Assembly (NCBI RefSeq): GCF_014356525.2
Contig: NC_052505.1
Span: forward strand, 55,211,610-55,275,609
Direction: 5' to 3'
DNA from: Nilaparvata lugens
Lineage: Eukaryota; Arthropoda; Insecta; Hemiptera; Delphacidae
Length of the DNA stretch: 64,000 nt
The notes under the pieces are model-generated. The model was not told the origin of the DNA. It worked only from the letters and a program-made list of their open reading frames with translations, and ran no database searches. Below, in pieces: positions 1 through 64,000 of this stretch; the first letter of the stretch is position 1; each line of letters begins with the position of its first letter. The position numbers and the translations under genes were made by a program.

Positions 1-1178
1 AGCAGGATCTTAGCTTCCCTGAATAACTCTCTGCATGGGGTTCTTGGTGGCTTCCTAAACATCATTCTCAGTAGCCGTTTTTGCACTCTGAATGCCTTCA
101 ATGAAGCGTGTGCCACACCCCAGAATATAAGGCCATACGTTGGAGCTGGCTGGAAATATCCATAGTACGCTATTCTAACTATTCTCTGGTCCACCTCCCT
201 TATCAATCTTGATATTGCAAACCCCGCAGCATTGAGCCTTTTTACCACCTGATCAATGTGACTGTTCCACTTCAGTCTTACATCAACATTGATTCCCAAG
301 AATCCACATTCTTTCACTGGCATTATACTTGTTGCATCCACGGCAAAATCAAAGTTATTGGGTGTTTCTGAATAGCCAATATTGAAGCTCATATACGATG
401 TTTTCTTTACGTTGACTGTCAACTCATTAGCCTCACATCACTCCTTCATGCACTTGATTACTTTTTCTCCTTCAATTTTCAATTCTTCAAATGTATCACC
501 TGTCAGTAGGAAATTAGCATCGTCAGCAGATAATACACTGTTTACGGTTAAGGGCAAATTTCTGGGCAAGTCATTAATATACAGTGAGAACAATATCGGG
601 CCAAGTATAGTTTCCTGCGGCACTCCTTTTTTCAATTGCCGGATTTCTGACCGATATTTGTAGTTGATGATTCCCCCATTTCTCTCTTCAATCTCAACTA
701 ATTGGGACCTTTCACTAAGAAAAGACTTCAGCCATTCAAAAGCCAACCCTCTGATACCATAAAAATGAATTTTTTCCATCAGAGTTTCATGATTAAGGCT
801 GTTGAATGCCTTTGTCATGTCTACAAAGAGTCCTAGAGCTTTTTTCCCTTTGTCAAGTGAGTCATATACTTGGTTAATGAAGTCATTTACTGCAAGGATT
901 GTCGATTTTCCCAAACGAAAACCAAATTGACATTCAGACAAAATCATATTATTCTCCAGGTAACTGGATATTGTTTTTTGTGCCAATTTCTCAAATATCT
1001 TGTAGAAGGGGCTCTGCACTGATACTGGCCTAAAATTGGCTATTTCATTTTTTGCACCCTGTTCATGAAGGAGAATAACTCTGCCCAATTTCAAATGTTT
1101 AGGGAAGATTCCTGATCTGAATGACATATTCACAAGGTGAGTCATTACACTCTTTATCGGCTCGAAGCATTCCTTCAT
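1..1178 (-). pseudogene. LINE reverse transcriptase fragment (LINE C)
   Basis: The minus strand reads as the RT domain of a Jockey/CR1-like non-LTR retrotransposon. Recognisable blocks are FRPVSVQSPFYKIFEKL, QFGFRLGKSTILAVNDFI, LFVDMTKAFNSLNHETLMEKI, and GVPQETILGPILFSLYINDL. The catalytic box reads SADD where YADD is expected. The frame stops at 438-440 (TGA), but the same frame continues to the window edge with the usual post-RT segment (KECGFLGINVDVRLKWNSHI), so this is one gene with one nonsense codon. The N-terminal half is missing because another LINE's ATT-rich tail abuts residue 1 at 1178. The gene is dead and runs past the left edge. Confidence 0.88.
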
Positions 1179-1208
1179 TAATAATAATAATAATAATAAT
1201 ATAATAAA
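1178..1208. repeat. (AAT)n microsatellite, 3' tail of LINE B
   Basis: About eight AAT units in a row. On the minus strand this is an ATT run exactly where LINE B ends and the interrupted RT of LINE C resumes. It is best read as the simple-repeat tail laid down when LINE B inserted. Confidence 0.75.
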
Positions 1209-1690
1209 TCATTTTATTTGTACACGGTATAACCATACAAATGAGTTGAGTATAAGAAATTCTAACAATGACTTAATTAAACAACATGAAAAAAATGTTT
1301 GGCAGCAGATCAAACCAATAACAAGATCCAATTATAAATCTGTATACAACCACGCACAATGGAAGTACCTACATTACAATCAATAAACAGTATTACTATG
1401 AATTGCTAACATTCAACAAGCTCAAATTAGAAGGTACAAGGTGATTCCTAATCAATAATATAAATAGATTCAACATATTCAAACAACTCAGTAACTTAAA
1501 TACATTCATCAAGATCAGCAAATCCAATAAATTTAATACATTCAACAAATCCACTTAACTCAAAAAACTTAACAATTTTAGTTTACTTATCTAATTCAAT
1601 TAGTTTACAGACTTCACTTTCAATAAAAAGAACCTACTCAATTAACAAAAACCATTTTAAAATATTTCCATCGAAAAGAATCGCCATTGG
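1209..1690 (-). other. 3' UTR of LINE B, no gene
   Basis: AT-rich sequence with no coding frame between the ORF2 stop and the AAT tail. I see nothing else in it. Confidence 0.6.
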
Positions 1691-2560
1691 TTATGTAGCC
1701 CTTACGATTTCAGAGACCATAGTATCCCTCCTAGCCAGTGCCTTAGTAGTATATTGATAAACATGTTCAATTTTCTCAACATTAAAATTAGATAGTAAAA
1801 CCATTATTCTATCAACGTTTTGAACTATGTTATGAACATGAGGCGCAATGTATTGAATCCTGAGGTCTTCATAAGAGGGACAAACAAGAAGAAAATGCAG
1901 AATTGTTTCTAAGTGTGATTCACAAGCGGGGCCTATTCTCTGTGGCTCAACTTGATACCTTTTACCATTAACTTGAATGAATGTACTTTTTGCCAATAAT
2001 CTCAACTGTGTTACGCATCTAATCATTTAAATTGGCAGCTGAAAAGTAAGCTGTTCTCCCAGTACCGAATCAGGATTGAACATTCCATACAAAGGAGACA
2101 TCTGAGAATTGTCAGACCTACATCTATCCTCCTCTATCATCCTCCCCGAATACGCTTCCAGTATTCTATTTCTGTTGTTAAGCAGATCCACTGCATCAAA
2201 TCCATATTCCGTCCATAAATCCCGAAACTGAACAGTTTCCAACTCCCTCTTCATATAAGACATCCAATTACTTTCGAAGTTTGTTTTTAATAGAAGTCGA
2301 TAACACACATGAGGGTACCTAGACTCTGCCATGTTTACAACTTTGATCAACCATGACAGGCATCTTTTAAAGACATGAAACTTGAGCTTCGGCCTACCAG
2401 TCTCCAATCTGACACTCCAACTCGGCGTCGACCGGATCAGCAGCAGTAGACGTTTCAAGAAGAATAACTGTGCTTTCTCTATTGCTTCTTCATAACCCAA
2501 ACCCCAAACCTCTGAACCATATAGGCAGGATGGGATGACAACGGTATCAAACAACTTCAT
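1691..2560 (-). pseudogene. LINE B ORF2, C-terminal region
   Basis: This is the part of ORF2 after the RT. It has the segment LFDTVVIPSCLYGSEVWGLG, then a long helical region, then a CCHC-like end, CESHLETILHFLLVCPSYEDL, of the kind that closes many arthropod LINE ORF2 proteins. A single in-frame TAA at 2027-2029 splits it. The frame is otherwise continuous to the stop at 1691. Confidence 0.8.
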
Positions 2561-2569
2561 CTTTTCTAT

Positions 2570-3160
2570 TCATTTCTCTGATCTGACTCTAGACAAAACA
2601 TTAATCACCACTGTTGATTCCGCTTTAGCCCTACTTATTGATCGTCTCAACATATCTGTATATCTTCCTGAAGATTGGAATATAACTCCTAAATAATTAT
2701 ACTGGCTACACATTTCTATTTTCTCCCCCCCGAGCTTGAAACTGAATTTATGGCATTTGCTTAATCGACCTCTATGGAAAGTCAGTATTTTGGTTTTGTT
2801 AGCATTCACCTTGAGACCTACTCCTGCACTGTATTGGTCCAAACATTTCAATTTATTTCGCACGTCTGAAATGCTATCAGCCAGAATGACTATGTCATCG
2901 GCGTATTGCAGCATTAACACATCATTGTCGCCATCAAGATTCAGGCCATGCAATCCTCTCTCTCCAAAAAACGACTCTATACCTGATGTGTAGAGGGCGA
3001 AGAGGAGGGGACTGGCAGGGTCTCCCTGCAACACGCCTCTAGTCATTGCTATTGGCTCAGAATAAACCCCTTTGGACCTATTTTCAACTACTAAAGTCAA
3101 GTTACAATACAGGTTTTGAAAGATGTTAATAATTCTCCTACTTATGCCAAGTGCTCTCAA
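2570..3160 (-). pseudogene. LINE B ORF2, RT catalytic core
   Basis: RT fingers/palm. The YADD catalytic box is intact (LMLQYADDIVILADS) and is preceded by GVLQGDPASPLLFALYTSG. The thumb-proximal KVNANKTKILTF and the NYLGVIF block follow. It is out of frame with the upstream endonuclease/RT segment; the switch lies at the T8 run near 3233-3240, so both pieces belong to one ORF2. Confidence 0.88.
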
Positions 3161-4944
3161 TTTCTGCCAAAGGCGATCATGAGGGACGGAGTCGAATGCC
3201 GATTCATAATCAATGAAAATTGCGTATACTTCCTTTTTTTAAATTGCATATAATATTCAACTATTGTATCCAGTACAAAAATATTGTCAACGCATGAACG
3301 GCCTTTACGGAATCCCGACTGACTCTCCTCCATCATTCCGCACTCATCCGCCCACAGTGCCAATCTGTCCATTATTATGCCAGTGAGAAGTTTGAGGATA
3401 CAATTCGCAATCGCTATACCTCTGTAGTTCTTGGGATCCAGTTTACAGCCCTTCTTAAACAGCAAGAATATTTTAAGCCTTGACCAAGTTGTTGGAATTT
3501 CACTCGTCTCTAATATTGAATTGAATAGCCATTCCTTCATTAAAGCACAGGGTACACCATCAACGCCACTCGTCATTTTATTTTTTATTTCCTCGACAGT
3601 AGCAGAAACTTCATCTTCAGAAAAAGTAGGAAAATGCTCTAATGTTGAGGTTACTCTGTCAGTATTTTGGAGCAAAGTTATTGAAGATGTAGAGCCCTTG
3701 AAGTTTTTTCCAGAACATGTGTTTATGAAGTAATCGTTGAAGATATTAGTTTTGTCAAGTGCTGAATCAACTAGGACGCCATTTACTGAAATTGGATAAC
3801 TCTTGATCTCGTTTTTTGCAGTCACATTCTTTATCAACTTCCAAATAATTTTTGATTTATTGTTCGAGACTGCCAGTATATTCCCTGCATGCTGTGTTTT
3901 CGAGTGAGTTATTTGATACTTGATAAGTTTTGTCAAGCAGTTTAAACTGTACCTATACGATGCTTCTGATGGACGGCTTTTCACAAAAAGTTGCAAATCT
4001 CTTTTTATATTACAAAGATATCGAAGCAGAGGCGAAAACCATTCCAATTTCTTCCTACCCTTAACACATCTCAAGTAAACCACTGAAAATGACTCATTAT
4101 AAACTTCAAAATACATCCTGAAAAAGTTATCGAATCCCTCATCTGCTGACTCATAATTTGTATTGAGAATGCTTAACCAATCGACTCTCTTCAAACGATC
4201 TTTAAATTGTTGTTTAGCATTGCTAGAAAATATTCTGGTTGCGTAGAGGTCCTGTGAGGTGTGACTAACGACTGGAATTGAGAAGTTCATCAGTTGAGCG
4301 TAATGATCAGAGAGGCCCAATTCAACAAGCTTTACATAATCATTCATTATCATAGGTGAGATGAAGCATAAATCAATCTGGGAAGAGGAAGATCCGGTCA
4401 CTCTTGTACAACCTTTTATGATGCTTGTCAGACCATAAACTGAAAATAATCTCTCTAGCTTTTTCTTCTTACTTGAATTTCCCAGAAAATCTACATCAAA
4501 ATCTCCTACAACAATATAAGCTTCAAACTTATTTGCCATGCTGAATAGGAGCTCTTCTAGCTTGTCGATGAAAATCATGAAGTTATTATCTGGTAGTCTG
4601 TAAATACATATGACAGCATATTTCATGTGTTGAATCATTGCCACCTCAAAATCAACCTCACATGCCTGTTTTAACTCCAGTCTTGTAGCTGAAATTCCCT
4701 CTCTGGCATAGATTGCTACTCCTCCCCCCTCCTTCTCTTGTTTATTAAAAAATGAGATTAGGTGGAAATTGTGAATTTTCACACTATTTTTCTCTTTCAG
4801 CCAAGTCTCCGTGAAACACAAAAAGTCAATCATTCCAGATGTCTCTCTATTCTCCTCCAAGTTCTCCAGCTCAACAGCTAACTCATTTGTTTTATTTATC
4901 AGGCTTCTTACATTATAATGCAGCAGTTTGAACTGAACTTTCAC
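3157..4944 (-). pseudogene. LINE B ORF2, endonuclease and N-terminal RT
   Basis: This begins with an exonuclease-endonuclease-phosphatase fold: LLHYNVRSLINK, then CFTETWL (catalytic Glu), GGGVAIY, VVGDFDVDFL (the usual GDFN Asn is Asp here), SQIDLCF, and LSDHYA (catalytic Asp-His). RT blocks 0-2 follow (LFKKGCKLDPKNYRGIAIAN, SQSGFRKGRSCVDNIFVLD). The frame is lost at the T-run near 3235. The first codon of the open stretch is GTG at 4944, overlapping the TGA of the upstream frame (4943-4941). A GTG start is unlikely in a eukaryote, so the true ORF2 start is not settled. The Asn-to-Asp change could weaken endonuclease activity. Confidence 0.87.
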
Positions 4945-6753
4945 TTCTCTCTCTCCTGTATTCTGACCACATAAATATATTGAATTATTGATGTTGCTGC
5001 CCCGCTGACCTCTAAAAAATTTCTACTTCTTGAAGACTCTAACAACTCGATCACTGGAATTCTTTCTCCAGCATTCTTACTTATTGAAGGGGTTATTGTA
5101 TCTCTCATTAATACGGTGCTTGAATCTCCTGCTCCATATGACTCAGTCTCTGCTTCTTCTCTAGTCAAGTGTTTAATCAGCTCTTCAACTAAAAACTTCT
5201 TTCAGTTTTGATTCAAATGGAGTCCGTGTTGTGTGTGTAGCCTTCTATGCACCGTCCATAGACCTATGACACTTATTGACTGATTTCGGAAATACATTGG
5301 GAGACAATGGATTACTCTGTTTATTTTTTTTAATTGACACGTTTTCTCTAGATTTTTCTGACAAGTCATACCTATAAGGTATGGTCGTAATCGAAATATT
5401 TGTGCTTGCATATGCCTCGACCACCTCAACCAGTTTAGCTACATAAATCTCTAGATCCCTTTGAGTGAAGCATTCATGAGCCGAGTTTGTACCTCCTACT
5501 ATTATCGAATAATCCTAAGACTTTAACCTCTTTCGATCAGAGCTGGATAACATTCCATCAGCAATACATTCAAAAGGTGCTCCTGTATAAACATGAGAGA
5601 GACAAGTCACGGTTTTCGGTAAATGTGGTTTTAGTAGCTCTCTCAAACCTTCACCATGACTATCCGACCAAATGCCTATTAGCTTGGGGTGATGTTTTAC
5701 CTCCTCTGCTGTTGACGCCATAACATTCGATGCTGTTACATTCCTAGATACAGATTGCTGCATCAAGTCATAAATGCTCTTAGACAATTTAGTTGATTCA
5801 TTTTTCAATTTTTCCATCTGTTTGGGGTTCCTCTGAATAGCTTTGTTTTGTTTTCTCACCTCATTCTGTATTGATTTAAGCTCATTTACTTCTTTTTTAT
5901 TCCGCTCAATAAGTTCATTCTGCACTTTTCCAATATTCTGGCTGAAATCAGGAATTGAATTCAATGAATAATCGACCTCCAAAGGAAAATCTAGTTTAAA
6001 ATCCACTTGTGTTTCACAGTTCACCATAGCTCTGTCGGTCAACTCCAAAATCTTCCTATCATTAGCTATCGATCTATTGATAGCCGCCTCCCATTGCTCT
6101 CTCAATGTCCTATTTTTCCTTCTCAATTCCTCATTTTCCGATAAAAGTTTATCTATAAGTTGGTCTGTATCTCCATCCTCTATACTGCCCTTCTCTGGAA
6201 CAACAGTGCAATTATCGTGTGAATAACTCTTCTCTCTCAATTCTACATTTTCCTATAAAAGTTTGCCTACTAGTTGATCCGCATCTTCACCCTGTATGCT
6301 GTCCCGCTCTGAATCAACACCGCAATTATCAAATGAATAACTATTATTCATTGATACATTTTGTGATTGACTTAACAGTGAACTATGATATTGAGGAGTA
6401 GATGCGTTCGGCCGGAGTTGTGGCACGCTGCATGGCGTGGTTGTGCATGGTACATCGCAAGTCATAGAGAAGTTCAGTTTGGGGCTTGGAAGTGCACTAT
6501 CTGATCGTGATGTTTCTTCTCGCAATGGCTTTGATGTACTAGTCGGAGTTCTCAATTGTGTAACATGATTGTGGATTTTGCTTTCTTCTACTATTTTCGT
6601 CTTATTCGAATTTGTTTTCAACGAACAGCTACAAATATTCATGCAGCATCGCCATGATATATTTCCATTTTTCAAAGTCCTGTATCTACGAAATTTGAAT
6701 CCTCTCAATACTACATACTCTCTACCTTCTTTTTCTATTATTTTGAACGTCAT
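4941..6753 (-). pseudogene. LINE B ORF1: FLYWCH zinc finger, coiled coil, SGNH-hydrolase-like domain
   Basis: The start is ATG 6753-6751. Residues about 1-65 carry a FLYWCH-type finger: GFKFRRYRTLKNGNISWRC, then CSC and HNH, giving the F/Y/W/C..C/H-x-H pattern. A low-complexity Ser/Thr/Pro linker follows, then a heptad-rich stretch around 6150-5780 (ELRRKNRTLREQWEAA; ELIERNKKEVNELKSIQNEV). The third part looks SGNH/GDSL-like: IGIWSDSHGEGLRELL (nucleophile block), IIVGGTNSAHECF (GxxN block) and a C-terminal HGLHLNQN (His block). In-frame stops fall at 6253-6255 and 5515-5517, a frameshift lies near 5322-5333, and a TGA follows HLNQN. Esterase domains in LINE ORF1 are known in CR1/L2-type elements; the FLYWCH plus SGNH combination is what I find notable. 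Confidence 0.75.
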
Positions 6754-6770
6754 TTTTGCCTTGGGATGAT

Positions 6771-7490
6771 TTGTAAGTGTTTGAAAAGAATAATCTCACT
6801 TCACTTTCGCTTCATTACGGTAGCTGGAATGTTGCAATGAAACACGTGTCTGTTCAGTTACTTGTGTATCATTCGTTAATACACTTCTTACGGAGCAGTG
6901 GCAACGTAGCGATCAGGTATGATTACTATGTATCAATAGGTGAGGAGCTTCCTTTACTATCGAGTGGTTGTTTATTGTGGATGAAGCTTTGAGGGATGAA
7001 TAATCTTGGGAAATTTTAAACTGTAAAGTTCTGCTCAAGACGGTCAAAGTCCAACACTACGTGCTCGCTAATGATTTTAATAGTAATTCTTCTTGATGAC
7101 TTCTAGGTTAGTTTTGTTTTAAAAGTAACGTCTACAGTGTTATTCAAAATATGAAAACTCCAACTCTACACTTTGAACGTGTCACTAATGTTTTTGTGCA
7201 TTAATAAATCAAGAACAACACTAACTCATAAAAATTTACTGAAAAACTTGATAAGAAACACGGACTGAATCAACTTCAAGCAGCGATCAATGCTGCCAAC
7301 TCCCAGTGTATATTGTGATAATTGTTCTCTGCCCATGATGCTTCCTTATGCAATTCAGCACTCAATTCTGACTTTGGAAATGGCAACTTGAAATGCAACA
7401 CAGCAAATCTATTTAGTGCATTAACAATAGTTCACGATAATTTGATTAAAACTCCCCTTGAACATATGCATGTTGACTGTTGCGAATTTT
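6771..7490. other. No gene recognised
   Basis: AT-rich sequence between LINE B and the pyrimidine-rich repeat. It may hold LINE B 5' UTR and older flanking DNA. Short open frames on the plus strand here lack any family resemblance or codon signal. Confidence 0.4.
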
Positions 7491-7499
7491 TTACACGTG

Positions 7500-7830
7500 A
7501 GTTTCTTCCTCCTGTTTGATGATCCCTGTTTTGTCCTCCATCATCCTCCTTTGTCCTCCATTCTCCTCATCCTTCGTCCACCTTTGTCCTCTGTTCTTCT
7601 CCTCCTCCTCCTGTGGTTTAGGTGTACTACATCTTGAGTGATAGTAGAAGCAGTCTTCCTTGGCATCAAGATAGCACTGTATCCTGATAGACTGCGTTTT
7701 CTTCTCATAATTGAGAGACATTGTAGGTGTACTACATCTTGAGTCATAGTAGATGCTGTCTTCCTCGGTATCAAGATCACACTGTATCTAAATAGACCGC
7801 GTTATCTTCTCAGAACACAAAGACATTGTA
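7500..7830. repeat. Pyrimidine-rich tract plus 105-bp tandem duplication
   Basis: 7500-7616 is a TCC/TTC-rich tract with short internal repeats of the type TTTGTCCTCC. From 7620 a 105-base unit starting AGGTGTACTACATCTTGAGT is repeated at 7725 with roughly 85-90% identity, the second copy fading out near 7830. The minus-strand open frames across it are repeat artefacts. Confidence 0.7.
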
Positions 7831-7902
7831 GATGTTAACCGGTCAAAGCCAAAACCTCAAATGAGTAAAATTTGAAAAATGCAAAACTTATAAAGTTTGT
7901 GC

Positions 7903-7908
7903 TTTATT
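7903..7908 (-). promoter_or_regulatory. Poly(A) signal after capsid gene
   Basis: AATAAA on the minus strand, about 7 bases downstream of the capsid stop codon, in an otherwise AT-rich leader. It is positioned to end the leftward structural transcript. Confidence 0.5.
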
Positions 7909-7914
7909 GAGAAA

Positions 7915-9117
7915 TTACTGAACATCCTTCATCATGGAAGTAAGAGGAGTGTACTCCATGATATGATCACTGATTAAAACGCAATAAGTGGGAGTATTTG
8001 CAGGGACAGCTTCCTTAAATTCCATATCTATTCGAATATCTATGGAGGATTTCAAATGAGAAAATTGATGTGAACAGTCAATTACAATCGGGGGTGTTTT
8101 AGTACAAAATATGTTAAAATGAATCTCTGTTCCAAGCTCACTATTGACATTATGGTTATAGTATGCGGGTGCAAAATCCAAAAACATACAGTACATCAAT
8201 TCTTGTTTTCTGAGGAGGTTTTTGTAAGGAAAATAGTCAGAGTTCAAGTAGACCTCTGCATTCTGGAGATTACAACTATCAAATTCTGAGATTAATTTAT
8301 TAATTTCATTCTCAAGATCTGTCTGGAATGCTAAAACAACATACTTTGGTGTGTTGAGATAGGATGCAGTTTTTACTGCCCAAGAATGAACAGTGCTATT
8401 TTGTAAATTTGGTAATTCTGAAATCTCCCAATGACGAAAGCTTATCTTCAGCAGTGTCAAAGATTTCAAAAATTTCAACCACACATGATCTTCTAAAGTA
8501 ATATAGGGAATTTTCCATTGAAGCTTCATTATTTTTACATTAATGTTTGTTGCTTCTGTAGACTCGATGCAATTGAGATCTGTTGGCGATCTCAATAAGT
8601 CAAGTTCTTGTTTCAAGTTTTAAATTATTCTTCGAAAGTCTTCAGAAAATGTTAAAACTGATTAAGGAGGCACATAGAATGTGAACTTATTATCTTTTAG
8701 TGTATATCCTGCTCTGTCAAACCCAGCCAAGTGATATGTGTTTTTATCAAACATATTTTTCACTAGTTTAGCTTCAATTGTTGATGTTAACTCAATTAGT
8801 CTTGATTTAGAAATTTGTTGTCCAGCCGATTCATATCCAATGAGGTTACTGGATAATATATACTCAGCTTCTATCGGAGCATCCTCAGACTTTGCAGCTG
8901 GTTTTGTATACTTCACTTCCCCTTCAATAAATATGAATGATTTGCAGGGAAGGCTGTACTGATCCATAGAAGTCACATGGATGCAAGCCTCATCTGAGGG
9001 TTTTATTTCTTGACCTGAAATTTCTGTATGAGTATGGAACTGAAATTTAGTAATATCATTATAGAACTCGAGTTGAGATTCAACATCGAAAATTTCACTA
9101 ACTGCTGCACTGTACAT
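7915..9117 (-). pseudogene. Polinton-type double jelly-roll major capsid protein
   Basis: One reading frame from ATG 9117-9115 to the stop at 7915, 401 codons, broken by two in-frame TAA codons in the 8617-8664 stretch. The N-terminal part has the pattern of the Polinton capsid/DJR-like family (ACIHVTSMDQYSLPCKSFIF, then IEGEV). The C-terminal part has its other signature blocks (NSTVHSWAVKTASYL, VVLAFQTDLENEINKL, AEVYLNSDYFPYKNL). The protein would form the trimeric capsid shell. It sits last in the leftward gene series, after penton-like and protease genes. Apart from the two stops it is remarkably complete, so the loss of function looks fairly recent. Identity rests on recalled family pattern, not on a search. 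Confidence 0.8.
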
Positions 9118-9274
9118 GACGCCAATCTACTATAAATCCCAACTTTCCCAATATTCCTGCGCTTTTTGGTGATATAGCAAATAGCTTTTTAGGTGTTGAC
9201 TCTATCACGTTCAAGTCTCTAATGAGCTTCTGTGAGCAAATGCTTGTGTGAGGTTTGAAAACAAGAAATCCCAT
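9098..9274 (-). CDS. Small intact ORF overlapping the capsid start
   Basis: ATG 9274-9272 to TAG 9100-9098 gives an uninterrupted 58-residue protein beginning MGFLVFKPHTSICSQKLIRD and containing KKLFAISPKSAGILGKLGF. It overlaps the capsid ATG by 20 bases in another frame, the tight packing usual for virus-like gene arrays. I do not recognise the family. Its intactness next to broken neighbours may be due to its short length. Confidence 0.4.
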   Translation of the reverse strand: MGFLVFKPHTSICSQKLIRDLNVIESTPKKLFAISPKSAGILGKLGFIVDWRHVQCSS

Positions 9275-9275
9275 T

Positions 9276-9995
9276 TCAAGTTCTTAGTTTTTCACGAATG
9301 TGAACTCTAATTGTGATTATATCTCTTCAGAAATCAATGAATGATCCTCCTTGATCAGTTACCTCTACATTAATGCTTCGAATTCTATGTGTGTTAAAAG
9401 GCATATAGATTATTGGATTAGGGGTTCATTCATTGAATATCCACTAGGCACTCTGGGTGAAAACTTGTATATAATATGTTCCTGTTTGACATTAGAGTAA
9501 CTCCCACACGCTATATTACACCTAACTACAATAGACTCAATATTTGTCATGCTAACTAAATGCTAAGAATAATGCCATTCATTTGGTTGTAATATAACAT
9601 CATCAAAACCAATCATTTTTCCTATTAAAGTAGACAATGTAAAGTCAATAGGCTTATCAGAACGAATTTCAAGCTTCATAGTATCCATGTTAGCTCTTAT
9701 ATCAAGTTTCTTTCCATTGCTATTCAATGTAGTCTTCAAAGCTGAGGTAATATATCATCAACTTCATATGCACCAGTATCAAGATCAATTTCAATTTATC
9801 ACCATATTTGAAGCTAGAATTTTCACCTTTCATGACATTTGCAATGCTATTATAAGTACAGAAGTTAATCAATCCAATTCCTCATTCTTTATTTTTATCC
9901 AAATCGAGAATTTCTTGCAAATGTTCATAGAGATCACTTGATCTAGATCGTAATGTAATAACAACTATCTTGTATGTTACCACATTAGTGTTTTC
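9276..9995 (-). pseudogene. Polinton penton-like minor capsid protein (degraded)
   Basis: No long open frame remains, but the minus strand still reads as the insect Polinton minor capsid in shifting frames. LINFCTYNSIAN lies near 9840-9880. VVRCNIACGSYSNV, followed by IYKFSPRVPSGYS, lies at about 9440-9530. A terminal ITIRVHIREKL lies near 9280-9310. Several stops and at least two frameshifts separate these blocks. In the family this protein forms the pentameric capsid vertices and is normally a neighbour of the major capsid gene, as here. Recognition is from recalled motifs. Confidence 0.65.
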
Positions 9996-10010
9996 ACCAC
10001 AAATACTGGA

Positions 10011-10373
10011 TTACAACTGGTTTGCTAAAAACAAGAGCATGAGGTGCCCACAAATATCGGTATTTGATGGTTGCATGTACTCAACATTGTGAAAAATATT
10101 CACACCTGTTTCTTCTTCCCAATATTTATTTAATTCATGAGGTGGTTGTAAATTACCAATTGGATCAAAATAGTAAACATTTGATCCTCGTCTCTTATAA
10201 CCAACCCAGTGTGTGCCATGTCCAGATTGACTGTCTGAATTAACAATAAAATTCTTATTTTTTAGTATTCTATTAGGTAATGTATCTATCATGTATACAC
10301 CTTGAAGTAGAATTTGTAATAATTTACACCATTTAATTGGATCATGATTAAACAATTCGCCATTGATATTCAT
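10011..10373 (-). CDS. Adenain-like cysteine protease (Polinton PRO)
   Basis: Start ATG 10373-10371; 120 residues, uninterrupted. The C5/C48-type catalytic residues are visible: His in GHGTHWVGYKRRG, Asp in NVYYFDPIG, and the nucleophile Cys in SNTDICGHLMLLFL. In adenoviruses and Polintons this enzyme matures capsid proteins. It is shorter than adenovirus protease (about 200 residues) but similar to the compact Polinton forms. It begins about 5 bases after the stop of a small basic ORF, again virus-like packing. It is among the few structural-arm genes with an undamaged frame. Confidence 0.82.
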   Translation of the reverse strand: MNINGELFNHDPIKWCKLLQILLQGVYMIDTLPNRILKNKNFIVNSDSQSGHGTHWVGYKRRGSNVYYFDPIGNLQPPHELNKYWEEETGVNIFHNVEYMQPSNTDICGHLMLLFLANQL

Positions 10374-10378
10374 TTCTT

Positions 10379-10530
10379 CACCTTCTTTGTCTTTCTATGT
10401 TTTTTAACTCCTTTTTTACTTTTTTCTGTGGGGATAAACTCATACCATATAATGAGGGGAGGTTGGTGGGAATCAAAATATGACCACCCAAGATTGGAGG
10501 GTATGGCTTCGAATAGTAACCTCTACCTGC
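10379..10530 (-). CDS. Possible small basic protein between PLA2 and protease
   Basis: A short open stretch reads AGRGYYSKPYPPILGGHILI and ends in a Lys/Arg-rich tail (SPQKKVKKELKNIERQRR) with a TGA just ahead of the protease ATG. The only in-frame ATG lies midway, so the N-terminus may be lost or supplied by splicing. A small, basic, glycine/tyrosine-rich protein fits a core or minor virion component, but I cannot assign a family. Confidence 0.35.
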
Positions 10531-10536
10531 AATATG

Positions 10537-11046
10537 CTATTTCAACTGAGTAATAGCTTTTTTCCTCAGTGAGTTGCTATGAGTTTCCCTAACACTTGTG
10601 CTCTTCTTCTTCTTTCTCAAACCACTTCTAAACACTGCTTCAGCTTTCATCATGTTTGTTACAAGATAACTAAGTGCTTTTTCACTGAGAGATGTTTTTG
10701 GGTTTTTGAATATCTCCCATGCAGCATTTGCGAGAGCTCTGTCAGCAATCACTTGCAACTTATTATCACTATTTTGAGTGTATGCTATATCATGTACCTC
10801 ACAGGCTTTATATAATGAATTTATACCTTGATCACCTCTCTTCAACCCTTGATTAACCTCTGTTCCTGGCCCACAATACTGGTAGCCCCCTGGCAAATGA
10901 ATTTCAGGTGATGCATTTATTAATTTATCCAAAATAGCTGATGTAATGTCCCCTGCAGTACCCGCTACACCTTTGACAATTTTGCTAGCAGTACTCAAGA
11001 TTCTTCTCCCGCATTTCCTGGAAGATAACTTTCTTCTACATACCAT
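10537..11046 (-). CDS. Phospholipase A2-like protein of the parvovirus VP1 type
   Basis: Start ATG 11046-11044; 169 residues, uninterrupted. A basic N-terminus is followed by a hydrophobic stretch with SKIVKGVAGTAGDI, then the calcium loop in LPGGYQYCGPGTEVNQG and the catalytic His-Asp in YKACEVHDIAYTQ. The tail is very basic (SGLRKKKKSTSV). This arrangement matches the secreted-type PLA2 fold used by parvoviruses to leave the endosome, and PLA2-like genes also occur in adintovirus-type elements. It leads the leftward block PLA2, small basic ORF, protease, penton, capsid. No stop or frameshift is visible. Confidence 0.85.
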   Translation of the reverse strand: MVCRRKLSSRKCGRRILSTASKIVKGVAGTAGDITSAILDKLINASPEIHLPGGYQYCGPGTEVNQGLKRGDQGINSLYKACEVHDIAYTQNSDNKLQVIADRALANAAWEIFKNPKTSLSEKALSYLVTNMMKAEAVFRSGLRKKKKSTSVRETHSNSLRKKAITQLK

Positions 11047-11147
11047 TTTTCATTACCTTCCAACTCAATAGTTAAACATCGACTGAGGCTAATAAATCGA
11101 ACACTTAACCTTAATCTAGAGAAAAAGGAATTGTCTCATTAAGTGCT

Positions 11148-11411
11148 TCATATATTACTACAAAGCTGGTATGTTCCAATCAAAAGGGAATACAATTTTC
11201 TATCATCAAATGTCTTATTAACACACTTGTTAAGTATGTTGTAAGTTTTGTAGAAATTACAAAGAATTAAACATTCATCATTCATAAATCTATACCAATG
11301 TCTTAGACTAATGTCAAGAAAAGTGTCTGATGAATTGACACATGATTTGATATAAGATAATGTATGATTTCTTACTGCCAGAGATTCCTGCATCAATTGT
11401 GGTGTTCCCAA
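11148..11411 (-). pseudogene. Unidentified gene, downstream half (split by TIR element)
   Basis: An open frame on the minus strand, with a non-ATG first codon, reads QLMQESLAVRNHTLSYIKSC and later LRHWYRFMNDECLILCNFYK. A likely upstream half lies at 12337-12437 (NHLENGICSSLYDMLCEYAV), with the 0.9-kb TIR element between them. The two halves are now in different frames. The location just upstream of PLA2 suggests a Polinton accessory gene. I do not recognise the family. Confidence 0.4.
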
Positions 11412-11443
11412 ATCCTATTTCAAATCCCAAAACTTATTTTGTA

Positions 11444-12327
11444 TATGTGATGCGACCTGAGAAATCATGCCTTAAGTCGGCAGAGCAAAAATGTCAGTAG
11501 ACCTCAAAATAGCTTTATAGGTTGGAAATCATGATTTTGAGATTGTCATGCCATCTGTTGAATTAGTTTATCAACTACATGCTAGTGGCAGTCACAGTGT
11601 TACCAACATTCTCTTTTAATACTAAAAACCACGTTTAAAATCATATGACACTCTGATGAAATCATGCCTTAAGTCGGTAATGTTGAATCCCCATAGCGAC
11701 TTAAGGCATGTTTTTGTTTGTGCTTGCTTTTCAAGTGTATAGGTTAGAAAAGTATCCAAGTACCTAAGTTACATGACTATTGCTCTTTTATGACTGAAAT
11801 TATTCTTATTATCATTATACTTGATTGAGTTAGTTTAGGTAAGCTCCATTTTCATTGTGTTGTAATAATGCCTTTAGTTAATGTATATTGAAAACATTCT
11901 TATTAATTGGAACACTGATTTCTATTTATGAGTACAAAAAGTAAACTCTTCCATCAAATTAAGCGCACTTTTTATTTTCAAGTTCACTTTTACACACTAA
12001 GCATGCAGAATTTTCATCAAAAAATTTTTTAGTTACTATGATCTTATTCTACATGACTTACTGAACATTTTGATTACCTATTCTATAGACTTATCTTCGA
12101 GTATGTGAAAGTTATGAATTTTTCAATACTAGAAAGTTTACGGCCAATTTCCCACATATTGCAAATTTGAGTAATGAATTTTCAAAAATTCATATAACAT
12201 TCATTTTTAACATTAGAAGGATGAATCTGGTGTTAAATTATTCAAAATTTTGTGCTCTATCAAGATAAAATAAAAAACGAAAAACTGAAAATCCGACTTA
12301 AGGCATGGTTTCTCAGGCTGCATCACA
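11444..12327. mobile_element. 0.9-kb non-autonomous DNA element with TIRs and internal hairpin
   Basis: The outer ends are inverted repeats of about 36-38 bases: 11443-11480, TGTGATGCGACCTGAGAAAT then CATGCCTTAAGTCGG; and 12293-12330, the reverse complement with three mismatches. Both outer flanks carry TATTTTGTA (11435-11443 and 12328-12336), a candidate 9-base target duplication. The inner motif CATGCCTTAAGTCG recurs at 11663-11676 and, inverted, at 11697-11710, forming a perfect 14-base hairpin with a 20-base loop. There is no transposase frame. The superfamily is unclear: a 9-base duplication would fit Mutator-like, an 8-base one hAT-like. Confidence 0.72.
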
Positions 12328-12336
12328 TATTTTGTA

Positions 12337-12437
12337 AAGATTCCAATATTCTTTGGAATAGTAACAGCATATTCACATAGCATATCATAAAGAGAAGAAC
12401 AAATACCATTCTCCAGATGATTATCTTCATTATACAA
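12337..12437 (-). pseudogene. Unidentified gene, upstream half (split by TIR element)
   Basis: The minus strand reads NHLENGICSSLYDMLCEYAV then IPKNIGIFTK before the TIR element's edge at 12336. It pairs with 11148-11411. The function is unknown. Confidence 0.35.
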
Positions 12438-12579
12438 CTTCTTCCTTCAAGTGTTGTAAGTATACTGATAAAAATAGATTGCTATCTACAGTGAGCTTGT
12501 ACTGCTAACAAATGGGAGAGAATGCTGCAACAAGGTTGAGAGAAACATGTGGTGCTTGCGCATGTGTGCAAGCAGCTAC

Positions 12580-12700
12580 TATAAAATAGATTCTCTTGTA
12601 ACCATACACTCATTGAGTGTTCAGTTACAAGAGGATCTATTTCTGTGTGAACAGTGTACTATTCTACTTCTTCTACTTCTTTGACACGAAAAACAGGTAA
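12580..12700 (+). promoter_or_regulatory. Palindromic promoter region with TATA box, initiator and splice donor
   Basis: TATAAAATA at 12580-12588 is followed 32 bases on by an arthropod-type initiator (TCATTG, A at 12612). A second TCAGTT lies at 12621. The interval 12588-12638 is a three-tier palindrome: arms AGATTCTCTTGTAAC / GTTACAAGAGGATCT with one mismatch, and inside them ACACTCA-T-TGAGTGT. A good splice donor, CAG|GTAAGAA, lies at 12694-12703. The region lies between the leftward structural genes and the rightward PolB, so it could be the start of the PolB transcript, spliced to the acceptor at 15916. The palindrome may be an operator or a cruciform. Confidence 0.5.
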
Positions 12701-12977
12701 GAATTAAAAACAATTACTATTTATTACACACACCACAAAAACATCATGTAAAGCATGTCACTACAACATGCTATGACATAGAAATTGTTAAATTTCAACA
12801 ATTTTAATGTCACTCCATGTTGAAGTGAGATGCTTCACTATAATTGCAAATTTTCTACAATTTGAGTTGAATTCAACAACATTAGTTGTGTTTATTATCG
12901 ATGAATATCTCTGTGGGAGATGAATCTCAGTTACTTCAGTTGTTGAAGCTAGTTGTATTTTTAGTAGAATGTGTCAC

Positions 12978-13157
12978 CCATAATGATTCGTTTCCTCTCG
13001 GGCCGAAAGGATGCTGTGTGGGATGTCTTCAGCTAAATCATGTAGCGGCATCCAGGGTTCCAAGAACGGACGATTTACCATATCAATAAACTCGAGCCCA
13101 TCATCCTCCTCCTCCTCCTGCTCGAGAAGTGGTACAAGAGAGGAATTCTCCCCATCA
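12978..13157 (-). other. Candidate terminal exon of an acidic accessory protein
   Basis: The minus strand has a plausible acceptor (AATTTGCAG) at about 13158, then an open frame ENSSLVPLLEQEEEEDDGLE followed by IDMVNRPFLEPWMPLHDLAE, ending TGA near 12978. The acidic run comes from a (CTC)n-rich stretch. Together with 13920-14160 and 14216-14580 it could be a spliced minus-strand gene. I cannot prove the exon chain. Confidence 0.3.
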
Positions 13158-13159
13158 TC

Positions 13160-13900
13160 TGCAAATTGTTTCAGTTAAATAAAAATCTATGATTAGTGAT
13201 AATTTTAGTTATAATTTGTTTCAGATTATACACTACTTGTGATCAACAGATTATTGACTTCAACACATAATCCCAACTTGATATCATCAGATTGGCAAGA
13301 CAATCTCTACACAAAGTGAGTACTGATATTTCTTGTTTCATATTGGATAGAATCAAACAGTGATTCATCAAATCCATGCATCAAATTAATAAGCATGCTC
13401 TTGTGATGTACATTGCAACAAATAACTATCAAATGAATCAGTAATTTTCCTAGCACATCACTGATCATTTCAATTATATTCTACTTTTTATTAGCAAGAA
13501 TGGTATGCTTGCATGATTAGTTCAAATAATTTCTTAGCATAATTCAAATAATATGTATGATCAGTCCAATGAAATCAAAATATACATCTTATTCAATTTT
13601 TAACTGAACTCTGATCAATTCAATTGATATGCTTGATCAGTTCAATTTCAAGGTAATCATTTCAATATTCATGAATTTAAAATTTAGATGTTATTCAATT
13701 TTTAACTGAACTCCAATCATTTCAAATAATTTGATATCACAATGTGAGCACTTGTAATGTGAACAGATTTTATCCATTGGAAATTAGTTTTTCTCAGTAA
13801 AGTATGAGATTAATCAGATAGTAGCATGCTTTCAATGAATTAATGACATCATAATAATAGTTGTATAAAGATTTGAAATTATCTGTGCACATCACAAGTT
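13160..13900. other. AT-rich interval, no gene recognised
   Basis: Rich in short repeats of the type TTCAATT/GATCA, with no coding frame on either strand. It fits an intron of the candidate accessory gene or intergenic Polinton DNA. Confidence 0.4.
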
Positions 13901-14158
13901 AATAATATTTGAAATAACTAGCCTTTGAGGGTACAAGGATGGTCTCCTCATCCTCCTCCTCCAGAAAGCATAGCTTTCTCTTCCCCTGTTGCTGCTGCTG
14001 CTGCTTGTTGGAGATCATGGTGAGCGGTACATGCCTCGTCGCCCACTCTGGGTGAAATGTGGATGAGGGTGGAGTGTCCAGAATGATAATTTCCTCACTG
14101 CTCAAGTCCCTGTCCACAAAGATACCCTGGGTCTCCAGCAGTGACTCATCACTGTTGC
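13899..14158 (-). other. Candidate exon with polyglutamine tract
   Basis: The minus-strand frame reads CNSDESLLETQGIFVDRDLS, then EEIIILDTPPSSTFHPEWAT, a run of six Gln encoded by CAG repeats, and KRKLCFLEEEDEETILVPSK. The KRK-acidic makeup suggests a regulatory or nuclear protein. The next open stretch upstream (14149-14364, SISAHQEYILSDTPSQQST) is in a different frame. Confidence 0.33.
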
Positions 14159-14215
14159 ATATACAGCGTTACATAAACAGCGGTGGTAGCAGTAGCAGGG
14201 GTTGGAAGTTTCTTC

Positions 14216-14600
14216 TCATTCTGCTGTGCAGCTTGAGCTGCCCAGTAAGATGGGAAGGAAGTGCTTTGTTGAGAAGGAGTGTCTGATAGTATGTACTCCT
14301 GATGTGCAGATATTGATGAGTTCATGATGATGATGAGAAAAAAAGATATATCTATCATGAACATTACTAGTGCTCGAATGAAACTGGGGAATCCAATGAG
14401 AGCTACTTATTGACTCCTTCATTTTTCTCTCTCTGTTTAAGGTTGAGTGAGAGATAGTGCATTTTCCCGCATACACTACAGACAGAAGTGTACCGCATCC
14501 TTTACACACAAGAGCATTCTGACACGTACAGCAAAGTGCATTCAGAGCTAACAAAATATCAAATCTCTCACACCTCACCGAAGCTCATCCTCTGTTAGAT
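14216..14600 (-). other. Candidate 5' exon with cysteine-rich motif
   Basis: A strong acceptor lies at about 14610 (TTTTTTTCTTTTTAATCTAA then CAAGCAG). After it the frame reads FDILLALNALCCTCQNALVC then KGCGTLLSVVYAGKC, a CxxC-type cysteine cluster. The downstream frame is His/Ser-rich and may be noise. The open stretch starts at a GTG, so the real start must lie in another exon if the gene exists. Confidence 0.3.
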
Positions 14601-15212
14601 TCTGCTTGTAAGTATTAGATTAAAAAGAAAAAAACTACTGTTTTCTCACAAAGCATTGATATGAAATTTCTCAATTAGTCCCAGATATAATATTTCGAAT
14701 GTGAGAGCAATGTAATATCAAATCTACTCATTGATTCTCAATTGGCATCCCATAACTATGTTGAGATATTGAATTTCTTCATTAAGCTCTTTGATTTTAC
14801 AGACTTTGAACGTACATTTTGAATGTAAGAGCAATATGATATCAAATCTTGTTATTGATTTTCAATTAACATCTCGCAACTATGTTAAGTTGCTGAATTT
14901 CTTCTCAATATTATTGTGATTTTCATTATGTTCGTTGATTTCACAGAGTTCAAGTGTGGAGTGTAGGCTACAGCAAAAACACTCCAGTCTTCGAGGAGGA
15001 AAGACGTGTGAAGACCAAGTAGTACATCTGAGAGTTGGAGTCTAACCAGAGAGATAGCTATAGCCAAAAGCATTACATCATTCATTGCATGTAAGTATTA
15101 TACAATTTTTATTTTTTTTTCCAATCATGATTCTCCAGGACTTTCTTCTTTCCCGATGAATTAATACTACAATACACTTATTCCTGAAAAATCAATAATA
15201 TCTCATTCCTGA
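14600..15212. other. No clear gene; possible short exon
   Basis: AT-rich. One minus-strand frame from ATG 15085 starts with a hydrophobic, signal-like segment (MNDVMLLAIAISLVRLQLSD). No family resemblance and no convincing donor, so I do not call it a gene. Confidence 0.3.
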
Positions 15213-15705
15213 TTAGGAATTATTTCTACAACACAGTTCATATTGTACAATATCCAGCTTGTTTTCCCACAGCTTCTTCAACATCCGCCTTTTTTTTCCA
15301 TTATAGCTAATCTTTTTATATATGCAAAACAGAACATGTATCATCTTTTCATTAGGATTTTCAATGATATATTCACAATATACACATTGCAGATATGATT
15401 TTTCATGTAAGAAATACCCATTTCTCGCAAAATAGTTTGCTCTATTAATATACCAAGAGCTTGAATGGTTCTGGATGATGGAAAGTAAAAACTTGTTTTT
15501 CATATTGACGTAAAATATTATTGTCAAAATTCTCCTCTTTGCACAAAATATTATCTTGTTTGCGCCATCCATAATTATTCGGACTGCATCGATCATGTTC
15601 CTTACTAGGTTCATCTGTTGACAACCAATTTTCTAAATATATTGAACAAAACACACATTGAACAATGTCAGGTGCACACACAAATCTAAAACCCTGTTTA
15701 GCCAT
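15213..15705 (-). pseudogene. BIR-domain (IAP-like) protein of the virus-like element
   Basis: From ATG 15705-15703 the frame reads a baculovirus-IAP-repeat pattern: MAKQGFRFVCAPDIVQCVFC, then LENWLSTDEPSKEHDRC. The Gly, Asp, Cx2C, Trp and Glu-His spacing is right, but the last zinc ligand position reads Asn. In another frame after a shift near 15450 lies a second, looser BIR-like unit (RANYFARNGYFLHEKSYLQC then VYC, later H-x3-C). IAPs block caspases; large DNA viruses and some adintovirus-type elements carry them to delay host cell death. It sits at the head of the leftward gene series, back-to-back with PolB. Confidence 0.6.
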
Positions 15706-15934
15706 ATTTTAAGGTGACAACAGACTCGATTCTAATTTCCAACGATTATCAAATGTTAATAAGCTCAATCGCTCAAGCATGAGAATCTGATCCTGGGATA
15801 ACATTTTTGCACTGTACTTGCAGCTTGTCAAATCACAACTGATTTTAGATCAATGTTCACTTGTTTCTATATTTAATTCTATGCCATAGTGATATATTCT
15901 TTGTTTTTTTTTTCAGCCCCCGCTAGTAGCAGAG

Positions 15935-16206
15935 ATGAACCACACCAGAGAATACAGGCTCAAAGGTGTGAGTTCACATGCAATTTGAAATCACATTTCC
16001 TTCAAAAACGTTGATCCAGACATTGAAAGTGTACTTGAACACTCAAAACCTTGTGTTTTTGAGATAATAAGAGAGCACACTGCACGTTTCAAAGGAAATT
16101 TGAAATGGTTTCCAGTTTTAAATGTATTATTGTATAAAATGGTAGTTTTAGAATCAGAGGAATCCAAAGCTGTTTCATCCATTGTGAACCTACATAGTTA
16201 TTCCAT
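15935..16206 (+). pseudogene. Polinton PolB, N-terminal fragment (left copy)
   Basis: A long polypyrimidine tract ends in the acceptor CAG at 15916, and ATG 15935-15937 follows. The frame reads MNHTREYRLKGVSSHAI, a TGA, then FKNVDPDIESVLEHSKPCVF, GNLKWFPVLNVLLYKM and SSIVNLHSYS. The block order resembles the N-terminal region of insect Polinton PolB. The frame is cut at 16204-16206 by the errantivirus-like LTR. The TGA is also present in the right copy of the duplicated segment (29609-29868). Confidence 0.55.
15945..16204 (+). repeat. 260-bp flanking duplication, left copy
   Basis: Matches 29609-29868 over its full length with about four differences. It lies 2 bases outside the left LTR, while the other copy lies 6 bases outside the right LTR. 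It is far longer than the 4-6-base target duplication a Ty3/Gypsy integrase makes. Confidence 0.9.
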
Positions 16207-18038
16207 TGTAACCGAACTGGCAGGTAGATCTGGTAGCAGGCCCAACCAGTTCGGACATAAACTTAAACCTAGTTAGGAGGTCGGCCCAGTCCTGCCTATA
16301 CGACCCTGGAAGAGGCCCTCTGAGTTCAAGTGGGTTGAAATCTCAACCCCAATGGGAAAGAGGCACAAACTCCTCCAGGAGACGCAGACCACAGCAGAAC
16401 TGTTCGACTCTCCCTCTTATCTATTTAACATGCCTTAACTAAGTGAGAACAAGGCGACTGGAGAAACAACGACTGTTGAAATGGAAAAGATTTAATTTAC
16501 GAAATAAATTGATTAGATCAATATTATGTATCCCTCACTAGTTCGCAAGAATGTCCAATTAGTTGTTAACGTTGAAACATAAAATTCTTCTCAACTCACA
16601 TTAAATTCGAATTTTAATACTACACCAAATTAATGCCTTAGACATCGGCTTAAAAAGTAACAAAGGTACATGCATTTAAATACTCTCTACATCATAAAAA
16701 TATGCAACTGTCGTCAGGATAATTGTTAACAAAATTATAACTGTCTTCTCGATAATGGTACAATTGAATAAAATGGACAAATTTATTATAAGTGTTCCTC
16801 AATAGTAGGTGAGAGTATCCAATTAGCTGTTAACGTTGGAATATAAAAACCCTTCGTCACTCACGTCCAAATCGAATTCTAATAAAACACTAACATTTCA
16901 ATTAAATAACATTCAGAGTAATTATCAACTTGGTCAATTAAATAATATTGAATAATAATAGCACAGTACAACCTATCTCTTACTCCAGCCGCCAAATAGA
17001 CTAAGATAAAAATAATTCTCGACAATTTCAAAGGGGAGGTTCGGTCAAATATTAATCAATTATAGTGGCCAGAATAGATTCACTCACCCATGATAATAAT
17101 TCCGAGGGTCACTTTCATTAGGATCCAAATCCGCATCTTGGCTTCTGGATTCAGGTTAGAGTCACACAAATACGTTGTTCCCGCGAATTAATTTATTGTT
17201 CTCACGGAAAATAATCACACGAATAAGTTCCACAAAATATATCAGAAAACTACAGGCGAACTTTATCGTTCATACTTCAGGAATAAGTTCAACAAATTAG
17301 CCTATAACGAAAAACTGGAACCAATCCTTATTGTCCGTATCGCTCGAATAATTTCAACAATATTATAACGAAACACAAAGGAAGATTCTATCATTCATAT
17401 CTCAAGAATTGTTCAACATAACACAATGAGTACAACGAATTAATTCGAAATCAACTAAACACTAAAGACACATTTCATTGCTCGTAGCACGCAAATAATT
17501 ACAACAAATATAACGAATCAATTGAACTTGATTTTTATCGTTCGAATCACAAAATAAATTTAACAATATATAACAATTAAAACTTATTTCACCGCAGTGC
17601 GTCTCGCGTTCGAGAGTAACCGTTCGCTCAGGAGTCCATCGCTGACTGACTCAAGGGCTGTCCATGGACATTACCCTAGCCTGAAACGCTTGGGAAACTC
17701 ACCTTTTTCTCACGGCAGAGAAAGAGTGAGAGCTCAAAATTGGATGGAGAAAGAGATAGTTCCTCGTGGTAAACTTTCACCAGATTGCAGTTTTTTCTCC
17801 ACGAGGCAGAAGAATACGCTGTACTGTGCACAATTCTTATATTCTAAAACACAATAATCTATTTCTCACACTAGAGAAAATTGAAATACCCTTACGTCTA
17901 GAAAAAAAAATGAACATTAGAAAATTCAGTCCGATCACGCCATCGAGTCCAAAGTTCAATGATTTTAGATTGGCGTATCATGAGAAATAAAAAAAATTAA
18001 GTTAATTCACCTCCTCTCAATTATTCTACCCATTTACA
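16207..18038 (-). repeat. 3' LTR of the errantivirus-like element
   Basis: 1832 bases, bounded by TGTAAC...TTTACA on the plus strand (TG...CA on the element's own strand). It matches 27702-29602 nearly base for base except for a 69-base insertion in the other copy. Open frames inside it on either strand are repeat artefacts. Confidence 0.93.
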
Positions 18039-19939
18039 TTGCACCCCCCTTCCGGGGAAGGGTGGACATCCCCTTCCGCACTTCTAACCGCACTCTCTTT
18101 CTTTGACACCTTGTGAACTTTGGGTTTGTGTATGGCACTATCACTAGAACTCACTTGTTGGGTGGTGGTCACCTGGGGCAGAAGTGCAGGCGCCTCCTCG
18201 CCGGTCGGGGTGGGGGCGGTCTGACTGGTCAGCAGCCTCCAGGCCACCGCGCCGCCGGACAGTGCTATTACCATAGTGACCGCTGCTATAATGTAGTACC
18301 AGCAGGGAACCAGCTGGTCAGAAGACTCCTCCGCCTCCAACTCTCGTAGGGAGTTCATCAAGTGGTTGACCGTCACCTCTTCCACTCCACTCGTTCCAGG
18401 CCAAGCATGACCTTCTTGCAGACATCTCGCCAGCTGCAGGCGAATCTGGGAAGCCGAGAATCGACCCTCAGCCAATGACAGGGCCGCTAGGATGTCGATG
18501 GCCACTGGCCTTAGTCGCACCTCGGCTTGACCACCAAGGCTGGTTGGTGCAGGAATCTGATAAGAGGGGTGACTGAGTGTGCACCACTTTATCGCTCGCA
18601 TGGCTCCAGTGCCATGAAGGTGTAACTCGTCCACAGTCGTCTGCCCGCCGGTCTTGCATTGAGAGACGAATCATTTCTCCATTGACAGGCTATATATCCA
18701 GCTGTTATCGCTCCGACGCCATAGCCAGACATCAGGATGATCCTTAGTCAGCACAAGACGTGTGCAGTGCTGACGGGCGAGCGTGATCTCTCCCAGGAAC
18801 AAGAGGCTCAGACAGGATGGGTGGTGTCTGGCATAGAGTGGTGAAAATGCTGGACAAAGGGTGAGCGAGCCTACTTTGTTACACTGTTCAAGCATTGTTT
18901 CACTCAATGTGGTATAACGGTCTTTGTCCTTGCTGACAAATAGAATTGTAGAGTTGAGTTGGTAACGCACACTCACATTAGTGTGGAAGTCCTTGACGGG
19001 GAGTTCAAGTGCCTGAAACATATCAAATCTGCGTCCAATTGAAGAGAGGGGTACAGTCAACAATAGTTTAATCACTTCACCACTGGTTACCGCACAAGTC
19101 TTTATCAACTGGTAAAACGCCATCACTTGAGAAATGTCTGTTCCAAAAACTAATTCTAAGCCACTAGGTAAACTTGACCGAACCTTTAACAATATATTTC
19201 TTAATTCTAAAGGCGATAATAAATTCATACTCAATTTGCCGCTAGCAGCATCATTTGGACATTGTAAAATTTTTCTTTAATCTATTAGGGCCTCAAAAGT
19301 AGCAAGTTCCAATTCTTCTAATGCAGTAGAAGTATCCATATATACATATAGTAAGTTCTCTACTTCAATAGTTTTCTTATTAGTTGTCAAAAATTGATTC
19401 ATGAGAACAGTTAGATTACCATAGATTTCTTGTGAAACCCTTCCTAACTCTTGATGATTACGCTCCGTTTTCCGACTGAGTTCTCTAGTAACGGTCAAGT
19501 GTTCTCCTTCAATGTGTATTAAACTGGCAGTTTTCAATTTCGTCAACTCTCAGCTGTGTTGTACCTTCTCTAAGTCCTCACTCTCGGCTACTCCAAATAA
19601 AATATGAAGGATCTTCCCCCCCAAGTTTATTAATCCTCTACGGCTCCGTCCATAGTACAGATCGGTTAACGTTTGTACAATATCTTTTAATTCATTTTCC
19701 ATTGTTATTATTCGTTGAAGTACTTTATGTTGAACTCCTAGAGCAGGGAGTTTCTCGGCCGCTTGTGCTAGCAGGAACGCTGTATCCTCTGTTCATCCCT
19801 GAAGTTCGGCTACTTCTTGTTGAGTTTCAGTGAGATTGATTTCGATGACGATGGTCCACTTCTCTCCGGTAATAAGCGCCTCTCCCATACTTTCGAACCA
19901 TACTCCTTCCTTATTAGCTTCGTGTGGAGAGATAGACAT
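18026..19939 (-). pseudogene. env: Env, baculovirus F-like fusion protein (errantivirus type)
   Basis: One reading frame of about 638 codons from ATG 19939-19937, just after a splice acceptor (GGTTACAG) at 19947-19945, to a stop inside the LTR edge at 18026. Landmarks are a furin-type basic site ending RSRR with a following hydrophobic Gly-rich fusion-peptide-like segment near 19560-19640, a Cys-rich ectodomain with LxPxxL-type and WIYSL blocks (18671-19234), a C-terminal membrane helix WYYIIAAVTMVIALSGG (about 18250-18300), and a basic tail. Four premature stops lie in frame: 19793-19795, 19550-19552, 19277-19279 and 18668-18670. Errantivirus Env is made from a spliced mRNA and mediates membrane fusion. 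This copy is non-functional. Confidence 0.85.
18039..18056 (-). promoter_or_regulatory. Polypurine tract
   Basis: On the minus strand GGAAGGGGGGTGCAA directly precedes the LTR's TGTAAATGGG. It is the expected site for plus-strand DNA priming and lies inside the last env codons. Confidence 0.6.
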
Positions 19940-19947
19940 CACACCTG

Positions 19948-22315
19948 TAACCAATTATATTCGATGTTCTATTCTGTCAGAGTTATCTTTATTCCACCCT
20001 TATTCCACCATAATTCCACCACACCTCCACAATTTTTATGGGTTGACAATTTGGTTACCCATTCATCCAATTCCAATCAATTTCAATTAAAAACCGGTTT
20101 TAATGTCAAGTGCCAATTGAAGTTAACAATTTCTCTGAACAACGGTGACTCAATGTTCATTGTTGGCCTAGGAACGCTGATTCAAAGAGGCTGTCACAAG
20201 GTAGAACCGTTGACCTACAATGTAAACATTGGACTCCATTGTTATAGTTACAACTGTCGCCGCTAGATTGCGTAAGATTCCAATTGCAGAAATTAATCAA
20301 TTTTTCTCTAATATTTTTCTCACGGCTGTCGTTCGTTTACCCGCGTGAACATGGTTGCCGTTTCTATTGAGTTGTGGTAAACAATGGGTATTAGCTTAGG
20401 CGTGTTTGTCACTTTTCTTCTATCATGTAATTCGATACAATAAATTACCTTCCATCACAATAATTCAACCCATAGTCTTGAACAAATCATTTTCCTAGAT
20501 TATAGGCCTGCTTGTAAACCTTTCTATCAATCATAATAATATTATTCTATAGTCTCTATCGTCGTTTATTGGTTTTATTCACATTTGTATTGAAGTACAT
20601 TTATCACAACAAAAATTTTACTACTAAAATTCTTTCACCACTAAATCCTTACTTAAATAAATTCGAACGTTTCTTCTTCTCTTCTAGAACGTGGGCCTAT
20701 TCCAGGGAAGTTCAACCAGGGCTCGGTTTGAGTACTACCGCCTACTCAATTCAACGATAGCCCTTACCCCTTATGGTTTTCACTAACCAACTGCTCATCC
20801 CTTACCGCAACAGCAATTATACGTTCACGAATCAGATACAATAAATTTCGTAATATTTCCATTAAAAATATTCATAAACTATTCCACAAAATTCAATGAC
20901 AATTCAATATTATACAGTTGCAATTATTCCCAACACGACTTACAAGGTAACAATTTAACAATAACTAAACATCAATCCTCATCAATCTAATCTCAATTAT
21001 AAAATTACAATCAATTACTGCATCTCTGTATAGAAATTAATTTTTATACATCATAGTCACGTAATCAAAAACAATTCTTTCTAACACATTGAACTACAAT
21101 AATCACGAGATCATCAATATCATCATAACATAATACAACAGTTATTATTTCATAGTCTTGGACTCAATCGAATTAATCGTTATCAATCAAAACATCAAAT
21201 AACCATAAGCACTCGTTATCGAATTACTCTTCAAGTACAACATAAATCAATAATTCATCGAAATCATATTCTCATCGGAATCATAATTATTGAATCGCAA
21301 TTGAAGATACATTACAATAATTCGTCATTTCATAAAAATTATACACAGTAGTTGTCAGCAATCGATAATAGCATTAATTTCCGTAAGCAGCATATGAGTC
21401 AGCAACTCCATTTATCACTCATCATTTATCGCACCTTATTCATAATCACATGTAAATCAACAAAATAACGTAGCAGTTCTAATCTATAATCGTCTAGTAT
21501 TCATCAACATCATAATAACGTCATCGTCTTATCAATATTTGTTCATCTTCATACTAATCGTAAATCGTTTTTTTTTTTTTTGTAAACTAATTCCTTAATA
21601 GTTTGTTTGACGGATCTACCTTCATCTCATTTCGAAGCGATTAGCAAGCCATTGTGTATGCCTTGACATCTTATAACAATAGGCGGCTGTCCGTCTTCTT
21701 TCCTTCATTTCATTTCGCTTGTGAATAGTGTATTGATCTATCACACTCATTCATTCTCGATAATAATATTATGAAATTTAATATTATTCATGGTCTTTTT
21801 TTTTTCATCTCGATACAATAGCTTCTTACTCGAAATTCCTTTCCTATTTCGTTCTACTCCAATTATCACGTAATTATACTCCATTCAATCGTTACATCAA
21901 ATACGTTACATTCATTAATTTTCTCGTACGAATTCATTCAACACTCTTTCCTTAAATACGGTTTTCCTACACTAATTTTCGAACGCAGTTTTCTGACATG
22001 CTCGGGTCATAATTTTCTCTCGTTTTCCAAATATCGTTCGCCTACCCTAATTTTGAACGCAGTTTTATGACATGCTCGGGTCATATTCTCCTTATTCCCT
22101 ATACTCTAGGTGATTGTGCGTGCTCTCGATCGCAGAGGATATGGTGATCTCTGCTCCAGATTTACACGCTCGGTTGGTTCAAAAGTGAGGTCCCGTGAAT
22201 CGTCATCAAAAACGTTATCTGGTGAAGAGGGCTCCATCACTTCCACGTTTCCTTCTTCTGATCCCATCTCGTCATTGTTGTCGACGCAATTTCGTGATTC
22301 CTCAACATATTCATC
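19948..22315 (-). other. Intergenic region between pol and env
   Basis: About 2.3 kb of AT-rich, non-coding sequence with many ATCAAT/AATCAT repeats and a T12 run near 21570. It is long for an errantivirus pol-env spacer. It would be removed when the env mRNA is spliced. I see no gene in it. Confidence 0.55.
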
Positions 22316-25300
22316 TTAGTTGCTATCTGGCTGTTGATAAGGTTCTTCTTCTCCATCTGTTTCATTCATGTATTCGTCATTGTCCATTATATCGTTCTCG
22401 ACCTCCTTGTCTGCTTTTGAGTCATTGGTACTTTGTTTCTCCTTGTTACTAGATTTCAGCCTATTTACGTGCACTACGACTTGTCTCCCATCTGGTAGTT
22501 GTAATGCATAGTTCACTATCGATAACTTTTTAACAATGATAAATGGTCCATTCCAGGGTTGGTGGAATTTGGTCGTCTCTCCCGGTTTGACAGCAGGGTT
22601 GTATAGATAGACTGATTCTCCAACTGCAAATTCTCTCAGCTTTCTCCCTTTATTGATTATCTTGGATCTTTTCTCAGCAGATTGCACGTATTTTCCGTGG
22701 GTTGTTCTGTAGGCTTGTGACAATTTATTCCACAGTTTGATTAGATGGTCGCCCACGGCCGTCTCCTGGACTTCCCTTGGGATTACACAGGTCCCTGGAA
22801 ATATCATCTCTCTTCCGTGTAGCAGATAATAAGGGGAGTATCCAGTCGATGCATGAGGGATAGATCTATAGGCGGCTAATACATACGGTAGTCATTTATC
22901 CCAGTCAGCTCCATCCCTCTGCACATAGTGTGCAATTGATTCATTCAGTGTCCTATGCAAGTGCTCCAATCTACCATTTCCTTCGGGATGGTATGCTGTC
23001 TTCCTCAACTTCTTAACTTCTCATAGTTTACACACCTCGGTGAACAGTTGGGAAAGAAAGTTGCGGCCTTGATCGCTAAGAAGTCGTCCTGGTACGCCAT
23101 GTCGGGTGATAACGTGGGTAACAAACACACGTGCGATCGTCTCTGCTGTCTGGTCGCGAACTGGCACGGCCTCTGTGTAGCGGGTGAAATGATCAATGAA
23201 ACTAACGTAGTATCTATTGCCAGCTTGTGTTACAGGCAATGGACCGACTACATCGACACTTATCAGTTCAAACGGATATCCAGGTTCCTCTGCAGTTTGT
23301 AAGGGTGCTTTTGACATGATGGGTGTTTTCCTTCGAGCACACTCATGACATCTCATTACGAAATTTTTTACATCTTCGTCTATACGTGGCCAATAGTAAT
23401 GTTGTTTTATCAAGCGGCTTGTTCGTTCTCGTCCTGGATGGCCCGCCCATGGCACGCTGTGGTTGAGCTCGATTATATTCATTCGCATAGATTGGGGTAT
23501 AGCTAATTTCCACTGTCTGTTCTCTTCTATATTTTTAGTCCACCAGATTATTCCGTTTTCGCATTGACCCTCTCCGGTTTGTAGAATCTTATTACACCAA
23601 TCATCCCCTTTTTGTTCTTTGACTATTTCTTCCTCTGATAATTCACAGTTTTCAATCGTCATTACAGCTCGACTAAGAGCATCACAATTTACATGTTTCT
23701 TCCCAGGTCGATGCACCACACTGTACTCGTATTCGGATAATCTTAAGGCCCACTGTGTCAACCGTGAAGAAGGATCTCTCAAACTCAGCATCCATTTTAG
23801 GGCTGCATGGTCAGTGATAAGAGTAAACTTTCTTCCCAGGAGATAACATCTGAACTGGGTGGTTACTGCCCATATTATGGCTAAGAGCTCTCGTTCAGTT
23901 GTCGAATAGTTCCTTTTGGCTGTATTTAATTGTCTACTTGCATAGGCGATAGGTCGTTCCTCTCCATCGAAGTCTTGTGATAGTATTGCACCAACAGCCA
24001 CCCCTGATGCATCGGTTGCTAATGTGAATGGTTTTGTAAAATCAGGAAAGGCTAGCACTCGGTCTGAACATAGGGTCTGTTTCAAGCTGTTGAATGCCTG
24101 TTCTTGTATAACTCCCCAATCGAATTTCACTTCCTTCTTTGTTAATTGAGTCATTGGTCGTGCTATTTCCGCAAGGTCTGGTACAAATCTCCTGTAGTAG
24201 CCAGCTAGACCTAGAAATCCTCTCACTTCTTTCACGGTTTTTGGAGATGGGAATTTTGCTACTGCTTCTATTTTCGACGGGTCAGGTTTCACTCCTTCTG
24301 CTGATACTACATGTCCCAAATATTGTACTTCCTCCTTTCCAAAATGACATTTTTCTAAATTGGCTTTCAAGTTTACATTCTCCAAAATTCCAAGTACTTG
24401 GTCTATCCGTTGGCATGCTCTTGAATTGATCTACTGGCTATCACTACGTCATCTAAATATACGAAACATCCAGTACCTTTTACGGAGGCAAGAATATTGT
24501 CCATTAGTCTCTGAAACGTTGCTGGTGCTCCACATAGCCCGAATGCCATACGTTGGTATTCAAAATGCCCGCCTACCGTTGTGAACGCCGTCTTTTCTTG
24601 ATCTTCCTTAGCAATTTTAATCTGGTGGTATCCAGCAGTCAAATCGAGTGTAGAGAAATAACAGCAGTTTCCCAGATGTTCTAAAGTTTCGTTGATTAGA
24701 GGCAATGGATAGGCATCTGTTTTCGTAACTTCATTAAGGGCACAAAAATCAGTACAAAAACGGTATTTTATTGTTCCGTCAGTGGATTTTTTCTTGACTA
24801 AAACAACTGGCGCACTATACGGACTCATAGATGGTACGATTACTCCCTTGTTAAGCATATCCGAAAGGTGTTCCTCTACTACTGGTCTTAAATGAAAGGG
24901 GACTCTGTACGGTCTTTTCCTGATGGGTCTGTCGTCTGTGGTTGGAATCTTATGTTCTACAGGAACATTACAACCCTCCGCATCTGGTTCACCAAACACT
25001 GCCCAATATTTCATTAGAACAGGCTCCAGGATTGCTCTCTCTCTTCCTGGAAGGTGAGCTATTTTTTCTTTTATCTTCTGACGAATCTCTTGGCTATCAC
25101 TTTCATCCTGTGATATGGTTGCTATAAATGGTCCAATATTTTCATGATCCAATAATTCACCGGTTCCAATTACTGTCTTCTTCTGTAATTTTATAGCGTT
25201 CTCTGTCACGTTAACTATGGAAGTGGTTACACATCCTTTCTTAGGTATGACTAGAGCTCTGCTAACATAGAAACCCGGTATCTGATGGTGAGGTTCAATT

Positions 25301-25854
25301 AATATCGGATTACCGTGTAAATCCCCATCAATTGACAATTTGATCAACAACTCCGACTGTGGTGGTATCACCAAGAATTCGGAATTCCTCAATTCATAAG
25401 TGAATTCGTCATAAACATGGTTTTTTGAAACTGTACCATGCGCGGTGACGTCACAGTTTGAAGCTCTCCCTATGCAGGCTACAGAGGGAATTTCATTTCG
25501 GCCGCATTTCCGTGGTGACTGGGAATTTCCCTGCGGGTGGGAAATTTTCATAGGTTGCGGAACATTTGATGTCGGCTGTTGGTTAATCTGGATGCGCGCG
25601 CAAGGCTGACCCTCCTCCTCCTTCATCTCAACTCGTCTTGTTACATTCTTGTTCTCCTCCTTCTTCTTCTTGTCGGCCTCTCTGCTTGGTGTGGTATTTC
25701 GTTTCTCGCTATCAATTCTATCTCCTTGTGCTCCGTCGTTTGTACGCTCCACTCCCTGGTCACTGTTATCATTGTCTATTGGTCTCTCTTTCTTCTCTCT
25801 ATCCATTCCACTTCGTTCCACGATATGCACTGCGCTGACTTGCGATCCTTGTCA
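22316..25854 (-). pseudogene. pol: Pol: RT, RNase H, integrase
   Basis: After an acidic/basic linker (25830-25400), RT carries VVLVKKKSTDGTIKYRFCTD, DLTAGYHQIKI, AFGLCGAPATFQRLMDN and the FVYLDDVVIAS box. A shift between 24403 and 24385 breaks it. RNase H follows (FTLATDASGVAVGAIL, STTERELLAIIWAV, LITDHAALKWM). The integrase zinc part has HPGRERTSRLIKQHYYWPR...CHECARRK; its core has Asp in SVDVVGPL and LLSDQGRNF and a Glu in NGRLEHLHRTL. Stops lie at 23021-23023 and near 22890; the C-terminal chromo-like end (YNPAVKPGETTKFHQPWNGP) is at 22807-22450. A TGA at 25852-25854 separates it from protease in the same frame. Confidence 0.92.
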
Positions 25855-26252
25855 CTTATCGCCTATTCCATTATACTCATCTTCTTCTGGTGCGACTCCA
25901 CAACATGTTATTCGTTTTCTTTTCACGTCTATCACTGCTTCAACTCTGTCTAGGAAATCAGCTCCTAAAATGCCGTCAGCTTGTATTGCGATTCCAGCTA
26001 TAGAGAAAGGGTGAACAAAATTCAAGTGTGCTATCCGACAATTTAAATATTGTATGCCGAATACCCCCAGTGTAGCGCCGGTCACTCCCCGTGATCTTGA
26101 GTGTTTTTTCGATAAATCCACGCCTTCTATAGGATACTTCAGGATGGATATCTCGGCTCCGGTGTCCACTAGCAGGGTTCTCGTCTCTCCCTCTATGCGT
26201 AGTCTGACGTAGATGTTGTTCGTCTTGCCTGCTGCAATACAAGGTATCCAAT
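25852..26252 (-). pseudogene. pro: Aspartic protease (pro)
   Basis: Retroviral-type protease with active site LLVDTGAEISIL and the second signature DGILGADFLDRVEAVIDV. It shares a frame with pol but is separated from it by a TGA at 25852-25854. The nucleocapsid frame upstream is offset by one base. Confidence 0.88.
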
Positions 26253-26627
26253 CTACTGGTCCATTTTGGGTCTGGCCGGCATCTGGACCTCTGATACCTG
26301 GCCGTTCCCATTTGGGTGGTTTCGGATATTATCATTTTTTGCTCCCTGTCCACGAGTCGGGCAGTTGAATGAGAGGTGATCGGGCGCCCCGCACGAGAAA
26401 CAAAATTTCGGCCTTGCTTGTCCTCCATCTCGACGTCCACCTCTCGATGTTCGGTTCGGCTCACTCGGATTCGTTCTCTTTCTCCTTGTGGCGCACTCTC
26501 TCCCATAATGACCGAACCCTCCGCACTCGTAGCAGGTGTCTTTCTGGTTGCCTCGTTTCGGAGTAGACTCGTCTCTACGTTCAACTTTTCGACCTTGTAT
26601 TAAATTGACATTGACATCATTTTTCAT
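26253..26627 (-). pseudogene. Nucleocapsid with two CCHC zinc knuckles
   Basis: Two retroviral zinc knuckles, CYECGGFGHYGREC and CFSCGAPDHLSFNC, in an Arg/Gly-rich context. The ATG at 26627-26625 overlaps the capsid stop TGA (26626-26624), and the protease frame downstream is shifted again. Both shifts go in the -1 direction. Whether they were programmed frameshifts or are decay cannot be told from one copy. Confidence 0.83.
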
Positions 26628-27373
26628 ATATATTCAGTCACTATTGGGAGAATATTATTACTGGAGTTAATTGAGGGTTGTGCCTCTGTCGTTCGCTCTG
26701 CTATTCCGATCGCCTCCTCCAAGTCCTTGGGTGGGAATACTTGTAGCGTGGTCGCTGCTGGGCCCTTGATCCCTCGTACGAAGGCAGCCAGGAGAGTGCG
26801 TTGCAGCTGGGCACGCGTCCACTCAGCCTCTTGTCGGTTGCTAGGAGCTGGCATCGCCTTCAATCCCATTTCTCGGCATCTATCAGCAAATGCACGTGCG
26901 CTCTCTCCTACATTTTGCTGTACCGTACTCAGTGATAACAGCCAGCGTTCGGGGTCAATGGATCTTTCAAATCTTTGGAGAAGTAGCTTCCTAAAATCTT
27001 CAAAAGTTGTTGATTCGAGTGTAAGCTCTGGGTGGGCTTCAATACATGATGCAGCCGCTCCCATCAATTTCAAACGACAAATCAATTTTTTGTCTTGATC
27101 GTCCCAACTTCCCGTTTGAGCTACGAGGTCGATGTTTCGTAGAAACTCTCGTACATTTTGGGTGCTTGATTCACCTGAGAAATTTTTAATGAGTGATTGT
27201 AATCCTAAATCTTTTCGCTTCGCCACCTGCCTAGTGTTACTGCTACTTCCGGAAGCCTGATTTCCGGCAGCGTCCCGGTTGATTTGTTCTGCCAATTCCC
27301 TGTTCTGTTGTCTTAATCTTGCTAGCTCCTCCCTCTCCGTGGTCATCTCATTCTGATCTTCCGCATCTGACAT
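26624..27373 (-). CDS. gag: Gag capsid-like protein
   Basis: Start ATG 27373-27371; 249 residues. A short coiled coil (REELARLRQQNRELAEQI) precedes a Ty3/Gypsy Gag capsid domain with FSGESSTQNVREFLRNIDL, KLICRLKLMGAAASCIEAHP, DFRKLLLQRFERSIDPERWL, and ARAFADRCREMGLKAMPAP. It is intact but ends before the zinc knuckles, which lie in the next frame. Confidence 0.88.
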   Translation of the reverse strand: MSDAEDQNEMTTEREELARLRQQNRELAEQINRDAAGNQASGSSSNTRQVAKRKDLGLQSLIKNFSGESSTQNVREFLRNIDLVAQTGSWDDQDKKLICRLKLMGAAASCIEAHPELTLESTTFEDFRKLLLQRFERSIDPERWLLSLSTVQQNVGESARAFADRCREMGLKAMPAPSNRQEAEWTRAQLQRTLLAAFVRGIKGPAATTLQVFPPKDLEEAIGIAERTTEAQPSINSSNNILPIVTEYI

Positions 27374-27677
27374 GATTGTGGATAGGTGGTAACTATTCTC
27401 TATATCTATCCACTCCGAATTAAAGGGTGAATTTGAAGGGTCACTTGAATTGAATCAGAGTTAATTAACTCGAATTAATTCTCTTAAATCAATCAATCAA
27501 TCAAATAGTCAAAAATTCCTAGCAGTGCATCAATCATTTCAATAAGCATTGAGAACACATCGTGTGCGTAATGGTTGAAACTTGGCATAAGGTCAACTAT
27601 GATTGATACAAGCTCTACAATGAATTCGGCGACATTGTATGATAATAATCTACGACCATTAGGCATTTTTGCAGCCT
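27374..27677 (-). other. Gag leader
   Basis: Non-coding 5' leader between the primer-binding site and the gag ATG. I see no gene. Confidence 0.6.
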
Positions 27678-27696
27678 AATCCCACCGCTGCCACCA
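27678..27696 (-). promoter_or_regulatory. tRNA primer-binding site
   Basis: On the minus strand TGGTGGCAGCGGTGGGATT begins 5 bases after the LTR's terminal CA. The sequence resembles the 3' end complement of a long-arm tRNA (leucine or serine type). The exact tRNA would need a match to the host's set. Confidence 0.62.
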
Positions 27697-27701
27697 AATA
27701 A

Positions 27702-29602
27702 TGTAACTGAACTGGCGGGTAGATCTGGTAGCGGGCCCAACCAGTTCGGACATAAACTTAAACCTAGTTAAGAGGTCGGCCCAGTCCTGCCTATACGACC
27801 CTGGAAGAGGCCCTCTGAGTTCAAGTGGGTTGAAATCTCAACCCCAATGGGAAAGAGGCACAAACTCATCCAGGAGACGCAGACCACAGCAGAACTGTTC
27901 GACTCTCCCTCTTATCTATTTAACATGCCTTAACTAAGTGAGAACAAGGCGACTGGAGAAACAACGACTGTTGAAATGAAATAGATTTAATTTACGAAAT
28001 AAATTGATTAGATCAATATTATGTATCCCTCACTAGTTCGCAAGAATGTCCAATTAGTTGTTAACGTTGAAACATAAAATTCTTCTCAACTCACATTAAA
28101 TTCGAATTTTAATACTACACCAAATTAATGCCTTAGACATCGGCTTAAAAAGTAACAAAGGTACATGCATTTAAATACTCTGTACATCATAAAAATATGC
28201 AACTGTCGTCAGGATGATTGTTAACAAAATTATAACTGTCTTCTCGATAATGGTACAATTGAATAAAATGGACAAATTTATTATAAGTGTTCCTCAATAG
28301 TAGGCGAGAGTATCCAATTAGCTGTTAATGTTGGAATATAAAAACCCTTCGCCACTCTCGTCCAAATCGAATTCTAATAAAATTTTATTTTAATGATGTA
28401 ATGTGCTTTTTTGGCGAAATAAATTCAATTCAATTCAATTCAATAATGAAACACTAACATTTCAATTAAATAACATTCAGAGTAATTATCAACTTGGTCA
28501 ATTAAACAATATTGAATAATAATAGCACAGTACAACCTATCTCTTACTCCAGCCGCCAAATAGACTAAGATAAAAATAATTCTCGACAATTTCAAAGGGG
28601 AGGTTCGGTCAAATATTAATCAATTATAGTGGCCAGAATAGATTCACTCACCCGTGATAATAATTCCGAGGGTCACTTTCATTAGGATCCAAAACCGCAT
28701 CTTGGCTTCTGGATTCAGGTTAGAGTCACACAAATACGTTGTTCCCGCGAATTAATTTATTGTTCTCACGGAAAATAATCACACGAATAAGTTCCACAAA
28801 ATATATCAGAAAACTACAGGCGAACTTTATCGTTCATACTTCAGGAATAAGTTCAACAAATTAGACTATAACGAAAAACTGGAACCAATCCTTATTGTCC
28901 GTATCGCTCGAATAATTTCAACAATATTATAACGAAACACAAAGAAAGATTCTATCGTTCATATCTCACGAATTGTTCAACATAACACAACGAGTACAAC
29001 GAGTTAATTCGACATCAACTAAACACTAAAGACACATTTTATCGCTCATAGCACGCGAATAATTACAACAAATATAACGAATCAATTGAACTTGATTTTT
29101 ATCGTTCGAATCACAAAATAAATTTAACAATATATAACAATTAAAACTTATTTCACCGCAGTGCGTCTCGCGTTCGAGAGTGACCGTTCGCTCAGGAGTC
29201 CATCGCTGACTGACTCGAGGGCTGTCCATGGACATTACCCTAGCCTAAAACGCTTGGGAAACTCACCTTTTTCTCACGGCAGAGAATGAGTGAGAGCTCA
29301 AAATTGGATGGAGAAAGAGATAGTTCCTCGTGGAAAACTGTCACCAGATTGCAGTTTTTTCTCCACGAGGCAGAAGAATACGCTGTACTGTGCACAATTC
29401 TTATATTCTAAAACGCAATAATCTATTTCTCACACTAGAGAAAATTGAAATACCCTTACGTCTAGAAAAAAAAATGAACATTAGAAAATTCAGTCCGATC
29501 ACGCCATCGAGTCCAAAGTTCAATGATTTTAGATTGGCGTATCATGAGAAATAAAAAAAATTAAATTAATTCACCTCCTCTCAATAATTCTACCCATTTA
29601 CA
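27702..29602 (-). repeat. 5' LTR of the errantivirus-like element
   Basis: 1901 bases with the same ends as 16207-18038. The extra 69 bases are a short retroposon-like insertion near 28378-28450. On the element's strand it runs TGTAAATGGG...CAGTTACA. Confidence 0.93.
28376..28450 (+). mobile_element. Short retroposon tail inserted in one LTR
   Basis: About 69 bases ending in (AATTC)n, present in this LTR and absent at the matching site (about 16890) in the other. TAATAAAA on the left and TAATGAAA on the right look like an 8-base target duplication with one mismatch. The tail resembles the 3' end of an RTE-type LINE or SINE, 5' truncated. Confidence 0.65.
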
Positions 29603-29608
29603 TTCTAC

Positions 29609-29868
29609 CCAGAGAATACAGGCTCAAAGGTGTGAGTTCACATGCAATTTGAAATCACATTTCCTCCAAAAACGTTGATCCAGACATTGAAAGTGTACTT
29701 GAACACTCAAAACCTTGTGTTTTTGAGATAATAAGAGAGCACACTGCACGTTTCAAAGGAAATTTGTAATGGTTTCCAGTTTTAAATGTATTATTGTATA
29801 AAATGGTAGTTTTAGAATCAGAGGAATCCAAAGCTGTTTCATCCATTGTGAACCTACATAGCTATTCC
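29609..29868 (+). repeat. 260-bp flanking duplication, right copy (PolB N-terminal fragment)
   Basis: Second copy of 15945-16204, including the PolB-like frame and the same TGA. It is followed at once by the 3' end of LINE D. The original PolB presumably continued from here to 36.7 kb before LINE D inserted. Confidence 0.9.
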
Positions 29869-30378
29869 GTGATAAAAAAAAATTTCAAATTTATTCAAGT
29901 AAGTTATAATACATTCTGGTTCATACATGAATCTACAATAAATTACAGTACAACAGCCAATTATGCAACAAATTTCACATATTATGAAAACTTATTAATT
30001 ACAATGAAGATTGAATGCAACATTAGAATATTGATAATATAGTATTGTAATATAACTACATAAATCAGCGGTGTTTCAACAATGAATAAATGATAATTTC
30101 AATGAATAAATATACACCCCACTATATATTATATGTGTTGGGGTATAAGTAATTAGTTGCTTATTGCGTGTAATAATTACTATTTACAAACTTCATTCAC
30201 TGATATGGGATTAAAGTTTTTTATAATAAAATTAGTAAAAATGTATAATACAAACAAACAAAATTATGGGATTAGTAAATAAATATTAATGTTCTATTAA
30301 GGATAATAATAAGAAAGGTTTTTTTTAGAAAAATTAAAAACAGTAAAGAGTGGAATGAAGAATAAATAGTTTCAATAT
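29869..30378 (-). other. 3' UTR of LINE D
   Basis: AT-rich, no coding frame. An AATAAA on the minus strand lies about 20 bases from the left edge. The plus-strand frame at 29794-30042 crosses from the PolB fragment into this UTR and is not a gene. Confidence 0.55.
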
Positions 30379-32101
30379 TTACAGTCTAACTAAATTTTCA
30401 CAATTTTCCACTCCAATATCAACCAACCAGGGAAATAAACTTTCCTTGAACCTGTGTTTATTGAATTCTTCCCTTATGTAACTTGGTATTGAATTATAAA
30501 TTTTTGGTCCCAAATATGTGTAGTTTCTTTGCCCAAATGTAGTGTTCATCCTTGGTACTATTGAATACGTGTTTCTCTGCCTTGTTTGATGGTTATGATC
30601 TGCCAGTCTTATGTGTTCGTTGTTTCTCCTCATTCGCGTGATGATAGCCTGGATGTAGAGTTGTCTTACACTCAGTACTTTACTGTCCTTGAAAAGAATG
30701 TTCGTGGGGAATTGATTCTCCTTGAAACCTATTATTTTTAGTATTCGTTTTTGAAGTTTATAGAGAGGTTCAACATGTGTAAAATTCATATAATTATGAT
30801 AATTATAACGTATCTTAAAATTGATTGCACTAAAGAAAAATAAACAGTTTTTAATGTCTCATAGTTGAGGATTTTATGGAGTTGATAGAATTTGTAGAGA
30901 AGCTTCCTGACTCGGGTAATTGATAGATTAATGTGCTTGTCCCATTTGAATTTGTTGTCCACTATTGTTCCTAAATATTTTATTTCATTGACTTGTTGAA
31001 TTGAAGGGCAATCACACGGGTTGTTGGTGCTTCCACAGTGATGCAGGATTATTGAAGAATCCGGTGGTCTCGCTCGTTCTGTCAGAGAAAAGGCTAAGAA
31101 TTTCGTTTTTGTTGCATTTACTGTAAGCAAATTTTCTCTTAACCATTTATCGACTTCCATCAATTCTTCCTGTGCCAGATTAAAAACTTCCTCCCAGGTG
31201 TTTCCTTCAAATAGTATACATAGTATATTACTCTTCCTCTTATCTTAATCGAACATAGCTCATTTGCGTATGCCAAATACAGAATTGGCCCAAGAACTGT
31301 TCCTTGGGGAATCAACTTTGACTTTAACTTTGACTTTTTGACGCCGGTCACAGAGGTATGATCTAAACCATGCTAGAGGAACTCCTCTAATTCCCATGGC
31401 TTCTAATTTCTTCAGCAGCAAACTGTGATTAACAGTGTCAAAAGCTTTTGCTAGGTGCAGGAACACTGCTGCACATTTTTTGTTATTTTCTAGCTTATCT
31501 GTGACAAAATTTGACAATTCTAATACCGCATCTTCTGTACTCCTCCCCTCACGAAAACCAAATTGATTCCTAGATAGTAAGTTGTTTTTTCCATTTAATT
31601 CACAAGACGTTTCTTTACCAGTTTTTCCAAAATCTTAGAAATATTGCTTATAAGTGAAATAGGCCTGTAATTGGTGGCATTTGTTTTGTCGCCTCCTTTA
31701 TGTAATGGTCTAACACATGTCTCTTTCCTAGCTTTTGGAAAAATTCCTTTTGACAGACTTGAATTAAATATGTGAATTTATGGTTTTACAATTACATTTT
31801 TCATCGACTTCAATGTTCTATTATTGATTCCATCAAGTCCTGGAGCACTGTCATTTCGCAAACTACTAACAGCTTCAAGAAGCTCATCTTCAGTTACTGG
31901 GTGAAAGTAGATGTGGTGTAGAGTTCTTGTAACAGGTTTATATTGGGATATGATTTGGTCTAGTGGTTTTCTCGAGGAATCTATTATTGTCTCCGCCATT
32001 TCTTCACCTACATTTGTGAAAAAGTTATTTATGTGGTTGAGCACAGTTTCTGGATTTTCCTTTAGATTGAAAATCCTATCATCTATTTTAATAGCATTCA
32101 A
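30379..32101 (-). pseudogene. LINE D ORF2, reverse transcriptase
   Basis: RT blocks appear in order across several frames: LLEAVSSLRNDSAPGLDGIN, TNYRPISLISNISKILEKLV, FLHLAKAFDTVNHSLLLKKL, and PQGTVLGPILYLAYANELCS. Where the catalytic YADD should follow, the sequence reads VIYYVYYLKE, so a short deletion has removed the aspartates. KTKFLAF and EIKYLGTIVDNKFKWDKHIN follow, then the terminal domain (QRNTYSIVPRMNTTFGQRNY). A tandem AAAGTCAAAGTTAAAGTC duplication lies near 31318-31340. A TAA at 32102-32104 separates it from the endonuclease in the same frame. Confidence 0.88.
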
Positions 32102-33334
32102 TTACATTTTTGTTTTTGATTTAGAGTCAGTAGCATCTTTGATTACTTTCCACATTTTTTTATTATCCTTTCCAGCTTCATACAATTTCTCTCTATAGTA
32201 TTGGTCCTTTGTTTCATGAATTAAAGCTGTGAGTGTATTCCTATACCGACGATAGAAGTTGGTTAAGTTAATGTTGTTTGGGTCTTCCTTTCTTCTTTTG
32301 TTGAGTAGATTTCTGGTTCTTATTGCTGCTACTATACCTCTGGTGATCCATGGTTTGATGGGTTTGTACTTCTTCTGCCGCCGATGCTGCTTGATATTAT
32401 TTTGTATATGTTGTCTCAGAGTTGATAAGAAGGTGTCATAAGATGTATCTGGATTATTATCTTCTAAAACATGAATCCACTTCTCATTCAGTAGTTCGTT
32501 CTTCGAGCTATTAATGTCTATTTTCTTGTTTATTTTATGTGTTCCAGTTTCATTTGCACTATTTCTTGAAATATGTTGCACTCCTAGAATTGTGGTGAAG
32601 TGGTCAGTTATTGTTGATTCATAAATGATTGGAAAAAGATTATCTCTGGAGTTGGTAGCAATGTGATCTATGCAAGAAGCAGTTTCTTTTGTAGTTCTGG
32701 TTGCTTGCTTAATGCAGAGTCTGAGCCCATGCTTGCTAAGAAGATCGCAGTAGTCATTCAATTGATGATGTGGACGAATTTGAAGGGTGTTAATATTCAT
32801 GTCTCCGGCACATATGACTTGTTGCCCTCTTAATTCATTCAGGATCGATTCTAAGTCACTCAGGAAATCTGTAATATCATTGAAGGACGGTGATCTGTAT
32901 ATTGCAAGGATGTTCCACTTTTTGTCTGCTGCATCCAACCGAATATGTAGGACATTTGCCTGGTTAATATGTAGCTCAACACATTTTACATTTATACTAT
33001 CTTCAACATAAACAACTACACCATCATTTTGTAATGTGTTGTTTATGGTGGAAAATACATCATATCCTCGAATGGACTGGAGTACAAATTCAGTCCTAAT
33101 CCAGCATTCGGTTAGAATAATAACATCAAAAGAAAAATTAATGTCGCACAATTGAATCATCAGCTCATCAAAATTCCTTCTGTTACTCCTTATATTGAGA
33201 CAGAAGATGCTCAAATCACAAGAACTCAATGCTGCACAAAGTTGTTGACTGTTGTTGATCACTTCATCGTTTATTTCTTCAAAATAATCAAGATCCTCGA
33301 AGCTGAGCAAATTTCATAAGTTGTTGTTACTCAT
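32102..33334 (-). CDS. LINE D ORF2, apurinic-like endonuclease
   Basis: Exonuclease-endonuclease-phosphatase domain with FCLNIRSNRRNFDEL (Asn), VIILTECWIR (Glu), GVVVYVEDSI, ICAGDMNINTL, ASCIDHIATNS and TITDHFTTIL (Asp-His). About 400 codons are open from 33310. ATG 33334-33332 lies in the same frame and overlaps the helicase stop, but a TGA at 33316-33314 intervenes. All key residues are present, unlike in the RT downstream. Confidence 0.9.
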
Positions 33335-34286
33335 TATTTAAACTCTCATTAATCCCTTCCATGTTTCTTTCATCCCAGCTTAAGAGAAACTCTTCACTAA
33401 CATCCTTTAGTTTTCGAATTAGGGTCAGCACTAAATCTTCTTGCCCTGTTGTGATATATCTGAAGGATTGTGTGTGTCTGCTCATTGCTACTATTACATG
33501 TTGTGTGCTGTTATATATTCCAAGTTGTATTTTATTGTTCCTTATCAGAACTTCATTCTCGTGAGTTAAGCCCTGTGCTTCATGAATTGTATGGACTTTA
33601 ATTGAAGGGTGAAGTTCTGATTGCAGCTCTTCTAGCACTGTTTTCTTCTCGAGCTGAGTGAATGTAAGAATCAGAGTGTTAGGTTCAAGTGGTCCAAGTT
33701 CTCCATTTGTTATTGGAGGTCTGACGGATAACAGGACCTCATTTTTCGTACCAATGTCCTGGTAGTAGCTGGAAAGGATGTAGCAGACGTCCATTGGACA
33801 CCTTCCAGTTACTGTTTGATGGATTCTCTTCTCACAGAGAGATGAAATGTGTGACCATTCAGCTGTTAATTTACTTCTCTCTATGTAAGGTATTTGGTTT
33901 GAATCTCCTAGCAGAATAATCTCAGAAGCACCAGCGAGAGATGAGACAAATCCCACGAAACCTGCATGCATTAATACTGCTTCATCTATGAAAACACGTT
34001 TGTACTGCTTTTTTGATCCGTTTATTATAAAAGATGAAACTGTTCTATAATCCTGTTTAATTATTATTTCATATTCATTTTTGTGAATTCTATTCACCTC
34101 TTGCCTGATTTTATTCATTCCAGCTCTTGTCTGACACAAAATGAGATCCTTACCTGGTGTATGTTGCTGAAGGATAAAGTGAGTTTTACCACATCCTGGA
34201 ACTCCATCCATCCAAGTTATTTTTGGCATCTTACAATTTGTTATGTCAACTTTTAGAATATTCTTCAGTAGCTCAGCATTCAGCAT
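33327..34286 (-). CDS. Superfamily 1 RNA-virus-type helicase embedded in LINE D
   Basis: Start ATG 34286-34284; 319 residues, no interruption. All SF1 viral-helicase motifs are readable in order: I, DGVPGCGKTHFI; Ia, KDLILCQTRAGMNKI; II, RVFIDEAVLMHAG; III, EIILLGDSNQIPYIE; IV, TGRCPMDVCYILSSYY; V, VHTIHEAQGLTHENEVLI; VI, HVIVAMSRHTQSFRYIT. These are typical of alphavirus-like (virga/kita/negevirus-type) replicase helicases rather than cellular Pif1 or UvrD. In viruses the domain unwinds RNA using NTP and has 5'-triphosphatase activity. It lies between ORF1 and ORF2 on the same strand, ending 7 bases past the ORF2 ATG. Its open frame contrasts with the broken RT in the same copy. Confidence 0.93.
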   Translation of the reverse strand: MLNAELLKNILKVDITNCKMPKITWMDGVPGCGKTHFILQQHTPGKDLILCQTRAGMNKIRQEVNRIHKNEYEIIIKQDYRTVSSFIINGSKKQYKRVFIDEAVLMHAGFVGFVSSLAGASEIILLGDSNQIPYIERSKLTAEWSHISSLCEKRIHQTVTGRCPMDVCYILSSYYQDIGTKNEVLLSVRPPITNGELGPLEPNTLILTFTQLEKKTVLEELQSELHPSIKVHTIHEAQGLTHENEVLIRNNKIQLGIYNSTQHVIVAMSRHTQSFRYITTGQEDLVLTLIRKLKDVSEEFLLSWDERNMEGINESLNNE

Positions 34287-35113
34287 GATTCAGCATGGGT
34301 GTCTCTACTGACTAGAATATACTTTTCCTTAGTTAAGAATGACTTTGTTGTTTCATTGTAGGGTACATATTTTCCTTCATTTTCAAAACAGAAGCCCATT
34401 CGATATGTAGTGGATGTCGGCCACAGGAAAGTCTTAAGTCAATTGTTGTAGATGTTCATCTCGTTTCGCCTTATCTCTTGAATACATGCTGCTGAAGAAG
34501 AGATATTACTATTCAGTGATGATAGTACTCCCCTATATAAGACCGTATTCAGAACATCATACTGTTCAATAAAGTTCCTGAGTTCTATCATACTGTTCAA
34601 ATGAGCAAAGAGAATAGAATCATACGGTAGGTATCCTTTTGGACAATCTTCAGAGCCATCGTTTTCATGTGGTATATCCAAGAACTTTAGATTGTTTATT
34701 CCTCTGTAATAGAATACATAATTCAGGTTTTTAGTTTTAATTACTAAACTTGAAATGTCCAAGCATGTAAACTCGGAGTCAATATCAAAAGAATCTATTC
34801 CAATCGTGATGTTATATTTATTTATCGATGCATATTCGTCTATTACCAGTAAGAGGTCATGGATACCTAATTGAGCCTCATTGTTATTATTTTGCGCTAA
34901 TATCAATGTCAATGAATTTTTAACAAGATGAAAACGAATTGAGCTTTTATTTACGTTCCGTAAATAAACAGTAGGTAAGCTATTGTATTCATCTTGACTC
35001 AGCGTTTTCTTCTTGATTGAATGTGCAACGCCTTCTGAAATACCTGAACAATTTTTATTCCAGCGAGCTAATGATAAATTAAAATCTGTATATTGACCAA
35101 AGCTGAAAATCAA
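34287..35113 (-). pseudogene. Region ahead of the helicase, possibly virus-derived
   Basis: An open frame from 35113 to a TGA at 34441-34439, continuing in frame to another TGA just before the helicase ATG. It reads NSLPTVYLRNVNKSSIRFHL, GIHDLLLVIDEYASINKYNI and, near the helicase, YRMGFCFENEGKYVPYN. The last stretch resembles the segment that precedes the helicase domain in alphavirus-like replicases, so more than the helicase may have been captured. The rest matches nothing I know. A 10-base direct duplication (CATGCTGAAT) at 34275-34295 coincides with the frame change into the helicase. Confidence 0.5.
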
Positions 35114-35277
35114 AGACGTCCCACTTTTCGCTTAATGTTTTATTAATTCTGGTTTTTTAATAGATGATAGGAGATCTTGAATATCTATTTTTATATTTGA
35201 TGTTGTGAATTTATTTGATGATTTTGAGCTGGAAATTCTATTTTTAATCTTTTCAAGCACTTCCATAATTTGTTCGA

Positions 35278-36406
35278 TCAATTGATTGTTGCAATGCTTT
35301 CACATAGCTGGGACACTTTAGATAGTTTACTTTGTGGTCTAGGGTTTATCAGCTCTTTTGCAGTTAAAACATACTGGAGGTTTATCGATTGAAGGGCAGG
35401 TTTTGATGTTGTGTCCTGTGATGGAGCAATGGCCACAGATATCTTCTTCCTTTTTACAATGTTTTGTGATGTGCCCATAGACTTGACATTTATAGCACCT
35501 TTGCACTGCATGGTAATCATCAACTCTACATGATGTCATATCTATAAATATTTTTTTCTTATTAATTATTGCTTTCCTTATTTCGGGTTCACATTCTACT
35601 ACCCAATGCACGGAATCCTTGTTTTTCGGCCCTAATTTGAATGATGGCTTGCAACCTTCTTCAAATTTTTGTTTTTCTATTCCTGAATTGACAACATTTT
35701 TGTTATATATTTCTTCAGTTACCTCTTTGTTAGTGAGATCAGATGGAACATCATAAACAATTATCCTGGGTTTTTTATTTTGGGGCTCAGTTATCTTGAT
35801 TTGATCATTATTTACAGCTTTATTCTTCAATAATTTCTTTTTGTCCTCTAGAGAATCCAGAACAATGAGTAAACCTCCTCCTCTAACGGGTACTGTCTTT
35901 TTTATTCTAATGTTATCCTTTCTCGCAATGTTGGTTTTCAGTGTGCCTTTTATTTTTTCACTGTCTTGTTTCTCATTACCGGTGGAATTTGAGGGTTTAA
36001 TTAAGACTACCTGTTCTTTTGGAAGGATTTTCCTGACTTGATTATTGGACTGGGGATCGCTTGGAGTAGCTTTTTCTGGTAGTTGTATCATGTCTGCATA
36101 AGTAATAGGCCTGTCTTCATTTTTAATTTCCTGAACAGATTTGCTTATGTCCTGTAATGAGTCATGAATTTTCGGATGCCCCAAAGAATCACTTATTTTG
36201 CTTATAGTAGCTGCTCTCGTTTCTACTTTCACGATTACCAATGCTAATTTTTGAACTAATTCTAAGAAATTATCATATTCGGCTCTGGAAACCTTTTTTT
36301 TTTTAAATTCTGACAAAGCCCATTCCTTGAATTCCGAAGAGATACTCTTCATGTTCATTGTGTCTGTGTTGAATTCACTCAGCAATAATTGTTCAACATT
36401 TCCCAT
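35278..36406 (-). pseudogene. LINE D ORF1, gag-like protein with zinc knuckles
   Basis: Start ATG 36406-36404, with a TAG upstream in frame. About 350 residues: a helical N-terminus (EFKEWALSEFKKKKVSRAEY), a Lys-rich linker, an RRM-like section (GGGLLIVLDSLEDKKKLLKN; KPRIIVYDVPSDLTNKEV) and three CCHC knuckles (CYKCQVYGHITKHC, CGHCSITGHNIKTC, then CFNCKRADKP where the third is cut). The cut at 35339 is a frame change; the continuation lies in the frame ending at 35278. This is the standard nucleic-acid chaperone ORF1 of Jockey/I/R1-like LINEs. Confidence 0.85.
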
Positions 36407-36734
36407 TTTACCTGGTTGTTCTCGTACTTTGAGTCCTTGGTTCCCTGGAAAGTTATCCTCTTCTTCCTCCTCCTCGAATTGCGGGATCAGTCCATCCAGT
36501 GGGTTGGTTGGTGACCCAATCTATCCGACGACAATGACGTATGAACATAGCTGCTGTATGGTTATGTTCCAGTGACTCACTTATTGATGAACGATGATTG
36601 TTTTGAAAACTATCACTACGGTGAAACTAAACTACTAAGATGTTTACTCTACGAGCGCTACTGTAAGACTGATGAGGTCTGAATGTTTTGGAAAACTATG
36701 AACAGTTGAACGGACATTTTATGTTAGCGGTTAG
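36407..36734 (-). other. LINE D 5' UTR and junction with PolB
   Basis: No gene. The LINE's 5' end lies somewhere between about 36540 and 36730. To the right the plus strand is PolB again. I could not find a clear target duplication matching the left flank at 29869. Confidence 0.5.
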
Positions 36735-38424
36735 GAAAATTTTTAGTTTGTTCAATAACTTTGTTCCATTTGGTAGTGGGTGAGTGTTGAAGAAGATTTA
36801 CTCGCTTGATGTAAACGTGATTAGATATAATCCAATATACACAAGCAGTTTCATTCAAACACCCCAGTTTATCAAAAATGAGAAATGTGTTATCAATGTC
36901 AGAAATCTTTCTGATGAAAAGTGTTCTCAATGGAGTTTTTACAGAAACAGACACAAAGGTATGCCATCATGCACATGAAAATGGAAAGTTTATATGTGTG
37001 CTGCTCATGTCTTGTGTAATTTAAATACTCGAACTAATGATACGATTAGCTGTCACTTCCATAATTTTAGCTGATTTGACAGCAATTTCATTCTAGAAGC
37101 TCTTGGAAAATGTAAAAGAAAAATTCCTGTATCTCCAATACATCAGAAAGATGTCTGACATTGACAGTAACATTGGGAAATTGAGTTCTCAGATTCATAT
37201 AAATTCATAAATGAATCCTTGGAAGTATTAGTGAGCAACTTGGTAGATAGTACAAATATGGAATCAATGTTCAAACATCTGCTTTCAGTATTTAATGACC
37301 CTGATCTCGAACATAGGCAACTCTTGTTAAAGAAAGGAGAATATCCCTATTCATAAATATCTTGTCCTGAAAAATTCGCAGAGACTTCTCTTCTACCGAT
37401 GGAATGTTTCTATAATGATTGATACACCCCTCTCCCCCAAAGAATATGAGCATACACAAAGAGTGTTCTCAAAATTCAAGTCAAAATCTCTCAGTGAGTA
37501 TCATGATTTCTATCTGTGCCTAGACATCATGCTATTGGTTGAAGTTTCCGAGGAAATGAGATCAACATTTTTTTAGCTCAATGGCCTCAATGTTAATTTT
37601 TTTTTTTGCTTGCTTATTTCACTTGGAATTGTATGTTAAAGTACACCAAAGTTGAACTCCAATTGATAACTGATCCTGATATCCATCTAATTTTTGAATC
37701 AGGAATGTGCTGTGGTGTTTCATTTATTGGTAAGCATTATTGTGATGCCAATAACAAACACATCCTTGACACATATGACCCCGCGAAACTAAGTTACTAT
37801 TTGCTTCATATAGATTGTAATTCTTTGCATGCCCACTCTATGAATCAATTCTTACCTTATGGAAATTTCAAGTACCTCTCAGAGAAAGAAACCCATGCTC
37901 TTGACTTTACAGATTTGGAGAGTGAGTCAGAAACTTGTTATGTTATTGAATGAGATCTCAAGTACCCCTAGGAGTTACATGATATGCATGCCAATTTCCC
38001 TCTCGCTCAACTCCTTCAAATTTCCCCTATCGAATTGTTCTCCGAGTACGAAACCAATGAGAACAGTCAAATTCTGACTAAAAAACTCATGAACACACTT
38101 TTTGATCAAGAGAGGTACATTGTTCATTACCTGAATTTGAAGCTGTACCTTCAACTCGGATTTCAATTAACAAAACTACATCGTATCATTAGCTTTTCCC
38201 AATCACCTTGGTTGAGGAACTACATTGAGTTCAATACCCATAATAGGCAAACCATAAAAAATAAATTTGAAATCTCTTTCTTCAAATGTATGTCAAATTT
38301 ATGTTATGGAAAATCAATCCAGGGGAATCAACAGGAATGTAATGTTCAAATTATCACAGATGCCAAGCGTCTAGATAAGACGATTAGTACATTTCAAATC
38401 CTCTATGTAAATGCTGGCAGATAA
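36735..38424 (+). pseudogene. Polinton protein-primed DNA polymerase B, central part
   Basis: Readable blocks in changing frames: KKIYSLDVNVIRYNP and SSFIQTPQFIKNEKCVINV (36784-36930); an exonuclease-III-like SEYHDFYLCLDIMLLVEV (37490-37540); WNCMLKYTKVELQLITDPDI and HLIFESGMCCGVSF (37640-37730); polymerase motif A region YLLHIDCNSLHAHSMNQFLP (37800-37860); IVHYLNLKLYLQLGFQL (38120-38170); and motif B FFKCMSNLCYGKSI (38280-38320). A TGA replaces the Trp codon after GSG near 36782. Motif C (the DTD box) is absent because the gene ends at 38424, where the transposase-bearing stretch begins. Confidence 0.8.
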
Positions 38425-38797
38425 TAACGTTGGTCCAATGGTACAGTCGCAAAACTGCAAAATCCTGTTTTTTCAGGAGAGCAAAAAGTAACTTGAGATC
38501 TGCCTATAAAATCAAGCTTTTTCCCATGAAATCTAATTTTATGGCTATGTGTTATTGATTATTGTTATTTATTGTTGGTGAACTCAAAATTATTCTATTT
38601 TTATATTGAAAAAGCAGATTCGTTACTTTACCATGGTCAGATTTTTGTTAAACAACAAAACATTTTTGCGAATGTGATAATGGAGTGAATGAAAAAAATG
38701 ACTTTAATGATAGTATTAATCATTTAATCGAAAAAATCGATGTTCAAGAATGTAAAGTTATAATACTATAGTAGAAATTTGAAGAAATGTTGTTTTT
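38425..38797. other. No gene; 3' flank of the transposase gene
   Basis: AT-rich. It should contain the left end of the inserted transposon, but I found no terminal inverted repeat partner for it near 42 kb. Confidence 0.4.
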
Positions 38798-40561
38798 TCA
38801 CATGTTCTGACTATCAATTATTGTCACTATCTGACTCTTCAAAATCAGGTTCAGCAAGGGCATCACGAACTGAATTTGAGTTTGGCAAATTATTGTAGTA
38901 AGTGTGGTATGCTCTTGGATAACAAGATTTTTGCATAGCATTTGTGGATCAACAAATTTTGCTGCAGAGATTTTCAGCTTTGATGGGTACATTTTCATGA
39001 GCTCTTTAGTAGAAGGACGGCCTCTTTTCTTTTGTAGAATATTTTTCTTGGAGTTACCTGTATATTCAGATTTCGTGTAAAAAATGTCTGGCTCTTCCTT
39101 TCTGAATTGAAGCCAGACAATATTTTGGAATTTGAAGCTTCCTTCCTCAGATTTAATTTTGTAGTTAATTTTATTGAAATTCAGAAAATCATCAATGTTG
39201 TCACTTGAAATGGACTTGGATTGGAACGTGCTGTTCTAATTAACTGTGCCCATCCTTCAGGTTTATACACTAGTATGTGTTCGGATTTTTGTTTATTCTT
39301 TGAATGTATTGAGTCACATTCCATCTGGCTGTGCCCTGTTTCAAAGAACTTAACAATAATCTGCAATGTTGGGTGATCTTTCATAAGTTGGTTGCACATG
39401 AAAATAAAATTAATGTTTTTTTGCTGTCCTCCACAGCCATCTGACATCACCCTCACATGATTCACTTTTTTTCCACAATAAATTTGTGAATACATGTCAA
39501 TATTTCAACACTCCCCCTCTTACTTTCTGACTCATCCCACATATAACACATTACATCAGCACTTCCCAGATTATATACAGCAAGTTTTCTCACATAAAAA
39601 ATTGGACCAGCTGCTCCTTTAGGAGTATTAAGAACAGCTTCTGAATCAAAATTGAATGACAGTGTTGTAGGATCGTTCCTGGCTGCTCCCTTGTCTTCAT
39701 CTCTACACTAATGATCAAGTTCTTTCCTTTGCATGTGTGAGTGATTAGCCTCTTTATTCTGGTTTCCACTTTTTTCTTTATTCACAACACAAATTTTGCA
39801 AAGATCTTCCTTCAGTTTGTGGAATTTGAACTTCAAACAACGAAAAACTTTTCAGTATTTTTCCAAACTCACTGGTGGCTGTGTGGTCTCACTACACTTT
39901 TCCTTATACAGTTTGTGCATGATGCTAATATTCATAGATGGATCTAAGTACTTATACTCTGAATCTTCTCTACAATAATGTGATCCCAAAGTGGGGAAAG
40001 AGCGTATGTGCTCAATTATGAATGCTTCTCTCTCATTACTTATTTTTTGTGGTGGAGTTTTTTTACCTCTCATGTCTGGCATCAAATATCCGGTTTCATT
40101 CATCTTTGCAATTACTCCTCTCACTGTAGCTTCAGGTATATTTAGAACATCCAAGAAAAACTCTCTGCAAACATTCTTCTTTTCACCATTAACTGTAAAA
40201 GTGTAACTTTTTGTTGTCTCACACCGAGAATTCTCTGTTGTCCTTCTTTTTGGTTTGCCAATTGTCACATATTTTGATATGAATGAATGCTGTGGTGTCA
40301 GATTCTCTAAACTGTGGAACTGTTTGTACAAATCATTTCTCATATCCAATGGAACTAGAGCTGAACACTTATGCTTGGGTTTTTTCAAACAACGGGGTTC
40401 TATTTGTGGTCTAGCTGCAACAGTTTTTCCTTTCACAGTTTTGTATGACTGACCTTGTAACCATCTTTGCTTTTGAACGTTTCTTTCCCACCGACTTGGA
40501 TTTTATATTCTCCGTTTTCTGGGAGTAGTATTTTCGCCAACAACTTCATTTGCAGTAGTAC
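38798..40561 (-). pseudogene. DUF7869-like putative DDE transposase
   Basis: A minus-strand gene broken into several frames. The N-terminal part (40561-39852) reads VQKQRWLQGQSYKTV, a Cys/Lys-rich segment, KNVCREFFLDVLNIPEATVR, SFPTLGSHYCREDSEYKYLD, and IMHKLYKEKCSE. The catalytic-like part (39495-39181) has VRVMSDGCGGQQKNINFIFM and FFETGHSQMECDSIHSK. The C-terminal part (39180-38798) reads NIVWLQFRKEEPDIFY and KLKISAAKFVD. This matches a large insect family annotated as DUF7869, thought to be transposon-derived with an RNase H-like fold. A splice acceptor (GCTATAG) at 40562-40564 begins this exon; an in-frame TAA lies near 40500. Confidence 0.62.
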
Positions 40562-41038
40562 CTATAGCAGTCAAACCAGCCAAACATAGAATAATTAGTA
40601 AATAATTATATTGATTGCTTTTCAAGAATAAATTCAGTTAAATGAGTTAATCTTATCCATTCACATTATTCTCTACAACAACATAATTATCATGGTTCAG
40701 TCTACCATCATTTTCATACTACACAAGTTCTAAAATCCAATCGGTTCACCCACTGTTAACATAATTTCCAATTTAGGAGTTCAGTTGCTTATGAGTTGAA
40801 ATAACTGTGGAACTTTTCTGTCATGAATAATGACACTCGATTGTTGTCAGACCATGTACCTTCATTGAAAATTTGCAATCTGATTGTCAAGATTATTCAT
40901 TCCAATAATAATTGTCATGAACATTTTTCATGTGAATTCATGCATTTTGTAAGTCGACATTCAAGTCTTATGGTTAAATTTACCATTCAATTGATCATGA
41001 TAATGGTAAAGTTATGTGATTTAATAATTGGAGCTTAC

Positions 41039-41164
41039 CAGTGCACTGTCATCGAGAGTTTCCTCAAAATTTTCTACTTGAAAATTTGAATCCATTACTT
41101 CATCATTCATTAAGAATTCCAACTCTGGTGGTACACTTAGGGGCTGGTGAGCTGCTTCTACTGT
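41039..41164 (-). other. Candidate upstream exon of the transposase gene
   Basis: Bounded by an acceptor (TTTGTTTTTCAG) and a donor (CTG|GTAAGC) on the minus strand. It reads VEAAHQPLSVPPELEFLMND then NFQVENFEETLDDSALV, an acidic segment. A diverged copy of the same exon lies at 41693-41805. Confidence 0.45.
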
Positions 41165-41692
41165 CTGAAAAACAAAGAATATCATTTGCAATGAGTTGTA
41201 TTTATTTACAAGTCATTTAATCTCAACTATATACAACCAAATTTTGTATTTTGTTTACAAGGACAAAGTATAGTTTGGGGAAAATAACAGCATAGGCCAA
41301 ATCAATCAAGATCTCTTTGTGTGAATTAAATCATTCATTTGAAACAAAGTCGATAGTCAGTCATGTGCATCAGAACTGCACTGAGAGCTAACAACAGCTC
41401 CTATTAACTAAGCTGGTGATTCAAAGCCTACCTAATTTTCAGATTCACTGTCTATAACAAAGTCATTATCCACTCATGTGGGCATCAGAAAAACTCATTC
41501 TGTGCATCTGCTCAAAAATACCCAAGGTTCAACACATATTTGCATATTTGCATGCCCTTTTTCCTCTCTTCTGCTCTATATTACACAATGATGCACACCC
41601 TGTGAATACACGAAAAATATTTTTTTATGGCAAGTAGATAATTCTTTTATCATCATTATAGTTGAGTCATACAATTTATCAAACTTACTCAC
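41165..41692. other. Intron-like interval, no gene
   Basis: AT-rich, between the two related exons. It contains several stretches resembling the upstream intron, as expected if the exon and intron were duplicated together. Confidence 0.35.
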
Positions 41693-41805
41693 TGTACTGT
41701 CATTAGAAAAATCTTCACAGTCTTCAACTTAGAATTCCGGATCTCTTTCATCATCATCATCAAACTCAATTTATACATCTGAAGCTGGCGAACTGCTACT
41801 ACTGT
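41693..41805 (-). other. Second copy of the acidic exon
   Basis: An acceptor (CTTTCACAG) and a donor (GTGAGTAAG) frame a segment reading SSSSPASDV, stop, IEFDDDDERDPEF, stop, VEDCEDFSNDST. It parallels 41039-41164 residue by residue but has two stops, so it looks like a dead duplicate. Confidence 0.4.
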
Positions 41806-42116
41806 CTGTGAAAGCAATAAATAATAATTTTTCTAATAAAATTTACTAGTCAATTAATAATTTTTATATATTGAAATAAACATTGGAATATTACATCATA
41901 ATATATCCAGACTCAGCCCTTCCCACACATTGAAATAATTCCAAAATTACTTTTTAGTTTCAATCATTTTGAAAAATACACAGCTGAGGAAATACAAATT
42001 AATTTAGTTTTGCATTAATATATTTGCATGTATGTGTGTCACCTAGAAATGCTTCATTAGTGGCTGAAGAAGACACATGAATAGTTCGTTCTGTTTGTAT
42101 ATCTCACTCTCTTAAC
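41806..42116. other. No gene
   Basis: AT-rich gap between the transposase exons and the packaging-ATPase remnant. The right end of the inserted transposon should lie here. Confidence 0.4.
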
Positions 42117-42720
42117 ATGAGCAATCTCCCCATTGTGAATTTTGATAAGATAATTACACAAGAGGACAAGTCTGCATGGTTTAAAAATGGTGCATTGATC
42201 CCTCATGATGCTAGAATTCTCATTGTGGGTCCATCTGCATGGTGTAAAAACGAATTTATTGTTTAACTTGATCTTTTCCAAAAATGGATTGAGATTTAAA
42301 CATATTTATTTAAATACTAAAAGTCAATATAAGATGAGTACTTGTTTTTGACTTGTCAAGAAAAGTCTTTCCAGGAATGGAAGGTATTGAATTTCATGTG
42401 AATGATATCCCTGATAACATAGCACACCCAAATGCAGAAGTTCATTTATATATCAAATGATATTTCCTGTTGAAAAAGCAAGTAAGAAGGGGTCAGGGTT
42501 TTAAAAATTTGCAAAAAATACTTCTAGCAATAGAATTCATCAATATTATGACAACTATGAAGAATTGGTTCACAGACTCAATTTATTGAAATCATCAAAA
42601 CTTGCTGGACACTCAAGTCATGATGTTGAGATTGCATCAATTATAGAAGAATTATGTGAAGGTAAAATTATTGTTCAGTTGAGCAATGAGTGTGCACCGA
42701 TTTGGACGTAAAAGCTAGAC
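42117..42720 (+). pseudogene. Packaging ATPase remnant (Polinton, FtsK/HerA-like)
   Basis: ATG 42117-42119 begins MSNLPIVNFDKIITQEDKSA and leads to HDARILIVGPSAWCKN, a damaged Walker A (the GKT is lost by a one-base shift). FPGMEGIEFHVNDIPDNIAH and HPNAEVHLYIK follow at about 42370-42460, then a TGA. NYEELVHRLNLLKSSKLAGH and SSHDVEIASIIEELCEGK lie at 42550-42665. The Walker B region is not found. In Polintons this ATPase pumps DNA into capsids. The gene is badly decayed, and the last stretch may belong to a separate neighbouring gene. Confidence 0.55.
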
Positions 42721-43561
42721 AGTCAAACCAAAGGAAGAGATTGTATGGAATGAACCAGATCTTGACAGTTTTAGCAAGAGAATAATCCAGGCAATTAATC
42801 AACAGGGTGTCAGTGAATCTCTGCGTTCGTATTTGGATTTACAATCATCTAATATAGTTTAGAATATTGGATTGAGCGAGATTGAAAAGGAGCACATCTT
42901 CAGTACATTACAACAGTTATCTGACAATATCAATAAGGGAGTTGAAGAGAAATCTATCAATTTGGAGTATTCTCTACATGATCTCAAATCAACAACAGAG
43001 ATATTCAGATTGCACTTGAATACAATTAACGATAATGAAGTTGACAAGAATTATTTGGATGAGAAATTAAAAGTTATCTCAGACAAGATTGAATATTTGG
43101 AAGTATTGGATAGACATTATCTAAATACCAGATTGAAACAGCTTAGCACAGAACTTTTTACTAGAGTGAATGAAACACATTCATCATTGGTTGATAAGGA
43201 ATATTTGGATTAAACTGTGCAAGCATTGAATAACATTGTTATAACAAAACAAGAGTTTGAAGATTGATTATCCACAATGACTAATACGATAAAGACAAAT
43301 CTTATGGAGAGGATCGAACAATTTGTTCCAAAAAACAATTCAATTACATTGCTATCTACGTTTGCCAAAACTTATGTATTAAAAAATGATCTGAGTAGTG
43401 GAATGCAAGCATTTATTAAGAAAGATGAATTACAAGCCACAGACAAAACAATTTGTGACGAAATAAAATCCTCAATTAAAAATACTGAGGAAGGTGGAGT
43501 GACAAGATTACAATGTTCAGCTCCATTTATTGATTATCTTACTTCATTTGTACAAAAATAG
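42720..43561 (+). pseudogene. Coiled-coil protein of the Polinton-like element
   Basis: Plus-strand frames with long amphipathic helices. EEIVWNEPDLDSFSKRIIQA comes first, then from 42872 SEIEKEHIFSTLQQLSDNIN, VISDKIEYLEVLDRHYLNTR, and KQLSTELFTRVNETHSSLVD. After a TAA near 43213 and another stop near 43267 the frame resumes with MTNTIKTNLMERIEQFVPKN. The motif (D/E)K-x-YL-D recurs at about 40-residue spacing (KNYLDEKL, RHYLNTRL, KEYLD), suggesting internal repeats. I do not recognise the family; a fibre- or spacer-like virion protein is possible. Confidence 0.5.
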
Positions 43562-43600
43562 CCTATCAAATTGTAAGGAACTACGCAAAGGTGAGTTTTC

Positions 43601-43714
43601 ATATGAATTTGATCGAGGCGAAAGAGCATAATTTGACAGAAGATCAAGTAAGCAATTTAATCATAGGAAAAATGGGTCTCAGTATCTATGCAGATGTTCT
43701 AAAACCCTCAAGTT
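43601..43714 (+). CDS. Tiny ORF downstream of the coiled-coil gene
   Basis: ATG to TAG, 37 codons, starting MNLIEAKEHNLTEDQVSNLI and ending with LSIYADVLKPSS. It may be the true C-terminus of the coiled-coil protein after a shift. The function is unknown. Confidence 0.25.
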
Positions 43715-43884
43715 AGAATCACTTCAACCTTTAACCTATTTTACTATGCAAGTTGCTTGAAAGAAATTGCATGTCATTAAGAAATAGATAGCTACATTCT
43801 ATTTCATTGTGAGAGAGTGTTCTCTACTCCACAACCATTTATGCAATTGTAATGGATTTTCTAAGGTGAAACAAGATTGTGAAA

Positions 43885-44062
43885 AATGTGCTAATGCTCA
43901 AGTTTGAAATGAATTAGAGCAGAGGAGCATTCGTTCTTGTAAGGTGTCTGAAGTAAAATTTTAGAACATGCTAATGATTGAGTGATGAATTAGAGCAGAG
44001 AAGCATTCGTCCTTGTAAGGTCTCTGAACTAAAATTTCAAAACATGCTAATGTTCAAGTGAG
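43885..44062 (+). repeat. 76-bp tandem repeat, about 2.3 copies
   Basis: The unit starting ATGAATTAGAGCAGAGGAGC recurs at 43909 and 43985, with a partial copy upstream sharing GTGCTAATGCTCAAGT. Identity between full copies is about 90%. Confidence 0.75.
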
Positions 44063-44198
44063 AGGAGAATTGTTGCATAATGATATCACTCAAGGTTGTC
44101 TGTCAGTACACATGCATATGAATTGAATTAGTGTATCCTTATCCATAGAAGCTGGTACATGGTGCTGTGTGATCAGTGAAAGCAACAACAAAGTAATG

Positions 44199-44459
44199 AC
44201 ACACTTTGATATGTCATCTTTTGATGAACTTCCATTGGAGATATATCCTATCAAAGCATTACATAATGTTTTTCAGTTTGATTGGTTCTATGTTAAGAAT
44301 GTAAGATTTCATGAGGATGATTCAATTTATATCAATATAGATTCAAAAGACAACTTTGAATTCACTATTATTCTTTCAAAAGAATATTCAGTTGTGCTGA
44401 ATACACACAACATAAAGAGTTTCAAAAGCAAAAGATGGGATTTGAATGTTACTGCATAA
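44199..44459 (+). CDS. Unidentified ORF, right end of the Polinton-like element
   Basis: First ATG in frame near 44199; about 86 residues, uninterrupted: MTHFDMSSFDELPLEIYPIK then ALHNVFQFDWFYVKNVRFHE and DSKDNFEFTIILSKEYSVVL. It reads like a compact beta-rich protein. No family recognised. It follows the coiled-coil gene on the same strand and is the last recognisable coding stretch before repeats. Confidence 0.42.
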   Translation, partial: THFDMSSFDELPLEIYPIKALHNVFQFDWFYVKNVRFHEDDSIYINIDSKDNFEFTIILSKEYSVVLNTHNIKSFKSKRWDLNVTA

Positions 44460-45050
44460 ACATATTACATTTACATAAACTAATCTCTTCTGTATAATAA
44501 TTTCCCTTCCTTATTGAAATTATTTTTGGATCTACAAATCTCTATTATAATGATAACATTCACTCCCTCATTATCCCAATTATTATTACATCATATATGG
44601 ATTCTCCAATTATTGAGAATAAACTTTTTCTTCATTTTCATCCATATTATGATCTTTTCTGTTAATTGATTTTACTCTGAATGATTCATCGTTTCTATGA
44701 TTTGGTTTTCACTTATTGACATTTTTTCTTAATTCTTCACGCTTAGACATAATATTTCATTTGAATTTTCAACTTTTTTTCTCTATGGTTAAGTGCTGAA
44801 GGAGATGGTATCCTTGATACCTTCTCTGAGAATGAACTTCTCAAAGTTCAAACTTCACCGTTTCATTTGAAAACATTACAGTAGAACCTCAACTTAAGCA
44901 TATTTCATCATATTCCTTGCTCAATATTATTGTGGAACTCATTAGTTAAATATGATTCACCATGTTATTTTACAACATAAGTTTGATTATGTTTTGTTAA
45001 GCATATGAAAAAAGGAATCTGGATCTGAATCTCACTTGCTCTCTTTCTCT
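44460..45050. other. No gene; possible DNA-transposon end
   Basis: AT-rich. CAGTAGAACCTCAACTTAAG at 44880-44899 is reminiscent of pogo/Tigger-type inverted repeats, but I found no partner. Confidence 0.3.
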
Positions 45051-47155
45051 ATCCCTCTTTCTTTTTTGGTAGAGAGTGTCACATTATTTCTTTCAATAAT
45101 GAGTTGCCCTGCTTGGCTGCAGTCGGTAGAGCATGAATAACAAGATATATAACCCTTATTGTGGTTCTTAGAATGATAATAATAATACCAATTTCTTACT
45201 GGCTCACTCAGGAGCTTCCACAGTTCTCTGCTCTTGCTGGTTACTGACATCGGCTGCTCCAACAGTCCACAATTTCTGTGATTCTTCAAATCGGATTTAA
45301 TGATACTGGATGATTTATATAAATATCTGGAACATATTATTTCCAAAGATTTGATAATCAATGCTGTATATCGCTGTCTTAACCAACTTATTTGGTGAAG
45401 GATATAGTCAGATGGTAATCTTAATAATATTTCAATACTGGGAACTGGATAGATTATAACAAGATTGGTCATGCATGGAGATGGGGGAATAAATAAAGGG
45501 TACACCCTCAAATCCGACACACATATATTACACAAAATATCAACGAATAAATAAATAAATATAGAGCAACAAGTATAAAAAATAAAATAAAAACAAATAT
45601 ATTTATATCAAAAATATATCACAGATTAGCTCACTTATTGGGTTTTTCGCTTGAAAGCAGTTTAGCATGAAAAATTACCATGTGCTTCTTAAATCATCAA
45701 TCATAATATGCATTTAGGTTATGCAGCTCAGTTATCGACTTGCTGTTGCTTGTCGGATGAAATCTCATATACCCTCCTTCCAAATTAATATAGATAATTG
45801 AACAATAAACTATAAATCTCAAATATATTAATATATATTTCTCAGGGCTAAAGGTTCGGCCTCTGATGGAAATCAGATAAATAAATTTATCCAGTGAACT
45901 TAGGCTTCATCAATATCTTTATAATTTACTAATAACATTAATGATCAAGTGAGCATATATATTATAAAATCAAAATTCAATAAATATTTCATCTGTGCAT
46001 ACTTAGACATGTAAATCTGATATATAGTTCTTAATCAATAAAATCTCCTTTGTATGTTTCAAGACTTGCACAAGTTAGGTATTAATTTCAATATTTGAAT
46101 AACCTTTCGATGAGTTAGCTTCATAGATCTTGTTTCACTCAAAGCACTGAGGGTGCCCTAGATTTATATTTCTTGTCAACTATAACTCACGTGCCGAAAT
46201 TCACAAGATGATGATGGCGAACCGAATTCTTCTGTTGTCTTGGGTTTTCTGGTGGTTGAAGTTGTCCTCTCTAAGGGAATAAATAAATATCTGTATGACT
46301 TACGCCTCAATATGGCCTCACTAAGTCTTATGAAAATTGATTATTGAATTCAAACTCAAACCATTCAAATGTGCAATTATTAACAAAAAAGGGACTTGTG
46401 CTCTATAAAATTAGTGGCATTCCTGATGACATCTGGCAAGCAAGTGGGCTCTCATCTACCCCTATTCTCTACGATCATACTTCCTTATTCCAAATTTGCA
46501 TATTATTCAAATATTCAACTACTACGCCATTATATAATCAGATAGTCTGTGTCAATCTGCTAGGCTATTACATAAACATCATGTGTTATATTTTATAATC
46601 ACTCAGATTACATCTGGTACATGAACTGAGTAGCGATAACTTACAAATTCTTATCATTCATATAGATACTGAGGGTTATTTTTGAATCGACTCGTTTTTA
46701 CTGCCAATCAGACACTGCAATTTGATTGGGTCACCCAAAAATTACAAATGTATCCATGCGCCTGATGGAATATACATACTTCCTTAATATTTTCATTTAT
46801 TTCACATATCTTGTACATGCTCATTTGACACAATAAATATTTTAAGGATTATTGAATTGTTTTTCCTTCTACAATAACATGCCATGTGGTTTCCAAATCC
46901 TCTGGTTGAATGCTTTTTGTTTACAATTCAAATTTGCCACAGGTATCTGGATAAATTTCAAATTATATGGCTTGACCGATTATTCAGGTTGCCGACCAGT
47001 AAGTATTATAGCCTAACCTCAAAATTTTATTATTTTATATAATTCAATAAATAGCAAATGAAATTCTTTTCTATTTGGCTGTTCGAATTGTAGCCAGTAT
47101 ACTCATTATCATCTAATCTCTTACTTGTTGATATTGCACCCGGTGATAACAAAGC
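45050..47155 (+). repeat. Left arm of a large diverged inverted repeat
   Basis: Reverse-complement matches with 48540-50580 occur all along the arm. CTTGGCTGCAGTCGGT at 45114 pairs with ACCGATTGCAGCCAAG near 50500. GCAAGACTTGCACAAGTT (46065) pairs with AACTTGTGCAAGTCTTG (49605). ACTTCCTTAATA (46780) pairs with TATTAAGGAAGT (48900). GGCTGTTCGAATTGTAGCCA (47082) pairs with the region near 48600. Identity is roughly 70-75%. The minus-strand frame at 45032-45535 lies in it and has no family resemblance. Confidence 0.78.
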
Positions 47156-47230
47156 AGCTGTTTGCTAGAGACCTATAAAATCTTTTCATTAAGCGATTTT
47201 GCCAGCTATTATAAAATAATTTGTTATGAG

Positions 47231-47515
47231 AGTTAGTGGGAGGATACTTCGAATATTCTTCCCAAAAAATGGACATTGATATGTCCAAAGTTCCGCCAAT
47301 TTATGTAAATGCATAACAATATTATCCATTTTATCTATAGTTATTACAAATTGCTATTTTTAATATCATATACAGCTCAATAATTATTTTCTCAATTTAT
47401 ATTTTATAAATTCATCTATGATTTTGCTGTATTGTAAGCTATCATATATAAGTGTATAAGCCAGTATATCTCCATAAATAAAGTACTCAATCAATCAATC
47501 TCTCTCTCTCTCTCT
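47231..47515 (+). mobile_element. LINE A 3' UTR tail with (TC)n end
   Basis: The sequence from AGAGTTAGTGGGAGGATA to AATAAAGTACTCAATCAATC and a TC run is shared with 58270-58610 (plus) and 61315-61640 (minus). It is a 5'-truncated LINE A insertion in the loop of the inverted repeat. Confidence 0.8.
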
Positions 47516-47761
47516 TGGTTATGTCAAGTGAGTGAACGTGTATTAAATATGGCTCCGTCTTCTTAAAGATATTTCATAGGGTTATACAGTTCAATTCACT
47601 AGAGATTATACAATAAGTTCTTCAGTTTCTTGAGCTAAATTCAATAGTGGAATTATATTTTTGATTAACTCACACTCTTCTTATTTATCTTGAGAAAACA
47701 TTCCTAATTCTTCAGTTCACCTTCTCGCCTATAAAAGTCTAAATCCACCTAACGGTACACC

Positions 47762-48475
47762 ATGGTTCGACCAAACAAAAGCACACCAAAGAATGAGGTC
47801 AATGCTCCGTAGCCAGCTATTTCTGGAGCATTGTCCAAAGAGACCCTCGACATTATTCAACAGCAAATCGAAGAATCTGTCCATAATGCCATCTCAATGG
47901 CTGTGAAGTCTATTCTCGAGGAACTTCAGGCATTGGAGGAGGAGAACGAACAGCTGCACGATAGAATTCGTGAGCTGGAGGTGTCTTGTCACCTGAAGGT
48001 CGACGACCTTGATCAATATGGGCGCCGACTTTCAATACGTATTTTTGGGATCCTGGAGAGTGACAAAGGAGACACGGACTTGCTGGCGCTTGATGTCTTC
48101 AACAAGAAGCTGAACATGCCCGTGACTCTGGCGGATGTGAACCACTCGCATCGCGTTGGAAGGTGTCAACCACCTCAACAAGGGCAAGCAAAACCTAAGG
48201 ACTGAGCCATCATAGTTCGACTCTGCAGCTACCAGACCAGGAAGATGATCTTTGATGCTAAGAGGAAGCTGAAGGGTTCCGGCGTCACCATTCGCGAGGA
48301 TCTGACTGCGGAGCATCTCAAGATCATCAATGCTGCGACCGACCGTCATGGGCACAGGAATGTCTTGTCATCTGATGGGAGGATTGAGATCTCTATCGGC
48401 GAGGGAGGATCCAAGAGGGTCCACACTGTCGAGAGGATGACCAACCTTCAAAAAATAAAGGTTGTAACGTATTAA
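47762..48475 (+). pseudogene. LINE ORF1 fragment (coiled coil plus RRM-like domain)
   Basis: ATG 47762-47764; one frame of 237 codons with two stops (TAG near 47810, TGA near 48203). It has a coiled coil (ILEELQALEEENEQLHDRIR), then RRM-like blocks DLDQYGRRLSIRIFGILESD, VNHSHRVGRC, IIVRLCSYQTRKMIFDAKRK, and GSGVTIREDLTAEHLKIINA. This is the layout of arthropod LINE ORF1 RNA-binding proteins. It is not followed by an endonuclease; the inverted-repeat arm resumes at about 48540. Confidence 0.75.
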
Positions 48476-48539
48476 AATTGGATGGGTAAACAAAATCCCT
48501 TTTTGAAAGAATTTTATAGGTCTAAAGTGGAATAATAGT

Positions 48540-50580
48540 CTAGTACCATCAAAATATTAGAAGATTAGATAATATCAGGTATAATGGCTAGAATTAGAAC
48601 AGCCGAATGGGAATGGAAAGTTATTTGCTACTTATATTATATTATATAAAGTATTGGAAAATTTGAGGTTTAGGCTTAAAATATCTACTGATTGGCGACA
48701 TAATGATCGATCAAGTCACATAACGTAAAATCTAGCCAAATACCTTGGCAGAAATTTATTGTAACTAAATGGTATGCAACTAGAGGAATTAAAAAAGCAC
48801 ATGGCTAATTGTTATGAGGTGAGAAACAACTTACAAACCTTATAAAAATATACTGCATGTAATAAATGTACTTAAACCACCAAATAAAAATAAATTAGAG
48901 TATTAAGGAAGTGGGAGGTTCATAGGCGCATGTATACTGTAGTGGATTTGGATGGACCAATCGAATTGTAGTAATTGATGGGCGGCAATAGTGAGCTGAT
49001 TCAAATGTATTTATAAATATTTCTATGAATGATAAGATTTTGTAAATTTTTACTATCCAGTTTATGTATTGGATATGGCCCGAGAAAGTATAACATATTT
49101 GACCTAGGATACAAGTAATAATCTAGTAGATTGGCATGGACTATTTGAAACTTCAAATGGCATAGTAGCAAATTATTTAAATTTAGGTAAATTTGCAAGT
49201 CAGAAATGAAAATTGTGGAAAGAAAAGTAGAACCTTCCCACTTGCCTGCCAGACATTACCATGGAATGTCACCAAAATTTGTAGAGCACAACACTCCTTA
49301 TTATATTATACCTCTGAAAGACTTAAAGTTTGAATACCATTATTAATTTTCTGTAAGACTTTGTGATGCTGCATTAGAGCAAAAGTCATTTGAATATTCA
49401 TTTAATCCCTTGGAGGAGACGACTTCGGCCACCAACAATCCAGGACCACCAGGAATTTCGGATCGCCGTGAGCAACTTATAAAAATTCAGCACGTGAGTG
49501 ATAAATAGTTGAAATAAAGTTAGGGCGCCCTCAGTGCTTCGAGTGGAATAAATATAAAAGCTAGCTCGCCGGGAAGGTTATAGATATCAAGAAATTAATA
49601 CAAAACTTGTGCAAGTCTTGAGAGTGTATAAGAAGTATTTTATTAAATAAGAATAAGTCAATTCACATATCCAAAGGTACACCAATTAAAGGAATATTAG
49701 ATTCTAAGCTTGTAATACTAACGCTCACCCAATCATTGATTTTATATTATTATTTGTAATAATATAATGTAGCTCTGGTTCACTGGATAAATTGATTTAT
49801 CTATTTCCATCAGGTGCTGAATCTTACACCCTGAGAGATTTATATATATTATTAAGAAATATACTGAAAATTACAGAAAAAAATATACTTATAATCTTCG
49901 ATTTATCGATTTATTATTCTATGATTTTTTGGAATAAGATATAAAATGAGATTGCCTAAATCGACAAGCAACAGCAAGTCAATACCATAAGCTGCATACA
50001 AATAAATGCGTATCATCAATGAATTAAAAATGCACATGTTAAAGTCTCGTGCTATAGAGCTGTGATATTTATTAGCTGCTAGTAGTCTGTGATATTTTAT
50101 CTTGATATATTTATTCTTGTTTTTATTGTATATTTTGTTGCTCTATATATTTTCGATATTTGTTGGACTCTAATATTATTTATACAATATATGTATCAAA
50201 TTTTTCATGGTGTACCATTCATTTTATTCCCCAATACCACAGAGTACAAATCTTATATCTATTTATTAATTATCAGTATTAAATTATTAAGAGAGTTACC
50301 ATCCAATTTTATCAGTAATAGAATAAACTGGTTTTCACAACAGTATATTGCATTGTTAATTAAATTCTTTGGAAACAATACATTCCAAAGATTTCTATAA
50401 ATTGTTCAAGCAATAAATTGCAAGAGCTCCTAAAGATTTAAGCGAAATTGTATTCTAGAAAACCACGACCAGATTTATATAATTTAACTCTCATGCTTCA
50501 CCGATTGCAGCCAAGCCGAGGCAAATCGTTATTCATTAAAAAATAACATCAGAAGGTGAATTAAATCATTTCAGGATTCG
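48540..50580 (-). repeat. Right arm of a large diverged inverted repeat
   Basis: Pairs with 45050-47155 as described there. Centres of matching blocks all fall near 47840, so the arms are collinear. The plus-strand frame at 50089-50400 is the mirror of the left-arm frame and is likewise not a gene. Confidence 0.78.
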
Positions 50581-51800
50581 ATGACTGAGGTGCCCTTCAC
50601 TACAATAATAGGAAATTCGTATTAATAGATTTCACAGTAGATATACCTTGGCATTTTTCATGAGCTGGCTTTCTGTTCTATAAATGAATCTTTCCACTGC
50701 TATTCATGATTATGAATAAGGCAATTATTTCAAACTGAAGAGATCCACATTTGTTAATACTGATTAATAATTTATCTTGATATTAATTCCCAAAACTACA
50801 TTCAATGCATCAACTACTTTACTCCAGAGGGTACTAAGAAAATCATTATCTCTATTCTTACTAATAATTACATCTTTTACCAAAATTATTTCCATAATTA
50901 ATTATTTTCGAAATTCTGAATTTCAAATAAATTGGATGATTAACATACTTATAGATATAGATATAATCTATAGGTATAGATAGTAATCTCTTCTATATTA
51001 GGTGTACATAATGATATCTTCTACTATTGCCACAGCTCGAACAATAGAAGCTAATGTGTGAGGAGTTATTGATAGAAAAGAGGGGTGGGTAGTCTGTTAA
51101 TATGCTTATAAAGGGGCTGTGTTTCATTTAACGTTATCTTAGACATTCATCACTAAAATAATTATTACAGTACTCAATTTACTACTTTTATCGTTATTGC
51201 AACTCCCAATAGTTAATTATACTTCTAATACTATATAATATTCTTCACACTTCACCGTTCAATCCTATATATAACTCATCTAAAATAATCTAGCTCTTTC
51301 TCAAGCGTCTCCTCTACTTCTTATTTTTCTTCCTCATTTCTCTTCTTAATCTTATAGTTATTATGATTACTAGAATATTGTTGTAATTATTGCATTTATT
51401 ATAACTGTTGTGATTTTCGCAAAGAAGATTATTATTCTTTTCTATTCTTCTTCGTCTTCTTCCTCTTCTTCTTCTCCTCCTCTTTCTTTTCCTCTTCTTC
51501 TTCTTCTCCTTTCCTTGATTGATTCAAGATTACAATACGATGTTCTATTTCTTATTCTATAGTTCAGTTTCATAATTTCTTCTCAATTGTCCACATTCCT
51601 TCTTTCTCTTCTCCTCTTCCCTATTATTATCATTATTTTCCCTGTGATTTTTCCACTAGCTATCCAGCATGTTCAAATGTTTATTTCTCTTTCTATCACT
51701 ATTCCTCTTTCTATCTTTTCTCTTTTTATCTGATTACTTTCCACTAATATCCATATTCATATTCGGTTCTTTCTCACATTAAATCATACTATTCCTCTTC
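50580..51800. other. AT- and pyrimidine-rich interval, no gene
   Basis: Contains a TATAGATATAGATATAATCT-type palindromic stretch near 50950 and long CTT/TCC tracts at 51300-51720. No coding frame. Confidence 0.5.
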
Positions 51801-51914
51801 CATTTTATGCAAATATTATTCATTATCAGTTGTATTATGAATCTTTTCTCAATTGATAACTTCCTTCTAAGATTTTTCGTTTTTCTGCTGGCTTTTTCTC
51901 CTCTTTTGCAGTTT

Positions 51915-52165
51915 TTAATGGATCCCATTTCTCTCTATCTCCACCTTGAACATGATCTTCTACTACTGGATTCCATCTCTCTCTGTCTCCACTTGGACTC
52001 GATCTTTTCACTACTGGATTCCTACTCGCACAATCTTCACTTTGACTCGATCTTCCACTACTGGATACCTTCTCGCTCTAACTCCACTTGGACTCTATTC
52101 TTCCACTACTGGATACCTACTCACTCTATCTCAACTTGGACTAGATCTCCCACTACCAGTTCTTC
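51915..52165 (+). repeat. 48-bp minisatellite, about five copies
   Basis: CTACTGGATTCC-type units start at 51963, 52011, 52058, 52106 and 52153 (periods 47-48), with a diverged first unit from about 51917. Each contains TCCACTTGGACTCGATCTT. The open frame across it is made by the repeat (16-residue unit with HYWIPT). Confidence 0.85.
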
Positions 52166-52425
52166 CTCAATCTTCATCTTATTCACCATTAGGATTATTC
52201 ATCACCGTAACTCCACAGATCACAACATCTACATCTTATTGATGTGTTCAGTGAATTTTTTGAACTAGTGATTTTAAAATAGTGAAGGGAGCCGAACTGT
52301 CAAGGCATACAGGATGCACTCGAATCAAGAGACTTTTCCATTTAGGTTAAGTTTTATCAGTTTCATCCCCATTTTCCCAGTCATGTGTCGTTCTGAGGTC
52401 GGTTCATGGTTGGTCTGCTGCTTCT

Positions 52426-53674
52426 ATGATGCCTCTCACTGACACTTCGGCTCGCTCGCCCTCAAGAAGGTATGATTATTTCAATGATAGTAATAATGAC
52501 GCAGGTATGTTTCTAGCAAATAAGCTCCACTCTTTCAAAAAACTTTTCAAGGCTGCTCACCTTAACATCCAATCCCTCAGCTGCCACATTGATGAACTCA
52601 GAGCAATCTCAAGTTTTCAGGACTTCAATATAATTAAATTTCCGAATCATTTTTGAAGCCTAGTATTCCATCAAATTTTGTTGCATTACCTGGATATAAT
52701 CTTTTCCGGAATGATAGATTAAATAAAGCTGTGGGGGTGTAGCAATTTATGTGAAAGATGGTATCAAAACAAAAGTTTCAATCACATCTAAACAAGAGTA
52801 TTGTTCCAGACCAGAGTTTATGCTACTTGAATGATCTTTATCTAGTACTGATGAATTACTCGTTGATATCTGTTATCGCCCACCAAAAATAGGTCATTTT
52901 ACAGATTTCGAAAATGCCTTGCTCTCTCTTATGCCTTGTTATAGCCGTATACTAGTTATGGGGGATATGAACACCGACTTAAAAATGACAAATCGTAACT
53001 TTGACTACTTTTAACTGACTACAAATTTCCAATGCCTAAACATGACTATTTCACCTCTCGATCAATCTTATCATACTGATGAATCGGACACACTCATTGA
53101 CCATCTCATTGTTAGTGATCCCAACGAGATTGTTTAAACTGTTCAAATCCCAGTCCCAGCTATCTCTGGACATGATTTGATCTACTGTGTACTTTCCCAT
53201 AAGATACCTGAGCAAGAACAGAAAATAATCACTTATAGAGGCTTCGATGAAGCCGCCTTCCTGACTGATGTGGCTCAGACTCCATGGCATCAAATTGAAG
53301 CGTTACCCTCAGTTGATGACATGGTCAAGACTTTCGAGAATTGGACTTTGACTTTGTATGACAAACATGCACCTTAGGTGACAAGGAGGATTAATAGAAA
53401 ACGTCGAGTACCGTGGATGACTGAGGACATACTTGAGATAATGGGACGTAGAGACGAAGCACATAGAAAATTTAAAAAGACGTTTGACTTGGACAGTTTG
53501 ATAGATTATAGGAGCCTTAGAAATAGAGTCAAACAGGAATTACGGAACTCGAAGATTAGGTACTTGGATTTGTTCATGACAAACAATAGACAAGACTCTC
53601 AATCACTTTGGCAGGGAATAAAAGAATTCGGGCTTGGCAAACAGAAATCAACTCCCAAATTGACTTACCATTGA
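52426..53674 (+). pseudogene. LINE A ORF2, endonuclease and linker (degraded)
   Basis: Endonuclease blocks in changing frames: KLFKAAHLNIQSLSCHIDEL (52538-52600), LLVDICYRPPKIGHF (52857-52905), LVMGDMNTDLKMTNRNFDYF (52952-53011), ESDTLIDHLIVSD (53083-53120), and ISGHDLIYCVLS (53163-53198). After this the linker reads RINRKRRVPWMTEDILEIMG and YRSLRNRVKQELRNSKIRYL. At least five stops or shifts break it. The usual catalytic residues can still be located but no continuous domain remains. Confidence 0.78.
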
Positions 53675-55370
53675 ACAATATATGACCATTTCGTTTCACA
53701 TTCTAACCAACACAACGAAGTTTTCATTGCTAATCATATCGATGATATTGGAAAGCAGGTTACAAACTTAGATTCACCAATTACTGATAAATTTCAATCC
53801 CATCCAATCTCAGAAGAAGACACTTCCAGAGCAATTCAACGTATTCATAGTTATGCTAAGGGTGTAGACAAAATTCCTATAAAATTTATCAAGAAGATGT
53901 TATTTGCTGTTTTACCAACCATTACATACATTTTCAACAAGACACTTGAAGAAGGCATTTTCCCTGAAAACTGGAAGTTTGCTCTGGTTCGCCCTCTAAA
54001 TAGAGTTCCATCACCCAATAAAGTTGAGGATTCTAGACCAATCAGTATTTTACCTGCATTGTCCAAAGTGCTAGAAAGACTCATTCATGCTCAAGTTGTA
54101 AAATTTCTAGACAACAATAGTAAGCTCCAAAGCTTCCAATCAGGCTTTAGAAAATTCCATTCAACTGAGACACCTCTGCTTCGTGTCACTGATGATAAAA
54201 GGTTAGCTATGGACCAAAGAAAATGCACCATCCTCACCCTATTTGATTTTTCCAAAGCATTCGATACTGTTGATCATACAGTCCTTCTGAATAAGTTGGC
54301 TATTCTTGGTTTCAGTCACAACTCGTTAGTTTGGTTTGAATCCTATCTATTAGGTAGGAAACAATGTGTATCTGTCGGTGACAAAAAGTCCACTTGGAAA
54401 AACGTTATGCATGGAGTACCACAAGGTTCAATTTTAGGCCCTCTCCTCTTCACTCTGTATGCTAATGACCTTTCTTCCATTATCAAATTCTCCAGTTACC
54501 ATACTTATGCAGACGACCTTCAAATTTATTTAAGCTGTCCCATAACAAAAATTGATGAAACAGTTGGAATAATGAATCAGGATATCAATTCGATAAGGGA
54601 ATGGACAAAGGAAAATGGCCATAAGCTTTATCCCATCAAAAACAACCCATTATAATTGGATATTCTTGTCTTATAAACAATATTGACCTTGAATAGATTC
54701 ACAGAATTAGTGTAGATGGTAATGACATCCCTTACTGTAGCTCAGTTAATTTTAAATATAGGCATTATTATGAATAATACTCTTGACTGGTCAGAACAAG
54801 TGAACAAAACTTGTAAAAATGTATTCTCATCCATGCATGCATTGAAGAAAATGCACGATATTCTCCCTAGAAACATTAAATTATTATTGCTTCAATCTCT
54901 CATCTTCCCAAATTTAATGTATTGTAATTCTGTTCTTAACGATATGCAAGTCATTCTGAATGATAAACTAGAGCGTTGCCAAAATTATTGTCTATGTTTC
55001 GTCTACTCTCTCCAACGCCTTGATCATATCACCCCAGCCCACATTGCTAGTTCAACATTAAAGCTTCCCGATCAAAGGCTTTTTCGAATAGTCAAGCTTG
55101 TTAGTGATATCTTGAAATACGGTAATCAGAACTATTTTAAAGATGATTTCAAATTTGTCTCTGAAGGTAGAAGGATAGATGCTTCACATATCACATACTA
55201 GAACTGGAGAAAGTACTTTAAGGATACCCAATCATCGAACTTCTATTTTCACAAAATCCTTCTTAGTCATTGCCTGTCGTGCATGGAATGCACTTCCTGT
55301 TTCTATCAAGTCCATCGAGAGCCAAGCGAGCTTCATCCTGACTTTGAAAAACATCTTTTGGAACAAATGA
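53675..55370 (+). pseudogene. LINE A ORF2, reverse transcriptase
   Basis: RT with FNKTLEEGIFPENWKFALVR, DSRPISILPALSKVLERLIH, FQSGFRKFHSTETPLLRVTD, TLFDFSKAFDTVDHTVLLNK, HGVPQGSILGPLLFTLYAND and an intact HTYADDLQIYLSCP box (54500-54540), in a 252-codon open stretch (53897-54655). The terminal domain follows in two other frames (NKTCKNVFSSMHALKKMHDI; NHRTSIFTKSFLVIACRAWN). Frameshifts near 54655, 54716 and 55190. Similarity to the minus copy at 62.9-64 kb is very high. Confidence 0.9.
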
Positions 55371-55456
55371 CTGAAATACTGTCTGGCCCTGGAACGATCA
55401 CATGACAACCATCCTCCACCCATAAATACAAACCTTTAAACATGTTTTAGAATGAA

Positions 55457-55458
<2 letters not shown>

Positions 55459-55485
<27 letters not shown>
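55459..55485. repeat. (TA)n microsatellite in LINE A 3' UTR, left part
   Basis: Twelve or so TA units directly before the inserted 2.5-kb sequence. The TA repeat resumes at 57999-58022 on the other side. Confidence 0.8.
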
Positions 55486-55487
<2 letters not shown>

Positions 55488-57990
55488 GGAGCGTGATTTT
55501 TACTCGCCTCACATACGTAGAGAGATTTGCCAAATCATGTAGTGCTGTATCCAAATGCCTCACGTTGGGCCGGCAAATCATGTGGTGCGTTTTTTAACGT
55601 CCTCACATATGTAGGGTGAATCTTGTACTGAATCAATGGTGTAGAGGCTATAAATTTTATAACTGCGTGCGTGGACGCTGAGTGTACACCAGACTGATTG
55701 ATTCACTACAAGATTCAATACAATTGTCGGAATCGCGGGAGGCCTAAACGCTCGCTCACCCTTGATTCTTCTAATGACAGATTGTATAATGATGAAATTT
55801 TTTATAAGCAGTGTAGCGATCGCTAAACACTGAATACGGATACCTTAAAATTATTACCTGTGAAGAATGAGCATATAAAATCATACAGGTCGAGCAAAAA
55901 TCCCGATGTAGATAATTTACGGGACTGCGTCTCTAATAAGTTCTGAAGGATTAAAATACGGTATTTGGACCAAATATCGTTCAGAATATACTTCGAGAAC
56001 AGAGTCTTGTCGGGTTTTAAGCTCTATTGTAGGAATTTATATGATCTCCGGCTGCATCTGCTGTACAATTGATGAGTTCGCTCCTAAGTCGAGGTTGGTA
56101 ACAGATAAAAGCTGATATATGAGCAGGTAAGGACAAAGAATAAATATCTCGATCTGACCCCACTCGCTACATCCACTTAGACCTGTTCCAATATCCAGCT
56201 TAATTCAATTATTCCAATGATCGTATTCGATCGGTTCTTGATGATATAGAACGTATCAGACACAATAATTGACAGGCTTAAGAAATAATCGAACTCAGAA
56301 AACGAATTAACAAAACTGGAATATATTATAATAAAATATATGATCATACAGTGCAGATTCAGAATTTGATTTACAGGTTGATAATAATTTAGCATTGACA
56401 AAAGAGTTAAAAATGTTCTTGTACTTGCAAGATACCATGCGTGATTCGACAGAATTTTACAATTGATAAAGTTTAACAGTTTTGAAAAAATAGTGAAAAA
56501 TGAATTATAAAATATTTTTTAAAATGCTCGGGGTCGTGGTTCTGGCAGCGGAGGATAGCTAATCAAACTACAAATTCTTAGAAATTCTATATGGATAAAT
56601 TCTAGGCTCTTAAATGCTAAAGCGCTTGTCGGCGTGGCCAATAATTTAACGAAGAAAAAATTTATGTTCTGCACTGAAATATTTTTCGAAGCGTAGATTG
56701 GGGCCCCTTTTAAAACTTATAACTCACGTGAAATTCCTTGGTGGTCGTGGTTTTCTTCTTTAGATCAAAAATCGTTTGATCGGCAGTGGGTCCAGGCTTC
56801 GGTTTCAGCACGTGGGGGATTTTTAATTTAATATTTCCTTCACCGTATTAATTAAGGGATAATTTACTTTAAACTTTTAAATTTATCGATTGATGAATAC
56901 AAATTTACAAATAACAAATAGATTGGCCTTAAAATATTGGCTCACAAATAAAACATATAAAATCGAACGAAAATTTTACAAATAGGTCTTGGTAACTATA
57001 AAGAGATCTGAACGGTGAGGATTTCAAAAGGGAAGTGCCGTCTTTTCTCTCAGCTTCTTGGCTAGACCTTTCTTCTGAGAATCTCGATGTAATAATTTGC
57101 ATGAAAATTTGCCATTGGTAGAGCGATTGTGACGTAGACGTGACGTCAGTGGCAGGCAGTAGAATATAATTCCTTTAATTACAATAATAATTCAATTTAT
57201 GTAATTCTTAAAACTGCTCAATCTTCTAGACATAGTTCCTCTCATACAATGTACATGTGCTAGCGTATATGATAAGGCAGGTTTGTTGTCTGATAGTAGA
57301 TTAACATGTGTTGCTTTCAAACGATCACCTTTTTGGTGCTATTTCTATGCACTATGATTGGCTTAGGCTTGCCAAAGAGATTTAATTACCATGTGGTTCA
57401 GTTGAATGAATCATTAATAAATTAATATTCTTATACAAATTTTATTATGTTTGAGACTGTTATAATTAATTTCTGCCGTTTTATCAATAATATGCTGTTC
57501 ATGCTATGACCTAGTTAGTTACAATAAGACCTGACATATAATATAATTTCTTAAGTAATAAATAATTTCAACGATAATACATACATTTTATTTTTTTATT
57601 CGAAATTCTTGGTCCTTTATTGATAGTTTTATAATTTTTAGAAATGGTATTATATCTTGCGTGGAGCCAGCATGACATTTGACAATACTTTGAATCAGTC
57701 AGCTGCGTTCGAACTGTTTTAAAAACATCTGATCGATAGTAAACAAAGTGTAACCTCAAATTCAATGAGCAGTTCGTAAATAATTCGTGCTTTATTTGCA
57801 GAATAATTATAATTTTATTGAATAATTTTTCTAGAAAATATTCGGTACAGAACGGTACTCTTATCTAATATACAGTTACTGATAAGTAAGCTTTATCGCT
57901 CGGTCGCTAACTATTCCTTTAGCAAATTCTTTCATTTTAAAAGGTAATCACAATTTTCTCTCTTCTCATAAGATCTATGTGAAAGATTCA
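55486..57990. mobile_element. 2.5-kb insertion of unknown type in LINE A
   Basis: Delimited because LINE A copies at 61.9 and 62.55 kb run straight through the TA repeat without it. The left end begins TTGTGGAGCGTGATTTTTAC and the right end reads, inverted, TTGTGATGAATCTTTCACAT, sharing only TTGTG. No coding frame of note. 55488-56171 has LTR-like ends (TGTGGAG...CGCTACA) with TATAAAT and AATAAAT motifs inside, but no second copy lies at the right end. Confidence 0.6.
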
Positions 57991-57992
57991 TC

Positions 57993-57994
<2 letters not shown>

Positions 57995-58023
<29 letters not shown>

Positions 58024-58025
58024 TG
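57995..58025. repeat. (TA)n microsatellite, right part
   Basis: Continuation of the LINE A TA repeat after the 2.5-kb insertion, followed by TTGAATTAACTCATGTTATT, which also follows the repeat in the minus copies. Confidence 0.75.
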
Positions 58026-58567
58026 AATTAACTCATGTTATTTTAATTATTCACTGCATACTGCTGTATATTACTGAAAGTTGATTACCCTGATCTACTT
58101 CCAGCCTACTTCATTTTATTAATCAATAATTTGATCTCATCTACCTATATAATTATTCAACTCTATCAATTTTCTGTTTTTTTCCTCTTAAATATTCATA
58201 TTGATTAAAACTTTTACAATATTTCCATTAATGAATAAATCCTTAGTTCAATAATTTAAATTAATGTCTTGGTAGAGAGTTAGTGGGGAGGATATTTTTC
58301 ATATCCTTTCCGAAGAATGGACATTGATGTGTCCAAAACCCTGCCAGTTTATGTGGATGCATAATAATATAATTATCTATAGTTATTATAATACAAATTA
58401 CTTTTTCATATCATAAACAGTTCAATAATTATTTTCTTAGTCCATATTATGTAAATTCATCTATAATTCTGCTGTATTGTAAGCTATTGTTTATAAGTCT
58501 GTAAGCCAGTATATATTGTAATCTACATAAATAAAGTACTCAACCAATCAATCAATGATTCAATCTT

Positions 58568-58600
<33 letters not shown>

Positions 58601-58617
58601 TATCTAATCTAATCTCT

Positions 58618-58667
58618 GTTATAACCAGTGAGTATAGGATGTATATTCTATACTCACTGCTTATAAC
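58618..58667. other. Hairpin with 20-base arms
   Basis: GTTATAACCAGTGAGTATAG, a 10-base loop, then CTATACTCACTGCTTATAAC; one mismatch in 20. It lies just after the (TC)n tail of LINE A. It could be a remnant of a small foldback element or part of the LINE's target. Confidence 0.7.
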
Positions 58668-58669
58668 AT

Positions 58670-60430
58670 TCGTTCAAAGTAAATAAGTGCTGGACATTTC
58701 TTTCTCTCTCATTGTCAGTCTAGAATTTCTGGTTGCAGCTGTAAAACTAATGAGTCCAAATAAACAGTAGATGTAGTAGTAAACAGTATACAAAATAACA
58801 GTAGATGGCATAGAAACCTGAAGATGATAACTCAAATTTCTGTTCCTCTATCTCAATTCTATTCGATTAAAGGTAAAAAAACATTATTTTAACAAAGACA
58901 TTCATAAGGATACAACTCCATGATCATGTATTATATTATAGTAGAACTTTGAATAATGTAGCTTTTATTGAATCATTCCATTCCAATTAATAAAAATACT
59001 GCACTAATAATATAAAAATAGAAATTGGGGAATAGAATTTATATTAGAATGAAATTTTAATAGGCCATAGTAGAAATCTATGGTGATCTTACCTTATTCA
59101 AATATAACTAGGTGAACCCCTCCCATCACAAATTGTCAGCCCTCTCACACTAATCAATATCAATTTTTCTATTATCTTCATTCTTAGTAGAAAATTAAAT
59201 ATTACTAAACATACAGTGGAACTTGCCGAGAATTAAATACAGTATTACTAAATTTATTAATTAATTTGATGAATTGATTAACTACCCCCACTCAATTAGC
59301 ACAGGGAGTGAGGACTTTTGATTGATATGTTTACACTCTTACTATTCTTAAAAGAGCTGCGGTGTCAAAAATTGTGTTCCAAACTAAACTTTTCCGTTGA
59401 CTAGACTATTATAGAAAAATCGCTATTCTGTACAAAATTTGGATTTCAGCTGTGATCCTAAAAACTGTTGATAAACCCATCATAATATGCATCGTTATTC
59501 AAAACTATCAGATTCACTATGCATGATTGAATTCTGCATTGGGAAGTGCCAGTATGTGAAAATAGCGGCTATGTTCGATAATGCACACGTTTATCCCAAT
59601 GTATCATATTTCAAAAATGTTGAAAATGAACATTATTGAAAATAGCCTGTCTGTTTAGAAATTTATCCTCTTCAAACTTCAATGAATTTCACCAAGAATT
59701 GACTCACCATTGAAAATTACACGTAATGAAAAAATAAAAAACTTGATTTTCTTATTTTTTTTCATTATGTTTCAGTTAATTATCAACCACTAACTAGAGA
59801 TTGATGCAATAGAAACAAATTATTGTTATATATTTGTGAAAAATCCCATCCTCTATAAGCCCTGTTGTTTCAAATTTGTCTTCATCCACTCTGTTTGAAC
59901 TTTGGAAAGAGGATACATTTTTTGAAATCCTCGGCTTCTTTTTAAACTTACAATTAATTCCAGAACTAATTATTATTGTAACCCAATTCAATGTGAGTGG
60001 AAGGAAAAATCCTCATCTACAATTTGAAGTCAATTCTCTATTATCAAGGGCAAAACATTTTTCTCGAAATACGGAAACGTATACTTTTACTAGTGGAGAT
60101 TTCCTACTTTGCTGACGTTGTATGGGAATAACTTCCTGAACTATATATGATTGACAATTATTATAAAATGATGACAATTAATATATATAATGACGATTAT
60201 TATAAATGATGACAATTATTATATTATTCCATTAAATTAAGTTAATTCGATTAATATAATTCCATATGACATTATTATTGTAATCATTCATTCTCAAAAT
60301 AGGATGCAAGCAAAGTCAGCTCGATATTATGATTTGGAGCTACTTTTTTCACGAAAACATTGCAGTTTCGAACAATGGGAGCTCACGGTTGCCGTTTTTA
60401 TGCTGATGATATCAAGAAGACATACACTCT
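58670..60430. other. No gene recognised
   Basis: AT-rich sequence without coding frames that resemble a family. CAGTGGAACTTGCCGAGAAT near 59215 is followed by a second partial copy of GAGAATTAAATACAGTATTACTAAA-type sequence, a minor local repeat. Confidence 0.45.
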
Positions 60431-60433
60431 CTT

Positions 60434-61290
60434 TCATTGCTTGAGCTTTGGTACATGTAGTTGCTGGAAAAATGGGGTGATATGATCATCTCTTCTTATA
60501 TTGAAGATGAACCTGATGCAATAGTTCTGAGCCCTCTGCAGTCGCTCAGACAAGGCCACAGTCATGTCATTGATCACAATGTCACCGTGAGAGAAGTATG
60601 GGAAAATCAATGAATTAACCAGCATCACTTTCACATGAAGTGGAATGAAGTCACTAACCTTCTCAGGCGAGTGGATACCTGCAAATACCTTATTAAAGGT
60701 GGTGTTGATTTGTGTCGTCCAGTCGAGTGTTTTGTCTTTTTTCAGTCCCAGATTTGTAACAAAGTCACTGTAATTCAAATTTTGGTTGTTTATTTTGATG
60801 TATGGTCCATTATCAAAGTTGAAACCTCGGCGAGTCATGAGTTTAGTGTAGCCAATAATTATTGCCTTGGATTTCGTTTCGTTAATTCGAAGTCCATGTT
60901 CCACAGTCCAGTCCGTAAGAGTCTCAAGTTCACTATTCATATTGTCAACTGTAGCAGTAAAGTCGTTCAAGTCGAAGTGGATGTAGAATTGCAGGCCATC
61001 GGCATGTAGGTGCTGTTTGGAGAATCTAAAGATATTGGTTACATCATTTATATATATACTGAACAAAAGAGGCCCAAATACAGACCCCTGTGGAACGCCC
61101 CTCCCTGCAATGTGATAGCCAGATGAGAACCCATTGTACTCTATAAATTGGCACCTGTTACTCAGGTAGGAACAGAACCAATCCACTACATGAGTGGAGA
61201 ACCCCAAATGCCTCAACTTTTTCAACAGGAGAGGGTGGTAGACACAATCGAAAGCTTTACTGAAATCTATCAGCACTAGCAGAGTAGCCT
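60434..61290 (-). pseudogene. LINE reverse transcriptase fragment (LINE E)
   Basis: An open 280-codon stretch reads LIDFSKAFDCVYHPLLLKKL, GRGVPQGSVFGPLLFSIYIN, and the catalytic box as LHADGLQFYIHF, so YADD has become HADG, losing one metal-binding Asp. KSKAIIIGYTKLMTRR and the terminal domain (FAGIHSPEKVSDFIPLHVKV) follow. The upstream RT blocks are missing because the GA-repeat tail of the LINE A minus copy abuts at about 61312. Related to, but distinct from, LINE A. Confidence 0.85.
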
Positions 61291-61614
61291 GTCATCCATC
61301 CATCCATTTTGTACAATGAGAGAGAGAGAGAGAGAGAGAGAGATTGATTGATTGATTGATTGAGTACTTTATATATGTAGATTACAATATATACTGGCTT
61401 ATACACTTATATACAATAGCTTACAATACAGCAAAAATATAGATGAATTTACAAAATATAGACTAAGAAAATAATTATTGAACTGTATATGATATGGAAA
61501 AGCAATTTGTGATATAATAACTATAGATAATAATTATATTGTTATGCATCTACATAAATTGGCGGAGCTTTGGACATATCAATGTCCATTTTCGGAAAGA
61601 ATATTAAAATTATC

Positions 61615-62943
61615 CTCTCCACTAACTCTCTACCAAAACGTTAATTCCATTGATTAAACTAAGGATTCATTCATTAATGGGGATATTGTGAAAGTTTTAA
61701 TCAATATGAATATTTAAGAGAAAAAAAACATAGAATTGATGAAGTAAAATAATTACATAGGTAGATAAGATCAAATAATTGATTAATAAAATGAAGTAGG
61801 CTGGAAGTAGATCAGGGTTATCAACTCTCAGTAATATACAGCAGTATGCAGTGGATAATTGAAATAACATGAGTTTATATAATATATATATATACAATTC
61901 ATTCTAGAACATGTTTGAAGGTTTGTATTTGTGGGATGGGTGGAGGATGGTTGTCATGTGATCGTTCCAGGGCTGGACAGTGTTTCAGTCATTTGTTCCA
62001 AAAGATGTTTTTTAAAGTCAGGATGAAGCTCGCTCGGCTCTCGATGGACCTGATAGAAACAGGAAGTGCATTCCATGCATGACAGGCACTGACTTAGAAG
62101 GATTTTGTGAAAATAGTAGTTCGATGATTGGGTATCCTTAAAGTACTTTCTCCGGTTCTAGTATGTGAAGCATCTATCCTCCTACCTTCAGAGACAAATT
62201 TGATATCATCTTTAAAATAGTTCGAATTACCGTATTTCAAGATATCTCTAGCAAGCTTGACTATTCGAAAAAGCCTATCCTCCCCACTAACTCTCTACCA
62301 AGACATTAATTCAATTTATTAAACTAAGGATTTATCCATTAATGGAAATATTGTAAAAGTTTTAATCAATTTGAATATTTAAGAGAAAAAAAAATGATAG
62401 AGTTAAATAATTATATAGGTAGATAAGATCAAATTATTGATTAATAAAATGAAGTAGGCTGAAAGTAGATCAGGGTAATCAACTTTCAGTAATATACAGC
62501 AGTATGCAGTGGATAATTGAAATAACATGAGTTAATTTAATATATATATACAATTCATTCTAAAACATGTTTGAAGGTTTGTATTTGTGGGATGGGTGGA
62601 GGATGGTTGTCATGTGATCGTTCCAGGGCTGGACAGTGTTTCAGTCATTTGTTCCAAAAGATGTTTTTTAAAGTCAGGATGAAGCTCGCTCGGCTCTCGA
62701 TGGACCTGATAGAAACAGGAAGTGCATTCCATGCACGACAGGCACTGACTAAGAAGGATTTTGTGAAAATAGAAGTTCGATGATTGGGTATCCTTTAAGT
62801 ACTTTCTCCGGTTCTAGTATGTGATATGTGAAGCATCTATCCTCCTACCTTCAGAGACAAATTTGAAATCATCTTTTAAATAGTTCTGATTACCGTATTT
62901 CAAGATATCTCTAGCAAGCTTGACTATTCGAAAAAGCCTTTGA
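61615..62943 (-). repeat. 664-bp tandem duplication of the LINE A 3' region
   Basis: Two adjacent copies offset by about 664 bases. AGCTTGACTATTCGAAAAAG occurs at 62254 and 62917; GATGGGTGGAGGATGGTTGT at about 61934 and 62592; ACTAACTCTCTACCA at 61621 and 62286. The junction is at about 62279. Copies are about 95% identical. Confidence 0.85.
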
Positions 62944-62953
62944 TCGGGAAGCT

Positions 62954-64000
62954 TTAATGTTGAACTAGCAATGTGGGCTGGGGTGATATGATCAAAGCGT
63001 TGGAGAGAGTAAATGAAACGTAAACAATAATTTTGGCAACGCTGTAGTTATCATTCAGAATGACTTGCATATCGTTAAGAACAGAATCACAATACATTAA
63101 ATTTGGGAAGATGAGAGATTGAACCAATAATGATTTAATGTTTCTAGGGAGAATATCGTGCATTTTCTTCAATGGCTGAGAATACCTTTTTACAAGTTTT
63201 GTTCACTTGTTCTGACCAGTCAAGAGTATTATTCATAATAATGCCTGAATTTTTAACTGAGCTACAGTGAGGAATGTCATTACTGTCTACACTAATTTTG
63301 TGAATCGATTCAAGGTCAATATTGTTTATAAGACGAGAATATCCAATTATAATGGGTTGTGTTTTGATAGGATTAAGCTTAAGGCCATTTTTCTTTGTCC
63401 ATTCCACTATCGAATTGATATCCTGATTCATTATTCCAACTGTTTCATCAATTTTTGTTATGGGACAGCTCAAATAGATTTGAAGGTCGTCTGCATAAGT
63501 ATGGAAACTGGAGAATTTGATAATGGAAGAAAGGTCATTAGCATACAAAGTGAAGAGGAGAGGGCCTAAAATTGAAACTTGTGGTACTTCATGCATAACG
63601 TTTTTCCAAGATGACTTTTTGTCGCCTACAGATACACATTGTTTCCTACTTAATAGATAGGATATGAACCAAACTAACGAGTTGTGACTGAAGCCAAGAA
63701 TAACCAACTTATTCAAAAGGACTGTATGATCAACAGTATCGAATGCTCTAGAAAAATCAAATAGGGTGAGGATGGTGCATTTTCTTTGGTCCATAACTAA
63801 CCTTATATCATAATAACCTCATACCACTGAGAAGCAGAGCTGTCTCAGTTGAATGTAATTTCCTAAAGCCTGATTGACAGTTATGAAGCTTACTATTGTT
63901 GTCTAGAATTTTTACAACTTGAGCATGAATGAGCCTTCCCAGCACCTTGGACAAAGCAGGTAGAATACTGATTGGTCTAAAATCCTCAACTTTATTGGGT
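62954..64000 (-). pseudogene. LINE A ORF2, reverse transcriptase (minus copy)
   Basis: RT from the window edge (SILPALSKVLGRLIHAQVVK; CQSGFRKLHSTETALLL) through TLFDFSRAFDTVDHTVLLNK, HEVPQVSILGPLLFTLYAND and intact HTYADDLQIYLSCP (63470-63515), to NKTCKKVFSAIEENARYSP. A shift near 63150 leads into MKKMHDILPRNIKSLLVQSL. The conserved Gly of PQG is Val here, and stops lie near 63805. Close sister of the 53.7-55.4 kb copy. Confidence 0.9.

Follow-up and report, generated by a model that had tools for sequence, protein, structure and literature searches.

A LINE of Nilaparvata lugens that carries a virus-type helicase as a separate cistron between gag and ORF2

The window analyzed here (the whole 64,000-nucleotide stretch of Nilaparvata lugens DNA) contains a LINE copy at 29874..36671 on the minus strand. 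Its 5' end, CAGTCTTACAG, lies at 36671 and is common to the host loci L031, L032 and L034; its 3' end is marked near 29874 by AATAAA and a short TTTGAA/T tail, and the 3' part is common to L031, L033 and L034. No target-site duplication was established for this copy. Many other transposon pieces are also present in the window. Across 6831 alignment columns the copy displays 97.3% identity to L034; when aligned positions alone are counted the figure is 98.0%, and the two copies differ by 135 substitutions and 11 indel events. Three coding regions were recognized, all on the minus strand. ORF1 (35253..36520) is a gag frame of 393 aa, broken at about 35341 and about 96% identical to the 422-aa gag frames of other copies; its CCHC zinc knuckles were identified by eye, and Pfam gave no match for gag. 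The stop of ORF1 overlaps the start of ORFh (33327..35266), the helicase cistron, which encodes 644 aa in other copies and is interrupted here by two stops and a frame change. ORF2 (30379..33334) encodes an endonuclease and a reverse transcriptase (RT), with RVT_1 above the Pfam cut-off and the endonuclease models PF14529 and PF03372 just below it. ORF2 is open over 995-999 aa in some other copies, and in the window it has several frame breaks, including 7 frame-breaking indels relative to L034. The earlier note on this DNA had reported a deleted RT catalytic box, and 14 nt are indeed gone at 31227, where L034 has FADD. With gag, ORFh and ORF2 all broken, the window copy is dead, although full-length at its 5' end.

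The helicase core (33327..34289) is an intact frame of 320 residues on the minus strand. Its best Pfam family is Viral_helicase1 (PF01443, residues 27-280, E 4.9e-39), and a PDB search matched tomato mosaic virus replicase chains (3wrx and 3vkw, E about 6e-38), which confirms the earlier reading of an SF1 viral helicase in an open frame at this locus. The frame retains 32 of 32 columns that are invariant among eight other aligned helicases (at least 7 present per column). One private change, R161G, falls inside a conserved T-R-R-C stretch. A Helitron-type helicase was ruled out, since PF01443 is the best family and no Pif1 model appeared among Pfam matches up to E 1. An intact RNA-virus replicase or endogenous virus was likewise ruled out: no methyltransferase or RdRp domain was matched by Pfam beside the helicase in the frames scanned, and the flanking genes are instead gag (35339-36520) and endonuclease/RT pieces (33313 down to 30379), all on one strand as first described. 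The open frame does not make up a whole gene; it forms the downstream half of a broken ORF that begins at about 35266.

To what extent the helicase belongs to the LINE was determined from the host assembly (1.085 Gb, 6870 contigs). A helicase search gave at least 125 scored matches among 1015 candidates, from two LINE families, with at least 94 matches at 73-100% (family 1) and at least 31 at 54-56% (family 2). A third family was reached through a gag search. A helicase-free sister family, sought in the same way through gag, was not found, and the third family also has its own ORFh. When the first 477 residues of the family-3 ORFh were used as query, 91 rows were returned, 52 of them at 64-100% (family 3, including some pairs of pieces from one copy) and 39 at 51-53% (family 1). 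At the protein level, families 1 and 2 share 54% identity in gag, 50% in ORFh and 41% in the first part of ORF2; family 3 shares with family 1 48% in gag, 51% in the endonuclease and 51-53% in ORFh.

Gene order was examined from each side. An endonuclease lies within 1.5 kb downstream on the same strand in 73 of the 94 family-1 helicase matches, the set covered by this comparison, and in 49 of them the spacing is exactly 16 nt, as in the window. At least 3 of the 21 misses (L002, L004 and L006) do hold an endonuclease piece. Conversely, a helicase is found upstream of 73 of 105 endonuclease rows; two of the 32 rows that have no scored helicase were fetched, and both look 5'-truncated, their match to L034 starting inside the helicase. 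Seen from gag, which gave 109 matches, a helicase follows downstream in 36 of the first 39 rows and in 10 of 11 rows taken as family 2; the helicase rows used for this comparison were 58 of the 94 from family 1 and all 31 from family 2. At C6:17916582, one of the three exceptions among the 39, the family-3 query did match an ORFh behind gag. The full order of gag, ORFh N-terminal part, helicase and endonuclease was present in 33 of 36 fetched loci, window included. These correspond to 29 of 32 distinct copies, because the copies at L002, L006, L016 and L022 are represented a second time by the longer pieces L031-L034. The exceptions, L005, L009 and L029, showed no gag within the 1.5 kb of flank examined.

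A virus-type helicase is thus a stable part of a LINE, as the earlier note had proposed. The contrary reading, that an endogenous viral element landed by chance in a single LINE copy, might be suggested by the dead state of this copy and by the other transposon pieces around it. That reading is refuted by the other copies and we regard it as virtually impossible, given at least 125 scored matches, the same junctions in three families and the common order in nearly all distinct fetched copies. The genome-wide copies and their junctions confirm that a helicase from a viral replicase can persist in a LINE as a gene of its own.

Read in three frames, the helicase frame could be followed upstream beyond the frame change and both stops, as far as an ATG at 35266. 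The whole broken ORFh, used as a query, retrieved 22 proteins of 633-669 aa with 38-46% identity over 92-100% of the query length, relatives that searches with the middle frame and a length filter had hidden. PF01443 is present in all 22. Aligned with these full-length proteins, the region 34439..35131 of the minus strand corresponds to the N-terminal part of ORFh, comprising an extra domain and the start of the helicase N-terminal domain. In fetched host copies, a gag of 422 aa is followed by an ORFh of 644 aa, counted from its ATG, and then by ORF2. The ORFh ATG lies within the last gag codons in another reading frame, so that gag and ORFh share 14 nt; the ORF2 ATG lies within the end of ORFh, giving an overlap of 8 nt (33327..33334 in the window sequence, minus strand). 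Exact overlap motifs were found at 25 of 30 family-1 loci for gag/ORFh and at 29 of 30 for ORFh/ORF2, window included, and one copy read from each of the three families has overlaps of these two lengths. At the protein level, 11 of the 22 database relatives start with MG, the start that an ATG on a gag NYG stretch would give them too; in P0012, the MG occurs at an internal M.

These junctions bear on whether the helicase might instead be fused to gag as a single ORF1 protein. The abstract of Morozov, Lazareva and Solovyev (2017, PMC5563155) speaks of helicase sequences "integrated into ORF1", wording that would favor a fusion. In the read copies of families 1, 2 and 3, however, gag is closed by a stop of its own and the ATG of ORFh lies in a different frame, so that the helicase is a separate cistron in each family, and we consider a gag fusion very unlikely.

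The modeled structure of ORFh matches the tomato mosaic virus helicase (PDB 3vkw) over both the N-terminal domain and the SF1 core, at 26% identity. The top match of the structure search covers residues 226-662, with helicases filling the list, and the fold assignment applies to the protein beyond its first ~225 residues. With a pLDDT of 34.8, a model of the middle frame made from its single sequence was of no use. ORFh is a protein of about 644 aa in which an extra N-terminal domain precedes a complete tobamovirus-type helicase fragment (N-terminal domain plus SF1 core, with the fold taken from the ORFh model).

The intact helicase frame had been taken as a sign of selection until recently, an argument that the substitutions do not support. 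Compared with 29 other copies, the window helicase has 16 private substitutions, 12 nonsynonymous and 4 synonymous, which is the neutral ratio (28.9% synonymous expected). The probability that 16 neutral changes would create no stop is 0.55, and that of the helicase stretch escaping all nine frame-breaking indels of the coding part, as it did, is 0.22. The window copy shows no sign of selection. Relative-rate counts were mixed, with 34 changes in the window versus 12 in P0001 when P0002 served as outgroup and about equal numbers with P0003-P0005. Conservation is seen between families 1 and 2, where the helicase has pN 0.28 and pS 0.74 (near saturation), for a rough ratio of 0.11. The corresponding pN and pS values are 0.37 and 0.78 for the ORFh N-terminal part, 0.27 and 0.85 for gag, and 0.41 and 0.82 for the first part of ORF2. 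Since synonymous sites are saturated, this conservation can be described as dN/dS well below 1 and no more finely. Singletons among the other 29 copies number 8 synonymous and 7 nonsynonymous; these copies were chosen by protein identity, and the split, unused here for that reason, is a hint of purifying selection.

LINEs with a viral helicase are not new as a kind; such SF1 helicase (SF1H) elements have been in print since 2015 (Lazareva 2015, PMC4686597) and 2017 (PMC5563155); a 2019 opinion paper (PMC6338049) stands beside these two founding papers. From Hemiptera and Orthoptera, Morozov et al. describe Jockey-like LINEs with an SF1H, of which N. lugens has dozens of copies. Like those elements, which have a full SF1H with the full motif set upstream of and overlapping the endonuclease-RT ORF2, the window element has a complete PF01443 domain ahead of ORF2, a helicase ORF that overlaps ORF2, and an endonuclease and RT within ORF2. 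It is here called Jockey-like, a clade name taken over from Morozov et al. As far as the accessible text of that paper goes, the helicase ORF is treated as ORF1, the printed N. lugens helicase ORF is described as single-domain, and a separate gag, an N-terminal domain or a gag/ORFh overlap is not mentioned; the overlap of helicase and ORF2 is given as 2 nt, versus the 8 nt counted here. New here are the recognition of ORFh as a separate cistron, both exact overlaps and the extra N-terminal domain. Taken as a whole, the window element is very probably a dead Jockey-like LINE, from a family with three overlapping cistrons (gag, ORFh and ORF2) in which ORFh bears a helicase of viral origin, a layout found in three families.

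ORFh resembles the tomato mosaic virus replicase helicase and virga-like replicases in its helicase N-terminal domain, SF1 core and sequence, and its motifs, together with the fold of N-terminal domain plus core seen in the model, are those of tobamovirus-type SF1 helicases. It differs from the replicases in having no methyltransferase or polymerase attached and in its extra N-terminal domain. Kinship in fold and sequence suggests that the helicase derives from an arthropod virga-like RNA virus. Viral contigs scanned with the helicase, a four-sequence profile and the ORFh profile gave no confirmed relative. A first helicase tree omitted P0008 and replicases P0036-P0040, owing to a motif cut that was too strict, and short rows, owing to a length cut. 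The second tree (40 rows) had the replicases in and the partial proteins P0008, P0010 and P0011 out; it places TRAS-like and ORFh helicases together on one side of a branch with 99/97 support, the nearest published viruses being absent from it. ORFh helicases alone receive 75/87, and the placement of P0003 is not settled. P0001-P0003 and P0013-P0033 are labeled as LINE proteins by kinship.

The TRAS elements (R1 clade) of Lepidoptera share the virga/tobamovirus-type SF1H. They carry it at the C-terminus of ORF2, separated from the LINE part by more than 300 aa said to lack any similarity (PMC4686597), whereas in the window element it is a separate cistron before ORF2. One protein of 1027 aa, P0034, has an RNase H followed by a helicase and looks like a TRAS-like element. 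The ORFh profile aligns to P0034 from profile column 228 on (E 6.7e-50), and the front part of ORFh also appears to have a counterpart there. It scores 28.3 against P0034 over 161 columns, compared with 13.0 +- 2.1 for 100 shuffles of that stretch, none above 18.6, and 13.8 when the stretch was reversed. Twelve other proteins, represented by their upstream parts or, for replicases P0036-P0040 (four of which bear the names of viruses from fungi or grapevine samples), by the whole protein, scored at most 16.4, and three shuffles of each scored up to 18.4. A separate HMM search ranked P0034 first with 7.8 bits (E 0.018), versus at most 2.3 for the other fetched proteins and at most 1.0 for 300 shuffles. 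Against homology stand an hhalign probability of 12%, an identity of 12% and the single sequence on the P0034 side. On balance, the ORFh front domain is probably homologous to the pre-helicase stretch of P0034. Morozov et al. took the TRAS and Jockey helicases to be independent in origin; the front-domain likeness suggests that a single travelling module may lie behind the published captures. Such a module, of about 650 aa and made up of the orphan front domain, the viral helicase N-terminal domain and the SF1 core, might have been captured once from a virus lineage and passed between two distant LINE clades, becoming a third, stop-start-coupled cistron in Jockey-like elements and a C-terminal extension of ORF2 in TRAS-like ones, a scenario that we regard as possible and rather doubtful. 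If true, a single travelling module would replace two independent captures, and the TRAS "spacer" would be the front half of the module. Through the probable shared domain it can be tested concretely whether the helicases of LINEs go back to one capture or to several.

To judge from the cistron overlaps, gag, ORFh and ORF2 most likely come from a single RNA, with stop-start reinitiation giving ORFh and ORF2. With its two exact overlaps the element is a simple system for studying how three proteins come from one transposon RNA. ORFh could act, in the gag RNP, as an ATP-driven helicase on the element's own RNA, perhaps clearing structure or duplexes ahead of reverse transcription; help with unwinding template RNA, as the earlier note had suggested, is possible. 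Retention of the catalytic motifs, the separate cistron and its occurrence in three families point to this role, which we tentatively favor. Somewhat less probable is that ORFh is kept mainly as an RNA silencing suppressor, blocking siRNA/piRNA control of the element. Tobamovirus helicases have been reported as silencing suppressors (PMC4686597, PMC5563155), a suppressor-deficient plant virus moved moderately better with a Plutella TRAS helicase (Lazareva 2015, PMC4686597), and ORFh is a protein of its own, not fused to RT. That assay, however, was performed in plants with the helicase of another LINE, and its authors call the result not unequivocal (PMC4686597). Some other benefit of ORFh appears unlikely.

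A copy need not have an intact ORFh in order to spread. L040 has lost its helicase core. In at least 5 family-3 copies the ORFh match is split at the same residues (1-250 and 238-475), which looks like one inherited break, with the broken ORFh copied on.

In family 3, one of the three host LINE families with the gag-ORFh-ORF2 layout, several copies carry an altered ORFh, the cistron that encodes the tobamovirus-type helicase. A deletion in copy L040 (G000:C8:39378000-39385500, where G000 is the host assembly and C8 a contig) fuses the front part of ORFh in frame with ORF2; neither the helicase core nor the beginning of the endonuclease remains, and the joining leaves an open frame of 1071 aa. 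In at least 5 family-3 copies of the host genome, among them C15:95867047-95868470, C2:67591193-67592610 and C10:14889440-14890857, the ORFh match is split at identical residues (1-250 / 238-475), as if one broken ORFh had been passed on to several copies. In two further copies, L033 and L035, which belong to different families, the region around the end of gag and the start of ORFh seems to be duplicated in tandem, over at least several hundred bases.

Apart from the main element, Pfam matches identified LINE-type reverse transcriptase pieces at 3160-5022 (-), 53675-54652 (+) and 60437-61291 (-) of the window, and pieces at 126-995 and 63600-63791 show similarity to those of the helicase-bearing LINE. 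A Ty3/gypsy-type element with a Baculo_F piece occupies 18674-27454 (-) and is perhaps errantivirus-like: gag, RT, RNase H and integrase lie at about 23-27 kb (-), and the Baculo_F envelope piece further along, at 18674-19276 (-).

The remnant at 7918-11049 (-), which we take to be an adintovirus/Maverick-like element, matched Pfam domains for a double jelly-roll capsid (PF21738, E 2.6e-51) and phospholipase A2 (PF08398), with a weak, below cut-off match to an adenovirus-type protease (PF00770). Two frames at 37597-38421 (+) resemble family B DNA polymerase by eye; neither gave a match in a Pfam scan. A FLYWCH zinc-finger frame was found at 6256-6795 (-; E 4.2e-07).
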